Part shown: positions 1-64,000 of the stretch, in pieces | Numbering within the stretch: the stretch's first letter is position 1 | Layout: every line of letters starts with the position of its first letter | DNA from: Brachyhypopomus gauderio | Lineage: Eukaryota; Chordata; Actinopteri; Gymnotiformes; Hypopomidae | Assembly (NCBI RefSeq): GCF_052324685.1 | Contig: NC_135228.1 | Location: 9,651,386 to 9,715,385, forward strand | Direction: 5' to 3' | Length of the DNA stretch: 64,000 nt | Notes under the pieces: model-generated | The model's input: the letters and a program-made list of their open reading frames with translations, nothing else | Told to the model about the DNA's origin: nothing | The model's database searches: none | Translations under genes and position numbers: made by a program

Positions 1-271
1 CCTACACTTCACACAAATATAATTATTATTATCACTACTGACGGAAGAAGAGTAGCTATACATGCCACACTCAACACAAGCAACAAGGGACTCAGACATG
101 ATGTAATACTTAGCTTCGGTTAAGATGTCGAAATGTCGAAGATGTTTCCAGTCGAAGAGAGTAGTCAACTGTCTTGATAGTGGAAGCACTACCTGTAATA
201 GTTGTCTAGGGAGGGAAAAAGTAAAGATTAGTACGTAAACAGATTATCACCCTTTAGAGAAACAATCAAAA
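1..271. other. Unassigned left flank
   Basis: AT-rich DNA to the left of the Tc1 relic. I see no open frame with a recognisable domain, no splice-bounded exon and no clear repeat boundary. Confidence 0.4.
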
Positions 272-1262
272 TTCGCTCCGCAACAGCGTCAGCTGTCTCG
301 GTACCTAATGGAAGTCAGGCTACCTCTGGTGAGCACATGGAGGGCTGTGCGGCCCTCCAAATAAATGCCACCCCACACCATTACTGACCCTCTGTCAAAC
401 CGGTCATGCTGAAGGATGTTGCAGGCAGCAGATCGCTCTCCACGGCGTCTCCAGACTGTCACGTCTGTCACGTGCTCAGTGTGAACCTGCTTTCATCTGT
501 GAAGAGCACAAGGCGCCAGTGGCGAATTTGCCAATCCTGGTGTTCTCTGGCAAATGCCATGCATCCTGCACGGTGTTGGGCTGTGAGCCCAACCCCCATC
601 TGTGGACGTTGGGCCCTCATACCATCCTCATGAAGTCGGTTTCTAACCGTTTGTGCAGACACATGCACATTTATGTCCTGCTGGAGGTCATTTTGCAGGG
701 CTCTGGCAGTGCTCCTCCTGTTCCTTCTTGCACAAAGTCGGAGGAAGCGGTCCTGCTGCTGGCTTGTTGCCCTCCTACGGCCTCCTCCACATCTCCTGGT
801 GTACTGGCCTGTCTCCTGGTAGCGTCTCCAGCCTCTGGACACTACGCTGACAGACACAGCAAACCTTCTTGCCACAGCTCGCATTGATGTGCCATCCTGG
901 ATGAGCTGCACTACCTGAGCCACTTGTGTGGGTTGTAGAGTCCGTCTCATGCTACCACAAGTGTGAAAGGACCACCAACATTCAAAAGTGACCAAAACAT
1001 CAGCCAGAAAGCATAGGTACTGAGAAGTGGTCTGTGGTCCCCACCTGCAGAACCACTCCTTTATAGGGGGGAAGGGGGGGGGGGGGTCTTGCTAATTGCC
1101 TCTCATTTCTACCTGTTGTCTATTCCATTTGCACAACAGCAGGTGAAATTGATTCACAATCAGTGTTGCTTCCTAACTGAACAGGTTGGTTTCACAGAAG
1201 TGTGGTTGACTTGGAGTTATATTGTGTTGTTTAATTGTTCCCTTTATTTTTTTGAGCAGTGT
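272..1262 (-). mobile_element. Truncated Tc1/mariner transposon with broken transposase
   Basis: The minus-strand frame from 995 to 468 encodes a Tc1-type transposase N-terminus: a paired-like helix-turn-helix region ([20 protein letters not shown]), a basic linker, and the start of the DDE core including FTDESRF, where D is the first catalytic aspartate. A stop follows at 470-468. The protein continues in another frame from 471 to 289 with the characteristic VMVWGGI block, then homology ends. The element is therefore frameshifted and lacks the rest of its catalytic domain and one terminal repeat. The surviving terminus is on the right, ending near TTTTTTTGAGCAGTGTA at about 1246-1262, typical of fish Tc1 elements. 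It cannot encode an active transposase. Confidence 0.85.
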
Positions 1263-1470
1263 ATATTAGGAGAAAGGATTGTGTGTGGAACAAATGATGT
1301 TGCTCTGAGAGAGAGATTACTTAGAGAAGATAAACTTACACTGGACAAATGTGTACAATTCTGCAGAGCGATGGAGCTGTTGAGGGAGAATAGACGAACT
1401 CTGGAAGGAAGAACTGTGTGCATATTGTTAAAATATATATTCGCCGCTATGTGTAATATCCAGGGTACAC

Positions 1471-1875
1471 CGCGGGTCCTTAAAAAGTCTTAAAATGTCT
1501 TAAATTTAGTTTTACATATTCAGGGTCTAAAAATGTCTTAAAATGTCTGGAATTTTAGGAGGGGAGGCATTAAATAAGCAAGCTGCTTTTATTATTTGAG
1601 GGCTGTGGTGGGAACAACAATACAAGGATGCAGACATGGGTAAATGTCCATTCAATGAGGTGGCTGGAGGATGTGGCTAGCTGAAACCTTCCAGTGATTC
1701 GTATGAGGCGCGATGTGAACTTGACGAAAAACATTCAAACTTGGTACAATGGGCTGTAAAGCGCTTGATTCTCATATGAAATCTGAAAAACACAAGCGAT
1801 ATGATAGCACTCGTAATAGTAATATGCATATCGAGTCATTCGCTGCTAAATGCAGTTTAACTGTAAGTAAGTGCC
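1471..1875 (+). mobile_element. hAT-like fragment with zinc-finger remnant
   Basis: The stretch opens with a reiterated CTTAAAAAGTCTTAAAATGTC motif typical of the termini of a fish hAT family. At about 1749-1860 the plus strand reads through residues such as CKALDSHMKSEKHKR and NSNMHIESFAAKC, resembling the Cys/His region at the N-terminus of hAT transposases. No full frame survives. It is a short relic and its ends are not certain. Confidence 0.5.
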
Positions 1876-2235
1876 AAAAATGATTTGTCTACTGTGTAGT
1901 GCGACCAAACGTCCGTATTTCCCGGGACGTATTTCTCGTCCTGTCCTGGGTATTTTTTTAAGTGAGGAAATGTCCTGGTTTTTAAATTACTTTCATTGGA
2001 CCATTACAATTTAAATGTACAGGCACTAGGCACTGTGCACGGCGCTGCATGTGCCGTAATCCCTGAGCCGCGTCAAGCTTGGTATATACATGACGCGTCG
2101 CGACCGGCGCGAGGTTCAAATTTCATTCAACGTGTGTGTGTAATTTTTTTAATAATAAAATGTTCCACATGCGCTAAAAAGTGCCCTTTCCCCCACCTGA
2201 GCACTTGCCCCCCAAAATGTCTGTGCACGTCACTG

Positions 2236-2325
2236 CCTAGGATGAATTCTGTGATCAGATGCAAAGCACTTTGTAAGTTTCTCTAGATAAGAGTGTCTGC
2301 TAAATGTCATAAATGTAAAAAGTAG
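2236..2325 (+). repeat. SINE/LINE 3' tail fragment
   Basis: The text around 2281-2320 contains the phrase 'ctctagataagagtgtctgctaaatg', a close match to the tail shared by many teleost SINEs and their partner LINEs. No tRNA-like head is visible upstream, so only the 3' end is present. Confidence 0.55.
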
Positions 2326-2718
2326 ACTAGATAAAGAGCCGCAGCACAATTCAAGACCGAGAATTCCCTATTCCTAAATAAATTCCTAAATATTAATTTA
2401 AGTTTGAATGATGAATGAATCAATGAACATAAGCATAAACTTCAACATCTTGTTTATTTTCCACCAGTCTACTACACAGACCAATAGATGAGTGAAGAAA
2501 ACAGAGCAAACAGTTTTCAGAACACTGGAAATTCTGACCAAAAATGTTATTTAATTTTGGGGGTTTCGCGACATTCTCTTTCTGGACGGCAGTTCGTAAC
2601 TTGCATCAACTGACGTAATTTGCAGCACTTCTTGTAAAACCTGCATTATACTTTCGCGAGTGACCGTAGCGCGCGACTCCGCCCACCTTGCGCGAACCTA
2701 CGCGAACGGCGGAGGCGT

Positions 2719-3117
2719 TTAAACTTGCCGCGTCTTACTTAAGCCTTCGATCACAGAGAGCGGTCTACAGTCCACAGCAATCCATCTTGCCAGTGAATTG
2801 GTCAATTTGTCTGACGTGGACTTTGACATTTTGTTTCTTAATTTGAACCCCGACATGTGGTCGAGTGTTGACTGACGACACAGTTTGCTCGTACTAGGAA
2901 TACATTTAGCAGCTAAGTTACTGACCTGCGCGTTAGCCCCAACATGTTTTGTGTTGAGGTGGTAACGAAGGGTGGAAGTGCTCCTGTGATAAGCGAACTT
3001 CTTCCTGCATAAAGTGCAAATAACACTATTTTTGTTTGTACTTCCATCTGGAAGTTTCTTATATTTAAATTTCCCATCCACCAACATAGCCTCTTCACTC
3101 ATATCCATCATGCTCAT
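2719..3117 (-). pseudogene. hAT transposase N-terminal fragment (BED-type zinc finger)
   Basis: This minus-strand open frame of 132 codons has a BED-like zinc finger, CTLCRKKFAYHRSTSTLRYH followed by LNTKH: a C-x2-C pair and a spaced H-x(4-5)-H pair. Downstream comes the DCRPLSVIEG region, which corresponds to the 'D-x2-P-x-S-x-V' segment found just after the finger in hAT transposases and ZBED proteins. The catalytic hAT core and C-terminal dimerisation domain are missing, so it is a 3'-truncated transposon gene rather than a ZBED host gene. I cannot see terminal repeats that bound it. Confidence 0.7.
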
Positions 3118-5655
3118 CTTATTGTGCGTCCACCAGTGGTGATTGCTTTAAGACTGCAAGCTCAGCTTCCCCTAAAATGTCAAAAAAATAAGTGATCAGA
3201 TATATACTGTTGTGTGTACATGTCATTGACTAAATATGTGCTACAACGCACTCAACATTTGTTCAGAATCACCTTCTTACCACTGGTAACGAAGTGGCTT
3301 TCCTCTTACTCAGTCCCGCAGCTTCACAGCGCTTTAAACGGTGTGGACGCTGAACGTCTACAGAGTTCAATAGCGAAGCAAAGAGTGCAGCGAAACGAGA
3401 CGAGCCATTGGATGAATTCTGGGCTTTGTCCCGCCCATCGGACGCTCAGCGTCTCTGGGGGTCTATGGGGCAGTGGGCTGCCCTCGGCTGGCCCGGACGC
3501 TCAGCTTCTGCATGATGATTGGATGATCTGTCTGAGGCCGAATCCCTTTTTGATTGACAGTGAAATGAGCGAATAAGCGATCTTTTGGTGTAAACCTCCA
3601 CGGGAGCATTTATTTTCAATTTTTTTTTTCATTCTGATCTGAGTTGAACCGGAGATTTTCCTAATCCTCTTAGCGGCATTTTCTTCGTTAAAAACAACTA
3701 GCGATAAATCGAGCTTCTATTTCTGGTGGTTTTTGTTGTAGCTGCTTGTGTTTGGAGACTGACTTCTATCACTCAAGCAGAAATTGAGCTTCCCCTCCTT
3801 GAAAGACCACATCATTCCAAGGTGCAAAAGTGTCTCATGCGTTAAATGCGTTAAAATGCGTAAATTTTTTTCGTTAGTTATTTTCCCTGTAATTAATTAA
3901 TCAAAATTAACGCGTTAAAGTCCCACCAGTAATATATATATTATATACGTATATATATACATGCATTCATAATTCAATTCAAGAATACAGGGACATGGAT
4001 ATCTAAACTACTGAAACACACAGGAATACATAGACATGCATCAATGTGCGGTGATTATACAATAAAAGGTATTATAATGGAACCATTTATTACTGAAAGA
4101 TCATAAGTTGTGCTTTTATATCAACCACAGATCACATAATGTTCAAATCTCATAGGCACATGGTTCAGCTTATGCATTGATCCTTTGTCCAGGGTCCTTA
4201 AGGGCTATTTAAATTGAATACTGGTTTTAAGAACAATTACCCTTCCCTTGGTTGAAAAGCTGTTCAGTTTTGTGTCTTAGATTGAGTTCGCCGAGTCGAT
4301 TTCTGTAGGCTGGATTTTGATTTAGTGTACAGTTTAGATTTGAAGTTATAAAGACCTCTTGACATATTTGCATCCTCAGTTCTCAGATTATAAATTGGGG
4401 TTAAACCTTGGGGAATCAGTTAAGGCTGTAATTTAGGTTTATGAGTGCGGATTCTTCCTGAGTTGTGAGCCCTGTGTCCTTCAGAGGAGGGTTGATCCTG
4501 ACCAGACCACTTTTATGGCCTTCATCCCACGCTCAGGTGATCAGATAAGGTTAGGCTTCTAAGCTTTGGAGAAGAAACCCATTGTGACTGTGAATTCCTG
4601 GAAGCAGCAGTGATGGATGAAAAGCCATGTTTAACTTTCCCATACAATTAATGGGATGAAACTTTACACTCTGCGAAGGAGGGTTCCTCTCTGTGTGTGA
4701 TGATGAAGGGACCTTGGCTATCTCCACTACACATTATTTCACACTGCCTGCCCGTCACACAGATATAAGTTTTATACAAGAACTCAGTTTAAATACCAGC
4801 TTAAATAATATATAACACAATCATTCCCGATGAATGCTCAAATAGATGTATTCTGTCATTTTTATTAATATTATAATTTAGTGTATTAATTCTGTACAAA
4901 TTCAGAAATAACAAAAGCATGTTTTTTGTAGCTTGATCTTCCCTGTATAAAAGGCAACAGAATAACATGAGCACACAAATGGTACAAAACAACAAACATG
5001 ATGACAGATCTTTTACATTGAGAACACTGAATGCAAGAAACCCAGTGACATTCTCAATAATTAAACATATGCTTCCATAAAATATCCAATAATAAACAGT
5101 AGATTAGGGTTAGGGTTGTATAAAGCTAATGCATGTTTTATGACAAAGGCTCATAATATATAATAATAATAACTAATAATAATAATAAAAATAATAATAT
5201 AATTGTGGGCAAGGGAATGGCAGGAAGGTGAGGTGATAGCAGTTCAAAGAATACATGTTTATTGTATTTAGTGTTATTGCTAATCAAACACTAAACAGAC
5301 ATGCAACTCAAACAAAGATGAGCAACGATGAACAATAACAAGACACAAGAGCAACATATAATGCGAATGAGACTAGAGACAGGTGAGATGAATGAAAAAA
5401 AGGAATACACACACACCAAAACACACACAGAAATGACTGTACACTGCAAACACATAGATATGCCTAGAGGGAGGGCTCGAGGGCTGTACCGTCACACGAA
5501 TATGTAAAGAAGCAGAGAACCAGTTGTGAAAGATTCTTGTATTTATGAGTTTTTTTCCATCCTTGTGCTGATTTCCACAAAACAAAATAGATTTTCAATG
5601 GGAAAAGGTTATTTGGTTTTGATAAAGTTCAATCATTTATCTTTACTCCTGAGCA
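3118..5655. other. AT-rich intergenic DNA without recognisable genes
   Basis: No coding signal is convincing here. At 3885-3932 the text ends in AACGCGTTAAAGTCCCACCAG, resembling the terminus of the fish hAT family that also occurs at 37647 and 43681, so part of 3230-3932 may be a related relic. An ATA/AAT-rich simple repeat lies at about 5159-5202. A TTTATT at 5258-5263 would read AATAAA on the minus strand, about 525 bases past the gene 1 stop, and is a candidate poly(A) signal for gene 1. Confidence 0.4.
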
Positions 5656-5792
5656 CCTTACTGTGTCTCCATTGTGATGTCTTCAGAGTACCTTATTGTG
5701 TCTTCACTGTGATGTCTTCAGAGTACCTTATCGTGTCTTCACTGTGATGTCTTCAGGGCATCTTATTGTGTCTCCACGGTGATGTCTTCAGA
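5656..5792. repeat. 35-bp minisatellite overlapping the gene 1 stop codon
   Basis: The core GATGTCTTCAG recurs at 5676, 5711, 5746 and 5781, an exact 35-base period, with surrounding text such as 'accttattgtgtcttcactgt' repeated with few changes. The last unit contains the gene 1 stop codon (minus strand TGA at 5790-5788), so the array forms the start of the gene 1 3' UTR. Confidence 0.9.
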
Positions 5793-8700
5793 GTTTCTCT
5801 TCCTGTAGGATGACTTTCTTGCCTCCTTCGACCACAGGAACATCTCTCTTATGGCAGCTGCAGCAAAAGCAGTGTGAGCTTAATTATCTGCAAACTGATA
5901 AACTGAGCTCAGAAAAGTGTATTTGGAAAGCCATACCCTTTGCATTTCTGCATCTGTTCCACAGTTTCAGGCAGAACTCTACCAAAAGTCTCAGGGAGGA
6001 ATATGTTTGCTAAGGATGAGCCAATGGTGAGACTTCCCATCAGAATGTATGGGAGATATTTATTGAAAGTACCTACATAAGAAGAGAATGGAATTACCAA
6101 GACAAGAATTTCACAATCAGTTAAAATGACTGAGATCAAACAAGCATTTCAGTCAATGGAATATAGTTCCTTTTCAATCCAGTGTTTGATTAAATATAAG
6201 CTACATGTCCTCAGTACATAAATCACTGGTTTCACCTAAGAATATGACATAAGGTGCGGTGATACTGCCAATGCGTGCAGCAGAAGAACACATTCCAATT
6301 CCCAGGTTCCTAAGCACAGTGGGGTAGATCTCTGCCGTGTAGATGTACACCACAGTGAAGGACATGGTGAAGCCAAATTTGCCAGCCATCTCTAGGGACA
6401 GTGCCAGTGTATGAAGACCTGTAGGAGAGTTACAGTCACTGGTTACAGTCCATGGTTCAGTAAAACAAAGTATATACAGAATTACAATGCAAGCAGACAA
6501 GCAACAAGATTATTTAATAAGATTTGTTTTGTCTATGCTGTTTCTTAGTGTATTTGTATTTATTTTTGTTCTATTTGTCACTACATTTTGGTTTTGGTTT
6601 ACAATCTGGCCTTGTTTCTTGTTCCTGGCCTTGTCTTCCAGATACACAACCATAACCTGTTGTCCCGTTTGGCTCTGACCCATCTGTCACTGAGGTTTAG
6701 GATTCCCATTTCTCCCTCCCCTTTCAGTGGTCACTTAATTGTTTTGGTTATCCTTGTGCCCCTTTGCTGTACATCTTGTTTATATCCTTGTCTTCGTTTA
6801 TTAATTCCAGTTGTCCATAGTTTTTTTATCATTTACTTGGGTATGTATTTCCTGGTCTTTGAGTTTTCTGTTGAGGATCATTAATGCTCCTAAGTACTGT
6901 GTTTCTACTGTGGTCATGCCACATGCTGCTTTCTCGTTATGTCAGGTCTGTTATCCATGTATTATCGCTCCTCATGTTCATTCTAATTCCCCCATAGCTT
7001 TTTTGTTTTGTCTATACAGATCAGGCCTTGAATCTTATCTAGTCATGGTATTTCTTGCGTTTTTTGATTATGCACATGTGGTGTTCCTGATCAGATCTGT
7101 AGTCTACATTTGTGTTGGTGTTGTTTGTTGTTTTAGAAACACCATTGTGTCTTAACCTTGGGTGTCTGCTCGTTATTTCTCTACTTGGTAACACACTTCC
7201 CTGTCTTTCATTTAGGTTTTGGTGATTTGTTTTTTGTATGTGCATTTGTCTGTTTGTTTGTTTGTCTCCTTTTGTGGGTGTGTCTGTATGGTTACGTTTG
7301 TCTATGTTCATATATGTACATCCATGTATATTCTGTGTTGTGTGTGTTCACTAGAGTTTTTTGTGTGTCTCGACTTTTTGGTAGTGTGCTGCAGGTGTAA
7401 CTTGTTGTCTTTCTTGAACAAGTTAGTGTTGTGCTGTCATTTTTTCAGTTGTTATTTGTGAAACATGAAATTGCTATTCTGTTTAATTGTCTAGTGCTAA
7501 TAGCACTATAGCCTGGTATTAGTGGAATAAATTTATGTTCTGTATGCTGCTTATGTCTCAACATCCTGCTCTTTTGGCATCGCCACAGAACAACGGACCT
7601 AAAACAAAATATGCTGAAGAATGGAAAGGAAAATAAAGGTGGAAGTATGGCCCAGGCTCCTATAACTGAGGGTCTTGAGGAACCATGTCTTTTGTCAGCA
7701 CTGAGGAGAAATCCCAAACAAACTTATTGAGACAGCCATCGGTGGATGGGGGCACTTGTAAGGACTGGCATAATCCCTCCCTCTCCTCCCTGACAAACCA
7801 GGACAGTTCATCAGGGCCTCAGAGAGAAACACCGAAAATGATGGTCTCTGACTGAGAGCACTTGGAGGAGAGAATTGAAATACCGTATTTTCCAGACTAT
7901 AAGCCGCTACTTTTCTCCCCACGATTTGAACCATGCGGCTTATAAAGAGGTGCGGCTTTTCTGTAGACATTTTTTTCTGTAGACATTGTAGACACTTTTT
8001 TCTTCACCCGTCAGGGGGCGGAGCAGAAAGTTAATCAGGTGGTAGGTCAAAGTTTTCATTTAGCACAGGTCAAATTTCATTTAGCACATGCAAGCAGCAG
8101 GCACGACAGAGAAATTTATTCAAACCAACATTTGTTGTGCCAAATTCCGAGTCCCCTTGTTTGCACACGCATAAAGACGCTACAGATGATGTTAGGGAGT
8201 TACAGTGACTATAACTTCATTGAGCACTCTAGTTTTGTCCTAACTAGATATTTAGACATAATACTGCTGTAATACTGCACTATTGGTAGGTGCGGCTTAT
8301 ATTGTGGTGCGCTCTATAGTCCAGAAAATACGGTAGTTTTCAGCCCTCAGAATACTCAATACTCATAGCACCATGGACTATGGGGGGTAAGGGGAATAGT
8401 CACCCTCCATTTGACTACTCATATAGCACTAGGCACTACGGAGAGTGGGGGATTAGCCCCGTCTGTGGGAGTACTCAGCGAACTAGGTGAGGGGATTAGC
8501 ACACCCCCCTCAGAGAGCTCCTTTTGAACTGTGAAATATGCGGGAAAGGGGGTGAGCTCTGCTGTTTGAGGGCGAGTGTGAGTAGGACGAGGCTGGTTTA
8601 TCTCTATCTGACACCTCTCTCTTGCAGGGACAAGGCAGTGACATGGAAGTCCAGGACACCCATTCCCCAGAGGACAAGGGTATGGAGAGAGCTGTCTCCT

Positions 8701-11700
8701 TGGTGGAGAGCGATATAGAAGTTGAGGATGAGGCAAATTATGGAAGCCCCTGGTGCAAGCTTCTCTGAGCTCAGGCCCCACCTGTCGTCGTGGGTCTGGA
8801 GCTCACTGCTGTAGCTGGGCGCTCTGGGAGGAAGTGCCCCTGGTGGGGGGGTTTGTCACGGTACAGCCCCAGACCCCTCCCTTTGTGGGTGTGTCTGTGT
8901 GGTTATGTTCGTTCATGTCCATATATGTACATCTGTGTGTGTTCCATGTTGTATGAGAGTTGTGAGTGCATCTCGTCTTTGGTATTGTGATGCACGTGAT
9001 ACTTGTTGTCTTCCGTGTACTGAAGTGTGTGTTGTGCTGTCTTTGTTGTCGGGTGTTTGTGAAATGTGATGTTGCTACTTTGTTTAAATGTCTTGCCCTA
9101 ATAGCACGATAGCCAGATTATTGGAATAACCTTGTGTTCTATACGCTGCCTGCATCTCGGCATCCTGCTCACTTGGCATCGTCACACTGTCTAGTTATCT
9201 TCAGTATGCCTTGTTGTAATTGTGTCCGTCGTGTTGATCTAGCCAATGTAGTAATCTACCAGTCCTGTTTGTGAAATCCCTGTAAATAAACCTGTTGCTT
9301 CACTGCATACTTGTCGCTTCACTGCATATATCTTCCAATCAGTCCTTACACCTGTTCTATGATTAATTAAAATGCCCTTAATAAAATGTGTATATCTCAG
9401 AGTGTGCAACCTGTTTATCCTTACTACTCCTTTAAGTTAACAAAGAGGGCATTTGTTTGTCCATCTGTTATTTTCATCTTGAATCCATATTATTTGTGTT
9501 TCATATGCTGTCTACACATATCTGTTCATATAAAGTAGGAGTACAGAGCACCACATACATCTGCACACACAAATTACTCTTATTTGAGGAGGTATTTTCA
9601 GAGAAACTGTCCAATGCGTTTGTCCATAAATTAGAAAAGGCTGTTTCCTTACTGTCAGGGATTAGCTGGATCAAGAGCAGGAATCCTCCACCTATACTGA
9701 GGAAGGCAGAGAGTAGGGGTCTCCGGGGACAGTTCTTCAGCAGCACTGTTGCTATGATGTAAGCAGGTACCTCGGTAACCGCTGATAAAAAACAGTTCAG
9801 GAATGGATTGCCAAGGAGATTTGATGTATTTAATGACAGTCCAAAATATCCAATATTGATGGCCATCCTAGGAAGACACAAACAATAGGAAAGGTAACAA
9901 ATGCACACATTAAGATTAAATAGTCTTCATTAATATAAGTTTAAAGCAGTGGTTCCCAAACTTTTTCTGCCGTGCCCCCCTTTCGTAGATGAGAATATTT
10001 TTGCGCCCCCCCATACTGAGACATGTGCACATGTTTTACTTCCAAGCTCCCCCCCCCCCCCCCCCCCTGCAATAGCTCCACGCCCCACCTAGGGGGCGCA
10101 CCCCCCACTTTGGGAACCACTGGTGTTAAAGGATAGTGAGGACACAATCATGTATTACTTACCACAGCAACAAACACATAAAAGTAGTACAACATATATT
10201 GCTGGTCTTCACAACATCGATCATACTGTACTTTTTCATATGTGATGATGCCACTTTAACCTAAAAGACATTGAGAAATATTTTTTTCTAAGATTTAGCA
10301 AACACTTTATTGTTTATTGTTTATGATGTTTAGGGTCGGACCTCAGACACCTTGAAGATGACCTCAGGGGCAGTGACCTTGTTTCTCTTAGCTGCTTCTT
10401 TCACTATGGCTTCAGCCTCTTCTATTCTCCCCTGAGAGATCAGCCATCGAGGAGATTCTGGAATGAACCTGTAAAATGATATGGTTTACTGCTATCTCAC
10501 TACTCTGTTGGCATGCACATGGTCTCAGTTTTCAAGGGGCACTGGTCTTATTTAAGGCTTCTAACACTGCAATAACATAATGCAACAAACTATAAGATGT
10601 GTTGGGGTGAGGGCTGAGATCAAACAAATATTTGATTCCACTTCATTATATTTATAGAGTGCATTTAGAGAACAGAACATCACAGTCAGGATCAGGATAA
10701 AATCAGGATGAAATTAAAACAAACCTCCGCTGGAAAAAAAAATTGTTTTAAACAAGTTTGTCCAATTTAAAATCATCATCAATTAACTTTTTATGGTAGG
10801 TCTTACAAAGGCATCTAGTGAGCTCAAATATAACTGATAGGCTTTACATGTACTCTTGGGGTAAATAAAAATTTCAGTTTTCAAAAACATTTTAAAAAGC
10901 TAAGGCCTGCCAAACTTTTGTCCTCAAGGCGGTCTAATAATGGCTTTAGAAAATGATTTTCTTTCTGTTACATCAATGAATAAAGTTGCATATCAGTTGC
11001 ATAACAGTGGACGAAAATGCCCTATTTTCTAAGCATGGACCCTCTGTTACGGTGACAGTCCCGGACCCTTCCCTGTGGGCGTGCCGCTACGTTGTCTGCG
11101 TGCTGTTGTGTCCATATTAGTACTTCCGTGGGTGTGGGTTGTCCGTGAGTGTGTTCGTAGTATCACCTGTGCCTTGTCTCGAGATCACGAGGGTCTGTGT
11201 TAATCACCTATTTAATGTGCGTTCGCGCAGTGTCTTGTGCTCGTCTTTGTCTAAAGTTCATGCCCGTGCAAGCATCGGCGTTAGCGTGTTTGCACCATCT
11301 GTGCTGGGCTTTGCGTGTTTTTTGTCAATAAACATTGTATGTTGCACCTTGCAACGCTCGTCATGCCTCCTTCCTGCGAGCGTTACACCCTCATAATTGC
11401 ATATAAAGAGAAAAAAATAGGCCCAAGAATGGAACCCTGGGGCACTCCACAAAAAAAGATAAGGAGGATAAAAAATCACCATGTCTGATAGAAAAACTTC
11501 TGATCGTCAAGTAAAATCTAAACCACTCCAGAGCAATACCCTTAATACCAACTGTGAAATGAGAACACTATGGTCCACTGTATCAAAGGCAGCAATAAGT
11601 ATGAGAAAGGCAGAGATCCCAGATGCAGTAGCTAATACAAATCATTGAAAACTTTCAAGAGCAGATTCGGTACTGTGACAAGCTTTAGAACCAGCTTTAA

Positions 11701-14172
11701 ATGCCATGCTTGTCAGTCTCACTGTTGGTCCAATCTGTTTCAATCATTTGTTTTTCCCAATATTAATACAATTTTATGGTGTAATTTCAACATAATTTGG
11801 AGCTGAACTTATTATTTTATGTTTGAAATTATGGAATTGAAGAAGGTGGACTTTTCCCTTGACTGAGCTCAATTTAAACCTATTGTCATGGCAAGAGAGC
11901 ATACTATTTCCACAGCTGTGTTGCAGCACCACTAAACTTGAGGTACATGTAGGTCTTGTATCCTCTAACTCCTGCTTTAGAAGGCCATGGTATGAGTATT
12001 TTCTTTAATATTAACAGAATCCCAGGATACCAAATTTATCACACAAAGTTTGTCTTTGCATTCGCTGAGTCAAAAGGACAGAAAACTCTAAATTATTAAG
12101 ACTAGACTGTTTGACTCCTGCCACATTTTGCTCCCTGTGAGGCCTTGTGGGAACTGGATCATGCATTTGTTTTTGGCACGGATGGAACTACAAATGAATC
12201 TTAGCTGCAGCACATCTCAGCAGTGCTCTATGTGGATACATCCTGTGCTTCACTGGAGTTCAGTCCAATTCATGAATATTATTTAGTACACATACAAATC
12301 ACAAAGCAAATTTGTTGTCTACATGATTGGATTTTTCATTTTGTGTGTTGCTGCTTACCACCATAATGGGATGTATGCCAGTGTTAGCCCTGATAGGACT
12401 CTGAGCAGAGTTCGCCAGTCTCTGATTGCAAAGGCAATCCATGGGAGCAGCATGTATCCAATACAGTAGTGTAGAAAAGCACCCAATGTAGTGAAAAGAA
12501 CTCGAAATGACTTACTCAGCACTTCAGTACCTGTGAAAATGATTACAATTAAATGTTACATTTTCTGTCACTGTTTTAGGTGTGTAAACCTGTGTGGACT
12601 TACAACTGCAGACATATACATTAGGATTGTTTAATTACAGCATTAGTGTAGATGATGTGATTATCATGATATGATTGAAAATTATATTTCATGAGCTTGC
12701 TTACCAAGAACAAATGCTGTGATGTACAGAGATATCTGGAAGGCACCCACGAAGAAATATAGGGTACAGAAGACCAACCATGACTGAGAGAATGACTGAG
12801 CAAAGATGACAAGAGACTCAGAAGCAAGAGACACAAAAAGAACCTTCTTTCTCCCAAACCTTGAACAAAAAAGAAATTGATTAATGCCACTGATATAATA
12901 ATAATAACTGATAACTGATAATATAAATAATTAATTATCCATGTATGAGCCTTCTCTGAATTACTCTTGGGAAGTTCTGTACCTTTAAGTTTGTCCAAGA
13001 TTTAAAAGAATAAATGTTCAAATAATGTAAATAATATAAAATATGACCCAAAATGATAAATTACAATATGTTGCATTTGCATTATATATCAGATGGGTGT
13101 ATTTTGATGTGTTGATGTAGTCTAGCAAACAATGTGTATTTTTTTAATTTGAGTAACAGTAGAGACAATGTTGGCATACAATGACAAAGGCATACTAAAA
13201 TCATAGGGAAATGTAATGTAAAGACTATTATATGAAGTAGTATGCTATCATATGATTAAGTATTGTTCATTATTTCATTTAGGCACGCATTTAAAAATAG
13301 ATATCACTGGTAAAATATCCAGCATAGTTCCTGACAACTATTACACACATTATAAACATCAATCATCAGTTTACACGACAGCATATGAGCCTCCATAGAT
13401 AGCGTAGTACATCTCTTTTACACCAGGTGGCAGCATTTGTACATAAAATGGACTTTGGATTATTTTGGCAACAATTTCTTTGACTATTAAAAATTAGGAC
13501 CTAAACCATGAAAGAAACACATGTTTCATACACATGTTTTCTTTATTGAGTCTTTCAACATGCAAAAGTGCACCAAATGTAAAGATACTAAGAAGGCTGT
13601 TTGGTACCTGTCAGAGAGCTGGCCCGAGACGAGAGAGCCCAACAAGTAGCCCATATATAAAGTTGAGGAGGCAAATGGAACTCTCCACTCTCTTTCACAA
13701 ACCAGGTCCCACTGTAATATATTAAACTATATTTAATATTTCACCAAGTTATTTTTCATGATTTTCTCATGCAAGAGATTCTTACCTCAGAGACAATGGT
13801 GGAGTGGTAGATCTCTGTACTGTAATTCCATCCATCCGCACACCTCTCCTTTGAGACCTTTGTGAGGTTTACATCAACAAAGTTGTACCCTACAGTGGCT
13901 AAATGTTTAATTGTGTCTAAATTATATCTCCAACACTTGCTTGGTTCCAATTTTCCATTCATCTCCTCAATAGGTATGCTGGCATTAATCCATTCCTTGC
14001 TTAGATTCCCATCCAGGACCCGACAGCTATGTGAAGGAGAGGCCCCAGCAAATACAATATAGAAGCTATGGAAACCAGTAGAGATGTAGATGACGTTCAG
14101 AAGTAGAAAAACTACAATGAAGAAAGGACCTTTTTGGCCCAGGAAGGCTGTTTCCTCTTCATAATCTCCCAT
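5788..14172 (-). CDS. slc22a4/5-like: OCTN-type organic cation/carnitine transporter, gene 1 (ten coding exons)
   Basis: The gene encodes a 12-helix plasma-membrane MFS transporter of the SLC22 organic cation/carnitine group. Coding exons on the minus strand are 14172-13786, 13711-13608, 12859-12705, 12530-12359, 10468-10342, 10260-10163, 9867-9653, 6418-6236, 6072-5937 and 5857-5788. Lengths are 387, 104, 155, 172, 127, 98, 215, 183, 136 and 70 (1647 bases, 548 residues), matching the mammalian OCTN exon plan. The start MGDYEEETAFLG aligns with the OCTN N-terminus. Hallmarks are the large glycosylatable first extracellular loop, STIVSEWDLVC, GQLSDRFGRK between helices 2 and 3, [26 protein letters not shown] and LPETFG. 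Introns are GT-AG; the exon 5 donor is weak (GTCCGA) but fits the exact 127-base exon. Other start codons upstream (14247) lack family support. Exon 10 is the least certain. It is clearly diverged from genes 2 and 3 and is head to head with gene 2. Confidence 0.9.
7263..9186 (+). mobile_element. Non-autonomous LTR retrotransposon in gene 1 intron 7
   Basis: Two similar sequences in direct orientation, about 7263-7587 and 8854-9186, share the run from 'tttgtgggtgtgtctg' to 'ttggcatcg(t/c)cac'. The right copy is complete, 333 bases starting TGTCACGG and ending CGTCACA, preceded by a G-rich polypurine tract (GGTGGGGGGG, 8842-8851). The left copy lacks its first bases. The internal 1.3 kb has no gag or pol and is itself interrupted by a MITE at 7883-8333. 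It lies antisense to gene 1, between exons 8 and 7. This is a TRIM-like or deleted element; the family is not identified. Confidence 0.65.
7883..8333. mobile_element. TA-flanked MITE with inverted termini
   Basis: The termini are CCGTATTTTCCAGACTATA on the left and TATAGTCCAGAAAATACGG on the right, near-perfect inverse repeats, each flanked by TA (7881-7882 and 8334-8335). That is the target preference of Tc1/mariner elements. The inside has no transposase. Length is 451 bases. Confidence 0.85.
9947..10122. mobile_element. hAT-type MITE in gene 1 intron 6
   Basis: This short element starts CAGTGGTTCCCAAA and ends TTTGGGAACCACTG, a 14-base inverted terminal repeat typical of hAT MITEs. A poly-C run of about 17 bases sits in the middle. 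The flanking 8-mers (gtttaaag and gtgttaaa) are similar but not identical, so the target duplication has decayed. Confidence 0.75.
10880..11800 (-). mobile_element. LINE reverse-transcriptase fragment, split by a solo LTR
   Basis: On the minus strand, the text at about 11600-11565 reads AAFDTVDH, the text at about 11455-11428 reads GVPQGSILGP, and left of the LTR about 11008-10985 reads a decayed YATDMQLYS. These are successive reverse-transcriptase blocks of L2/CR1/jockey-type LINEs in the right order. The solo LTR at 11045-11387 separates them. Frames are broken by stops, so it is an inactive relic in gene 1 intron 4. The outer limits are approximate. Confidence 0.7.
11045..11387 (+). mobile_element. 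Solo LTR with CCCTC target duplication
   Basis: The sequence begins TGTTACGG and ends GAGCGTTACA, and is flanked on both sides by CCCTC (11040-11044 and 11388-11392). A poly(A) signal AATAAA is at 11327-11332, about 55 bases before the end, as expected for an LTR in plus orientation. No internal retroviral-type sequence adjoins it. Confidence 0.85.
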
Positions 14173-16478
14173 TGTAGTGTGGATGACACTGAGACATGTA
14201 CAGAAAATAAGAGTGTTGAGAGCCAGGCCTCCTGTGGTGAACAACACAACAGGAAGGAGGAAAGAAAAAAATCTACCTTGTAAGATTTTAAAGTCTCTGA
14301 CCTCTTTATCTCATTGATGTGACTGCAGTGGGGCCCTCAATGCTAGCTGCTTCGATGTTTGTTTACCTTTCTGAAGAGGCCTCTATGCAGAGAGAATGGC
14401 CTTATCCACGTCTTCTGAACACAACGAGGAGCACAAAAAATGCAGGAATGAAGTTTTCTGATGCATTGTTCATAGAAACAAAAACAGGCAGATGTCTGTT
14501 GTAGTAGACCAGTCTGTAAACACGAGTTTCCGAAAGTGTCCAGCAAGTGTCCTTATACAGCTGCCTCTCAAAGCAGCATTCTTGCCAGTGCAAAGACCAA
14601 AAAGAATTACACGTGCTTGCAATATGAATGGCTTTAGTGGCATTAAACTCCACAGCACACACTCAATGGTTGGGGAGCTTAGTGCAATACAAGGAAACAC
14701 AGACTAGCAATAGTTTGCCAAAAACAAATTTTACAGAAGAAGTGCAATGATATAAATGAAAAGAAATCCAATCAGATTTTATGAGGTACATTACTGTGGA
14801 ATTTTGTAAATCAAATTACTAAAAACCGGATGCACTCCCAGTTTTTTGGTAGTTGTTAATGGGTAGGACTGCTGCTTTTTAAAATATTTTTAATGCATCG
14901 GAAAGCCTACAGCTTTAGTTGTGAGAAACGTAGCAAAGCTTTGAGGCATCAAATCATTTAAGAATTTAAAAGCTTTAACAACTGAAACTCTCATTATATG
15001 AAAAAAATTTGTGTTAAAATGTAGAATCACTGAGAACATGCTTTCAGAACATGTTCTATTAAAAAAACATGAAATACACAGACATGCATGAATATAAAAA
15101 AGGAAAGGAGCTTATTGTGGGTTTTTGGGAGATATAAACCTCATTGGTTAATTTTAAGCCCAACGAGAAGCTGGTCATCACTGTTCAGCTCAGTGAATCT
15201 TCCATCCTGAAATTATCCTATCTAATTCCCTGATTACCATGTAATCAGTTGAACTTTATAATAAGAAGAACACTGAGAGACATTGTTTTAAATCACTGTG
15301 ACTATGCACCAGATTCATACAATTTTCTAATAATAAGTAAAAAAGATGTTTGCTGCATAACATATTTCATCTTTGACTTCTGTTTTGTTGCACTGCTGGA
15401 GAAAGTGAAGTGGGTCTTCTGATCTGAGACATTTGTCTTTAGTTATATGGAACTTTTATCAATGATTAATTATTAATTGTTGACAAGATCTTTTCCTGGG
15501 CGATTCATGTGGAAGATCATTCTGTTAAAAGTGAAGATTACCTATCCAAAGAGATGAGATTACACTAGACATACAAAGTAGCATATCAAAGACTACCATT
15601 ACAATCAGGTTCCTCCAGAATATAAGAAATTTGTAATTTTTTAATGTAAATAGAAATGCATGCTTGATGGTAAAGGTGTTTCCTTGTTTTATCAGAGCAA
15701 CATATCCCCATTTAACTTAGATTTTGAACATAAACTGACACATGATTTAAACAGTAACAGTTTTAGTAACAAAAAAATTGAACAAAATGTAATCTGTGAT
15801 GCAGCAAAAGTGGAAGGCTACTCTTTTAGAGCGCTTCGGTACAGATGTAATAACCGAGGAAAATTTTTTTTTTTTTTGGCAGTAGTGACAGTTTATGGAT
15901 ATATAAAAATGCATCCTGGGTAGTTTTGGATGTTATTTAAATTTAATGTTCTTCTGCATTGCATGACTGGACTGGGACAGTGTTGCCAATATCAGAAATA
16001 CTTAACAGTTGCTAAACTCAACAAATTCCTTATTAGGAACACCTGCTGAAATACCTAATGTCTAAATCACGCAGTTGTGCTACAGGAGCACAATGCATAA
16101 AATCCGGTCAAGAATTTTTAAATTCAAATAAAACTCCCAAATAATGTGACTTTGACAAGATTGGTGTCAGTGGAGCTGCTTAGAGTATTTCATAAACTGC
16201 TTGCCTCTTGGGACTCCCACAAACAACAGTCTATAGTTGATGGATAACAAATATTGAGTTAATAAAGATACCGTTCTGTGGGCGGAAATGGATTGGTGAT
16301 AAGAGAGGTTTTCAAAAAACACAGATTTTTCAGTATAAATTCATAGTTGGAGACATGTTTTTTGTCTAAAAAAAATAAAAGATATACATTTTTTAAGTTC
16401 TCTATAGATATTTTTAGTGAAGCTTTTGGTATTGGGATCAATGAAAATCACTTAACACATTAAACTATCAAGTGTTTC
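14173..16478. promoter_or_regulatory. Intergenic region upstream of gene 1 and gene 2, left part
   Basis: This is the 5' flank of gene 1, whose start codon is at 14172-14170, and part of the region shared with the divergent gene 2. I see no open frame with a domain and no firm core-promoter motif. Untranslated exons may lie here but cannot be recognised by eye. Confidence 0.3.
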
Positions 16479-16774
16479 TGTCACGGTGAGGCGGCCCCCT
16501 ACCGGTCGCCTCCGTCCACAGCGGCTGTTGTTGTTGTTGTTTTGTGACATTGTGTGCGTCCCTCAGGTGGGCGGAGCCCGTGATCCGTCTCACCTGAGGG
16601 TCATTTGTTTGCCTATATATGTCTTGTCTTTGTACCAGTTGACCGCTGGTTATTATATCCTTAATTCGTATCAGTTCACGGGTTTTGGTTTGCGCTTTAC
16701 ATATTAAACCATCCTATTTCCCTGAGACTTGGCGTGATCTCTTCCATTTATTTTCGCTCACCCTACCCGTCACA
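16479..16774 (+). mobile_element. Solo LTR (family TGTCACGG...CCCGTCACA), copy 1
   Basis: This is a 296-base LTR flanked by the perfect 5-base duplication GTTTC (16474-16478 and 16775-16779). It has a TATATATG promoter-like motif near the middle and ATTAAA near the 3' end. The same family occurs at 21476, 37202 and 55851. Confidence 0.85.
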
Positions 16775-16848
16775 GTTTCTCAGTTATGATAAAGATATTG
16801 TGTCTAATGAAAGGCTTGAGTAGGTTATAGAAGGTTTACCACAGACGT

Positions 16849-17248
16849 AAGTGGCGGTCGTAAAGGCCCCAGAGCACTGCGCATTTTTTGCAGTAATTTA
16901 AATAGCTTATAAACGGTACATCTAAGTCCAGCAAACAAGTATTACATTAAGATGGGTATTTATACATTGCACCAATGTGTGGTGGTCAGTTTTTGTCAAA
17001 TATTTCAATAGCTTTAAACAGTCCATCATAAGTCCACAAAACAAGGTTGTTGATTAGGATGCACTTAATGTACTATTGTTTTATGCTCTTATGATGGACA
17101 TTTTAAAAGCAATTGAAATATTTGACAAAATGTGCACTTAATATGTATACAACTTGTTTTTATCTTATGACGGATCATTTAAAAACTATTGAAATAGTTG
17201 CAGAAAAACAGAGTGTGCAGTGCTCTGGGGCCTTTACGACCGCCACTT
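16849..17248. mobile_element. MITE with 32-bp perfect terminal inverted repeats
   Basis: The left end AAGTGGCGGTCGTAAAGGCC and the following 12 bases recur as the exact reverse complement at the right end, giving 32 paired bases. The 400-base element has no coding capacity. Internal sub-repeats around TATTTCAATAG also occur inverted. The copy in unit B (37501-38975) keeps its right terminus but has about five changes in the left terminus and carries a hAT insertion. I see no clear target duplication. Confidence 0.8.
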
Positions 17249-17394
17249 TCTTTCAGTAATTTGTAGTGGTGACAGTAGAGATCCTAAATAACATCTGATC
17301 TGATGTGAGTGTTGCAATGCTTATTAGTTTGTATATTATTATGGCCCCTAGAAAAAGTTATTGGTGCCTGATTTTTTTCTTTTAGGACCCACTG

Positions 17395-17575
17395 GCTCCT
17401 TAAATATTTCTTTTTGTCTGGAGCCCAGCCTGCGAACCAGTCTTGTTGCCATGGTAACCACCAATTGTTTACCTTTTTAATTTGTTATAACATTTGTACT
17501 GTATAAAACTGGGTCGCGACCTAATGACAATGAGAAAATGTGGGTCCCGGGCTGAGACCAGTCGAGAACCCCTGC
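17395..17575. mobile_element. Probable hAT MITE fragment
   Basis: The right end reads GTCGAGAACCCCTG preceded by 'gtcccgggctgagacc', a terminus common to fish hAT MITEs. The left terminus is not clear. The same sequence is present in unit B at about 39120-39303, so it predates the duplication. Confidence 0.4.
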
Positions 17576-17950
17576 TGTAGACCACTTTACAACTATATTC
17601 TAATTATATTCTATAGTAGGATAAATCTAATAAAATATGTCAATTGGCCCAACTATTGAAATACCCAATACGTTATAAATCGCTAACCTACATGTATAAT
17701 TAAATCGGAGATGTAATCGTGCATAGGTTACCTATTTATAATGCAGCATTATAATTACAGCAAGTGCATATTCTACGCAGGAGCGTAGCAGCAAATTGTC
17801 CTCTCCCCTCTCCCTACTCGGGCCCTGGGTAGCCAGGTCCACTTATTCCCCCACTACCAAGTTCATGAGCAGATTTAACACCGTTTGATTTCCGTAAATG
17901 TTCATGTTTGGAACGTCTGAGGAAGTAAAGCATGTAAAGTATGGACAGCA

Positions 17951-17957
17951 TATAAAG
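17951..17957 (+). promoter_or_regulatory. Candidate TATA box of gene 2
   Basis: TATAAAG lies 201 bases upstream of the gene 2 start codon. The same motif sits at the same distance from gene 3 (39667-39673). Position and conservation make it a reasonable core-promoter candidate, but it could be chance because the two regions are recent duplicates. Confidence 0.3.
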
Positions 17958-18151
17958 ATTGGACACACTGAAAAACAACATTGCGTTATTTATTTTTAAT
18001 GTACAGCTTGTACAAGCGTGGTGCAGTTTATTGCCACCGCATAAAAACTCAAAGCAGTAGCCCCCACCCCTCCACCTCATCATAAAACGACGACCTTTGT
18101 GTGGTAGTCTCACTTCCTTGCCGGTTTTTTAAAAGTTCCCATCCATTTGCA

Positions 18152-21100
18152 ATGCACGCTTCAAAATATGATGAAAACACCGCGTTTCTCGGAGACTGGG
18201 GGACATTTCAAAAGACTGTATTCTTTCTTTTGTGCTCCAGCATTATCCCGAATGGGTTTACCGGTTTATCTATTGTTTTCATCGGCGATACACCGGCTCA
18301 TCACTGCCACATTCCTGCAAGCGTAAACATCACTGTTGAATGGAGAAACGTTTCGATCCCTGTTGAAGTGGACGGCGGGCATACGCGGATTAGTAAATGC
18401 TCTCGATATAAACTAGACGTGATAAAAGGTTATTCAGACAAAGGCTTAATCCCATGGGTTGATGTGAATGTATCTGCATTAGAACAAGAGAGCTGTGAGG
18501 ATGGGTGGGATTACGATCGGGAAACGTATGTGTCGACAATCGTTACTGAGGTATGTTATGTGGGATGCTGTGGGCTTTTGTGCTTGTAATTATCAAAACA
18601 CTTCAATTTACTTGTACTGTGTATATTAGTTGCTCTGTACGGGTGATAGCTGAATTAATCAGCGTTTTATTGCTTTTATTTACGACATGTTTACAATCGA
18701 TTTACAAGACAGTTCGTTTGTAACGCTTACTCCGTTAACTCCGCCCCTATGACTGTAATAACAGGTAAAATAATAATATGCTCTTTAGCCGTACGATCAC
18801 ACGTTTATAGTCATTTGGCTAAAAAATCTAAACCCTTGAGGAGCATGATGTTTGGACACATAAAACATTGATATATAATGTCAATGCTTTGTGGGGATTC
18901 ACAGTGATGCTAGTTGTGGTGGTGGAGTTGTTGACAACCCAAATGATTGCAGATAAGATGACTCCTGATGTGGAAGTGTGGTATTACAAAATACTTAATG
19001 TGCATTTCTTTTGAACATTAAAGTACGACTGTGTTCTTTTGATGTTTGCTGCCGGACAGTGGGATTTGGTGTGCTCAGATGACTGGAAAACACCTTTGAC
19101 CTCATCTCTCTTCTTCTGTGGTGTGTTTCTTGGATCCTTCATCTCTGGACAACTGTCTGACAGGTGGTACCTTTGAAACCTCTTCACACTTTATTACAAA
19201 ACAAAGAAAGCAACAACAATGACAGCAAAATTATTAAAGAAAAACTACAGCCAGGTAAATATTTGATGAATTCAGTACATGTAAAATCAGAAATTGTTCA
19301 CAAGGGGTATGGACTGAACTGAAGACAAATAGAGTCTACAACTTTCAAGTTCCCTTTTCTTAATGAATGTATTGGTGAACAGGGCGCAACAGACCACCCA
19401 TACACATACGTATTTGCATGATCAAAGTCAGGTGATTCATTGATTGATTGAATTTAAAGATGCCGTTTTATGCATATCATCACAATGTTTAATGGATAAG
19501 TCTGGAAAAGCCTTTATTGATTCTTTTTCAAATCTGTAGTATTTTTATATAAGTTCTCACTCATGTACTGTACCACACTGTGACTGCAAACAAACCAATA
19601 CCACCTTACACAGGTGAACTTGGTTTCTTTGAGTCTGCTGCAGGGTTAAGAAAATTCCCATTAACATTTTATGGTATTAACTTAAATTTCAATTGGACAA
19701 ATCGATCATTGTGAAAGTCACTGACATTTTCTTTCATATCTGAAGTGATAATTAGGACAATAAGCTTGCAATTAAATGAGTAGATTCTCCTGCTAGTGCC
19801 CTTTGCTAATGCACAATGCATATTACCTGGTTTTCTTTAGCTACATCCTGTAAGGATTTTGACACATTTATGCAAAATATGCTTATGAATTAAAGATGGG
19901 AAATGCATTCTAAATTTGTATACATATTCACACAAAAACAACAACAAAAAAAAACATCAGGAAAGTGAACTTCCAATGAAAAAGTGAACTTCCAATGATC
20001 CTAAATAGATGTAATAAACCACTCCCTTTTAGAGACACTAAGGGGACAAAGTCTCCTAAGCATGAAAAAATATTTTGAATGAATAAATGAATGAATGAAT
20101 GTTCAACTTATATAGCGCCTTTCTAGATACCCAAGGTCGCTTTACAATTTTAACACAGGTACAACTCTTACACTACGAATCACACACCGGCGAGCCAATT
20201 GTGCACAGCGTACTCTCTACCGGAATCCACAGCCCCCTGGGGGACTGAATGGGGTGCAGGAAGTGGGGAGAGAGGACAGACCCTCTCTCCACCACTGGGC
20301 ATACAAGCACACACATATTCATGCACAGACACTCAGACAACTGCTTTTATTGAACACACAGACATACACAGGGAGAACTCTATCTGGGAATCCCAATTTA
20401 CCTAACATCCATGTCTTTGGACTTTTGAAAAACAAAACACAAAAATGTATTCATGAGATACATTGATGATACTAAGATGCAGCTTAGCTGCATAGGTTAC
20501 ACTCAGGGTACTTGTCAATGATTTTTGGATTCTATAGTAGAACAGAGGCTCATCGTAGTCCCCACCATGGAAGTCAAGAAAGATGTTAAAGGCTGACTTC
20601 AGCAGTAACAAATCACTCAGCATGTTCAAAGTACTCAAAGAGACCTTTGTACATTTCCCAAGAACTGTGTTGAGAATTTTGAGAGAGTTAAGAGATATCA
20701 AGATCAAATTATTTGACATGGAATTTCCTAGCCAAACTCAAAACTGCACAGGGAAAAACATTATCAATAATAATAATGATAATAAAAAAAACTTATTGAC
20801 TTAAAATAATGCACAACCTTCCTGTTTAAACTTTATATATGATATCTTATCTATTTAACAAAGCTGTTAATGCACACAGACATTCTACCAATACACTATA
20901 AAAACTAACTCTAGTAAAATCCTGGTAAAATGCTGTCTTCTGGTGATGTGCTTACATGATCTATTACAGTTAGTAAGAAAGAATTGAATAGAAAAACGTA
21001 CTACTATAGTTCAGGGGTGAGTTTCCCAAAACGTTCTTAGCGCTAAGTACTTCATAACCTAGTTCTTACGTACGAGGTTAAGAAGTACTTAGCGCTAAGA

Positions 21101-24100
21101 ACGTTTTGGGAAACTCACCCCAGATAGTTAACCAGGTTGCATTGAGTTTCTTTTGACTCTATTTCTATTTGACACTATAAATAGGTTTTTACATAGAACA
21201 AATACATGTATCATGTTTGTACAAGAGGCTTTGATTTTTATTGATACATCATTATGTCAAAATACTTATTTTGTCTAAGCAATGACCAACCTTATTTTCA
21301 GAGAATTCTTAAGTTCCTTCCATGAATTCCTTCCATGATTGTTAATCCACAAGCCTAATACTGGATGGAAAAGATTACCTGGGAAAGTGACACTAACTAA
21401 CTGTGGGCCTCTGACATAGTCATGGTGGTTTAGCATGGTGGTGCATGCTATTTACACAATTTACATGTCACGGTACGGCGGACCCCTACTGGTCGCCCCC
21501 GTCTACAGCAGCAGCTTGTCCTGTGGGTGTGGTGTTGTGTTCGTCCCTCAGGTGGGCGGAGCCCGTGATCCGTCTCACCTGAGGGTTGTTTGTTCGTGTA
21601 TATATGTCTTGTCTTTGTACCAGTTGACCGCTGGTTATTATATCCTTAATTCGGATCAGTTCACGGGTTTTGGTTTGCGCACTTTACATATTAAACCATC
21701 CTTTTTCCCTGAGACTTGGCGTGATCGCTTCCATTTATTTTCGCTCACCCACCCGTCACATTACACTTGCCAGACCCAACCCCCCCCCCCCATCTCACTC
21801 CAAGTGATCTTGAAAAGTTGGCAACCCTGAAAATGTCAAAAATATTTTAAATAAAATATGCCTGACTGAAAATATAAAAACTATTTGCCCCTCAACAGCA
21901 AAAAAATTATAAATTAAAGTAAGGTTCAAGTAATGGGGTTTAAAAAGCAAACAACAACAAAATTATCCCTCACCCTCAACAATGCGCACTGGTCTCATAT
22001 CAAGCGCAACAAACACCGCTATTTTTTCAGTAATTTATTTTCTGTGAAAGTGGTGGTCTCAAATCAATTTTTGTTTGCATTAATCTCGGGGCTGCTGGTG
22101 CTGCAGACGTGCTGGCTGAGCTGTAAACATGAATCTGCGGGTGTAACTGTCAGAAAAAAGACACATAAATGTTCAGATGTGTTTTATTCAATGCCCACAT
22201 TGACAAACGGATGAACTTTTTTTTTTTTTTTTTTGCCTTACCCGTTTTAAATGGTATGCCATGTTGGTTGTTGTGTGAAATTAAAGGCGTTGATTACATA
22301 AGTTGCACTTTACTTTGTTTGATTCATCTTTATCCTTTTCAAAATACTCCCACACAAGTTTTTTTAGTAGCCATTATAATCTTGGCAGATGCTGCATATT
22401 CTGTAGCGTGTTCAGCTCCACTCATTTGGATTGTGCAACTGCAGGGTGTGATTTATTAATGTGTAGTAAGGAAGATGCCTATTGTTAATGCGCACACATC
22501 ATTTAAAAATATTTATTAATAAAAATTAGGATGATTTTATTTGACAAAAGGCTATATATAACAAAAACAAAGACATTTCATGTAACAACTAATTCTTAGC
22601 AGCATCCTTGGGCACCCCCATGCAGTCAGAATAGTACATTCGACTATGACGTTCATAGTCGAATAGGGGTCATTCAGTCGAATATTCGAATCAGCGACTA
22701 ATGCAGGTCGCCCCTAGAAAGCACACAAAAGTCCTCACCTAGGATCACAATAAGGCTAAGTAAAATTTCTACAGTCTAAGGGCATGACTCTAAAATGGTA
22801 TGATTATGATTTCTGATATGTCAGAGGGTTAGGTTTTAAAGATGAGGACATAGGTTGAGGTGCACAGGTAGTAGCAAATGTTAATAAACATACAATTTAC
22901 AAGATCAAGTTAAACTTTATACAATGACAAGGAGTAATTACAAGGCGGATGTATTCACTGAGAAGAGAGATTTATTAACGGCAAATCCATAGTCAGAGTT
23001 GTTTTAATGGTCCAAAGTCAGATTAGCAACAAAATATGTCCAGATCACATAATGAGGCTACATAATGGGGACGTAGTACCATAAAACCAGTCTTGAACAA
23101 AACATGACAAGCTTGCACAATAGGTCAGTGACATGACAGAGCAAACACAGGGACTATATACAACAAGATAACAAGTTAGAAGGAACAGGTGAAAACAATA
23201 AGGGGTGGAGAACTGAATGAGAGGCGTTACCTAATGAAACCAAAACAAAGAACTAAAAACTAAGAAGTAAAAACCAAACCACAGGTAACCAAATAAAGGA
23301 GAGGGACAAGTGTGAGATAAGGTATAAGCTTTCATGTTATTTAAGTTTATTTATTTAAGATGTCTTTGACATTTTACCATTTTATTTTCACATACAGGTT
23401 TGGAAGAAAAATTGTGCTATTTCTAACTATGGCAGTTCAGACGATATTTACCCTCATTCAAGTCTTCTCTCCATCTTGGGTTATATTCTGCTCCCTCTTC
23501 TTTATCGTTGGGATGGGACAAATTTCAAACTATGTGGCTGCATTTGTTTTAGGTAGGTATATGCTGATATGGGTTGTTCTAGACTTAAATATGAATTATG
23601 TTATTGTATACAATATGTATACACTTTTATGTATAATTGTATAATATGTATTTTCAAGTGAAAGAATGAATATTATGGAATGCTTACTACTGAAAGTAAT
23701 CAAACTCTTAATGCTGTAACAATAAGACTGAAATGTAGGGATCAAATTAATTCAGAAAAATATTGTTTTTGCCTAAAAAATGATTGTGTTTACACAGTAA
23801 TTCTGATCAAAGCTGTTGCTGACGTAACAACTTAATTTTTTACAAGGTATGGAAATTCTGAGCCTGTCGGTTCGCATCATCTACTCAACCATTGGGGTGT
23901 GCATTTTTTTCTCTATTGGCTACATGGTGCTACCATTAGTGGCGTACTTCATTAGAGATTGGAGGATGCTACTTCTGGCCATTGCTCTACCTGGCTTCCT
24001 TTATATCCCACTTTGGTGGTAGGTGTGTGCCATATACTATACTAATACCATGAAGAATATGTAATTACCATGTGTGTGAGAAATTGTTCATACTTACTTG

Positions 24101-26832
24101 TTAAAATAATGCTACTGTCAATAAGACATGACATGACATAAGTTTGCTTGATTAATCTGGACCTAGTTAGTGAAACTATTAATTCTGAGCTCATTGATAT
24201 TTGGCGTGACAGGTTCATTCCAGAATCTCCAAGATGGCTGGTGTCTCGGGGTCGAATAGAAGAGGCTGAAGCCATACTACAGGATGCTGCCAGGAAAAAT
24301 GGGATCAAAGCGCCTGATGTCATTTTTCCACCACCACAGGTACAGCGCTTGTGAAAAAACCTCTCAGGTACATAACATTATTAGTTGGACAGAACTCTTT
24401 AATAAAAAATTGCATGTATGCAAACTGTTTCTGTTAATGGCTTGTCAGTTTCCACTAGGTTGTACATGTAGGTGAGTCTAGATTTGCTGTTTTGGGAAAT
24501 TGCTGAAATTATAATGCTACTACAGGTAGTAAAACACAGCGGTCATGGTACAAGGAATCCACTTTGATTAACATGCAGCTGAGTGTGGCTCAGATGATAT
24601 ACTGTAAATACAAAACATAACAAAAATATCAGAGTTGTGTACAGCTTTAAGTATATCTTAAAGAAATGAGAAAATAAAGACACATTCTAAATGCTCCACT
24701 TAAGCAAAATGAAAAATATCTTGTGTTTATCTGGAGTGCTTTGTTAGCTGTGGCCGTCATATGGTGCCTTGTTTGGCCTTGTGTTTTGCTTTTTTGATCT
24801 TCTAGTAGGGGCTCTCTGTAGTGTACTAAAACATACTTTGTTGTCACATGTGCCCCATAGGCTGGAGAGAAGGAAGCAAGGGCGAAGTCCTACAACCTCT
24901 GTGATCTGGTTAGATCCAGCAACATCCGGGCCATTACCATCCTGCTGTGTCTGGTCTGGTGAGTGTCCATCTGTGCACTGCATCGCTAACAAATAAAAGC
25001 CCAGCTGTCACACGCAACTGATGTGAATGTGTAACCCTTTGGTGGCAATGTGACCAGACTAGAAAGAATGAATTTGTAGTGTTTTTGAACAACATTCTAG
25101 AGCAGAAAAGTTTTCTCATAGGTCTTTTTCTCCAAGATAGAAAACCCATTGCATTTTTAATGAGTTGGCTCGGGTCATTATATTTGGTACAAAAGGCACA
25201 TGTAGTTTTCATGCCCTGTAAATGCAGAGATTTATATTTATGGATTTAGGGATTTAACATTACTCATATAATTAATATTACTTATAGCTTTTAATCAAGT
25301 GTGCTAAGCACCATCATGCTGTAGTAGGTGTGTAGTAGGTTCGCAAATTGTGAAATTTACACTTCCCTTATCTCCTTACATTTATCAAAAAATATATTCA
25401 TATGTTATACAACTGATTGTGACAGCATTTTTAACCCATAAACATAAGGCTTTTAAGGCTAATTGCAACAGGCTTTGATTGTCTTATCCTTCTCCTAGGA
25501 CAACCCTCTCTATAGGATACTTTGCACTGTCACTAAACACGTCCAACCTGCATGGGAACTCCTACTTGAATTGCTTCTTCTCAGCAGCTGTGGAAGTGCC
25601 AGCCTATATCATGTCCTGGCTCATGTTTCGCTACTTGCCCAGACGGTTGTGTCTCTTCTCCACCCTTTCTCTGGGTGGCACTGTGCTGCTCTTCGTACAC
25701 TTTATACCCCAGCGTGAGAAGTGTTAAGATCCTATCAACTATGTATAGCTGTTGCAGAAACTACAAAGTCATTGTGACTTGTTTGCTCATCTTTGGATTA
25801 TCATATGAAAGAAACTGAGATTTCTCATAAGTCATGAATTTTAATGAGCAGAGAACTTAATGAATTCATAAGGGCTACACTCTTTATCCATCTTTATCCT
25901 CATTCCATACAAGATGACCTCTGCATTTGAATAAACATATAGCCACGAGTGATGTCTTCAATGGCATTTGTCACGACATTTCGATTACACATTTCGTCTT
26001 TTGTTGTCACAGACCTGAGCTATGTGGCCATTTTACTGGAGATGCTGGGCAAGTTTGGCGTCACTATAGCCTTTGCAATCATATATGCTTTCACTGCCGA
26101 GCTGTACCCCACCATCTTGAGGAACACGGCTATGGGAGCCTGCTCCATGGCCTCACGGGTTGGCAGCATATCTGCTCCCTACTTCATATATCTGGGTCAG
26201 TAGCCCCTCTTTTTAATTCAGTAATCATTATCACTCACAACTTATGTTTAAACTTTATTCTAGGCAGAAATCAGTATTATAGCAATGAAAGACAATATAA
26301 TGGGAATGTGTTGTACGTGACAAAATAATCCAGATCACATTGGTTTATTGACTTCTTTGTCTCACCTTCACAGGAGGCTATTACAGAGCCCTGCCGTACA
26401 TTCTAATGGGCAGCTTAAATATTTTTACTGGGTTGCTTAGTCTCCTGCTTCCAGAGAGCCTCGGTATGCCTCTTCCTGAGACCATGAGTCACATGCAGAA
26501 AGTTACTGGGTAAGCCTTCTGCTCCAAGGGTCCAGCACCCTCTGTTGTTCAGTTATGTATGATCACTTATTGGCACATGGTCTTTGATGACACTTCTGAA
26601 CAGAGGAATAAATGCAAGCTTAACTACCGTATTTAACTATCATTAGTTATATACTGCAATTTAGTAAGAGTCAACCTTCAAAAGGGAACCAGTGAGTTGA
26701 CAGTGTCTGAATTTGTATTTCCTTTTATTATTTTTAAATTTCTTTCATTTGTCTTTCAGGTTTAAAAAAAGACAAATTACTTACAACCTTGATCATTCCA
26801 AAGGTGACCAAGAATGTGTTTCTCTTTCCTAA
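18152..26832 (+). CDS. slc22a5-like: OCTN-type organic cation/carnitine transporter, gene 2 (ten coding exons)
   Basis: Coding exons are 18152-18550, 19060-19163, 23398-23552, 23847-24018, 24213-24339, 24861-24958, 25499-25713, 26013-26195, 26374-26509 and 26760-26832 (1662 bases, 553 residues), all with GT-AG borders and mammalian OCTN exon lengths. The start [20 protein letters not shown] aligns with OCTN2; an in-frame ATG at 18101 adds 17 residues without family support. Visible motifs: large Cys-rich loop 1 with N-glycosylation sites (NIT, NVS), [36 protein letters not shown] identical to human OCTN2, [24 protein letters not shown] and LPES. The expected role is plasma-membrane uptake of carnitine or organic cations; the substrate is inferred from family only. 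The Walker-like GTEILGKS of human OCTNs is replaced by GMEILSLS. The tail ends CVSLS, without the usual C-terminal PDZ ligand. Confidence 0.95.
20077..20425 (+). repeat. Interspersed fish repeat in gene 2 intron 2
   Basis: A (GAAT)n start is followed by 'acttatatagcgcctttctagatacccaaggtcgctttac' and ends with 'acctaacatccatgtctttggact', phrases common to an abundant teleost dispersed repeat. The equivalent in unit B is about 45411-45775, so insertion predates duplication. The class (LINE tail or SINE) is uncertain. Confidence 0.55.
21015..21120. mobile_element. Near-perfect palindromic MITE with CAG target duplication
   Basis: The 106-base element begins GGGTGAGTTTCCC and ends GGGAAACTCACCC. 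The two arms pair for about 48 bases with one or two mismatches, so the element is almost all hairpin. CAG flanks it (21012-21014 and 21121-21123), and unit B has the empty site with a single CAG (about 46290). Its termini resemble those of the Harbinger-like element at 40432-42063, suggesting the same transposase mobilised both. Confidence 0.85.
21476..21760 (+). mobile_element. Solo LTR (TGTCACGG family), copy 2, in gene 2 intron 2
   Basis: The LTR is flanked by TTACA (21471-21475 and 21761-21765). Unit B keeps the empty site with one TTACA in the same context (about 46612-46625), so this insertion postdates the duplication. Confidence 0.9.
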
Positions 26833-28400
26833 CAATGCAACTCTTTTTATTACTTTTTATGACTTGATTTTTTGTCCCAAAGTGAAATGCAGAGAAAATG
26901 TCATTATTTGGACCAGTATTAATGCTGAGGTGTTTATTAAACATGTATATTTTTGTACTCAATTATTAAACTAGTATATTTGTATAAAAGAGCATACCTA
27001 TATTGGCTATGATCTTTTAGATTTCAGCTATAGCTTTGAATTCCTTTCACAAATGAAAGCTTTGCAATATTATCTGTGGCTTTGAGTCATTTTTAAAGGT
27101 ACAATGCTGTACTTGCCAAGTACAAGCTTTCTTGCCATGATTTGCAACATTATGGCAACAAGGAAGGGCAAGAGAGCAGTATGAGAAAGGGAATGTCGTG
27201 AGTGGGGAAGAACTGGGGAACAAGGGCCAGGTGGGGCTGGTTTGAGTGAGTGTGCCAGTGTATCAAGCTTGATCAAGAGTACCAGTGTATTTCATTGCTG
27301 GTAATAGAACGTGGCTAATCAGAGACAGTTTGAGAATTAGGGGGTCACTGGGACTGTGCATTAGTGAAGAGGCGAGTCTTCAGGCTTCTTTTGTAAAAAG
27401 TGGGTGGAAATGTATTCCACCATCTGGATGCCAGGACAAAACAGTCCTGATGCATGTCTTCTTTATGTCTTTGGGGATGTAAGTTGATGGTACAGTATGC
27501 TGATGATACAGTATAGTGTTTTATTAGTGTTTTAGTTATGTGGGATGTGATTTGGTCTAGTTATAGGTTTGTAGGAGAGCTTTGTCTGTTTTAATGTTTG
27601 CTAGGCCTGCCAAGTTACAGGCAGAAACCTGGGTATCAGTAGGTAGAAAAGAGAAAACACTCCACTTGGTGGAGCAATCAAAAAAGGAAGTCAATACCCA
27701 GAAAAGGAAAGAGGAATAGGAACACAGAGAGGAATGTTCAGGCTCAAGAGATGGCTCAGGAGACTTCACAGTTAGGCAAAGAGGAGAGACAGGGTTTAAA
27801 TAGGGCAGGTAAATGGGTAATGTAATGCCTGAGGCGTGGAGCAAATAGGAGGCACACTTGCTGAGGAGAGTGAGCTTTATTACAGGCAAATCCAAGATCA
27901 ATATCATACACACGGTCCAAGGTCATAACTGGTGAGCAGTCTGAGACAATACCCTATATTCAAAGGCATGATGGAAAAATAACAGACACCAAGCAATAAC
28001 AAAACTGAACAGAGTCAAAAGATAAATGAAGGTCTAAAATTACAATATCGAATCTCAGACACAGAGGGGTTAGGAACAACAAATCACAACAAGGAAGGTT
28101 AAACACATCAGGCATATCAGGTGACTGAAGACAGTGATGCTGAGTGTGAGTGGAGTCACAGCAGAAAGTATGACACTAGTTTAATGTAAATGAGAGTGTT
28201 AGTGTTAGAAAATATTGGTGTTATCTCAATATTCACAGCAAGATTAGCATTTCACTCGCTTTGTAAATTTAGTGAAAGTGACCATTTCTCATTTTCACAC
28301 ATTGTCCTCCACATTTAATGGATGCTTTTTGGTCCAGTGGTCAAATAATCTGTTTACCTCATTTTGGACCTGGGTTTGTGCCCCAGGTAGGGAGGCTGTC
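26833..28400. other. Gene 2 3' flank and dispersed repeat remnants
   Basis: Probable 3' UTR sequence follows the stop, with ATTAAA at about 26936 and 26964 as candidate poly(A) signals. Around 27350-27460 the text 'gaggcgagtcttcaggc...ccaccatctggatgccaggac' resembles an abundant fish repeat. I see no further gene. Confidence 0.35.
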
Positions 28401-28418
28401 TTCAGCTTTCATCACAAA

Positions 28419-28436
28419 TGGTGTCAGAAGTGGGAT
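28419..28436 (+). other. Relic retrotransposon primer-binding site (tRNA-Leu type), unit A
   Basis: TGGTGTCAGAAGTGGGAT is the exact reverse complement of the 3' end of vertebrate tRNA-Leu(CAA) with its CCA, as I recall that tRNA. It sits where a leader would begin, after 'tttcatcacaaa'. The same site is at 62428-62445 in unit B. No gag or pol follows, so it would mark a mostly deleted LTR element. Confidence 0.5.
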
Positions 28437-29573
28437 GGCCGATGCCATCAGGAGCGTGCCCTAGGAACCCACCCCTGCTGTGAGGGGATGTGAAGCCCAG
28501 TGTAAGGATTTCTGATGAGGTGCATGGGTATGGCCCTGATGGAAAGGACAATTGTATGTGGCAGTGTTACGCACAAGGGTGCTTCACAGAGATGAGGGCT
28601 GTGACGGCTGGGAGAGGGCTAAGAGACGGTCACTCTTTGGAGGGGAGGATGGTGTGATGGCTGTTCCTTACATTTGGCTGTTCCTTATAAATAAAATGCA
28701 TTTTATATGTTTATTATGAAAAAAACATTTTTTATTGTCAGAGAATAAATGAAAATCCGTTGCCATAAAAATATAGTGCTATGTCACAAATGGCAGACAT
28801 ATTTTTGCTGCAACACATCAGGTGGTTTAATGAATCACTTACATTTAAAGATACATTTACAACAGGCATGCAAAGAAGGAATAACTGTAATGTACAAAGT
28901 GCTCAGAAGCAGAAATATGATACAGTGCCATGCACATCAAGAACGATGGAATCAGACACCAGCTTTGCACACATACTGTCTATTCAAAACAAACTATGAA
29001 CAAACAATGCACGAAGAATGGGACATGTTTAAATGCAAATGCAGTAGCATAGCAGTATTCAGAGTGAGCATAGCACCACCCATAGTCAAGACAGAGTCCA
29101 GAGTCCAAACATGAGGGTTTAAATACATACAGTAATGTGAATGAAGTAACAGACTCACAATGGGGGTGTGGCAACACAGATACATGACAAGCACTAGCAC
29201 ATGATGAACACGTGCTAATCACATGGCGGATCGTATCACGTGGTCTAGGGGATTGGGGAGTGTGCTATTACACTAAGACCTTATCACTTAAAATTGTTTT
29301 AATTTTGATCTGTTGATCTGTAGTAATGGAAGAGCTGGAGATTCCTACTGACATTTAAAATTAAAAGTCATAGTATGTTTTTAATAAATTTCATATGCAG
29401 CTGGCTCCCGGGTGCTTGCTAATACCAGCATACAAGTAAACAAAAGTCCTGAACACTTATTTACTCTTTCATTTACATCAACTACCAGCATAAAATTATC
29501 CATTTGCGCACAAACTGTGCATTGTTAATTCTTGCTATTTTACCCATTTAAAGTCTCCTGTTGTTAAGGATCT
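28437..29573. other. Right part of unit A without recognisable genes
   Basis: This non-coding DNA is shared with 62446-63582. It may include the decayed body of the element implied by the primer-binding site, but I cannot recognise any domain. Confidence 0.35.
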
Positions 29574-30628
29574 CATGATCCCATTTGCTTCCTCATGCAT
29601 ATTTGCTGTGTAATGATTGGCACTGACATAGGATGCTGGATCAGAGAAGCAGGGACTGTTACGAAACAGTTACTTATAAATGGTACTGTAACCAAGCAAG
29701 ATTTAGAATGGGTCCTGATGTTGAGATCTGTCATTGATAGAAATAATCAAAATGAAGGCAATTAGAAATGTTACAAGATTTAAGAACAAGGATATCTGAA
29801 GGTGTGAATGTGGAGGGGTCTTTTCATCTTAGGTGCATGTCCTCTGTGAGAAACATAATCTAAAAAAAAATCTAAATAAAATTTAAATAATTTATGTGTA
29901 TGTTACTGCTGCAAATACACATTTGAATACTATCACAGGTAAATCAATGTTAATATTTGGCACAGTAGCCTTCAGCTGTTGCTGAACTTGCAAAGTCGCA
30001 GAGTGTTCAAATACTTATTTTCCTCACTGTATGTTGCATTATATTCTCACTAGAAGTACAAAATGGTTGTCCTATTTTTGCCATATTTCCTGGAATTATG
30101 ACTTCAATCCATTCTCTGTTGTGAAGAGTGGTACCATTGTAGGTGTATGAAAATGAACTCTCCTGACTATGCTACATGAAGAGGATGCCATCATGTGGTC
30201 ACAGCTTTATTCAAAATGTTAAACTGTTCATTGTTGCCTGATTTTCAATATGATCCAAGTGACCATGTGTGTATTTCTCAGGCCCTGTGTCTAAAGAAGC
30301 TCCAAGACTGTACCACTCTAAAACTATTTCTTAATGTACTAAAATAGTACAAAGAGGTTTGTTTGTGTGGAGATATGGTGATTGAGTTAATGTATAACTT
30401 TGTAAGATAATTAAACCTGTATCAGATAGCTCAATCACGGTAGGGTCACAAATCCACCTTGTTCTTTATTAAGTGTTCTTTTTTTAAGGTCGCCACACTC
30501 TGAGCAGCAGAGTTCCCAGTGAGAGGGACAGAAAAACCTGTATCTGTATGGTTACAGCTCAAAATCCCTGACGTTTCAGTTTGATTTGACATAGAAACCT
30601 TGTATAGCTCCCTAAGGTCTCAGTCTCT
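29574..30628. other. Spacer after unit A
   Basis: This single-copy DNA begins exactly where homology to unit B stops. It is AT-rich, with no exon-like segment recognised. The phrase 'caaatacttattttcctcactgtatg' near 30010 is common in fish repeats. Confidence 0.35.
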
Positions 30629-31562
30629 CAATCAGTCCCACCAGGATTTCGCGGGCCTTTTTTGTGATTGTTGCGGGCTAAAATGTTTGATGTTGCGGGT
30701 GTTTTTCAAAAAAATTGCGATGGAAGTTGCGGTGTGTTTTTGCTTTTTTGTGAGTACATTACAATAGGGAGTAAATGTTGTATGGTTTCCTCTATTTAGT
30801 AGTCCATTTTACTTATCTATTTACCTATTTATTCAGGGTTGGCAACTTTTCAAGATCGCTTGAAGTGAGATTTGAACCTGGAGGGGGTGGCGAACATTAA
30901 TTGTTGATCGGGGGGGCGGGGTTAGCGAACGTAAGTTGTTACCGGGCGGCCTGTAAAATGGACCCAAATTAAGTATTATATCGAGATCGATCGCCAGTGG
31001 TTGGCACCAGAGCGAACTAGTAACTCATAGATATGGATCAGAGATAAATAAACTTTATCTCAGTTTAAAGTTTAAACTTATAAACTTTATCTCAGACCCT
31101 CGCCGCTTGCGTGCGCTGCAGTGACTTCACGGGCTACCGTTGCATTGTGGGGAATGTAGTGTTTGTGCGTGCAAAACACCATCGGGCGGCTGTGGCCTGC
31201 GGGCCGGTTCTAATAGTAATTAAATATCATCCAGGGGGCCATAGATAATCAATTCGCGGGTCGGATCTGGACAGTTTATCCCCGCTTTCATGTAGTGTAC
31301 CGGGATACTGCTTTTCCCGATCTTTTTGCCGTTATTTTCGTCGCTCATGCTGCTTTCAGTCTGCTCCTCTTGAACGTATATACGGAAGTAAGGCGGGAGT
31401 TTGTCGACGTCACATCAAGACGACATCAGTGATTGGTCAAATTTGCGGGAAAGTTGCGGTGATTGGCTGAAGTTGCAACACCGCCCTGAATTCGCGGGGT
31501 TTGCTTGAAGTTGCGTTGAAGTTGCAAATCGCAACATCGCGACTTTCTGGAGGGTCTGATTG
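30629..31562. mobile_element. MITE-like element with GC-rich 'ttgcgg' interior
   Basis: The left end TCAATCAGTCCCACCAG and the right end CTGGAGGGTCTGATTGA are imperfect inverse repeats. The inside is rich in TTGCGGG/TTGCGGT motifs typical of a fish DNA-transposon MITE. A second repeat starting CAGGGTTGGCAACTTTTC at about 30835 is nested inside; its reverse complement occurs at about 21780-21829. No transposase is visible. Confidence 0.6.
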
Positions 31563-31633
31563 AAACAGCAGTTTCAATCAGTGGCAGGCAAAAAAAAAGA
31601 TTCCAAAGAAAAATATTTAAAATTCACTTACAA

Positions 31634-32027
31634 TGTAAGGAATGCCACCTGATCTTCCCTAACCAGCCTCACCTGCCCCTCATTACCACGCCCCCTTTCA
31701 GTCACACATATACACCTTCCCCAGCACGTCTCAGTCGCGAAGTATTGCCGACTCATGCCGCGTACCAAGCCGTTCTATTACCTGTCTGCTCTCCTGTGTT
31801 CTGACCCTCGCTTACGTCCCCGACCTTGTCTCCTGCCTAGTCCCTCTGTACCTCCTGACTTCTGCTCCCCCGGTATGACCCTGGACCGTCCTGACCACGC
31901 CAAGAAAACGCTGTTACTTATCCTAGTACTCGTGATTCACCTGCCTGTTTCTGTGCCAGCGTCTCATTTCAATAAAAGCTGTGTTCTTCCGCATTTGGAT
32001 CCCTCTCTGCCTGGTCAATTCGTAACA
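31634..32027 (+). mobile_element. Solo LTR with TACAA target duplication
   Basis: It starts TGTAAGGAATGCC, ends TTCGTAACA and is flanked by TACAA (31629-31633 and 32028-32032). CACATATACACC suggests a TATA box at about 31706, and AATAAAAG at about 31970 a poly(A) signal, both placed as in a plus-strand LTR of 394 bases. Confidence 0.85.
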
Positions 32028-32096
32028 TACAACTAAATGTTTCAGCACTTGTTTTTATGCTTTATTCAAGACTTTGGATGGCATCCATTAAGAATA

Positions 32097-32285
32097 GGTC
32101 AAGTCAAATTTGTTTATATTGTGCTTTTTACAACACCGGTCACAAAGCAACTTTACGGACGACCTGGTCCAAGCTTCCAGTAAGTAAGTCAAAGGTGACA
32201 GTGGCAAAACATGAAGAAAATGAAGAAACCTTGCCTTAAAGGGGGAGCCCATCTTTCTCTGGTTGACAAGAGGGACAAAATAAAC
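32097..32285 (+). repeat. Common fish LINE/SINE 3' repeat fragment
   Basis: Phrases 'gtcaagtcaaatttgtttatattgtgctttttacaac', 'aaagcaactttac' and 'gaaaccttgcc...gggagcccatc' are those of an abundant otophysan-type dispersed repeat. It has no coding capacity. Confidence 0.55.
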
Positions 32286-32532
32286 AATAAAAATGAGAAA
32301 TAAAATTTTTTCATATAACTGTTTTTGAGAAGCAATTCCCCTACTTTGCCATGTTTTCAGATGGCTAGAAACTAGAAACTAAGTAGCTTTTATATCCACC
32401 AAGAAATGAGGGAGTGAAGTAGTGTCATTGATTTATCTCTCAGTTAAGAGCTAGAATATCCTTTGTCCTTATATGTACATCAGCCATGCAGTTGTGACTC
32501 TATCCAACTATTACCACAAGGGTTCATGGACT

Positions 32533-34018
32533 CAGTGGCGGATCTAGGATTTTTCTGAGTAAGGGGCCATCAAGGGGCCACAATATTCATAGAGGGGCCA
32601 AGTATTCGTCAAACATCCTTGCACACAATAGCACACAGTCAATTGTTAATATCCCTCAACTTTTAACTTTCATGGCATTCAGCAACAGTAAGTGAATGAG
32701 TGCATAATTCACTGAAATTTAAAGACCATTTACAGAATGAATGGGGAGTTGTCATCAACTTCACTCTGCTTGTCCTTATCAGAGAGAATCCTGTCCCAGT
32801 TTGTGGCTAAAATACATATATATGTCACAAACTATTCAGCAGAAACCATGTTGTCTACAAGACCACATTATTATTTATTTAAAACTGAAGGAAAGACTTG
32901 AAAGCTTAAAATATAGTGAGTTGTGGTAGATGTGGTCATATACGAACCAATACAAATTTAAGCCATTACATTAAAGTTATGGTAAATCATCACTGAGGTG
33001 TACGAACTTATGTGCCATTTCACAAGTTACAATATCATACATTACAGCATTAACTGTTGTTGCCCTGCTCCTGACCAGCCTCTGGTCTACAGTCTTCTGC
33101 TGCTCTCTCTCTCTCTCTCTCTCTGCAATGTTTCAGCGTCTGGCTGGCTCAATCTTTTGGCCAAAAACTTCCTGAGTTTAAATAATAGAAAGTCTGAGGC
33201 CATCATAATTGCTTCTCCTACTACAGTTAGGAGACTTGGTGACACTACTGTTAGTATTCCGGGTTTTGTTGTTTATACCTCTGCTGAGGTAAGAAATCTC
33301 GGAGTCACGTTTGACTCTACATTATATTTTGAGTCACACATTAAAAATACATGTAGGGCAGCCTTCTTCCACCTTAGGAGTATTTCTAGGATTCACCCTT
33401 TCCTTTCTTTTGCTGCTGCTGAGACCTTGATCCATGCGTTTGTCACATGCCGACTGGATTATTCCAATGCTCTGTTGTATGGCCTCCCTGCGCGGGCTTT
33501 GAGCAAGCTGCAGTATGTGCAGAATTCAGCTGCGAGGGTGCTCACCCATAAAAGATCTTGGGAGCATATTACCCCAGTTCTGTGTCACCTTCACTGGCTT
33601 CCAGTGCAGTATCGCATCCAGTACAAACTGCTCATGTTGGTTTTTAAATCCCTTCATGACCTTGCTCCTCCCTACTTAAGTAGGTTACTCCAGCCATACT
33701 CCCCGATGCGTACACTTAGATCGTCAAGCCAACACTTGCTTGTGGTTCCGCCCTATAAGTTGAGTTCCACTGGGAAAAGAGCATTCTGTGTTGCGGGTCA
33801 AATGCTGTGGAATGGGCTCCCTGATGCAATGCGGGCTTGTACATCTATAGATCTTTTTAAAACAGGACTTAAAACTTATCTTTTTAAATTAGCATATGGA
33901 TGAGATTTTTGTTATATTGTATTTTTATGCATATTTATTTGTATCTCTTAATTGTATCTTATTTTTCTTGTGTTGTTCAGTGTCCTTGGGTGTCCAGAAA
34001 GGCGCTTTACAAATAAAA

Positions 34019-34063
<45 letters not shown>

Positions 34064-34598
34064 AAACTGCTGAATTCCTGCATGACACTGACCCTTTCTT
34101 TTTATATTCTCTATCATTGCCAAACATTATATTTAATGTTAACACACAAGTTACAAAGAAGAACATGAATTCGCATTGCATTTATTGGCGAAATGCTAAC
34201 GTTCATGTCTAAACACAAGTAGGGCCTCAGTTAACACTACTGTTAACTATTGTTAGCTTTGCATCTTAATTTAATGTTAATCAGACTAAAGCTACGTGAC
34301 AGCTGTGAGTAAACAGGTATTTATGACTTACCAACCAACTCCTCAAAAGTGCCATCGGTTGTGGATAGAAAAAGTTTCTCCGCCGGATCGTGCAAATCTT
34401 CTGTAAGCTTTATTCACTCTGGACATTCCGATTTGGCGCCACTAGTGTTTGGATATGGAATTGCATCCACCTATAATCTGATGATCATCGCTCTCGGGCA
34501 AAGGACATATGAGTGACAGGACAGGGGCACTTCAGGGGGCCAATCAGATTTCAGCTGGGGCCAATGCCCCTGTGGCCCCACCCCTAGAACCGCCACTG
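32533..34598. mobile_element. hAT element with perfect 8-bp target duplication, carrying a nested LINE
   Basis: Termini are CAGTGGCGGATCTAG and CTAGAACCGCCACTG. CATGGACT flanks both sides (32525-32532 and 34599-34606), the 8-base duplication expected of hAT. The inside has no recognisable transposase and contains a 5'-truncated LINE at about 33137-34062. GGGGCCA motifs recur near both ends. Confidence 0.9.
33137..34062 (+). mobile_element. 5'-truncated L2-type LINE (C-terminal reverse-transcriptase region)
   Basis: An open frame ending at 33903 encodes the C-terminal part of an L2/jockey-like polymerase, from WLNLLAKNFLSLN through HITPVLCHLHWLPVQYRI and MLWNGLPDAMRA to the end. These blocks follow the catalytic YADD region, which is absent because the copy is 5'-truncated. 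The frame is intact over its length, so the copy is fairly young. The 3' end has the typical 'ccttgggtgtccagaaaggcgctttacaaataaaa' tail and a (TTA)n run at 34021-34062. It sits in the hAT element at 32533-34598. The start is approximate; a (CT)n tract lies just before it (33103-33124). Confidence 0.85.
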
Positions 34599-34606
34599 CA
34601 TGGACT

Positions 34607-34969
34607 GTGTGTGATCTGTTCATAGCTTTCTGACTTCCTTGTTATGTTTTGTGTTTTATGTGCTCAGTTGCATTTCTGAACCATCTTCCATTCAACAATT
34701 TACATTCTTTTGAGTTTACATGGCCACCAAAAAGAAAACCAACATGTTCTGAAAGGTGGTTCCAAAACAGAAACCAACAAACCCAGATTTGTCCTTGCTA
34801 TGATGTTTCTTCAGATTGGTTGAAGAGTTAGATTGGCGTGCAATTCCATCAGATACACAGTCCATCTGTTTACTGGATAGTAGAACAGCCTGATCTACAT
34901 GAAGGCATGTTCAGATGTATTATTATATTTCTCAGCATGTCCACAAATGAATCTGCTTTCGCTTTATTA
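34607..34969. other. Unassigned DNA between two hAT elements
   Basis: I see no gene or repeat I can name in this stretch. Confidence 0.3.
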
Positions 34970-34977
34970 CTTCATTA

Positions 34978-36939
34978 CAGTGTTAATTTTGACAGCAATT
35001 TTTGATTTAGTTTTAGTCTTAGTCTTTTGACTAAAATGTAATTTAGTTTTAGTCATAATTTAGTCATTGATTTGTTTTTAGTCTTAGTCTAGTTTTAGTC
35101 AACTAATTATCATTAGAATTTAGTCGACTAAGGGCGTACTCACACTAGGCTCTGTGATCCGGGCCCGGGCACGGTTGCCTGCCGAAGCACGATTCGTTTG
35201 GCTAGTGTGAGCGCTCCAACCGTGCCCGGGCCCGGATCAGTTAACCGTGCTCGGGCCCGCTTGAAGAGGTGGGCCAGGGCACGATTCATGTGGACTCGGG
35301 CCCGCTTGGTGCCTCGTCTGATTGGTTCATTTCGCTGGAACTTAAACATGACGTCAGTGATGCGATGCTCACGTTCCATCCAAATCTTTCGAAAAAATAA
35401 TGCGCAATTTCCAAGTTTCGGCAGAAAAAAAATGCGAAGCCTTGTTTCCATTCATTACATTTATGCGAATAAACTTTAGATCACGTGAGAGGACGCCAAA
35501 CAATAGTGGTTTTACGTCCATCTGGCAGTTACGCATTTTTGAACGTTGAGGTTTTGAAACATTTTTTTCTTTTTCTTTTCTGTACATGGAGAAGTTAAAT
35601 TCAATTTTTGCTCTCTCCAGAACTGTTTTTGCATGCATTTGCCATCTTTACATCGCGATCATGTACAGAACCACATGACTTTAGGCATGATACGTCATCG
35701 TTTATGCGAAAAACCCTTTTCCATCCAGTTTTTTTTTATTTTGGCGATGCGATAGTCTAACTTTTCCACCTCCTCCTAGTGTAAAAATCTTTTTGCAATA
35801 TTTGGGGCTTTTTTCGAATTTTGGTCTTTTTCCATCCAGCTTTTTTCGTGCGCATTTTCAAAATGCGCAAAAACTCGGTGGATGGAAAACCCTCTATAGC
35901 GGCAAAGCGATTAGCAGACAATCGTTGTGTTAAATTATCGATAAATCTGTGCTTGCACCGTGTTTCTGCACTCCCAAAACGACTCCAAAAATACAATAAA
36001 AAGAGAATCATGAGCTCCATAGTGTTGTGCGAGCGCCCTTTTTTCCAAATAAAGCGGCGTTGTGATGACGTAAGCGTGCTCGGGCCGGGTTGCTGAAGCC
36101 AGTGTGAGTGCAGGCCAGAGGGGGAGTGGGGAGGGGGGATAACCGGGCCCCAGCACGGAACGAGCAAACCGTGCCTAGTGTGAGTATGCCCTAAATATCA
36201 AAAGAATTTAGTTGACTAAAATATAAATGGTGTAATAGTCATTATATACACTTGCACAAAATGAAACATTTATTAACCAGTTACAGAATATTATTTTTTG
36301 TATGTGCAATATATACAAAAACAAATTTCCAAACAACTCTATTGACCTGAACTTATAGTTATTGAGCATAACAATAACAAAACATTGATGACCAGTAGGT
36401 CCGCTCTACCTGAAAACATATGGAGTTTATGAACAATGCATATTACATTCTATATAAAACTGGGCGCCGTAAAACAATGCCATAGCCCGCAGATGTCGTT
36501 TCATTTGTCCCGACGTCATCATCCCTCATGAATTACACAGCGTCTTGTTTTTCTCAAAGTTAAAGGAGAAATGTGTCCATATATCGCCGCTCATCTTTCT
36601 CCCTGCTGACATTGTCGAGTTAACTTCGAGTTTAATTTCATGAGTGACCACAGTTCACAGGCTGGTTTGGTCTTCCCGGGTTCTGTGCGATGTGAAGACG
36701 TTAGTTCTGATTGGATGGTTACCCAGTTTGTCCCGCCTCCGTGTACGCTAAAGTAGTTACGGTTGGATCTCTTCTTAACTTATCCCTACCTTTCACTAAA
36801 CTAAATCAGGTCTGATTGAATGTCGTCGCCGGCCAATATTTTCGTCTCGTTTTTATTTGTTGACAAATGTCCTTTAATTTTGTTATCGTTTTTATCCCTT
36901 AATTATGACGAAAATTATTCGTCAACGAAATTAACACTG
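34978..36939. mobile_element. hAT element with perfect 8-bp target duplication, carrying a Harbinger-type MITE
   Basis: It begins CAGTGTTAATTT and ends AAATTAACACTG. CTTCATTA flanks both ends (34970-34977 and 36940-36947). Most of the left half is a nested element at 35132-36191. No transposase frame is visible. Confidence 0.9.
35132..36191. mobile_element. PIF/Harbinger-type MITE with TAA target duplication
   Basis: Termini GGGCGTACTCACACTAGGC and GCCTAGTGTGAGTATGCCC are inverse repeats, flanked by TAA (35129-35131 and 36192-36194), the TWA preference of PIF/Harbinger. The interior is unusual for its GGGCCCGGGCACGG-rich ends. A smaller relative is at 38294-38553. Confidence 0.8.
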
Positions 36940-37201
36940 CTTCATTACCTCATTGTGATTTCTCCATAAAAGGGGGCTTTTCACACCCTTCACTGAGCTG
37001 CAGAGATTTCAATGTAATATTTAAATTTGGTTTTACTTTAGAAGGTCTTTATGAGAGACAGATGTATCTGGGGATTACTCTGTGATTGTGTCACATTTCT
37101 GCCACGCTATAATTAAATTGACCATGGAAGAGCATTCAAACACACTGTACTGCACATCACACTGGGCTTTATTTAACAACTTGAAATGTTAAGAGTAAAC
37201 A

Positions 37202-37497
37202 TGTCACGGTGAGGCGGCCCCCTACCGGCCGCCTCCGTCCACAGCGGCTGTTGTTGTTGTTGTTTTGTGACGTTATGTGCGTCCCTCAGGTGGGCGGAGC
37301 CCGTGATCCGTCTCACCTGAGGGTCATTTGTTTGCCTATATATGTCTTGTCTTTGCACCAGTTGACCGCTGGTCATTAAATCCTTAATTTGGATCTTTTG
37401 CACGGGTTTTGGTTTGCACACTTTCTATTAAACCATCCTTTTTCCCTGAGACTTGGCGTGATCGCTTCCTTTTCAGTTGCTCACCCCGCCCGTCACA
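37202..37497 (+). mobile_element. LTR (TGTCACGG family), copy 3, at the left edge of unit B
   Basis: This copy is complete to both ends but its flanks do not match (TAAACA before, CGTAAG after). Unlike copies 1 and 2 it therefore has no target duplication. Homology to unit A begins immediately after it, so it probably lies on a rearrangement junction. Confidence 0.8.
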
Positions 37498-37646
37498 CGT
37501 AAGTGGTGGTCATAAAGACCCCAGTGCAATGCGCATTTTTTGCAGTAATTTAAATAGCTTATGAACGGTCCATCTAAGTCCAGCAAACAAGTATTACATT
37601 AAGGGTATCCTAAATAAAAACCTAAAACTAAAAGATGGGTATTTAT

Positions 37647-38673
37647 TAGTGGTGGGTCGTTAACGGCGGTAACGACGTTCGTTAATTTAATAATCTTATA
37701 GGGAACTGGGTCAAAATGGGTAAGCAAACTATGATGACTTTCAACTTGATAGGTTAGCTCGGCTGTATTCCTAACCAAATTGCACAGTAGGGGCGAGAAC
37801 GAGTTTTCAAACCTATGAATTACAAATCGTACGTATGTTTACATGGATGCAGCCACGAAGTCGCCAGGTTTGCTTCATGGAAAATTCATTTTTAGGAACG
37901 TAAAGTGTTACCGCAGAGGTTACTGCTGTTACTGCAGAGGACCAAAACCGGCTTTTGAAAAAGTGCCCCCCCCCCCCCCCCCCCCCCAAATTACGTCCAT
38001 GAGGTTAAATGTACTAAATGTTGGCTTACATTTCAAATATCATGTTTAGCTGAATAAACATGTTATCAACCCCTTTTAATGTACAGTATGTAGGCTTACA
38101 AATTCATGTTTAACTGAATAAACCGTTGAACACGAGTAGCCGACATTTTATTGAGCATGTTTTTTTTTCTTCAAGTATCAAAGTAGAACAGCTTTCTCAA
38201 GCAGTCATTGATGCATTTTGGAAACAGGAGATGAGCCCCTGGTCTAATGCACCCGCTGTATTAAGAAACCCTATCTCAAAGACTGACTTTTAGGGCGTAC
38301 TCACACTAGGCACGGTTTGCTCGTTCCGAGACGAGGCACCAAGCGGGCCCGGGCATGGATAGCGCTCACACTACAAGCGAACCGTGCCCGAGTCCACATG
38401 AATCGTGCCCTGGCCCACCTCTTCAAGCGGGCCCGAGCACGGTTAACTGATCCGGGCCTGGGCACGGTTGGAGCGCTCACACTAGCCAAACGAACCGTGC
38501 TTCGGCAGGGAACCGTGCCCGGGCCCGGATCACAGAGCCTAGTGAGAGTACGCCCTTAGTCATTACTTGGGTAGCACGCATATGAGCCATTTTAATATAG
38601 ATTAATCTAGATTAATTTCAAGATTTCAGTGAGATTAATCTAGATTAAAAAAATTAATCTATGCCCACCCCTA
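37647..38673. mobile_element. hAT element (TAGTGGTGGG family), copy 1
   Basis: It starts TAGTGGTGGGTCGTTAACGG and ends GCCCACCCCTA. GTATTTAT flanks it on both sides (37639-37646 and 38674-38681), and unit A has the empty site at about 16952. It splits the MITE that begins at 37501. A Harbinger-type MITE is nested at 38294-38553, and a poly-C run lies at about 37967-37987. A copy in the opposite orientation is at 43681-45197. Confidence 0.9.
38294..38553. mobile_element. PIF/Harbinger-type MITE with TTA target duplication
   Basis: GGGCGTACTCACACTAGGC at the left and GCCTAGTGAGAGTACGCCC at the right form inverted ends between two TTA triplets. The copy is related to 35132-36191, sharing the AACCGTGCCCGGGCCCGG motifs, but is much shorter. 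Confidence 0.75.
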
Positions 38674-39666
38674 GTATTTATACATTGCACCAATGTGTGG
38701 TGGTCAGTTTTTGTCAAATATTTCAATAGCTTTAAACAGTCCATCATAAGTCCACAAAACAAGGTTGTTGATTATGATGCACTTAATGTACTATAACTTG
38801 TTTTATGCTCTTATGATGAACATTTTAAAAGCAATTGAAATATTTGACAAAATGTGAACTTAATAGGCTATGTATACAACTTGTTTTTATCTTATGAAGA
38901 ATCATTTAAAAACTATTGAAATTGTTGCAGAAAAACAGAGTGTGCAGTGCTCTGGGGCCTTTACGACCGCCACTTTCGTTCAGTAATTCGTAGTGGTGAC
39001 AGTAGTAGAGATCCTAAATAACAGCTGATCTGATGTGAGTGTTGCAATGCTTATTAGTTTGTATATTATTATGGCCCCTAGAAAAAGTTATTGGTGCCTG
39101 ATTTTTTTCTTTTAGGACCCACTGGCTCCTTAAATATTTTTTTGTCTGGAGCCCAGCATGCAAACCAGTCTTGTTGCCATGGTAACCACCAATTGTTTAC
39201 CTTTTTAATTTGTTATAACATTTGTACTGTATAAAACTGGGTCGCGACTTAATGACAATGAGAAAATGTGGGTCCCGGGCTGAGACCAGTCGAGAACCCC
39301 TGCTGTAGACCACTTTATCACTATATTCTAATTATATTCTATAGTAGGATAAATCTAATAAAATATGTCAATTGGCCCAACTATTGAAATACCCAAGACG
39401 TTATAAATCAGTAACCTACATGTATAATTAAATCGGAGATGTAATCGTGCATAGGTTACCGATTTATAATGCAGCATTATAATTACAGCAAGTGCATATT
39501 CTACGCAGGAGCGTAGCAGCAAATTGTCCTCTCCCCTCTCCCTACTCGGTCCCTGGGTAGCCAGGTCCACTTATTCCCCCACTACCACGTCCATGACACC
39601 GTTTGATTTCCGTAAATGTTCATGTCTGGAACGTCTGAGGAAGAAAAGCATGTAAAGTATGCAGCA

Positions 39667-39673
39667 TATAAAG
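39667..39673 (+). promoter_or_regulatory. Candidate TATA box of gene 3
   Basis: TATAAAG lies 201 bases upstream of the gene 3 start codon, the same spacing as in gene 2. The flanking 5' region is nearly identical between the copies, so both may have started with the same promoter. Confidence 0.3.
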
Positions 39674-39867
39674 ATTGGACACACTGAAAAACAACATTGC
39701 GTTATTTCTTTTTAATGTACAGCTTGTACAAGCGTGGTGCAGTTTATTGCCACCGCATAAAAACTCAAAGCAGTAGCCCCCACCCCTCCACCTCATCATA
39801 AAACGACGACCTTTGTGTGGTAGTCTCACTTCCTTGCCGGTTTTTTAAAAGTTCCCATCCATTTGCA

Positions 39868-41267
39868 ATGCACGCTTCAAAATATGATGAAAACACCGCG
39901 TTTCTCGGAGACTGGGGGACATTTCAAAAGACTGTATTCTTTCTTTTGTGCTCCAGCATTATCCCGAATGGGTTTACCGCTTTATCTATTGTTTTCATCG
40001 GCGATACACCGGCTCATCACTGCCACATTCCTGCAAGCGTAAACATCACTGTTGAATGGAGAAACGTTTCGATCCCTGTTGAAGTGGACGGCGGGCATAC
40101 GCGGATTAGTAAATGCTCTCGATATAAACTAGACGTGATAAAAGGTTATTCAGACAAAGGCTTGATCCCATGGGTTGATGTGAATGTATCTGCATTAGAA
40201 CAAGAGAGCTGTGAGGATGGGTGGGATTACGATCGGGAAAAGTATGTGTCGACAATCGTTACTGAGGTATGTTATGTGGGATGCTGTGGGCTTTTGTGAT
40301 TGTAATTATCAAAACACTTCAATTTACTTGTACTGTGTATATTAGTTGCTGTGTACGGGTGACAGCTGAATTAATCAGCGTTTTATTGCTTTTATTTACG
40401 ACATGTTTACAATCTACGATTTACAAGACAGGGGTGGGTTTCCCGAAACGTTCGTAACTCTAAGTACTTCGTAACCTCGTACTTACGAATATTCTTAAAT
40501 TTACGAGTGTTTCCCGAAACTCTTCGTAACTTACGTCGTTCTTATAGTCGTTCGTAAGTTAAGAATCTCCGGACCTATTCGTAACTCACTAAGTACTTCT
40601 TAACTCGAAGCTCTCGTGCAGTTCTACTTCAAAAATGATAGAGGCGCTAATTTCACTCGCGCGGGTTTTAATCACGGCATTACTACCTTTGCGTTTATGT
40701 GTATAATTAGCCTAGTAGCCTATTTTCTTTTGAAGTATTTACATCGCATATACCACAATGTGTCAACAGAAATCAAATGTACTACTTTGAATTATTTAGC
40801 ATTAGTTTATATCTTCCTAATATTTAATTAAGTCTCTCCGTTAGTCATCGTGCAGTCAACAGCGTTTCAGACTCAAAATTAATGTATTCTTTGCAAAGAA
40901 ATGGATACAAGTTGGCCTATTAAGCTTGTTTTAACTTAACCAATAAAATGGATTGATTAATCGGTAGCACATATAAGTAACTTGGATTAAGGCTAGCAAT
41001 TGTGCTTGTGTGATGAACATAGCAGCTCTTCAGAGTACTGGCTTTGAATAGAAGACATAATTTAAGAAGACGACGTAATCCACGAAGCCATGTAGTTCGC
41101 CTGAATACAGAATTTTGCCCTTAGCTCCACGACGCAGTTACTGACCGCCCTCCGATTTTATGCCACAGACTGTTCTGCAGACTGTTGGTGATGCCCACGG
41201 ACTAAGCAAAGCTGACATAAATGTGTGCATGCTGTTACTAAAACATTGCTTCGCCATGCAGCAAAAA

Positions 41268-41347
<80 letters not shown>

Positions 41348-44300
41348 CTGACAGTGGGTATCCACTCTGAAGCTTGTATCAAATCCCCTGGTGTCCTTTC
41401 AGTAGCTGTGGGGCCCATTATCCCCAGTGCCTTCTCCTCCTCAACAGTGAAGGCACTTGTGGACATTTGACCTCCACCAGTCTTAGCCCTCTCCTTTCTG
41501 AGTCCTGCCCCCTTATTTTTGACTTGACTACATTTTTTTTTTTGTTTTTTTTTTCTGAATTTGATGAACTTCCTCGAGCTATTGAAAACAGTAGGCTATA
41601 CTTTTGTTTTTGGCTCAGTTCACTCGACAGAACGTTTCATTTTCTCTGCTTGTTTGCCATGGTTTTGAATAACGTGTGAAAGGTTAATTGTGTGCCCTAT
41701 TTATAGCCTTGATAAAAGCCTACGATCGGTCACAATTGCAAAGGTTTTTGCAATTTTCCTTATACTTGAAATGTCAACACTTATTAGTTGTTAGTTTTTA
41801 TGATTGTCATTTTGCCAATGATGCTTTTGCGGCGTAATTATGAAAAAATGTATGTAAATCGGTGGTTCGGTTTTCGACTAGCGGAGATTTTCCAGTGCAG
41901 CTGCAGAGGCGGAGTCAACTAAGAACTACTTAGAACTCGTTCGTAAATTTGGAGACTACGAAGGCTTTTGGGAAACACTCGTAAATTTGGCGTTCTTAAA
42001 GTTACGTCGTTCTTAAAGTTGTTCGTAACTTTTTAAGATCGTTCGTTATCGGGAAACCCACCCCAGTTCGTTTGTAATGCTTCCTCCGTTAACTCCGCCC
42101 CAATGACTGTATATAAAAGGTAAAATAATATTACAGTTCAAGGTGAACGGTACATTTATATGCTCTTTAGCCGTCCGATCACACGTTTATAGTCATTTGG
42201 CTAAAAATCTAAACCCTTGAGGAGCATGATGTTTTGACACATAACACATTGATATATACTGCCAATGCTTTGTGGGGATTCACAGTGATGCTAGTTGTGG
42301 TGGTCAAGTTGTTGACAACCCAAATGATTGCAGATAAGATGACTCCTGAGGTGGAAGTGTGGTATTACAATATAATGAATGTGCATTTCTTCTGAACATT
42401 AAAGTACGACTGTGTTATTTTGATGTTTGCTGCCGGACAGTGGGATTTGGTGTGCTCAGATGACTGGAAAACACCTTTGACCTCATCTCTCTACTTCTGT
42501 GGTTTGTTTCTTGGATCCTTCATCTCTGGACAACTGTCTGACAGGTGGTACCTTTGAAACCTCTTCACACTTTATTACAAAACAAAGAAAGCAACAACAA
42601 TGACAGCAAAATTATTAAAGAAAAACTACAGCCAGGTAAATATTTGATGAATTCAGTACATGTAAAATCAGAAATCGTTCACAAGGGGTATGGACTGAAC
42701 TGAAGACAGATAGAGTCTACAACTTTCAAGTTCCCTTTTCTTAATGAATGTATTGGTGAACAGGGTGCAACAGACCACCCATATTTGCATGATCAAAGTC
42801 AGATGATTCATTGATTGATTGAATTTAAAGATGCCGTATTATGCATATCATCACAATGTTTCATGGCTAAGTCTGGAAAAGCCTTATATTGGTTCTGTAG
42901 TATTTTTATATAAGTTCTCACTCATGTAGTGTACCACACTGTGACTGCAAACATACCAATACCACCTCACACAGGTGAACTTGGTTTCTTTGAGTCTGCT
43001 GCTGGGTGTAACGGTGGCGTACCCGAAGGTAGTGAGGGATCCATACGCAGGTGGAATAACACGTAGCTTTAATCAAACACAAGGACTAAGCAGACCCCGT
43101 AGGGAAGGCAGGCAGCAGTACAAAAAGGGCAAGGCAAAAAGGAGAGTCAAAAAACCAGGCAGAGAGTCAAAAAACCAGGACAGTCCAATAGCAGCAGGCA
43201 GAGGTACAGAAGGGCTAGGCAAACAGGCGTAAGACAAGAGGGCAGAGCAAGGATCGGTAACCAGGAATGCAGACAGGATAGTAAATACGGCTTGGTAATG
43301 CTACACGGGGAGGCAATACTTCGCACTGGTCTGTGTGAGCAGAGTCCTTAAGTAGGGCGTGTATGAGTAGCCGATCAGGTTCAGATGTGCGGATCAATAT
43401 TCAGGTGATGGCGCCCTCTGGCGGTCACGGGCGTGATTGCCATTCCTGACACTGGGTTAAGAAAATTCCCATTAACATTTTATGGTATTAACTTCAATTA
43501 ATTTCAATTGGACAAATTAACGATCATTGTGAAAGTCACTGACATTTTTTTCGTATCTGAAGTGATAATTAGGACAATAAGCTTGCAATTAAATGAGTAG
43601 ATTCTCCTGCTAGTGCCCTTTGCTAATGCACAATGCACATTACCTGGTTTTCTTTAGCTACAGCCTGTAAGGATTTTGACTAGGGGTGGGCATAGATACA
43701 TTTTTTAAATCTAGATTAATCTCACTGAAATCTTGAAATTAATCTAGATTAATCTAGATTAATCTATATTAAAATGGCTCATATCCGTGCTACCCAAGTA
43801 ATGACTAAAAGTCAGTTTTTGAGATAGGGTTTCTTAATACAGAGGGTGCATTAGACCAGGGACTCATCTCCTGTTTCCAAAATGCATCAATGACTGCTTG
43901 AGGAAGCTGTTCTACTTTGATACTTGAAGAAAAAAACATGCTCAATAAAATGTAGGCTACTGGTTTATTCAGTTAAACATGAATTTGTAAGCCTACATAC
44001 TGTACATTAAAAGGGGTTGATAACATGTTTATTCAGCTAAACACGATATTTGAAATGTAAGCCAACATTTAGTACATTTAACCTCACGGACGTAATTTGG
44101 GGGGGACTTTTTCAAAAGTCGGTTTTGGTCCTCTGCAGTTTTAACGGTTAAAAATAAAAATTTAAATAGCAACGAATCTAGCGCTAGGACCATGCAGAAA
44201 ACGACCGCTCCGAGCTCCGCTCCGGTAACATTTTACGTTCCTAAAAATGAATTTTCCATGAAGCAAACCCATTAACTGTATATATAAGTGGACTGGACGA

Positions 44301-47300
44301 CGCGAGTGAAAAGTGAAGCCTCCATTAGTCAGCTGCTCTCTAGTGGCTGGCTGCAGTACAACTTTTAACCCCGCCCATTCCCATGTAAGTGAACGGGCCG
44401 GACGAGAAACTTTGAATTTTTATTACACGTAAAATAAGTTTTTTGAGCAATTATATGTTGTCAATTCTATAACACCCCATTGCGTTAGTATCTCGCCCAG
44501 TGTTTTTCTCTATGATAAACAGATTTTATAGAAGTTATTAAGTGTTATTTAAAGGGGTGTGGCGATAAGGTGATTGACAGTTAATAGCTGCGTTGGTTGA
44601 CATCTAATACCAGATGCTCAAATGTGAACGCGCTCAACATCAAAGCTCTCGACAGCAAAACTCTCGACAGCAGTATTAAAACCTTTTACGTTTGTTTATT
44701 TTGTAAAACGTCAAAAGCTTCTATACTGGTGGGCATATCCTAACGAATGTCGGGGCGGAGATACAGTCTCTGGCAGAGATACTGTCCTGCCAACCGGTTC
44801 TAATGCGCATGCTCTGGCTCCAATTTTCAAGATGGCAGCGTCCGTACGGCCATCTTGGTGGCTTCAAAAACTCAGAATGGGAGTCAACGGTGACGTACCG
44901 TCCATTATATATACAGTCAATGAGCAAACCTGGCGACTTCGTGGCTGCATCCATGTAAACACACGAATGATTTGTAATTCACATGTTTGAAAACTCGTTC
45001 TCGCCCCTACTTTGCATTTTGGTTAGGAATACAGCCGAGTCAAACTATCAAGTTGAAAGTCATCATAGTTTGCTTACCCATTTTGACCCAGTTCCCAACC
45101 CAAATTTAAGAATAGATTAACGGCGATAATTTTTATATTGCCCGATAAGAGTATCAAATTAACGAATGCTGTTAACGGCGTTAACGGCCCACCACTAATT
45201 TTGACACATTTATGCAAAACATGCTTATGGATTAAAGATGGGAAATGCATTCTAAATTTGTATACATATTCACACAAAAACAAACAAAAAAACATCAGGA
45301 AAGTGAACTTCCAATGAAAAAGTGAACTTCCAATGATCCTAAATAGATGTAATAAACCACTCCCTTTTAGAGACACTAAGGGGACAAAGTCCTAAGCATG
45401 AAAAAATATTTTGAATGAATGAATGAATGAATGTTCAACTTATATAGCGCATTTCTAGATACCCAAGGTCGCTTTACAATTTTAACACAGGTACAACTTT
45501 TAAACTACGAATCACACACCGGTGAGAAGCGGCAGCCAATTGCGCACAGCATACTGTCTACCAGGATCCACAGCCCCCTGGGGAACTGAATGGGGTGCAG
45601 GAAGTGGGGAGAGAGGACAGACCCTCTCTCCACCACTGGGCATACAAGCACACACACATTCATGCACAGACACTCAGACAACTGCTTTTATTGAACATGA
45701 AGACACACAGACATACCCAGGGAGAATTCTATCAGGGAATCCTAATTTACCTAACATCTAACATGTCTTTGGACTTTTGAAAAACAAAACACAAAAATGT
45801 ATTCATGATATACATTGATGATACTAAGATGCTGCTTAGCTGCATAGGTTACACTCAGGGTACTTGTCAATGATTTTTGGATTCCACAGTAGAACAGAGG
45901 CTCATCATAGTCCTACCATGGAAGTCAAGAAAGATGTTAAAGGCTGACTTCAGCAGTAACAAATCACTCAGCATGTTCAAAGTACTCAAAGAGACCTTTG
46001 TACATTTCCCAAGAACTGTCTTGAGAATTTTGAGAGAGTTGAGAGATATCAAGATCAAATTATTTGACATGGAATTTCCTAGCCAAACTCACAACTGCAC
46101 AGGGAAAAACATTATCAATAATAATAATTAAAAAAAACTTATTGACTTTAAAAAATTCCTGTTCTACCAATACAGTATAAAAACTAATTCTAGTAAAATC
46201 CTGGTAAAATGCTGTCTTCTGGTGATGTGCTTACATGATCTATTACAGTTCAGTAAGAAAGAATTGATTAGAAAAACGTACTACTATAGTTCAGATAGTT
46301 AACCAGGTTGCATTGAGTTTCTTTTGACTCTATTTCTATTTGACACTATAAATAGGTTTCTATGTAGAACAAATACATGTATCTCTTAAAGGCTACATGT
46401 TTGTACAAGAGGCTTTGATTTTTATTGATACATCATTTTGTCAAAATACTTATTTTCCATGTTTGTCTAAGCAATGACCAACCTTATTTTCAGAGAATTC
46501 TTAAGTTAAATTTCTTCCATGATTGATAGTCCACAAGCCTAATACTGGATGGAAAAGATTACCTGGGAAAGTGGTAATGGTGGTTTAGCATGGTGGTGCA
46601 TGCTATTTACACAATTTACACTTGCAGACCCAACCCCCCCCCCAATCTCACTCCAAGTGATCTTGAAAAGTTGCCAACCCTGAAAATGTCAAAAATATTT
46701 TAAATAAAATATGCCTGCCTGAAAATATAAAAACTATTTGCCCCTCAACAGCAAAAAAATGATAAATTAAAGTAAGGTTCAAGTAATGGGGTTTAAAAAG
46801 CAAACAACAACAAAAAATGTTTATCCCTCACCCTCAACAATGCGCACTGGTCTCATATCAAGCGCAACAAACACCGCTATTTTTTATTATTTATTTTCTG
46901 TGAAAGTGGTGGTCTCAAATCAATTTTTGTTTGCGTTAATCTCGGGGCCGCTGGTGCTGCAGACATGCTGGCTGAGCTGTAAACATGAATCTGCGGGTGT
47001 AACTGTCAGAAAAAAGACACATAAATGTTCAGATGTGTTTTATTCGATGCCCGCATTGACAAACGGCTGAACTTTTTTTTTTTTTTCGCCTTACCCGTTT
47101 TAAATGGCATGCCATGTTGGTTGTTGTCATGTGAAATTAAAGGCGTTGATGGCATAAGTTGCACTTTACTTTGTTTGATTTATCTTTATCTTTTTCAAAA
47201 TACTCCCACACAAGTTTTTTTAGTAGCCATTATAATCTTGGCAGATGCTGACTATCCTGTAGCATGTTCAGCTCCGCTCACTTGGATTGTACAACTGCAG

Positions 47301-50300
47301 GGTGTGATTTATTAATGTGTAGTAAGGAAGATGCCTATTGTTAATGCGCACACATCATTTAAAAATATTTATTAACAAAAATTAGGATGATTTTATTTGA
47401 CAAAAGGCTATATATAACGAAAACAAAGACATTTCATGTAACAACTAATTCTTAGCAGCATCCTTGGGCACCCCCATGCAGTCAGAATGATACATTCGAC
47501 TATGATGTTCATAGTCGAGTAGGGGTCCTTCAGTCGAATAGTCGAATCAGCGACTATTGCAGGTCGCCCCTAGAAAGCATACAAAAGTCCTCACCTAGGA
47601 TCACAATAAGGCTAAGTAAAATTTCTACAGTCTAAGGGCACAACTCTAAAATGGTATGATTATGATTTCTGATATGTCAGAAATAGAAATTGTTCATAAA
47701 CCATGTCATGGGGTTTGGTTTTATAGATGAGGTCATAGGTTGAGGTGCACATGTAGTAGCAAATGTTAATAAACATATGTAACGCTCACCGCGTCACACA
47801 GCGCCAATTATAATAGTTTGGACTACGCCACCCTCAACTAGAGGGAAACTAATCAGTAACGTTTCACCCGCGCAAGATTACTGCCAGCGAAAATAAAATT
47901 GTTGGACTGCAGAGACTGAGATGCAGATCATTTATTATACAAAATATAAAACACCGGACATTCTTAAAAAGAAGCACCGTGCGGTACAGCCACAGACTTT
48001 CCGGAGCAGCTACCTAACACAGGTTACCTCACTTCCACCAGCGGGGGTTGGCGCGCACCTAAAAGAATAAAGCAAACAAACCACTCAATACACAAATAAC
48101 CCACACCACACGTTCGCGTGAACGCGCTCCAAATAAACTCAAATTCACTGCAAATAAACCCCCAAATAGGTAGGTGCCGCCAACACCTCACTCGTTCTGC
48201 TCCCACCTTTCTCCAACCGTACCGCCGGGCTAAAAATAAAAAACACAACAGTAAATCACGTTCCACAAAACACGTCTGCCACTAACAAACTCCAATTCCT
48301 ATAAAGAAAATTAAAGGGGAGAAAACAGTGGTCTAGCTCTCACGCGCACTCTGATGGCTCCTGTAGGAAGGAACACACTTTAACTAAGACGAACATCATT
48401 TAAAAACATTGCCTGCGCTCAAGCTCGGCCCTACCGTGCAATAGCTGGAATGACTCAGATCGCCCGTGACTTGGCCACCTCTGCGACCTACAGCACGCGC
48501 ACAAATGCATCAAATTAATTGATTCCAACAACATGGAATATATTTCATTATCATCAGCCTACTTACCACTCGTATGCAGCTCACAACACACCCAGTCAGC
48601 TTCTAAAAAGCCCCGAACAATCTCAAACTCCGAGAATGGGTAAAAGCTCTGGCCACTCAACAACTCTGAGAATGGGTAATAACTCTTGCCACCCGGAAAC
48701 TCCGTGAGAATGGGTAATAACTCTTGCCACCCAGAAACTCCGTGAGGATGGGTAATAACTCTTGCCACCCAGAAACTCCGTGAGGATGGGTAATAACTCT
48801 TGCCACCCAGAAACTCCGTGAGAATGGGTAATAACTCTTGCCACCCGGACCCGAGCGCGTCTCTCGTCCCGTCAATCAGCTTCCGAGCTAACGAGAACAC
48901 ACGAGAGTTTAAATACCCTTCGTGATGTGCACTAATTCACTATGGGCGGTGCCCTTAATTAAACCGGGCTGTATTTTCAGGCACACTCTGTAACGGAGTC
49001 TTCCTGTTACATCTACCCCCCTCATACAATAAATCACTGTCCCAGTGATTTCCCCACTCACTCCCAGGGTCTATGCAGCACTGGTCTCGTTTCTAGTGGA
49101 GGGTGAACTAACAGCCTTGATGATGTCGCCACTGAGCGTGGGAGGTTAAAAGGGTTGGAATGCTGACCTGCAGTCACTCTGGACGTCCTCCTCACATCCC
49201 CTGGATTTACTCCTACAGGGATGGACTCACCCTCCTGATACTCCAGCCGCCTATTAGATGCAGAGCCTGACTGGTGTGGTTCAATCCACAAACCGATATC
49301 CCCCTCATCTTCACTCTCCAGCGGCGATTCGCTCTTATCCTCGCTCTGACCTACTAGGTCCACTCCTGGTACAACCAAATGCTGGCCAGGAACTTCCCGC
49401 AACTCAGCCCGATGTACATTTCTATCGGGGCCTGTTCCCTCCTCTGGGCGAATAGTGTAAACCCTGCCCCCACTATCCAGGCACTGAACCACCCTGTACC
49501 TAACCCCATCCCAATGGTCTTGAATCTTATTTCGCCCTTGCACATGATTACGCCGGTAAACCAGGGTGCCAGCTGGGAGAATGTGTACAGCCTGGGGTTG
49601 AGACCTCTGGGCTCTCGCATCGGCGGCAGCCTCCATATTTCGTTTAGCATGACTAAAAGCGCTTTCCAGGAATGCCTGTTGCCCTCTGATCCATTCACCA
49701 ACCGACCCTTCCACCATCTCCTCCTCAGCCTGTCCCAACAGAAAGTCAACAGGTAAATGTGGCTTCTGACCAAACAACAACTCGTACGGGGAATACCCTG
49801 TGGACTGATGAACAGTGGTATTGTAAGCAAACAGAAGATGGGAAAGATGTAAAGGCCACCTCTTCTTCTGCTCTGGGGGAAGAGAGCGCAACAAGTCATG
49901 CATGGTCCTGTTAAACCTCTCACATTGCCCATTTCCAGCTGGATGGTAAGGAGTTGTCCGACTCTTTTCTACCCCATACAGTCGGCAGAGACTCTTCAAC
50001 AATTCCCCCTCGAAATTTCGACCTTGATCCGAATGGATCCGTTTGGGCACGCCATACTTGTAGAACCACCGCTCAACCAGAACCTTAGCCACGGTACTGG
50101 CTCTCTGGTCTGGAGTTGGATAGGCCTGTGTGAACTTTGAAAACACATCCGTTATTACCAAAACATTCTCTCTCCCATCACTGGAACGTTCCAAGACAGT
50201 GAAATCTATGGCAACTATGTCTAATGGCCGGGAAGCACTGAGCCGCCCCATGAACGTGCGTACCTTTGGTTGTACGGCCTTAGCAACCACACAACGTGAG

Positions 50301-53300
50301 CACTCCTGGCACCATCGGGCAATATCCTTCCGCATAAAGGGCCAATAACACCGTTGTCGGATCAAATTAGTGGTTCGCTCCGTACCCTGATGCCCATGAT
50401 CATCATGAAGGGCAACCAACACCTCCCTCTGTAACACCTCAGGTAACAGCAGTTGCAAAATTTCCTCCCCTCCGTCTGGCGAATGTACAACCCTATACAA
50501 GACCCCAGCTTCCTCCCGTATTCTTTTCCACTGCTTAACCAATTCCACTACCGCAGGGGACTGCATGGCACGCTCTTCGACAGTGGGAGGTCTACCTCGG
50601 GTCCAATAGATAGTGAAGTCCCTGATCACTGGATCAGTGGCCTGAAGAGCCTGTAGCTCAGGCCTAGAACGAACAGGGAGCACATCAATCGCCGCCACTT
50701 GTGTCGATACTGGCTGCTCTAGCACCGCTGCCTCAACTAATTCAGGAACCACCACACCCGGAACTATTTCCTGAACCGAGTCGACAGATGGAACTGGCAT
50801 ACGAGACAGAGCGTCCGCATTCCCATTCTTAATGCCAGGACGGTACTTGAGCACAAAATCAAAACCAGCAAGCTGGGAAGCCCACCGCTGTTCCACCGCT
50901 CCCAGCTTAGCGGTCTGCAAATAACTTAATGGGTTGTTATCAGTAAATACCGTAAACTTGGCGCCTAACAAGTACTCACGGAACTTTTCCGTCACGGCCC
51001 ACTTCAACCCCAACAGTTCCAATTTCAGAGCACTATAGTTGGACATGTTTTGCTCTGCCGGATGTAACCCTCGACTCGCATAAGCGATGGGCTTACGCTG
51101 ACCTCCCTGATCTTGAGACAGCACTGCCCCCAACCCGTTATGGCTAGCATCAATCTCCAGGACGAAAGGCTTAGAGAAATCAGCATAGCCAAGGACTGGG
51201 GCTGCCACCAATGCCTGCTTCAAGAAAAGGAAAGCTTCTTCGCAAGCTCCAGTCCAATGCCCTCCCACAGCACAGGACCTGGTCCTTTTCTGGCCACCCT
51301 GCAGAGTAGCAACCAATCGGTGTAATGGGGCAGCATGGCGGGCAAATCCGTTGACAAACCTTCGATAATATGAGGCGAAACCTAAAAAAGATCGGAGCTC
51401 CTTCACAGTCTGGGGCCGCGCCCAGTCAGCCACCACCTGGATTTTATCTGGGTCAGTTGACACCCCCTCCGCAGAGATCACATGTCCCAAATACCGAACC
51501 TCTGTCTGAAAAAAATGACACTTGTCAAATTTTAACTTCAACTGGTGATGTTGCAGCCGCTCAAACACCAACTCCAAACGTTGCAGATGATCCTCAAAAG
51601 AAGAAGAAAACACCACGATATCATCCAGATATAACAGCAATGACTGAAATCTTTCATCCCCGAAGATGCGCTCCATGAGCCGTTGGAAGGTACTGGGGGC
51701 ATTACATAACCCAAAAGGCATGCGATTAAATTCGAACAACCCAAAGGGAGTACAGAACGCAGTCTTTTGCTTATCTCCCTCCGCCATAGGGACCTGATTG
51801 TAACCGCTAGCCAAATCCAGAGTAGTAAACAACTTGGCTCCCGAGAGTGCATCTAGCGACTCTTCTATACGCGGCAAGGGATAGGCATCTTTCCGGGTTT
51901 TCACGTTCAGCTGTCTATAGTCTACACAGAGACGGATTGACCCGTCCTTTTTCTGAACCACCACAATAGGCGACGAATAGGGACTACAACTAGGCCGCAC
52001 CACCCCTTTTGCTAGAAGCTCTGTAATGTGGGCCTTCACCAACTCATACTGCGTAGGCGGGAGACGTCGATACCGCTGCCGAACAGGGACCTCATCCAGC
52101 AAAGGAATTTCATGCTGGATCAAATCAGTACACCCCAATGCACCATCTTGGCTAAACACTTGTCGATACTTGTGCAATAATGCCGAAGCCGCCTGTTCTT
52201 GTTGCACTGTTAAAGAAGGCCAGGAACAGGCCTGAAAGTTGGTCGATCCACAATCGGCCTGTACAGAGCGAACGGTTGCCACGCGTTCTACAACTGACAC
52301 TTCCTCATCAAATGCAACACTCGAACCATCACATGGCGCATCAACCAAAAACAACTCACCCAAACCCGTACGAGAAGGGAGCCAGACATCCTGTTCGGCC
52401 ACATTAACTACCGGCACAAAGCTGATCCCTCCCTGTACAGGGAGGAGAGCACGAGACACCAGCAATCCCGCAGGCAAAACATCACTTGTAGGTTCAAATA
52501 ACACTGGGTCCACCACAGAGCCGCCAGTAACTCCACAGGTAACAGCCACAGCCTTAATAGAGCCCGCTGGAATCAGCACAGCCACCCTCCCCTTTACCCT
52601 AGCCCGGCCTAAACGACCCGAAGGGGGCAACTGATTTAGAAATTGACAATGGCTGAATACCCGTTTCCAAGCGGATCTCTCTGGGGCTATGTGTGCAGAC
52701 TGAAACAGAGCAACACCTTGGGACTGGAACAACTCTCTGTAACACTCACTAATCACGTTCATGCCCAAAAGTCCAGGCAACCCCACACTCACGGCTCCAG
52801 GCTCTAAGCAAACAGACTCTTTAACCACCAAAATTCCCATGCCACATAAGGTTTTGCCCAGCACCGTAAGATCCAATTCGATGTACCCCACATAAGGAAT
52901 CTCAAGGCCATTAGCGGCTTTCAACTGAAGCCAGTTACACTGCTGTAGAACCATTGTAGAACTCTGAAAATGTTTTCTGAAAAACCCCTCAGTGATTGTA
53001 GAGACCATGGAGCCTGTATCAAGCAAACACTTAACACTCACTCCTCCCATTTGAACCTCTACTGTGGGGCAGGTGCCGATAAGGGCACCCAACAGCTTTG
53101 AGGTCACCACAGAGCCCTCAATACCCTTACCTAGTGTATGGCTCTCTACACCAGAGGGAACTAGTTTCCCTGTGCCTCAGGCACGGCTGCCGCTCCCTGA
53201 ACCCCTGAGCCGAGGGCTAATCCCCGGCGGCCCCTCCCTGAATAAGGCCTAGGCCCACCATTACAAAACCTAGCAATATGGCCGGGCTGATCACAACGGG

Positions 53301-56300
53301 AACAGATTGGTCTACCATCTGCCTGGAACCGATGAGGTTGCGGTGAAACTGAGGGCACTTCCAGTCGTTCGCGTGCCCTAACCCCAGACCCCAGGTGCTC
53401 CAAAATCAAATCAAGTTGCTTCTGTTGTTTCTGTAAGGTTTCTTTTAATGCAATTAACTCGCCTGCCGAAGCACCGAGACCTACCTGACTACAACCCCCA
53501 CGCACCTCCACCTGAGTGTCACATGAGTAAGCCCGTGCCCTTGGAGTCGCCGCATGATCCCCTTCCTCAACCCAACGAATGGCCTCACTCCGTATGTCCA
53601 AAAAGGACATATCAGGGTTAGACCGAATGGACCTCTTGAGTTCCCTACGTAGCATCCCATCTCGCACGTGTTCCACAAACTGATCTCGAACCAGCAAATC
53701 TGAATTTGGAATAACACGATCATTTTTACATTTAATCACAGCCATCAGTGACAGTAGAGCATGGGAATACTCACGCAGGGACTCACCTTCCAGCTGACGT
53801 CGCTGAAAAAACTGCTGCTGTAAAACCACATACGATTGGGAATGGCTAAAAACCTCCTTTAAAATAACAAATATACGCTCTGGATCTTTCCGCTCCACCT
53901 CAGAGCGAAATCTAATCTCTGCTTTCGCCTCCCCATCCAAATGATCATATAAAAACAGAGCCTGCTCTGCACTAGTCATACGGCGAACCTCCATGGACCT
54001 ACGCGCTTCCTCAATCCAATCATCAACCCATAACAAATCGGATGATTTTCCCGAAAACCTGGGGCACTTCCGCTCTCGTGGCACATAAACAAAACGATCA
54101 ACAGCCTGTTCTAATGCAGCACCTGCTACATTACTACTAGAAGGTGACCCAGCAGCACGTAGTCTCTCATTATCAGCTTGTAGCTGCTGAACTTGTTCTC
54201 TCAGCTCTCTGAGCTGCTGATCCATATTTAAAACCCAATTTACACTCTAAAACAAAGATGTCTTCGTCCACGTCGTCTTGCGGATCCTCTTCCGGAGCCA
54301 ACCACTGTTTTTCTCCCCCTTGTTACTAACAATAAACAAACACCCAAAAAACTCAATCTGCACGTCAGCCTTTTAATCCTGCCGACTACGCCAAAATGTA
54401 ACGCTCACCGCGTCACACAGCGCCAATTATAATAGTTTGGACTACGCCACCCTCAACTAGAGGGAAACTAATCAGTAACGTTTCACCCGCGCAAGATTAC
54501 TGCCAGCGAAAATAAAATTGTTGGACTGCAGAGACTGAGATGCAGATCATTTATTATACAAAATATAAAACACCGGACATTCTTAAAAAGAAGCACCGTG
54601 CGGTACAGCCACAGACTTTCCGGAGCAGCTACCTAACACAGGTTACCTCACTTCCACCAGCGGGGGTTGGCGCGCACCTAAAAGAATAAAGCAAACAAAC
54701 CACTCAATACACAAATAACCCACACCACACGTTCGCGTGAACGCGCTCCAAATAAACTCAAATTCACTGCAAATAAACCCCCAAATAGGTAGGTGCCGCC
54801 AACACCTCACTCGTTCTGCTCCCACCTTTCTCCAACCGTACCGCCGGGCTAAAAATAAAAAACACAACAGTAAATCACGTTCCACAAAACACGTCTGCCA
54901 CTAACAAACTCCAATTCCTATAAAGAAAATTAAAGGGGAGAAAACAGTGGTCTAGCTCTCACGCGCACTCTGATGGCTCCTGTAGGAAGGAACACACTTT
55001 AACTAAGACGAACATCATTTAAAAACATTGCCTGCGCTCAAGCTCGGCCCTACCGTGCAATAGCTGGAATGACTCAGATCGCCCGTGACTTGGCCACCTC
55101 TGCGACCTACAGCACGCGCACAAATGCATCAAATTAATTGATTCCAACAACATGGAATATATTTCATTATCATCAGCCTACTTACCACTCGTATGCAGCT
55201 CACAACACACCCAGTCAGCTTCTAAAAAGCCCCGAACAATCTCAAACTCCGAGAATGGGTAAAAGCTCTGGCCACTCAACAACTCTGAGAATGGGTAATA
55301 ACTCTTGCCACCCGGAAACTCCGTGAGAATGGGTAATAACTCTTGCCACCCAGAAACTCCGTGAGGATGGGTAATAACTCTTGCCACCCAGAAACTCCGT
55401 GAGGATGGGTAATAACTCTTGCCACCCAGAAACTCCGTGAGAATGGGTAATAACTCTTGCCACCCGGACCCGAGCGCGTCTCTCGTCCCGTCAATCAGCT
55501 TCCGAGCTAACGAGAACACACGAGAGTTTAAATACCCTTCGTGATGTGCACTAATTCACTATGGGCGGTGCCCTTAATTAAACCGGGCTGTATTTTCAGG
55601 CACACTCTGTAACGGAGTCTTCCTGTTACACATACAATTTACAAGATCAAGTTAAACTTTATACAATGACAAGGAGTAATTACAAGGCAGATGTATTCAC
55701 TGAGAATAGAGATTTATTAACGGCAAATCCATAGTCAGAGTTGTTTCAGTGGTCCAAAGTCAGATTAGCAACAAAATATGTCCAGATCACATAATGAGGC
55801 TACATAATGGGCATGTAGTATCATAAAACCAGTCTTGAACAAAACATGACTGTCACGGTACGGTGGCCCCCTACTGGTCGCCCCCGTCTACAGCAGCAGC
55901 TTGTCCTGTGGGTGTGGCGTTGTGTTCGTCCCTCGGGTGGGCGGAGCCCGCGATCCGTCTCACCTGAGGGTCGTTTGTTCGTCTATATATGTCTTGTCTT
56001 TGTACCAGTTGACCGCTGGTTATTATATCCTTAATTCGGATCAGTTCACGGGTTTTGGTTTGCGCACTTTACATATTAAACCATCCTATTTCCCTGAGAC
56101 TTGGCGTGATCGCTTCCATTTATTTTCGCTCACCCTACCCGTCACAGAATAACCAGCCACTTTCGGAAGCCGCCAGTCTCCTTTGCTTTTTCCTTCGTTC
56201 GTGGTCATGTCTCGTGGTAAGTGTTTGTCTGCGTGGTGTTTTGTTTGAAGAGCTCCGCCGTGCTTTTGTGTTGTGTGTGTGTGTAGCACGGCGAGGACCA

Positions 56301-59300
56301 GGGCAGTCTGCCCTGAGACAGCTCTTCATGTCCGTTGTTTGTCTGTCTGAAGAGTTTCGCCGTGCGTTTGTTTTGTGTGTTGCACGGCGAGGACCAGGGC
56401 GTCTTCCCTGTATACTCTTCATGTTTTGTGTGGGTGAAGTGTACGTGTGAATGGGCGTGTGGACCAGTGTGCGTGCTCGTGGTGTTATATGTTTAGTGTT
56501 TCGTGTGTGACGCGGGTGCCGCTCGTCACTGTCGCCTCGCTCCCCTGTCGTCTTGTGTTTTGTGTGGGGGAGCGACTGCGAACCTGAGCGGCACGTCACA
56601 AAATTACCGAGCGCGCATGTAAGAGTCCCGTTCGTTCATTGTTTGTACACTGTTCATTGTTTTTTGTTTGTCTAGTCTTTGCATGTGTGTGTTGTTCTCG
56701 CGTGTTTGTGGTTTTGTTGCTTGTAATTCCACGCATGCTCCTATATACACAGGGACTATATACACAAGATAACAAGTTAGAAGGAACAGGTGAAAACAAT
56801 AAGGGGTGGAGAACTGAATGAGAGGCGTTACCTAATGAAACCAAAACAAAGAACTAAAAACTAGGAAGTAAAAACCAAACCACAGGTAACCAAATAAAGG
56901 AGAGGGACAAGTGTGAGATAAATATACAAATTTGAAGGAATAAGCTTTCATGTTATTCAAGTTTATTTATTTAAGATGTCTTTGACATTTTACCATTTTA
57001 TTTTCACATACAGGTTTGGAAGAAAAATTGTGCTATTTCTAACTATGGCAGTTCAGACGATATTTACCCTCATTCAAGTCTTCTCTCCATCTTGGGTTAT
57101 ATTCTGCTCCCTCTTCTTTATCGTTGGGATTGGACAAATGTCAAGCTATGTGACTGCATTTGTTTTAGGTAGGTATGTGCTGATGTGGGTTGTTCTAGAC
57201 TTTAATATGAATTATGTTATTGTATACAATATGTATACACTTTTATGTATAATTGTATAATATGTATTTTCAAGTGAAAGAATGAATATTATGGAATGCT
57301 TACTACTGAAAGCAATCAAACTCTTAATGCTGTAACAATAAGACTCAAATGTAGGGATCAAATTAATGCAGAAAAATATTGTTTTTGCCTAAAAAAATGA
57401 TTGTGTTTACACAGTAATTCTGATCAAAGCTGTTGCTGACGTAACAACTTAATTTTTCACAAGGTATGGAAATTCTGAGCCTGTCGGTTCGCATCATCTA
57501 CTCAACCATTGGGGTGTGCATTTTTTTCTCTATTGGCTACATGGTGCTACCATTAGTGGCGTACTTCATTAGAGATTGGAGGATGCTACTTCTGGCCATT
57601 GCTCTACCTGGCTTCCTTTATATCCCACTTTGGTGGTAGGTGTGTGCCATATACTATACTAATACCATGAAGAATATGTAATTACCATGTGTGTGAGAAA
57701 TTGTTCATACTTACTTGTTAAAATAATGCTACTGTCAATAAGACATGACATAAGTTTGCTTGATTAATCTGGACCTAGTTAGTGAAACTATTAATTCTGA
57801 GCTCGTTGATATTTGGCGTGACAGGTTCGTTCCAGAATCTCCAAGATGGCTGCTGTCTCGGGGTCGAATAGAAGAGGCTGAAGCCATACTACAGGATGCT
57901 GCCAGGAAAAATGGGATCAAAGCGCCTGATGTCATTTTTCCACCACCACAGGTACAGCGCTTGTGAAAAAACCTCTCAGGTACATAACATTATTAGTTGG
58001 ACAGAACTCTTTAAAGCAAGGAATCCACTTTGATTAACATGCAGCTGAGTGTGGCTCAGATGATATACTGTAAATACAAAACATAACAAAAATATCAGTA
58101 AATCACTATTGTACGATAACAAAATGTGTTCAGGTATTTATTTTTTTTACCAAAACATTACTTTGGGGAGGGTGGTAGGAGGTAATGTGTTCCTAAACCT
58201 CTGACAGAGAGTGTAATACCTAGTGACATCAGTGATATTGGTGTCATATCCTGTGTCTTGTGTCTGTGTATTCATTAACATACAGAAAAATAAACCATAA
58301 AACTACATAAAGCTATTGGTAAACGCTGCATATAGATATGGTTCATTAGAGAGGAACTAGAAATGATCTTGTTGCTTCCTCTCCTCAGCAAGCACATTCC
58401 TGGTGTGTCTTGCACTATTGAGGAACGAAATAACCAGCAATAAGATAAGCTGACTCCCCATGCTGATAGACTACCTTAAATACATAATGTGCTAAAATAG
58501 AATTAAAAAAAATAATAGCACAGGTTCATAGAATGATCTAGACTTTCAAAAAACTTTGTAATTGTTATTTCATAGTTTAGTGGACATATATAATTTTGTC
58601 CTAGACTAAATGACACATTGTATTCTTTCTTGGCATTATTTTCGTCTTAAGGGTTGTGTAGAGCTTTAAGTACATCTTAAAGAAATGAGAAAATAAAGAC
58701 ACATTCTAAATGCTCCACTTAAGCAAAATGAAAAATATCTTGTGTTTATCTGCAGTGCTTTGTTAGCTGTGGCCGTCATATGGTGCCTTGTTTGGCCTTG
58801 TGTTTTGCTTTTTTGATCTTCTAGTAGGGGCTCTCTGTAGTGTACTAAAACATACTTTGTTGTCACATGTGCCCCATAGGCTGGAGACAAGGAAGCAAGG
58901 GCGAAGTCCTACAACCTCTGTGATCTGGTTAGATCCAGCAACATCCGGGCCATTACCATCCTGCTGTGTCTGGTCTGGTGAGTGTCCATCTGTGCACTGC
59001 ATCGCTAACAAATAAAAGCCCAGCTGTCACACGCAACTGATGTGAATGTGTAACCCTTTGGTGGCAATGTGACCAGACTAGAAAGAATGAATTTGTAGTG
59101 TTTTTGAACAACATTCTAGAGCAGAAAAGTTTTCTCATAGGTCTTTTTCTCCAAGATAGAAAACCCATTGCATTTTTAATGAGTTGGCTCGGGTCAATAT
59201 ATTTGGTACAAAAGGCACGTGTAGTTTTCATTCCCTGTAAATGCAGAGATTTATATTTATGGATTTAGGGATTTAATATTACTCATATAATTAATATTAC

Positions 59301-60867
59301 TTAATATCTTTTACTTAATATCTCATGCTTGCATCTTGTTATTGTGCACCACTGTGAAAAATGCTGTGTAGTAGGTTTGCAAATTGTGAAATTTACACTT
59401 CCCTTATCTCCTTACATTTATCAAAAATATATTCATATGTTATACAACTGAATGTGACAGCCTTTTTAACCCATAAACATAAGGCTTTTAAGGCTAATTG
59501 CAACAGGCTTTGATTGTTTTATCCTTCTCCTAGGACAACCCTCTCTATAGGATACTTTGCACTGTCACTAAACACGTCCAACATGCATGGGAACTCCTAC
59601 TTGAATTGCTTCTTCTCAGCAGCTGTGGAAGTGCCAGCCTATATCATGTCCTGGCTCATGTTTCGCTACTTGCCCAGACGGTTGTGTCTCTTCTCCACCC
59701 TTTCTCTGGGTGGCACTGTGCTGCTCTTCGTACACTTTATACCCCAGCGTGAGAAGTGTTAAGATCCTATCAACTATGTATAGCTGTTGCAGAAACTACA
59801 AAGTCGTTGTGACTTGTTTGCTCATCTTTGGATTATCATATGAAAGAAACTGAGATTTCTCATAAGTCATGAATTTTAATGAGCAGAGAACTTAATGAAT
59901 TCATGAGGGCTACACTCTTTATCCATCTTTATCCTCATTCCATACAAGATGACCTCTGCATTTGAATAAACTTATAGCCACGAGTGATGTCTTCAATGGC
60001 ATTTGTCACGACATTTCGATTACACATTTCGTCTTTTGTTGTCACAGACCTGAGCTATGTGGCCATTTTACTGGAGATGCTGGGCAAGTTTGGCGTCACT
60101 ATAGCCTTTGCAATCATATATGCTTTCACTGCCGAGCTGTACCCCACCATCTTGAGGAACACGGCTATGGGAGCCTGCTCCATGGCCTCACGGGTTGGCA
60201 GCATATCTGCTCCCTACTTCATATATCTGGGTCAGTAGCCCCTCTTTTTGATTCAGTAATCATTATCACTCACAACTTATGTTTAAACTTTACTCTAGGC
60301 AGAAATCAGTATTATAGCAATGAAAGACAATATAATGGGAATGTGTTGTACGTGACAAAATAATCCAGATCACATTGGTTTATTGACTTCTTTGTCTCAC
60401 CTTCACAGGAGGCTATTACAGAGCCCTGCCGTACATTCTAATGGGCAGCTTAAATATTTTTACTGGGTTGCTTAGTCTCCTGCTTCCAGAGAGCATCGGT
60501 ATGCCTCTTCCTGAGACCATGAGTCACATGCAGAAAGTTACTGGGTAAGCCTTCTGCTCCAAGGGTCCAGCACCCTCTGTTGTTCAGTTATGTGTGATCA
60601 CTTATTGGCACATGGTCTTTGATGACACTTCTGAACAGAGGAATAAATGCAAGCTTAACTACCGTATTTAACTATCATTAGTTATATACTGCAATTTAGT
60701 AAGAGTCAACCTTCAAAAGGGAACCAGTGAGTTGACAGTGTCTGAATTTGTATTTCCTTTTATTATTTTTAAATTTCTTTCATTTGTCTTTCAGGTTTAA
60801 AAAAAGACAAATGACTTACAACCTTGATCATTCCAAAGGTGACCAAGAATGTGTTTCTCTTTCCTAA
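39868..60867 (+). CDS. slc22a5-like: OCTN-type organic cation/carnitine transporter, gene 3 (ten coding exons)
   Basis: Coding exons are 39868-40266, 42441-42544, 57014-57168, 57464-57635, 57825-57951, 58880-58977, 59534-59748, 60048-60230, 60409-60544 and 60795-60867: 1662 bases and 553 residues, with every exon the same length as in gene 2 and all splice signals kept. The protein differs from gene 2 at 14 positions, including F-to-Y and V-to-L in helix 2, four changes within nine residues of helix 4 ([15 protein letters not shown] against [15 protein letters not shown]), and two around the PESPRW block. Motifs STIVTEWDLVC, GQLSDRFGRK and [10 protein letters not shown] are unchanged. Intron 1 (2.2 kb) and intron 2 (14.5 kb) are enlarged by transposons, including an antisense Gypsy element. 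The frame is open throughout, so it may be functional; correct splicing of the long intron 2 is an inference. Confidence 0.93.
40432..42063. mobile_element. Harbinger-like transposon relic with CAG target duplication
   Basis: It is in gene 3 intron 1. The termini GGGTGGGTTTCCCG and CGGGAAACCCACCC are inverse repeats with CAG on both sides; gene 2 has the empty site at about 18712. The plus strand at about 41140-41260 reads, across frameshifts, LTALRFYAT then [13 protein letters not shown], a block typical of HARBI1-like transposases. On the minus strand at 41466-41340 an open frame starts [19 protein letters not shown], possibly part of the second Harbinger gene (Myb/SANT-like). A (TA)n tract interrupts it. 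It is not an active element. Confidence 0.75.
41270..41346. repeat. (TA)n microsatellite
   Basis: About 38 uninterrupted TA repeats lie inside the Harbinger relic of gene 3 intron 1. Such a tract is expected to vary in length between individuals and to be prone to assembly error. Confidence 0.97.
43007..43451 (-). mobile_element. Solo LTR with CTGGG target duplication, in gene 3 intron 2
   Basis: The sequence begins TGTAACGGTGG and ends ATTCCTGACA on the plus strand, flanked by CTGGG (43002-43006 and 43452-43456). Gene 2 has CAGGG at the same place with no insert. In the minus direction it begins TGTCAGGAATGGC, a common fish LTR start, so minus orientation is likely. Length is 445 bases. Confidence 0.85.
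43681..45197. mobile_element. hAT element (TAGTGGTGGG family), copy 2, inverted, with nested MITE
   Basis: It is bounded by TAGGGGTGGGCATAGAT and GGCCCACCACTA with ATTTTGAC duplicated on both sides (43673-43680 and 45198-45205). Gene 2 has the empty site at about 19855. It is the reverse orientation of the copy at 37647-38673. It holds a second insertion at 44270-44922. Confidence 0.9.
44270..44922. mobile_element. Nested hAT-type MITE with AGCAAACC target duplication
   Basis: Its ends, CATTAACTGTATATATAA and TTATATATACAGTCAATG, are inverse repeats. AGCAAACC occurs on both sides (44262-44269 and 44923-44930), while the related element at 37647 has a single AGCAAACC at that place on the opposite strand. 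That shows a clean insertion into the older hAT copy. Confidence 0.88.
45411..45775 (+). repeat. Interspersed fish repeat in gene 3 intron 2
   Basis: This is the unit B counterpart of 20077-20425, with the same (GAAT)n head, 'agcgcatttctagatacccaagg' body and 'catgtctttggact' end, and a few small insertions. Confidence 0.55.
47778..49011 (-). repeat. 3' LTR of the Gypsy element
   Basis: This 1234-base LTR matches 54397-55630 at every position I compared, including all open frames within it. On the minus strand GGTATTTAAACTC (about 48917-48905) is a likely TATA box, and an AATAAA lies near 47940. Confidence 0.95.
48625..48847. repeat. 38-bp tandem repeats inside the 3' LTR
   Basis: GGGTAATAACTCTTGCCACC recurs with GGG at 48674, 48712, 48750, 48788 and 48826, an exact 38-base period, plus a diverged 36-base unit at 48638. 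The array lies downstream of the presumed LTR TATA box in element orientation, so it would be in the transcribed R/U5 part. Confidence 0.92.
49012..49023 (-). other. Polypurine tract of the Gypsy element
   Basis: GAGGGGGGTAGA on the minus strand directly abuts the 3' LTR, the position required for plus-strand DNA priming. Confidence 0.85.
49058..53164 (-). CDS. pol: Gypsy pol polyprotein (PR-RT-RNase H-integrase)
   Basis: The pol frame is open from 53176 to the stop at 49058; CTA at 53164 is the first codon read after the predicted frameshift. Numbering from the GTG at 53110 (1350 residues): aspartic protease DTGS at 31-34; reverse transcriptase with [11 protein letters not shown] (D432) and YLDD at 494-497; RNase H with DAS (D654) and TDNNP (D724); integrase zinc finger H902/H907 to C934/C937; integrase triad D969, D1028, E1064 with the standard 35-residue D-E spacing; then a GPY/F-like C-terminal module (WDGVRYRVV). 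I see no chromodomain. All catalytic residues are present and no stop interrupts it. It has no start codon of its own and is expected only as a Gag-Pol fusion. Confidence 0.96.
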   Translation of the reverse strand, partial: LVPSGVESHTLGKGIEGSVVTSKLLGALIGTCPTVEVQMGGVSVKCLLDTGSMVSTITEGFFRKHFQSSTMVLQQCNWLQLKAANGLEIPYVGYIELDLTVLGKTLCGMGILVVKESVCLEPGAVSVGLPGLLGMNVISECYRELFQSQGVALFQSAHIAPERSAWKRVFSHCQFLNQLPPSGRLGRARVKGRVAVLIPAGSIKAVAVTCGVTGGSVVDPVLFEPTSDVLPAGLLVSRALLPVQGGISFVPVVNVAEQDVWLPSRTGLGELFLVDAPCDGSSVAFDEEVSVVERVATVRSVQADCGSTNFQACSWPSLTVQQEQAASALLHKYRQVFSQDGALGCTDLIQHEIPLLDEVPVRQRYRRLPPTQYELVKAHITELLAKGVVRPSCSPYSSPIVVVQKKDGSIRLCVDYRQLNVKTRKDAYPLPRIEESLDALSGAKLFTTLDLASGYNQVPMAEGDKQKTAFCTPFGLFEFNRMPFGLCNAPSTFQRLMERIFGDERFQSLLLYLDDIVVFSSSFEDHLQRLELVFERLQHHQLKLKFDKCHFFQTEVRYLGHVISAEGVSTDPDKIQVVADWARPQTVKELRSFLGFASYYRRFVNGFARHAAPLHRLVATLQGGQKRTRSCAVGGHWTGACEEAFLFLKQALVAAPVLGYADFSKPFVLEIDASHNGLGAVLSQDQGGQRKPIAYASRGLHPAEQNMSNYSALKLELLGLKWAVTEKFREYLLGAKFTVFTDNNPLSYLQTAKLGAVEQRWASQLAGFDFVLKYRPGIKNGNADALSRMPVPSVDSVQEIVPGVVVPELVEAAVLEQPVSTQVAAIDVLPVRSRPELQALQATDPVIRDFTIYWTRGRPPTVEERAMQSPAVVELVKQWKRIREEAGVLYRVVHSPDGGEEILQLLLPEVLQREVLVALHDDHGHQGTERTTNLIRQRCYWPFMRKDIARWCQECSRCVVAKAVQPKVRTFMGRLSASRPLDIVAIDFTVLERSSDGRENVLVITDVFSKFTQAYPTPDQRASTVAKVLVERWFYKYGVPKRIHSDQGRNFEGELLKSLCRLYGVEKSRTTPYHPAGNGQCERFNRTMHDLLRSLPPEQKKRWPLHLSHLLFAYNTTVHQSTGYSPYELLFGQKPHLPVDFLLGQAEEEMVEGSVGEWIRGQQAFLESAFSHAKRNMEAAADARAQRSQPQAVHILPAGTLVYRRNHVQGRNKIQDHWDGVRYRVVQCLDSGGRVYTIRPEEGTGPDRNVHRAELREVPGQHLVVPGVDLVGQSEDKSESPLESEDEGDIGLWIEPHQSGSASNRRLEYQEGESIPVGVNPGDVRRTSRVTAGQHSNPFNLPRSVATSSRLLVHPPLETRPVLHRPWE
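53111..53170 (-). promoter_or_regulatory. -1 programmed frameshift signal: GGGAAAC slippery site and predicted pseudoknot
   Basis: In the gag frame the last codons read CAG GGA AAC TAG. The heptamer GGGAAAC (53170-53164) has the X-XXY-YYZ form, and a one-base slip back gives GGG AAA CTA, exactly the pol frame. After a 9-base spacer, CTGGTGTA (53154-53147) pairs with TACACTAG (53138-53131, one G-U). The 8-base loop contains AGAGCC (53145-53140), which pairs with GGCTCT (53116-53111), giving an H-type pseudoknot. The slip site is direct; the fold is inferred. Confidence 0.82.
53161..54225 (-). CDS. gag: Gypsy gag polyprotein
   Basis: The 354-codon frame starts at ATG 54225 and ends in TAG at 53163-53161. 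The N-terminus (about 1-25) is a predicted coiled coil ([19 protein letters not shown]). The middle resembles the Gypsy gag capsid region: [15 protein letters not shown], then [12 protein letters not shown] and [15 protein letters not shown] single CCHC zinc knuckle (C308, C311, H316, C321; [14 protein letters not shown]) lies near the C-terminus and should bind the RNA genome. An RG-rich tail follows. It builds the virus-like particle. The frame is uninterrupted. Confidence 0.93.
   Translation of the reverse strand: MDQQLRELREQVQQLQADNERLRAAGSPSSSNVAGAALEQAVDRFVYVPRERKCPRFSGKSSDLLWVDDWIEEARRSMEVRRMTSAEQALFLYDHLDGEAKAEIRFRSEVERKDPERIFVILKEVFSHSQSYVVLQQQFFQRRQLEGESLREYSHALLSLMAVIKCKNDRVIPNSDLLVRDQFVEHVRDGMLRRELKRSIRSNPDMSFLDIRSEAIRWVEEGDHAATPRARAYSCDTQVEVRGGCSQVGLGASAGELIALKETLQKQQKQLDLILEHLGSGVRARERLEVPSVSPQPHRFQADGRPICSRCDQPGHIARFCNGGPRPYSGRGRRGLALGSGVQGAAAVPEAQGN
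54376..54393 (-). other. Primer-binding site complementary to tRNA-Ser
   Basis: Three bases after the 5' LTR (spacer TTT), the minus strand reads TGGCGTAGTCGGCAGGAT. It is the reverse complement of the 3' end of vertebrate tRNA-Ser(AGA) plus CCA, as I recall that tRNA (ends ATCCTGCCGACTACG). This predicts serine tRNA as the primer. Confidence 0.8.
54397..55630 (-). repeat. 5' LTR of the Gypsy element
   Basis: This copy supplies the element's promoter. TGTAAC...GTTACA ends are intact, and the minus-strand TATTTAA is at about 55535-55525. The 38-base tandem array is repeated here at 55244-55466. Confidence 0.95.
55851..56146 (+). mobile_element. LTR (TGTCACGG family), copy 4, in gene 3 intron 2
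   Basis: This is a complete 296-base LTR joined on its left to intron sequence (AACATGAC) shared with gene 2. On its right is about 600 bases of foreign DNA, not intron sequence, so it is not a simple solo LTR but the left end of a partly deleted element. Confidence 0.8.
56147..56745 (+). mobile_element. Internal remnant next to LTR copy 4, with an internal duplication
   Basis: This DNA replaces about 40 bases of the gene 2 intron. A block of about 90 bases starting GAAGAG(C/T)T(C/T)CGCCGTGC and ending CTCTTCATGT occurs twice in tandem (about 56247-56330 and 56347-56422), each with GCACGGCGAGGACCAGGGC. No gag or pol is visible. It is probably the untranslated leader of the LTR element, truncated on the right. 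Confidence 0.55.
58098..58645. other. Stretch present only in gene 3 intron 5
   Basis: The gene 2 intron passes directly from 'aatatcag' to 'gttgtgtacagc', whereas gene 3 has about 550 extra bases. I see no terminal repeats or target duplication, so deletion from gene 2 is as likely as insertion into gene 3. Confidence 0.5.
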
Positions 60868-62427
60868 CAATGCAACTCTTTTTATTACTTTTTATGACTT
60901 GATTTTTTGTCCCAAAGTGAAATGCAGAGAAAATGTCATTATTTGGACCAGTATTAATGCTGAGGTGTTTATTAAACATGTATATTTTTGTACTCAATTA
61001 TTAAACTAGTATATTTGTATAAAAGAGCATACCTATATTGGCTATGATCTTTTAGATTTCAGCTATAGCTTTGAATTCCTTTCACAAATGAAAGCTTTGC
61101 AATATTATCTGTGGCTTTGAGTCATTTTTAAAGGTACAATGCTGTACTTGCCAAGTACAAGCTTTCTTGCCATGATTTGCAACATTATGGCAACAAGGAA
61201 GGGCAAGAGAGCAGTATGAGAAAGGGAATGTCGTGAGTGGGGAAGAACTGGGGAACAAGGGCCAGGTGGGGCTGGTTTGAGTGAGTGTGCCAGTGTATCA
61301 AGCTTGATCAAGAGTACCAGTGTATTTCATTGCTGGTAATAGAACGTGGCTAATCAGAGACAGTTTGAGAATTAGGGGGTCACTGGGACTGTGCATTAGT
61401 GAAGAGGCGAGTCTTCAGGCTTCTTTTGTAAAAAGTGGGTGGAAATGTATTCCACCATCTGGATGCCAGGACAAAACAGTCCTGATGCATGTCTTCTTTA
61501 TGTCTTTGGGGATGTAAGTTGATGATACAGTATGCTGATGATACAGTATAGTGTTTTATTAGTGTTTTAGTTATGTGGGATGTGATTTGGTCTAGTTATA
61601 GGTTTGTAGGAGAGCTTTGTCTGTTTTAATGTTTGCTAGGACTGCCAAGTTACAGGCAGAAACCTGGGTATCAGTAGGTAGAAAAGAGAAAACACTCCAC
61701 TTGGTGGAGCAATCAAAAAAGGAAGTCAATACCCAGAAAAGGAAAGAGGAATAGGAACACAGAGAGGAATGTTCAGGCTCAAGAGATGGCTCAGGAGACT
61801 TCACAGTTAGGCAAAGAAGAGAGACAGGGTTTAAATAGGGCAGGTAAATGGGTAATGTAATGCCTGAGGTGTGGAGCAAATAGGAAGCACACTTGCTGAG
61901 GAGAGTGAGCTTTATTACAGGCAAATCCAAGATCAATATCATACACACGGTCCAAGGTCATAACTGGTGAGCACTCTGAGACAATACCCTATATTCAAAG
62001 GCATGATGGAAAAATAACAGACACCAAGCAATAACAAAACTGAACAGAGTCAAAAGCTAAATGAAGGTCTATAATACAATATCAGATCTCAGACACAGAG
62101 AGGTTAGGAACAACAAATCACAACAAGGAAGGTTAAACACATCAGGCATATCAGGTGACTGAAGACAGTGATGCTGAGTGTGAGTGGAGTTACAGCAGAA
62201 AGTATGACACTAGTTTAATGTAAATGAGAGTGTTAGTGTTAGAAAATATTGGTGTTATCTCAATATTTACAGCAAGATTAGTATTTCACTCCATTTCTCA
62301 TTTTCACACATTGTCCTCCATATTTAATGGACGCTTTTTGGTCCAGTGGTCAAATAATCTGTTTACCTCCTTCTGGACCTGGGTTTGTGCCCCAGGTAGG
62401 GAGGCTGTCTTCAGCTTTCGTCACAAA
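60868..62427. other. Gene 3 3' flank
   Basis: This is the counterpart of 26833-28418, identical to it by eye for about 650 bases after the stop codon. It contains the same candidate poly(A) signals and the same dispersed-repeat remnant, and no further gene. Confidence 0.4.
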
Positions 62428-62445
62428 TGGTGTCAGAAGTGGGAT
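62428..62445 (+). other. Relic retrotransposon primer-binding site (tRNA-Leu type), unit B
   Basis: This is the exact counterpart of 28419-28436, so the relic was present before the duplication. Confidence 0.5.
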
Positions 62446-63582
62446 GGCCGAGGCCATCAGGAGCGTGCCCTAGGAACCCACCCCTGCTGTGAGGGGCTGT
62501 GAAGCCCAGTGTAAGGATTTCTGATGAGGTGCATGGGTATGGCCCTGATGGAAAGGACAATTGTATGTGGCAGTGTTACGCACAAGGGTGCTTCACAGAG
62601 ATGAGGGCTGTGACGGCTAGGAGAGGGCTAAGAGACGGTCACTCTTTGGAGGGGAGGATGGTGTGATGGCTGTTCCTTACATTTGGCTGTTCCTTATAAA
62701 TAAAATGCATTTTATATGTTTATAATGAAAAAAACATTTTTTATTGTCAGAGAATAAATGAAAATCAGTTGCCATAAAAATACAGTGCTATGTCACAAAT
62801 GGCAGACATATTTTTGCAGCAACACATCAGGTGGTTTAAAGAATCACTTACATTTAAAGACACATTTACAACAGGCATGCAAAGAAGGAATAACTGTAAT
62901 GTACAAAGTGCTCAGAAGCAGAAATATGGTACAGTGCCATGCACATCAAGAACGATGGAATCAGACATCAGCCTTGCACACATAATGTCTATTCAAAACA
63001 AACTATGAACAAACAATGCACGAAGAATGGGACATGATTAAATGCAAATGCAGTAGCATAGCAGTATTCAGAGTGAGCATAGCACCACCCATAGTCAAGA
63101 CAGAGTCCAGAGTCCAAACATGAGGGTTTAAATACATACAGTAATGTGAATGAAGTAACAGACTCACAATGGGGGTGTGGCAACACAGATACATGACAAG
63201 CATTAGCACATGATGAACACGTGCTAATCACATGGCGGATCGTATCACGTGGTCTAGGGGATTGGGGAGTGTGCTATTACACTAAGACCTTATCACGTAA
63301 AATTGTTTTGATTTTGATCTGTTGATCTGTAGTAATGGAAGAGCTGGAGATTCCTACTGACATTTAAAATTAAAAGTCATGGTATGTTTTTAATAAATTT
63401 CATATGCAGCTGGCTCCTGGGTGCTTGCTAATACCAGCATACAAGTAAACAAAAGTCCTGAACACTTCTTTACTCTTTCATTTACATCAACTACCAGCAT
63501 AAAATTATCCATTTGCACACAAACTGTGCATTGTTAATTCTTGCTATTTTAGCCATTTAAAGTCTCCTGTTGTTAAGGATCT

Positions 63583-64000
63583 GTAAATGGGTCAGGGTGC
63601 AATTCTTGACTGTTGCATGTTGAGATGGCTCCCAATGGGGAGAGAATATCTTCAGTAACTACATGACTGAGCTGAAAGAAAGTTTTCACTCTCATTTGCA
63701 CTAATAACTCACCACAAGTTAAGATTTATAGTTTGACACGCTCAAAACATCCAGTCAACATTGTAATGAGTATCCATAGTTCAGAGGATATATCACCTTA
63801 TCCCAGACTACACATTTTTCAATTAAATATTTTATCGTGTCTTTTAAGTGAAGAAATATGAATATGAATCAAGTGTGTCTCTGCAGTGCCTTCACAGTTG
63901 TGGCCTTCATATAGGGCCTTGTTTGTAGTTTTGAGCGTTCCTTTGTATTTCAGAGGTGGGACAGTATGCTAAATATACATTCCCTAGTCAAGGCAAGACT
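63583..64000. other. Right flank beyond unit B, with an OCTN intron-5-like stretch
   Basis: Homology to unit A stops at 63582. At about 63880-63930 the sequence CTGCAGTGCCTTCACAGTTG...GCCTTCATATAGGGCCTTG resembles the end of OCTN intron 5 (58750-58797), roughly 80 percent by eye over about 45 bases. In genes 2 and 3 that sequence lies about 85 bases before exon 6. No exon is visible before the window ends. Confidence 0.35.

Follow-up and report, generated by a model that had tools for sequence, protein, structure and literature searches.

The window, a stretch of 64,000 nucleotides of the Brachyhypopomus gauderio genome, contains three OCTN-like genes (Table 1). Genes 2 and 3 lie on the same 21.5-Mb contig and have an identical layout, with ten exons, a coding sequence of 1662 nt (553 aa) and GT/AG dinucleotides at all nine introns; neither a broken frame nor lost introns or splice sites were found in gene 3, in which 18 of 18 splice dinucleotides are intact. 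It should be noted that the span 39868-60867, under which a preliminary description compared the two genes, is that of gene 3 only, gene 2 being located at 18152-26832. Intron 2 has 14.5 kb in gene 3 versus 4.2 kb in gene 2. The gene 2 protein is identical to B. gauderio P0001, which bears the NCBI name "organic cation/carnitine transporter 2-like" and the precomputed Pfam matches PF00083 and PF07690. Using an incomplete join of gene 2 exons as a query, we found that the best match among solved structures is human OCTN2 (9pdq, E 9.9e-197, 658 bits), followed by OCT2 (253 bits); by sequence match, the pair belongs to the SLC22A4/5 (OCTN) family. Among the best 120 of 2595 homologues, the closest relative outside the genus is Electrophorus electricus SLC22A5 (P0002, 88% identical). 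Genes 2 and 3 are probably recent tandem duplicates of a teleost OCTN2-type (SLC22A5-like) sodium/carnitine cotransporter, with transport as a predicted function; this assignment is one part of the explanation given below, and its probability is that of the explanation as a whole. The view that these are fish OCTN genes, recently duplicated and with both frames intact, had been put forward in the preliminary description and is supported here.

Table 1. Features of the OCTN locus; positions are those of the window unless preceded by L009, L011 or L013.
Feature	Position	Strand	Remarks
Gene 1, older OCTN-like paralogue	5788-14172	-	ten exons, GT/AG junctions; last exon inferred
Duplicated block, gene 2 copy	16956-29573	+	~12.6 kb; self-BLAST; non-coding divergence 2.09%
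Gene 2, OCTN2-like carnitine transporter, CDS	18152-26832	+	open frame of 1662 nt with splice sites; encodes a protein identical to P0001
Gene 2, CDS exons 1-5	18152-18550, 19060-19163, 23398-23552, 23847-24018, 24213-24339	+	
Gene 2, CDS exons 6-10	24861-24958, 25499-25713, 26013-26195, 26374-26509, 26760-26832	+	
Duplicated block, gene 3 copy	38674-63582	+	self-BLAST; enlarged by extra sequence in introns 1, 2 and 5
Gene 3, young paralogue, CDS	39868-60867	+	differs from gene 2 at 15 sites; splice sites kept
Gene 3, CDS exons 1-5	39868-40266, 42441-42544, 57014-57168, 57464-57635, 57825-57951	+	
Gene 3, CDS exons 6-10	58880-58977, 59534-59748, 60048-60230, 60409-60544, 60795-60867	+	
Exon 3 cluster of gene 3 (M207I, I210M, N212S, A215T)	57131-57153	+	gene 2 counterpart 23515-23537
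Codon 212 of gene 3	57144-57146	+	AAC in gene 2, AGC in gene 3 (Asn to Ser); equivalent of human OCTN2 N210
711-bp identical run, gene 3 copy	60814-61524	+	same sequence as 26779-27489 in the gene 2 copy; comprises 3' flank and most of exon 10
Ty3/gypsy LTR retrotransposon	47778-55630	-	lies in gene 3 intron 2, in antisense
LTRs of the retrotransposon	47778-49011 and 54397-55630		1234 bp each, identical
Further OCTN gene downstream of the window	L013:6399-7929, L011:156-392, L009:9248-9676	-	spread over tens of kilobases

The coding sequences of genes 2 and 3 differ at 15 sites, of which 14 are replacements and one is silent (TTA/TTG, Leu99, exon 1); our recount agrees with the preliminary description in these numbers and in their distribution over the ten exons (3, 2, 4, 0, 2, 1, 1, 0, 1 and 1). 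The neutral probability, put there near 0.07, was a fair estimate: the one-sided P for at least 14 replacements out of 15 is 0.045-0.10, depending on the transition weight and treatment. Four of the 15 differences are found in 23 nt of exon 3, within nine residues of TM4 (P 0.009, post hoc). Transversions comprise 11 of the 15 coding differences, compared to 93 of the 202 substituted non-coding columns (P 0.06). At the 5' end of the duplication (16956-19163 versus 38674-42544), transversions are more frequent than transitions (15:9 in the 5' flank and 15:5 in intron 1), whereas intron 2 has the opposite ratio (42:61).

The present approach uses the non-coding divergence within the duplication, of which the preliminary description made no use. 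Counting only columns separated from any gap by more than 5 bp in a BLAST-chain alignment, we obtained a non-coding divergence of 2.09% (202 of 9683 aligned columns), compared to 0.90% (15/1662) for coding DNA (P 6e-4). Mafft alignments were discarded in favor of these counts, since the divergence figures for introns 1, 5 and 6 were inflated by unaligned extra sequence; a non-colinear repeat match (21466-21760) was dropped from the chain. The non-coding divergence is uneven, 2.75% around exons 1-3 versus 0.93% around exons 4-10; therefore, local rates were used. The replacement divergence is 1.15% (14 changes in 1219.6 sites), which is below the non-coding divergence overall and about equal to it around exons 4-10. 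At local rates, 13.5 replacements are expected in exons 1-3 and 6.8 in exons 4-10; the observed numbers are 8 and 6, i.e., 14 versus ~20 in total, and replacements are thus not in excess. For silent changes, 4.6 and 2.5 are expected, and 1 and 0 were observed; the shortage (1 versus ~7) is significant (P 0.007), and the high dN/dS results from it. Chance, conversion tracts and codon constraint are the options for this shortage. With introns as the yardstick, the apparent excess of replacements vanishes, which corrects a tempting dN/dS argument.

The replacements are conservative. Thirteen of the 14 exchanges have a BLOSUM62 score of at least 0, the mean score is +1.21, whereas missense changes at random would average approximately -0.5 (P 2e-5 to 1e-4 in six settings), and one radical exchange was found where 10.5 are expected (P 3e-4). 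Coding indels are absent, although 9.5 would be expected from the 58 events in aligned blocks per 10165 non-coding columns. Purifying selection is visible in both the conservative exchanges and the absence of coding indels, and the earlier claim that the pair is far from purifying selection is not borne out. Positive selection, which had been offered as a natural option, is not supported by replacements that are less frequent than non-coding changes. The argument against simple decay holds, given the open frames, the GT/AG dinucleotides throughout, the conservative exchanges and the lack of coding indels. Thus, the counts of the preliminary description were right and its inference of selection was weak. 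It should be noted that our tests of selection are post hoc and involve small numbers.

We used Electrophorus electricus (P0002) as an outgroup for polarizing the replacements. It has the gene 2 residue at ten sites and the gene 3 residue at three (279, 287 and 514), and the polarity of site 536 is undecided with this outgroup; the ratio of changes derived on gene 3 to those derived on gene 2 is 10:3 for the 13 polarized sites (P 0.09). In exons 1-3, all eight replacements arose on the gene 3 branch (P 0.008). A relic of a further gene 2/3 copy is located just right of the window (L009:46-186 and 1759-2023), with matches to exon 6 (88%) and exon 9 (97%) only; as a putative outgroup, it carries the gene 2 base at site 514, which moves this site to gene 3 and changes the ratio to 11:2 (P 0.02). 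Approximately 10 replacements per branch are expected at the local neutral rate. The gene 3 branch has 11, whereas the gene 2 branch has two (P 0.002, with site 514 placed by the relic) or three (P 0.009, with Electrophorus alone).

Conservation was estimated from 106 fish OCTN sequences taken from the best 120 of 2595 homologues, both electric eels being left out. In this set, a conservation of 93% or more is reached by 205 of 549 columns, and the gene-3-derived sites fall into such columns as often as random columns do (4 of 10), compared to 4 of the 61 electric eel differences from both copies (Fisher P 0.011). The preliminary description had named a pseudogene-like spread of changes as the finding that would speak against it; the gene-3-derived sites do ignore conservation in this way, but the exchanges themselves are conservative.

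The replacement N212S lies at the sodium site. According to the accessible part of PMC12780140, the side chains of N210 and N32 and the carbonyl of S28 bind Na+ in human OCTN2, Q180 contacts N210, and N210A raises the carnitine Km ~11-fold (human numbers, from the alignment, are two lower than those of genes 2 and 3). Gene 2 shares with human OCTN2 all five residues named there, i.e., the ligands S28, N32 and N210 and the coupling residues Q180 and Q207; gene 3 keeps four of them (S30, N34, Q182 and Q209), with Ser at the position of N210. Seven of the eight checked carnitine-site residues (Y211, Y239, Y358, F359, Y387, F443, Y447 and R471) are kept in both copies, which have Phe at the position of human Y239 and Glu at that of D519. 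In the accessible tables of PMC13387816, PMC10763261 and PMC11636536, p.Asn210Ser is listed as P (pathogenic). The accessible portions of these papers and of PMC4982206 were also used for the other sites: p.Val153Leu, which equals V155L, is listed with uncertain significance, M205R (the residue of M207I) as P and F149L (the residue of F151Y) as uncertain, and the portions searched for G36, I208, A213, L368, T123, I277, I285 and F513 have no entry for any of them.

We also compared the sodium site in 108 aligned relatives (520-580 aa, without P0001) out of the best 120 of 2595 homologues. In this alignment, N212 is present in 101 sequences, and among the seven that lack it only P0082 still has Q209; gene 3 thus joins a rare state, in which the ligand is changed and the coupling glutamine is kept. 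Ser is found at 212 in one other teleost protein of this set (P0087), with other site residues changed as well. Only 74 of the 108 sequences keep Q182, Q209, N34 and N212 together; 13 teleost sequences have His at 209 and two have Lys at 212. In another OCTN protein, mouse OCTN3 (Slc22a21), which transports carnitine independently of sodium, the region of sodium coupling is altered, the two coupling glutamines being histidines (accessible part of PMC12780140). One of these two changes is the His at 209 of the 13 teleost sequences, whereas gene 3 keeps both glutamines and has a changed ligand instead. Judging from these alignments, changes in sodium coupling may have occurred more than once among fish.

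The neighboring genes extend this comparison. Gene 1 has Ile, Thr and Leu at the positions of S30, N34 and N212 of gene 2. Nearly all of its 111 aligned relatives (of 117 newly listed) lack the three residues as well, with Thr at the position of N34 in 110 and N212 in one; the Electrophorus relative of gene 1 is P0121 (548 aa, 94% identical). The gene downstream of the window keeps S30, N34, Q182, Q209 and N212. Thus, one local cluster comprises copies without the sodium site (gene 1), with it (gene 2 and the downstream gene) and with a partly changed one (gene 3). The genome search with PF00083, which scored 9 of 202 candidates, does not amount to a census of OCTN genes.

The explanation that we favor, and consider probable, is an asymmetric young pair. 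It starts from the observed anatomy, polarity at most sites, conservation and homology of the sodium site. Gene 2 would be held by purifying selection, stay closer to the ancestral sequence and retain the ancestral job, and gene 3 would still be filtered as an intact membrane protein, free of indels and stops and with conservative exchanges, under weakened constraint. Most replacements would have been gathered by gene 3, including the group of four on TM4 at and near the sodium ligand N212, which is now Ser. N212S is predicted to weaken sodium binding and, because of that, to lower the carnitine affinity, or else to leave transport with little sodium drive; the other sodium-site residues and the carnitine-site residues are equal in both copies. 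We infer a relaxed constraint and not an adaptation; the effect on function is likewise a prediction, namely weaker sodium-coupled carnitine uptake by gene 3. Relaxation does not account for the silent shortage, which counts against this explanation. The three sites at which Electrophorus has the gene 3 residue and the roughly doubled number of conservative replacements on the gene 3 branch (see below) count against it as well. A serine also provides an oxygen and is found at this position in P0087, and this counts against a weakened sodium site.

Gene 3, a young duplicate with ~2% non-coding divergence, bears the same exchange as the human disease variant N210S. The pair is a test case of two proteins with 14 residue differences. 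One of these concerns a sodium ligand that cryo-EM has recently revealed and that is mutated in human carnitine deficiency, and it is this changed ligand that makes a bench test worthwhile. More tentatively, and with odds that we put on the low side, gene 3 may be a natural experiment in which sodium coupling is being dismantled or re-tuned: a transporter of carnitine or cations with weak or no sodium dependence, in which the three TM4 neighbors perhaps compensate, next to a sodium-driven twin that is intact.

Patchwork gene conversion between the tandem copies, which would have homogenized stretches including the 3' end and distorted dN/dS, is compatible with the asymmetric pair; we regard it as a possibility, although somewhat unlikely. 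The 711-bp identical run exceeds the longest one obtained in 5000 shuffles (690), and its non-coding part of 657 bp (26833-27489) agrees with the ~650 bases of the preliminary description; the run may result from a recent conversion event or from constraint on the 3' UTR. The uneven non-coding divergence also points to conversion. However, conversion removes silent and replacement differences alike, and for this reason it cannot produce the 14:1 ratio alone. We also considered whether the exon 3 cluster could have been copied from another paralogue. A search of the assembly with gene 3 exon 3 gave three matches and no donor among them: besides genes 2 and 3 themselves, there is one 70% relative, which has Leu at 207 and the usual residues at 210, 212 and 215.

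That the gene 3 replacements were driven by positive selection toward a different use of substrates or ions, with the TM4 cluster as the adaptive core, seems rather unlikely. The density of the cluster, the hit on a sodium ligand and the variation of sodium-site residues in other teleost OCTNs agree with it. The remaining hint comes from the gene 3 branch, where ten conservative replacements were observed versus ~4.9 expected under neutrality (P 0.03, post hoc, site 514 counted on gene 3), an approximately twofold number that mild positive selection would also give. Conversely, conservative replacements over both branches (13 versus 9.8) show no significant excess (P 0.19), replacements overall stay below the neutral expectation, and the 14:1 ratio hangs on one silent change. 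The chance that 11 random replacements strike at least one of the five site residues is ~10%.

It is improbable that gene 3 is an early, unconstrained pseudogene that is intact by youth alone: the near-neutral replacement rate on its branch, the hits on conserved columns as if at random, and the long intron 2 with a new retrotransposon would fit, but the depletion of radical exchanges and coding indels and the intact splice dinucleotides would not. A loss of constraint on gene 3 that happened only recently is possible. The only possible hints of an assembly or allelic artefact are the 711-bp run and the pair of LTRs, which are long and identical, and the exon 3 search of the assembly gave no sign of one. 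Such an artefact is highly improbable, considering that two copies on one contig have different insertions, 2% non-coding divergence and no further exon 3 match apart from the 70% relative.

The retrotransposon in intron 2 of gene 3 has the features of Ty3/gypsy elements, i.e., paired LTRs with TG..CA ends, a target duplication (4 bp, CATA; the empty site in gene 2 is at 22889-22892) and the order protease, reverse transcriptase, RNase H, integrase; the domains were found in pieces, the order was judged from the positions of the pieces, and the match to a protease is weak, its 20.2 bits falling short of the cut-off of 28.2. The absence of differences between the LTRs places their divergence below ~0.24%, ~12% of that of the duplication, and thus the element is much younger than the gene pair, provided that the LTRs were not made equal by conversion between them or by a collapse in the assembly. 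Each LTR carries a 38-bp tandem array, and the element has open frames of 1372 and 361 codons.

Searches of the window with Rfam (gathering thresholds) and ARAGORN gave no match. Two open frames resemble a Tc1-type transposase (468-1091, minus strand) and the end of a LINE reverse transcriptase (32986-33903, plus strand). A repeat family of ~285-300 bp, which may have helped the duplication, is represented upstream of each duplicated block and within intron 2 of each gene (16481-16765, 21466-21750, 37204-37488 and 55851-56135), and an inverted copy lies at L009:299-595.
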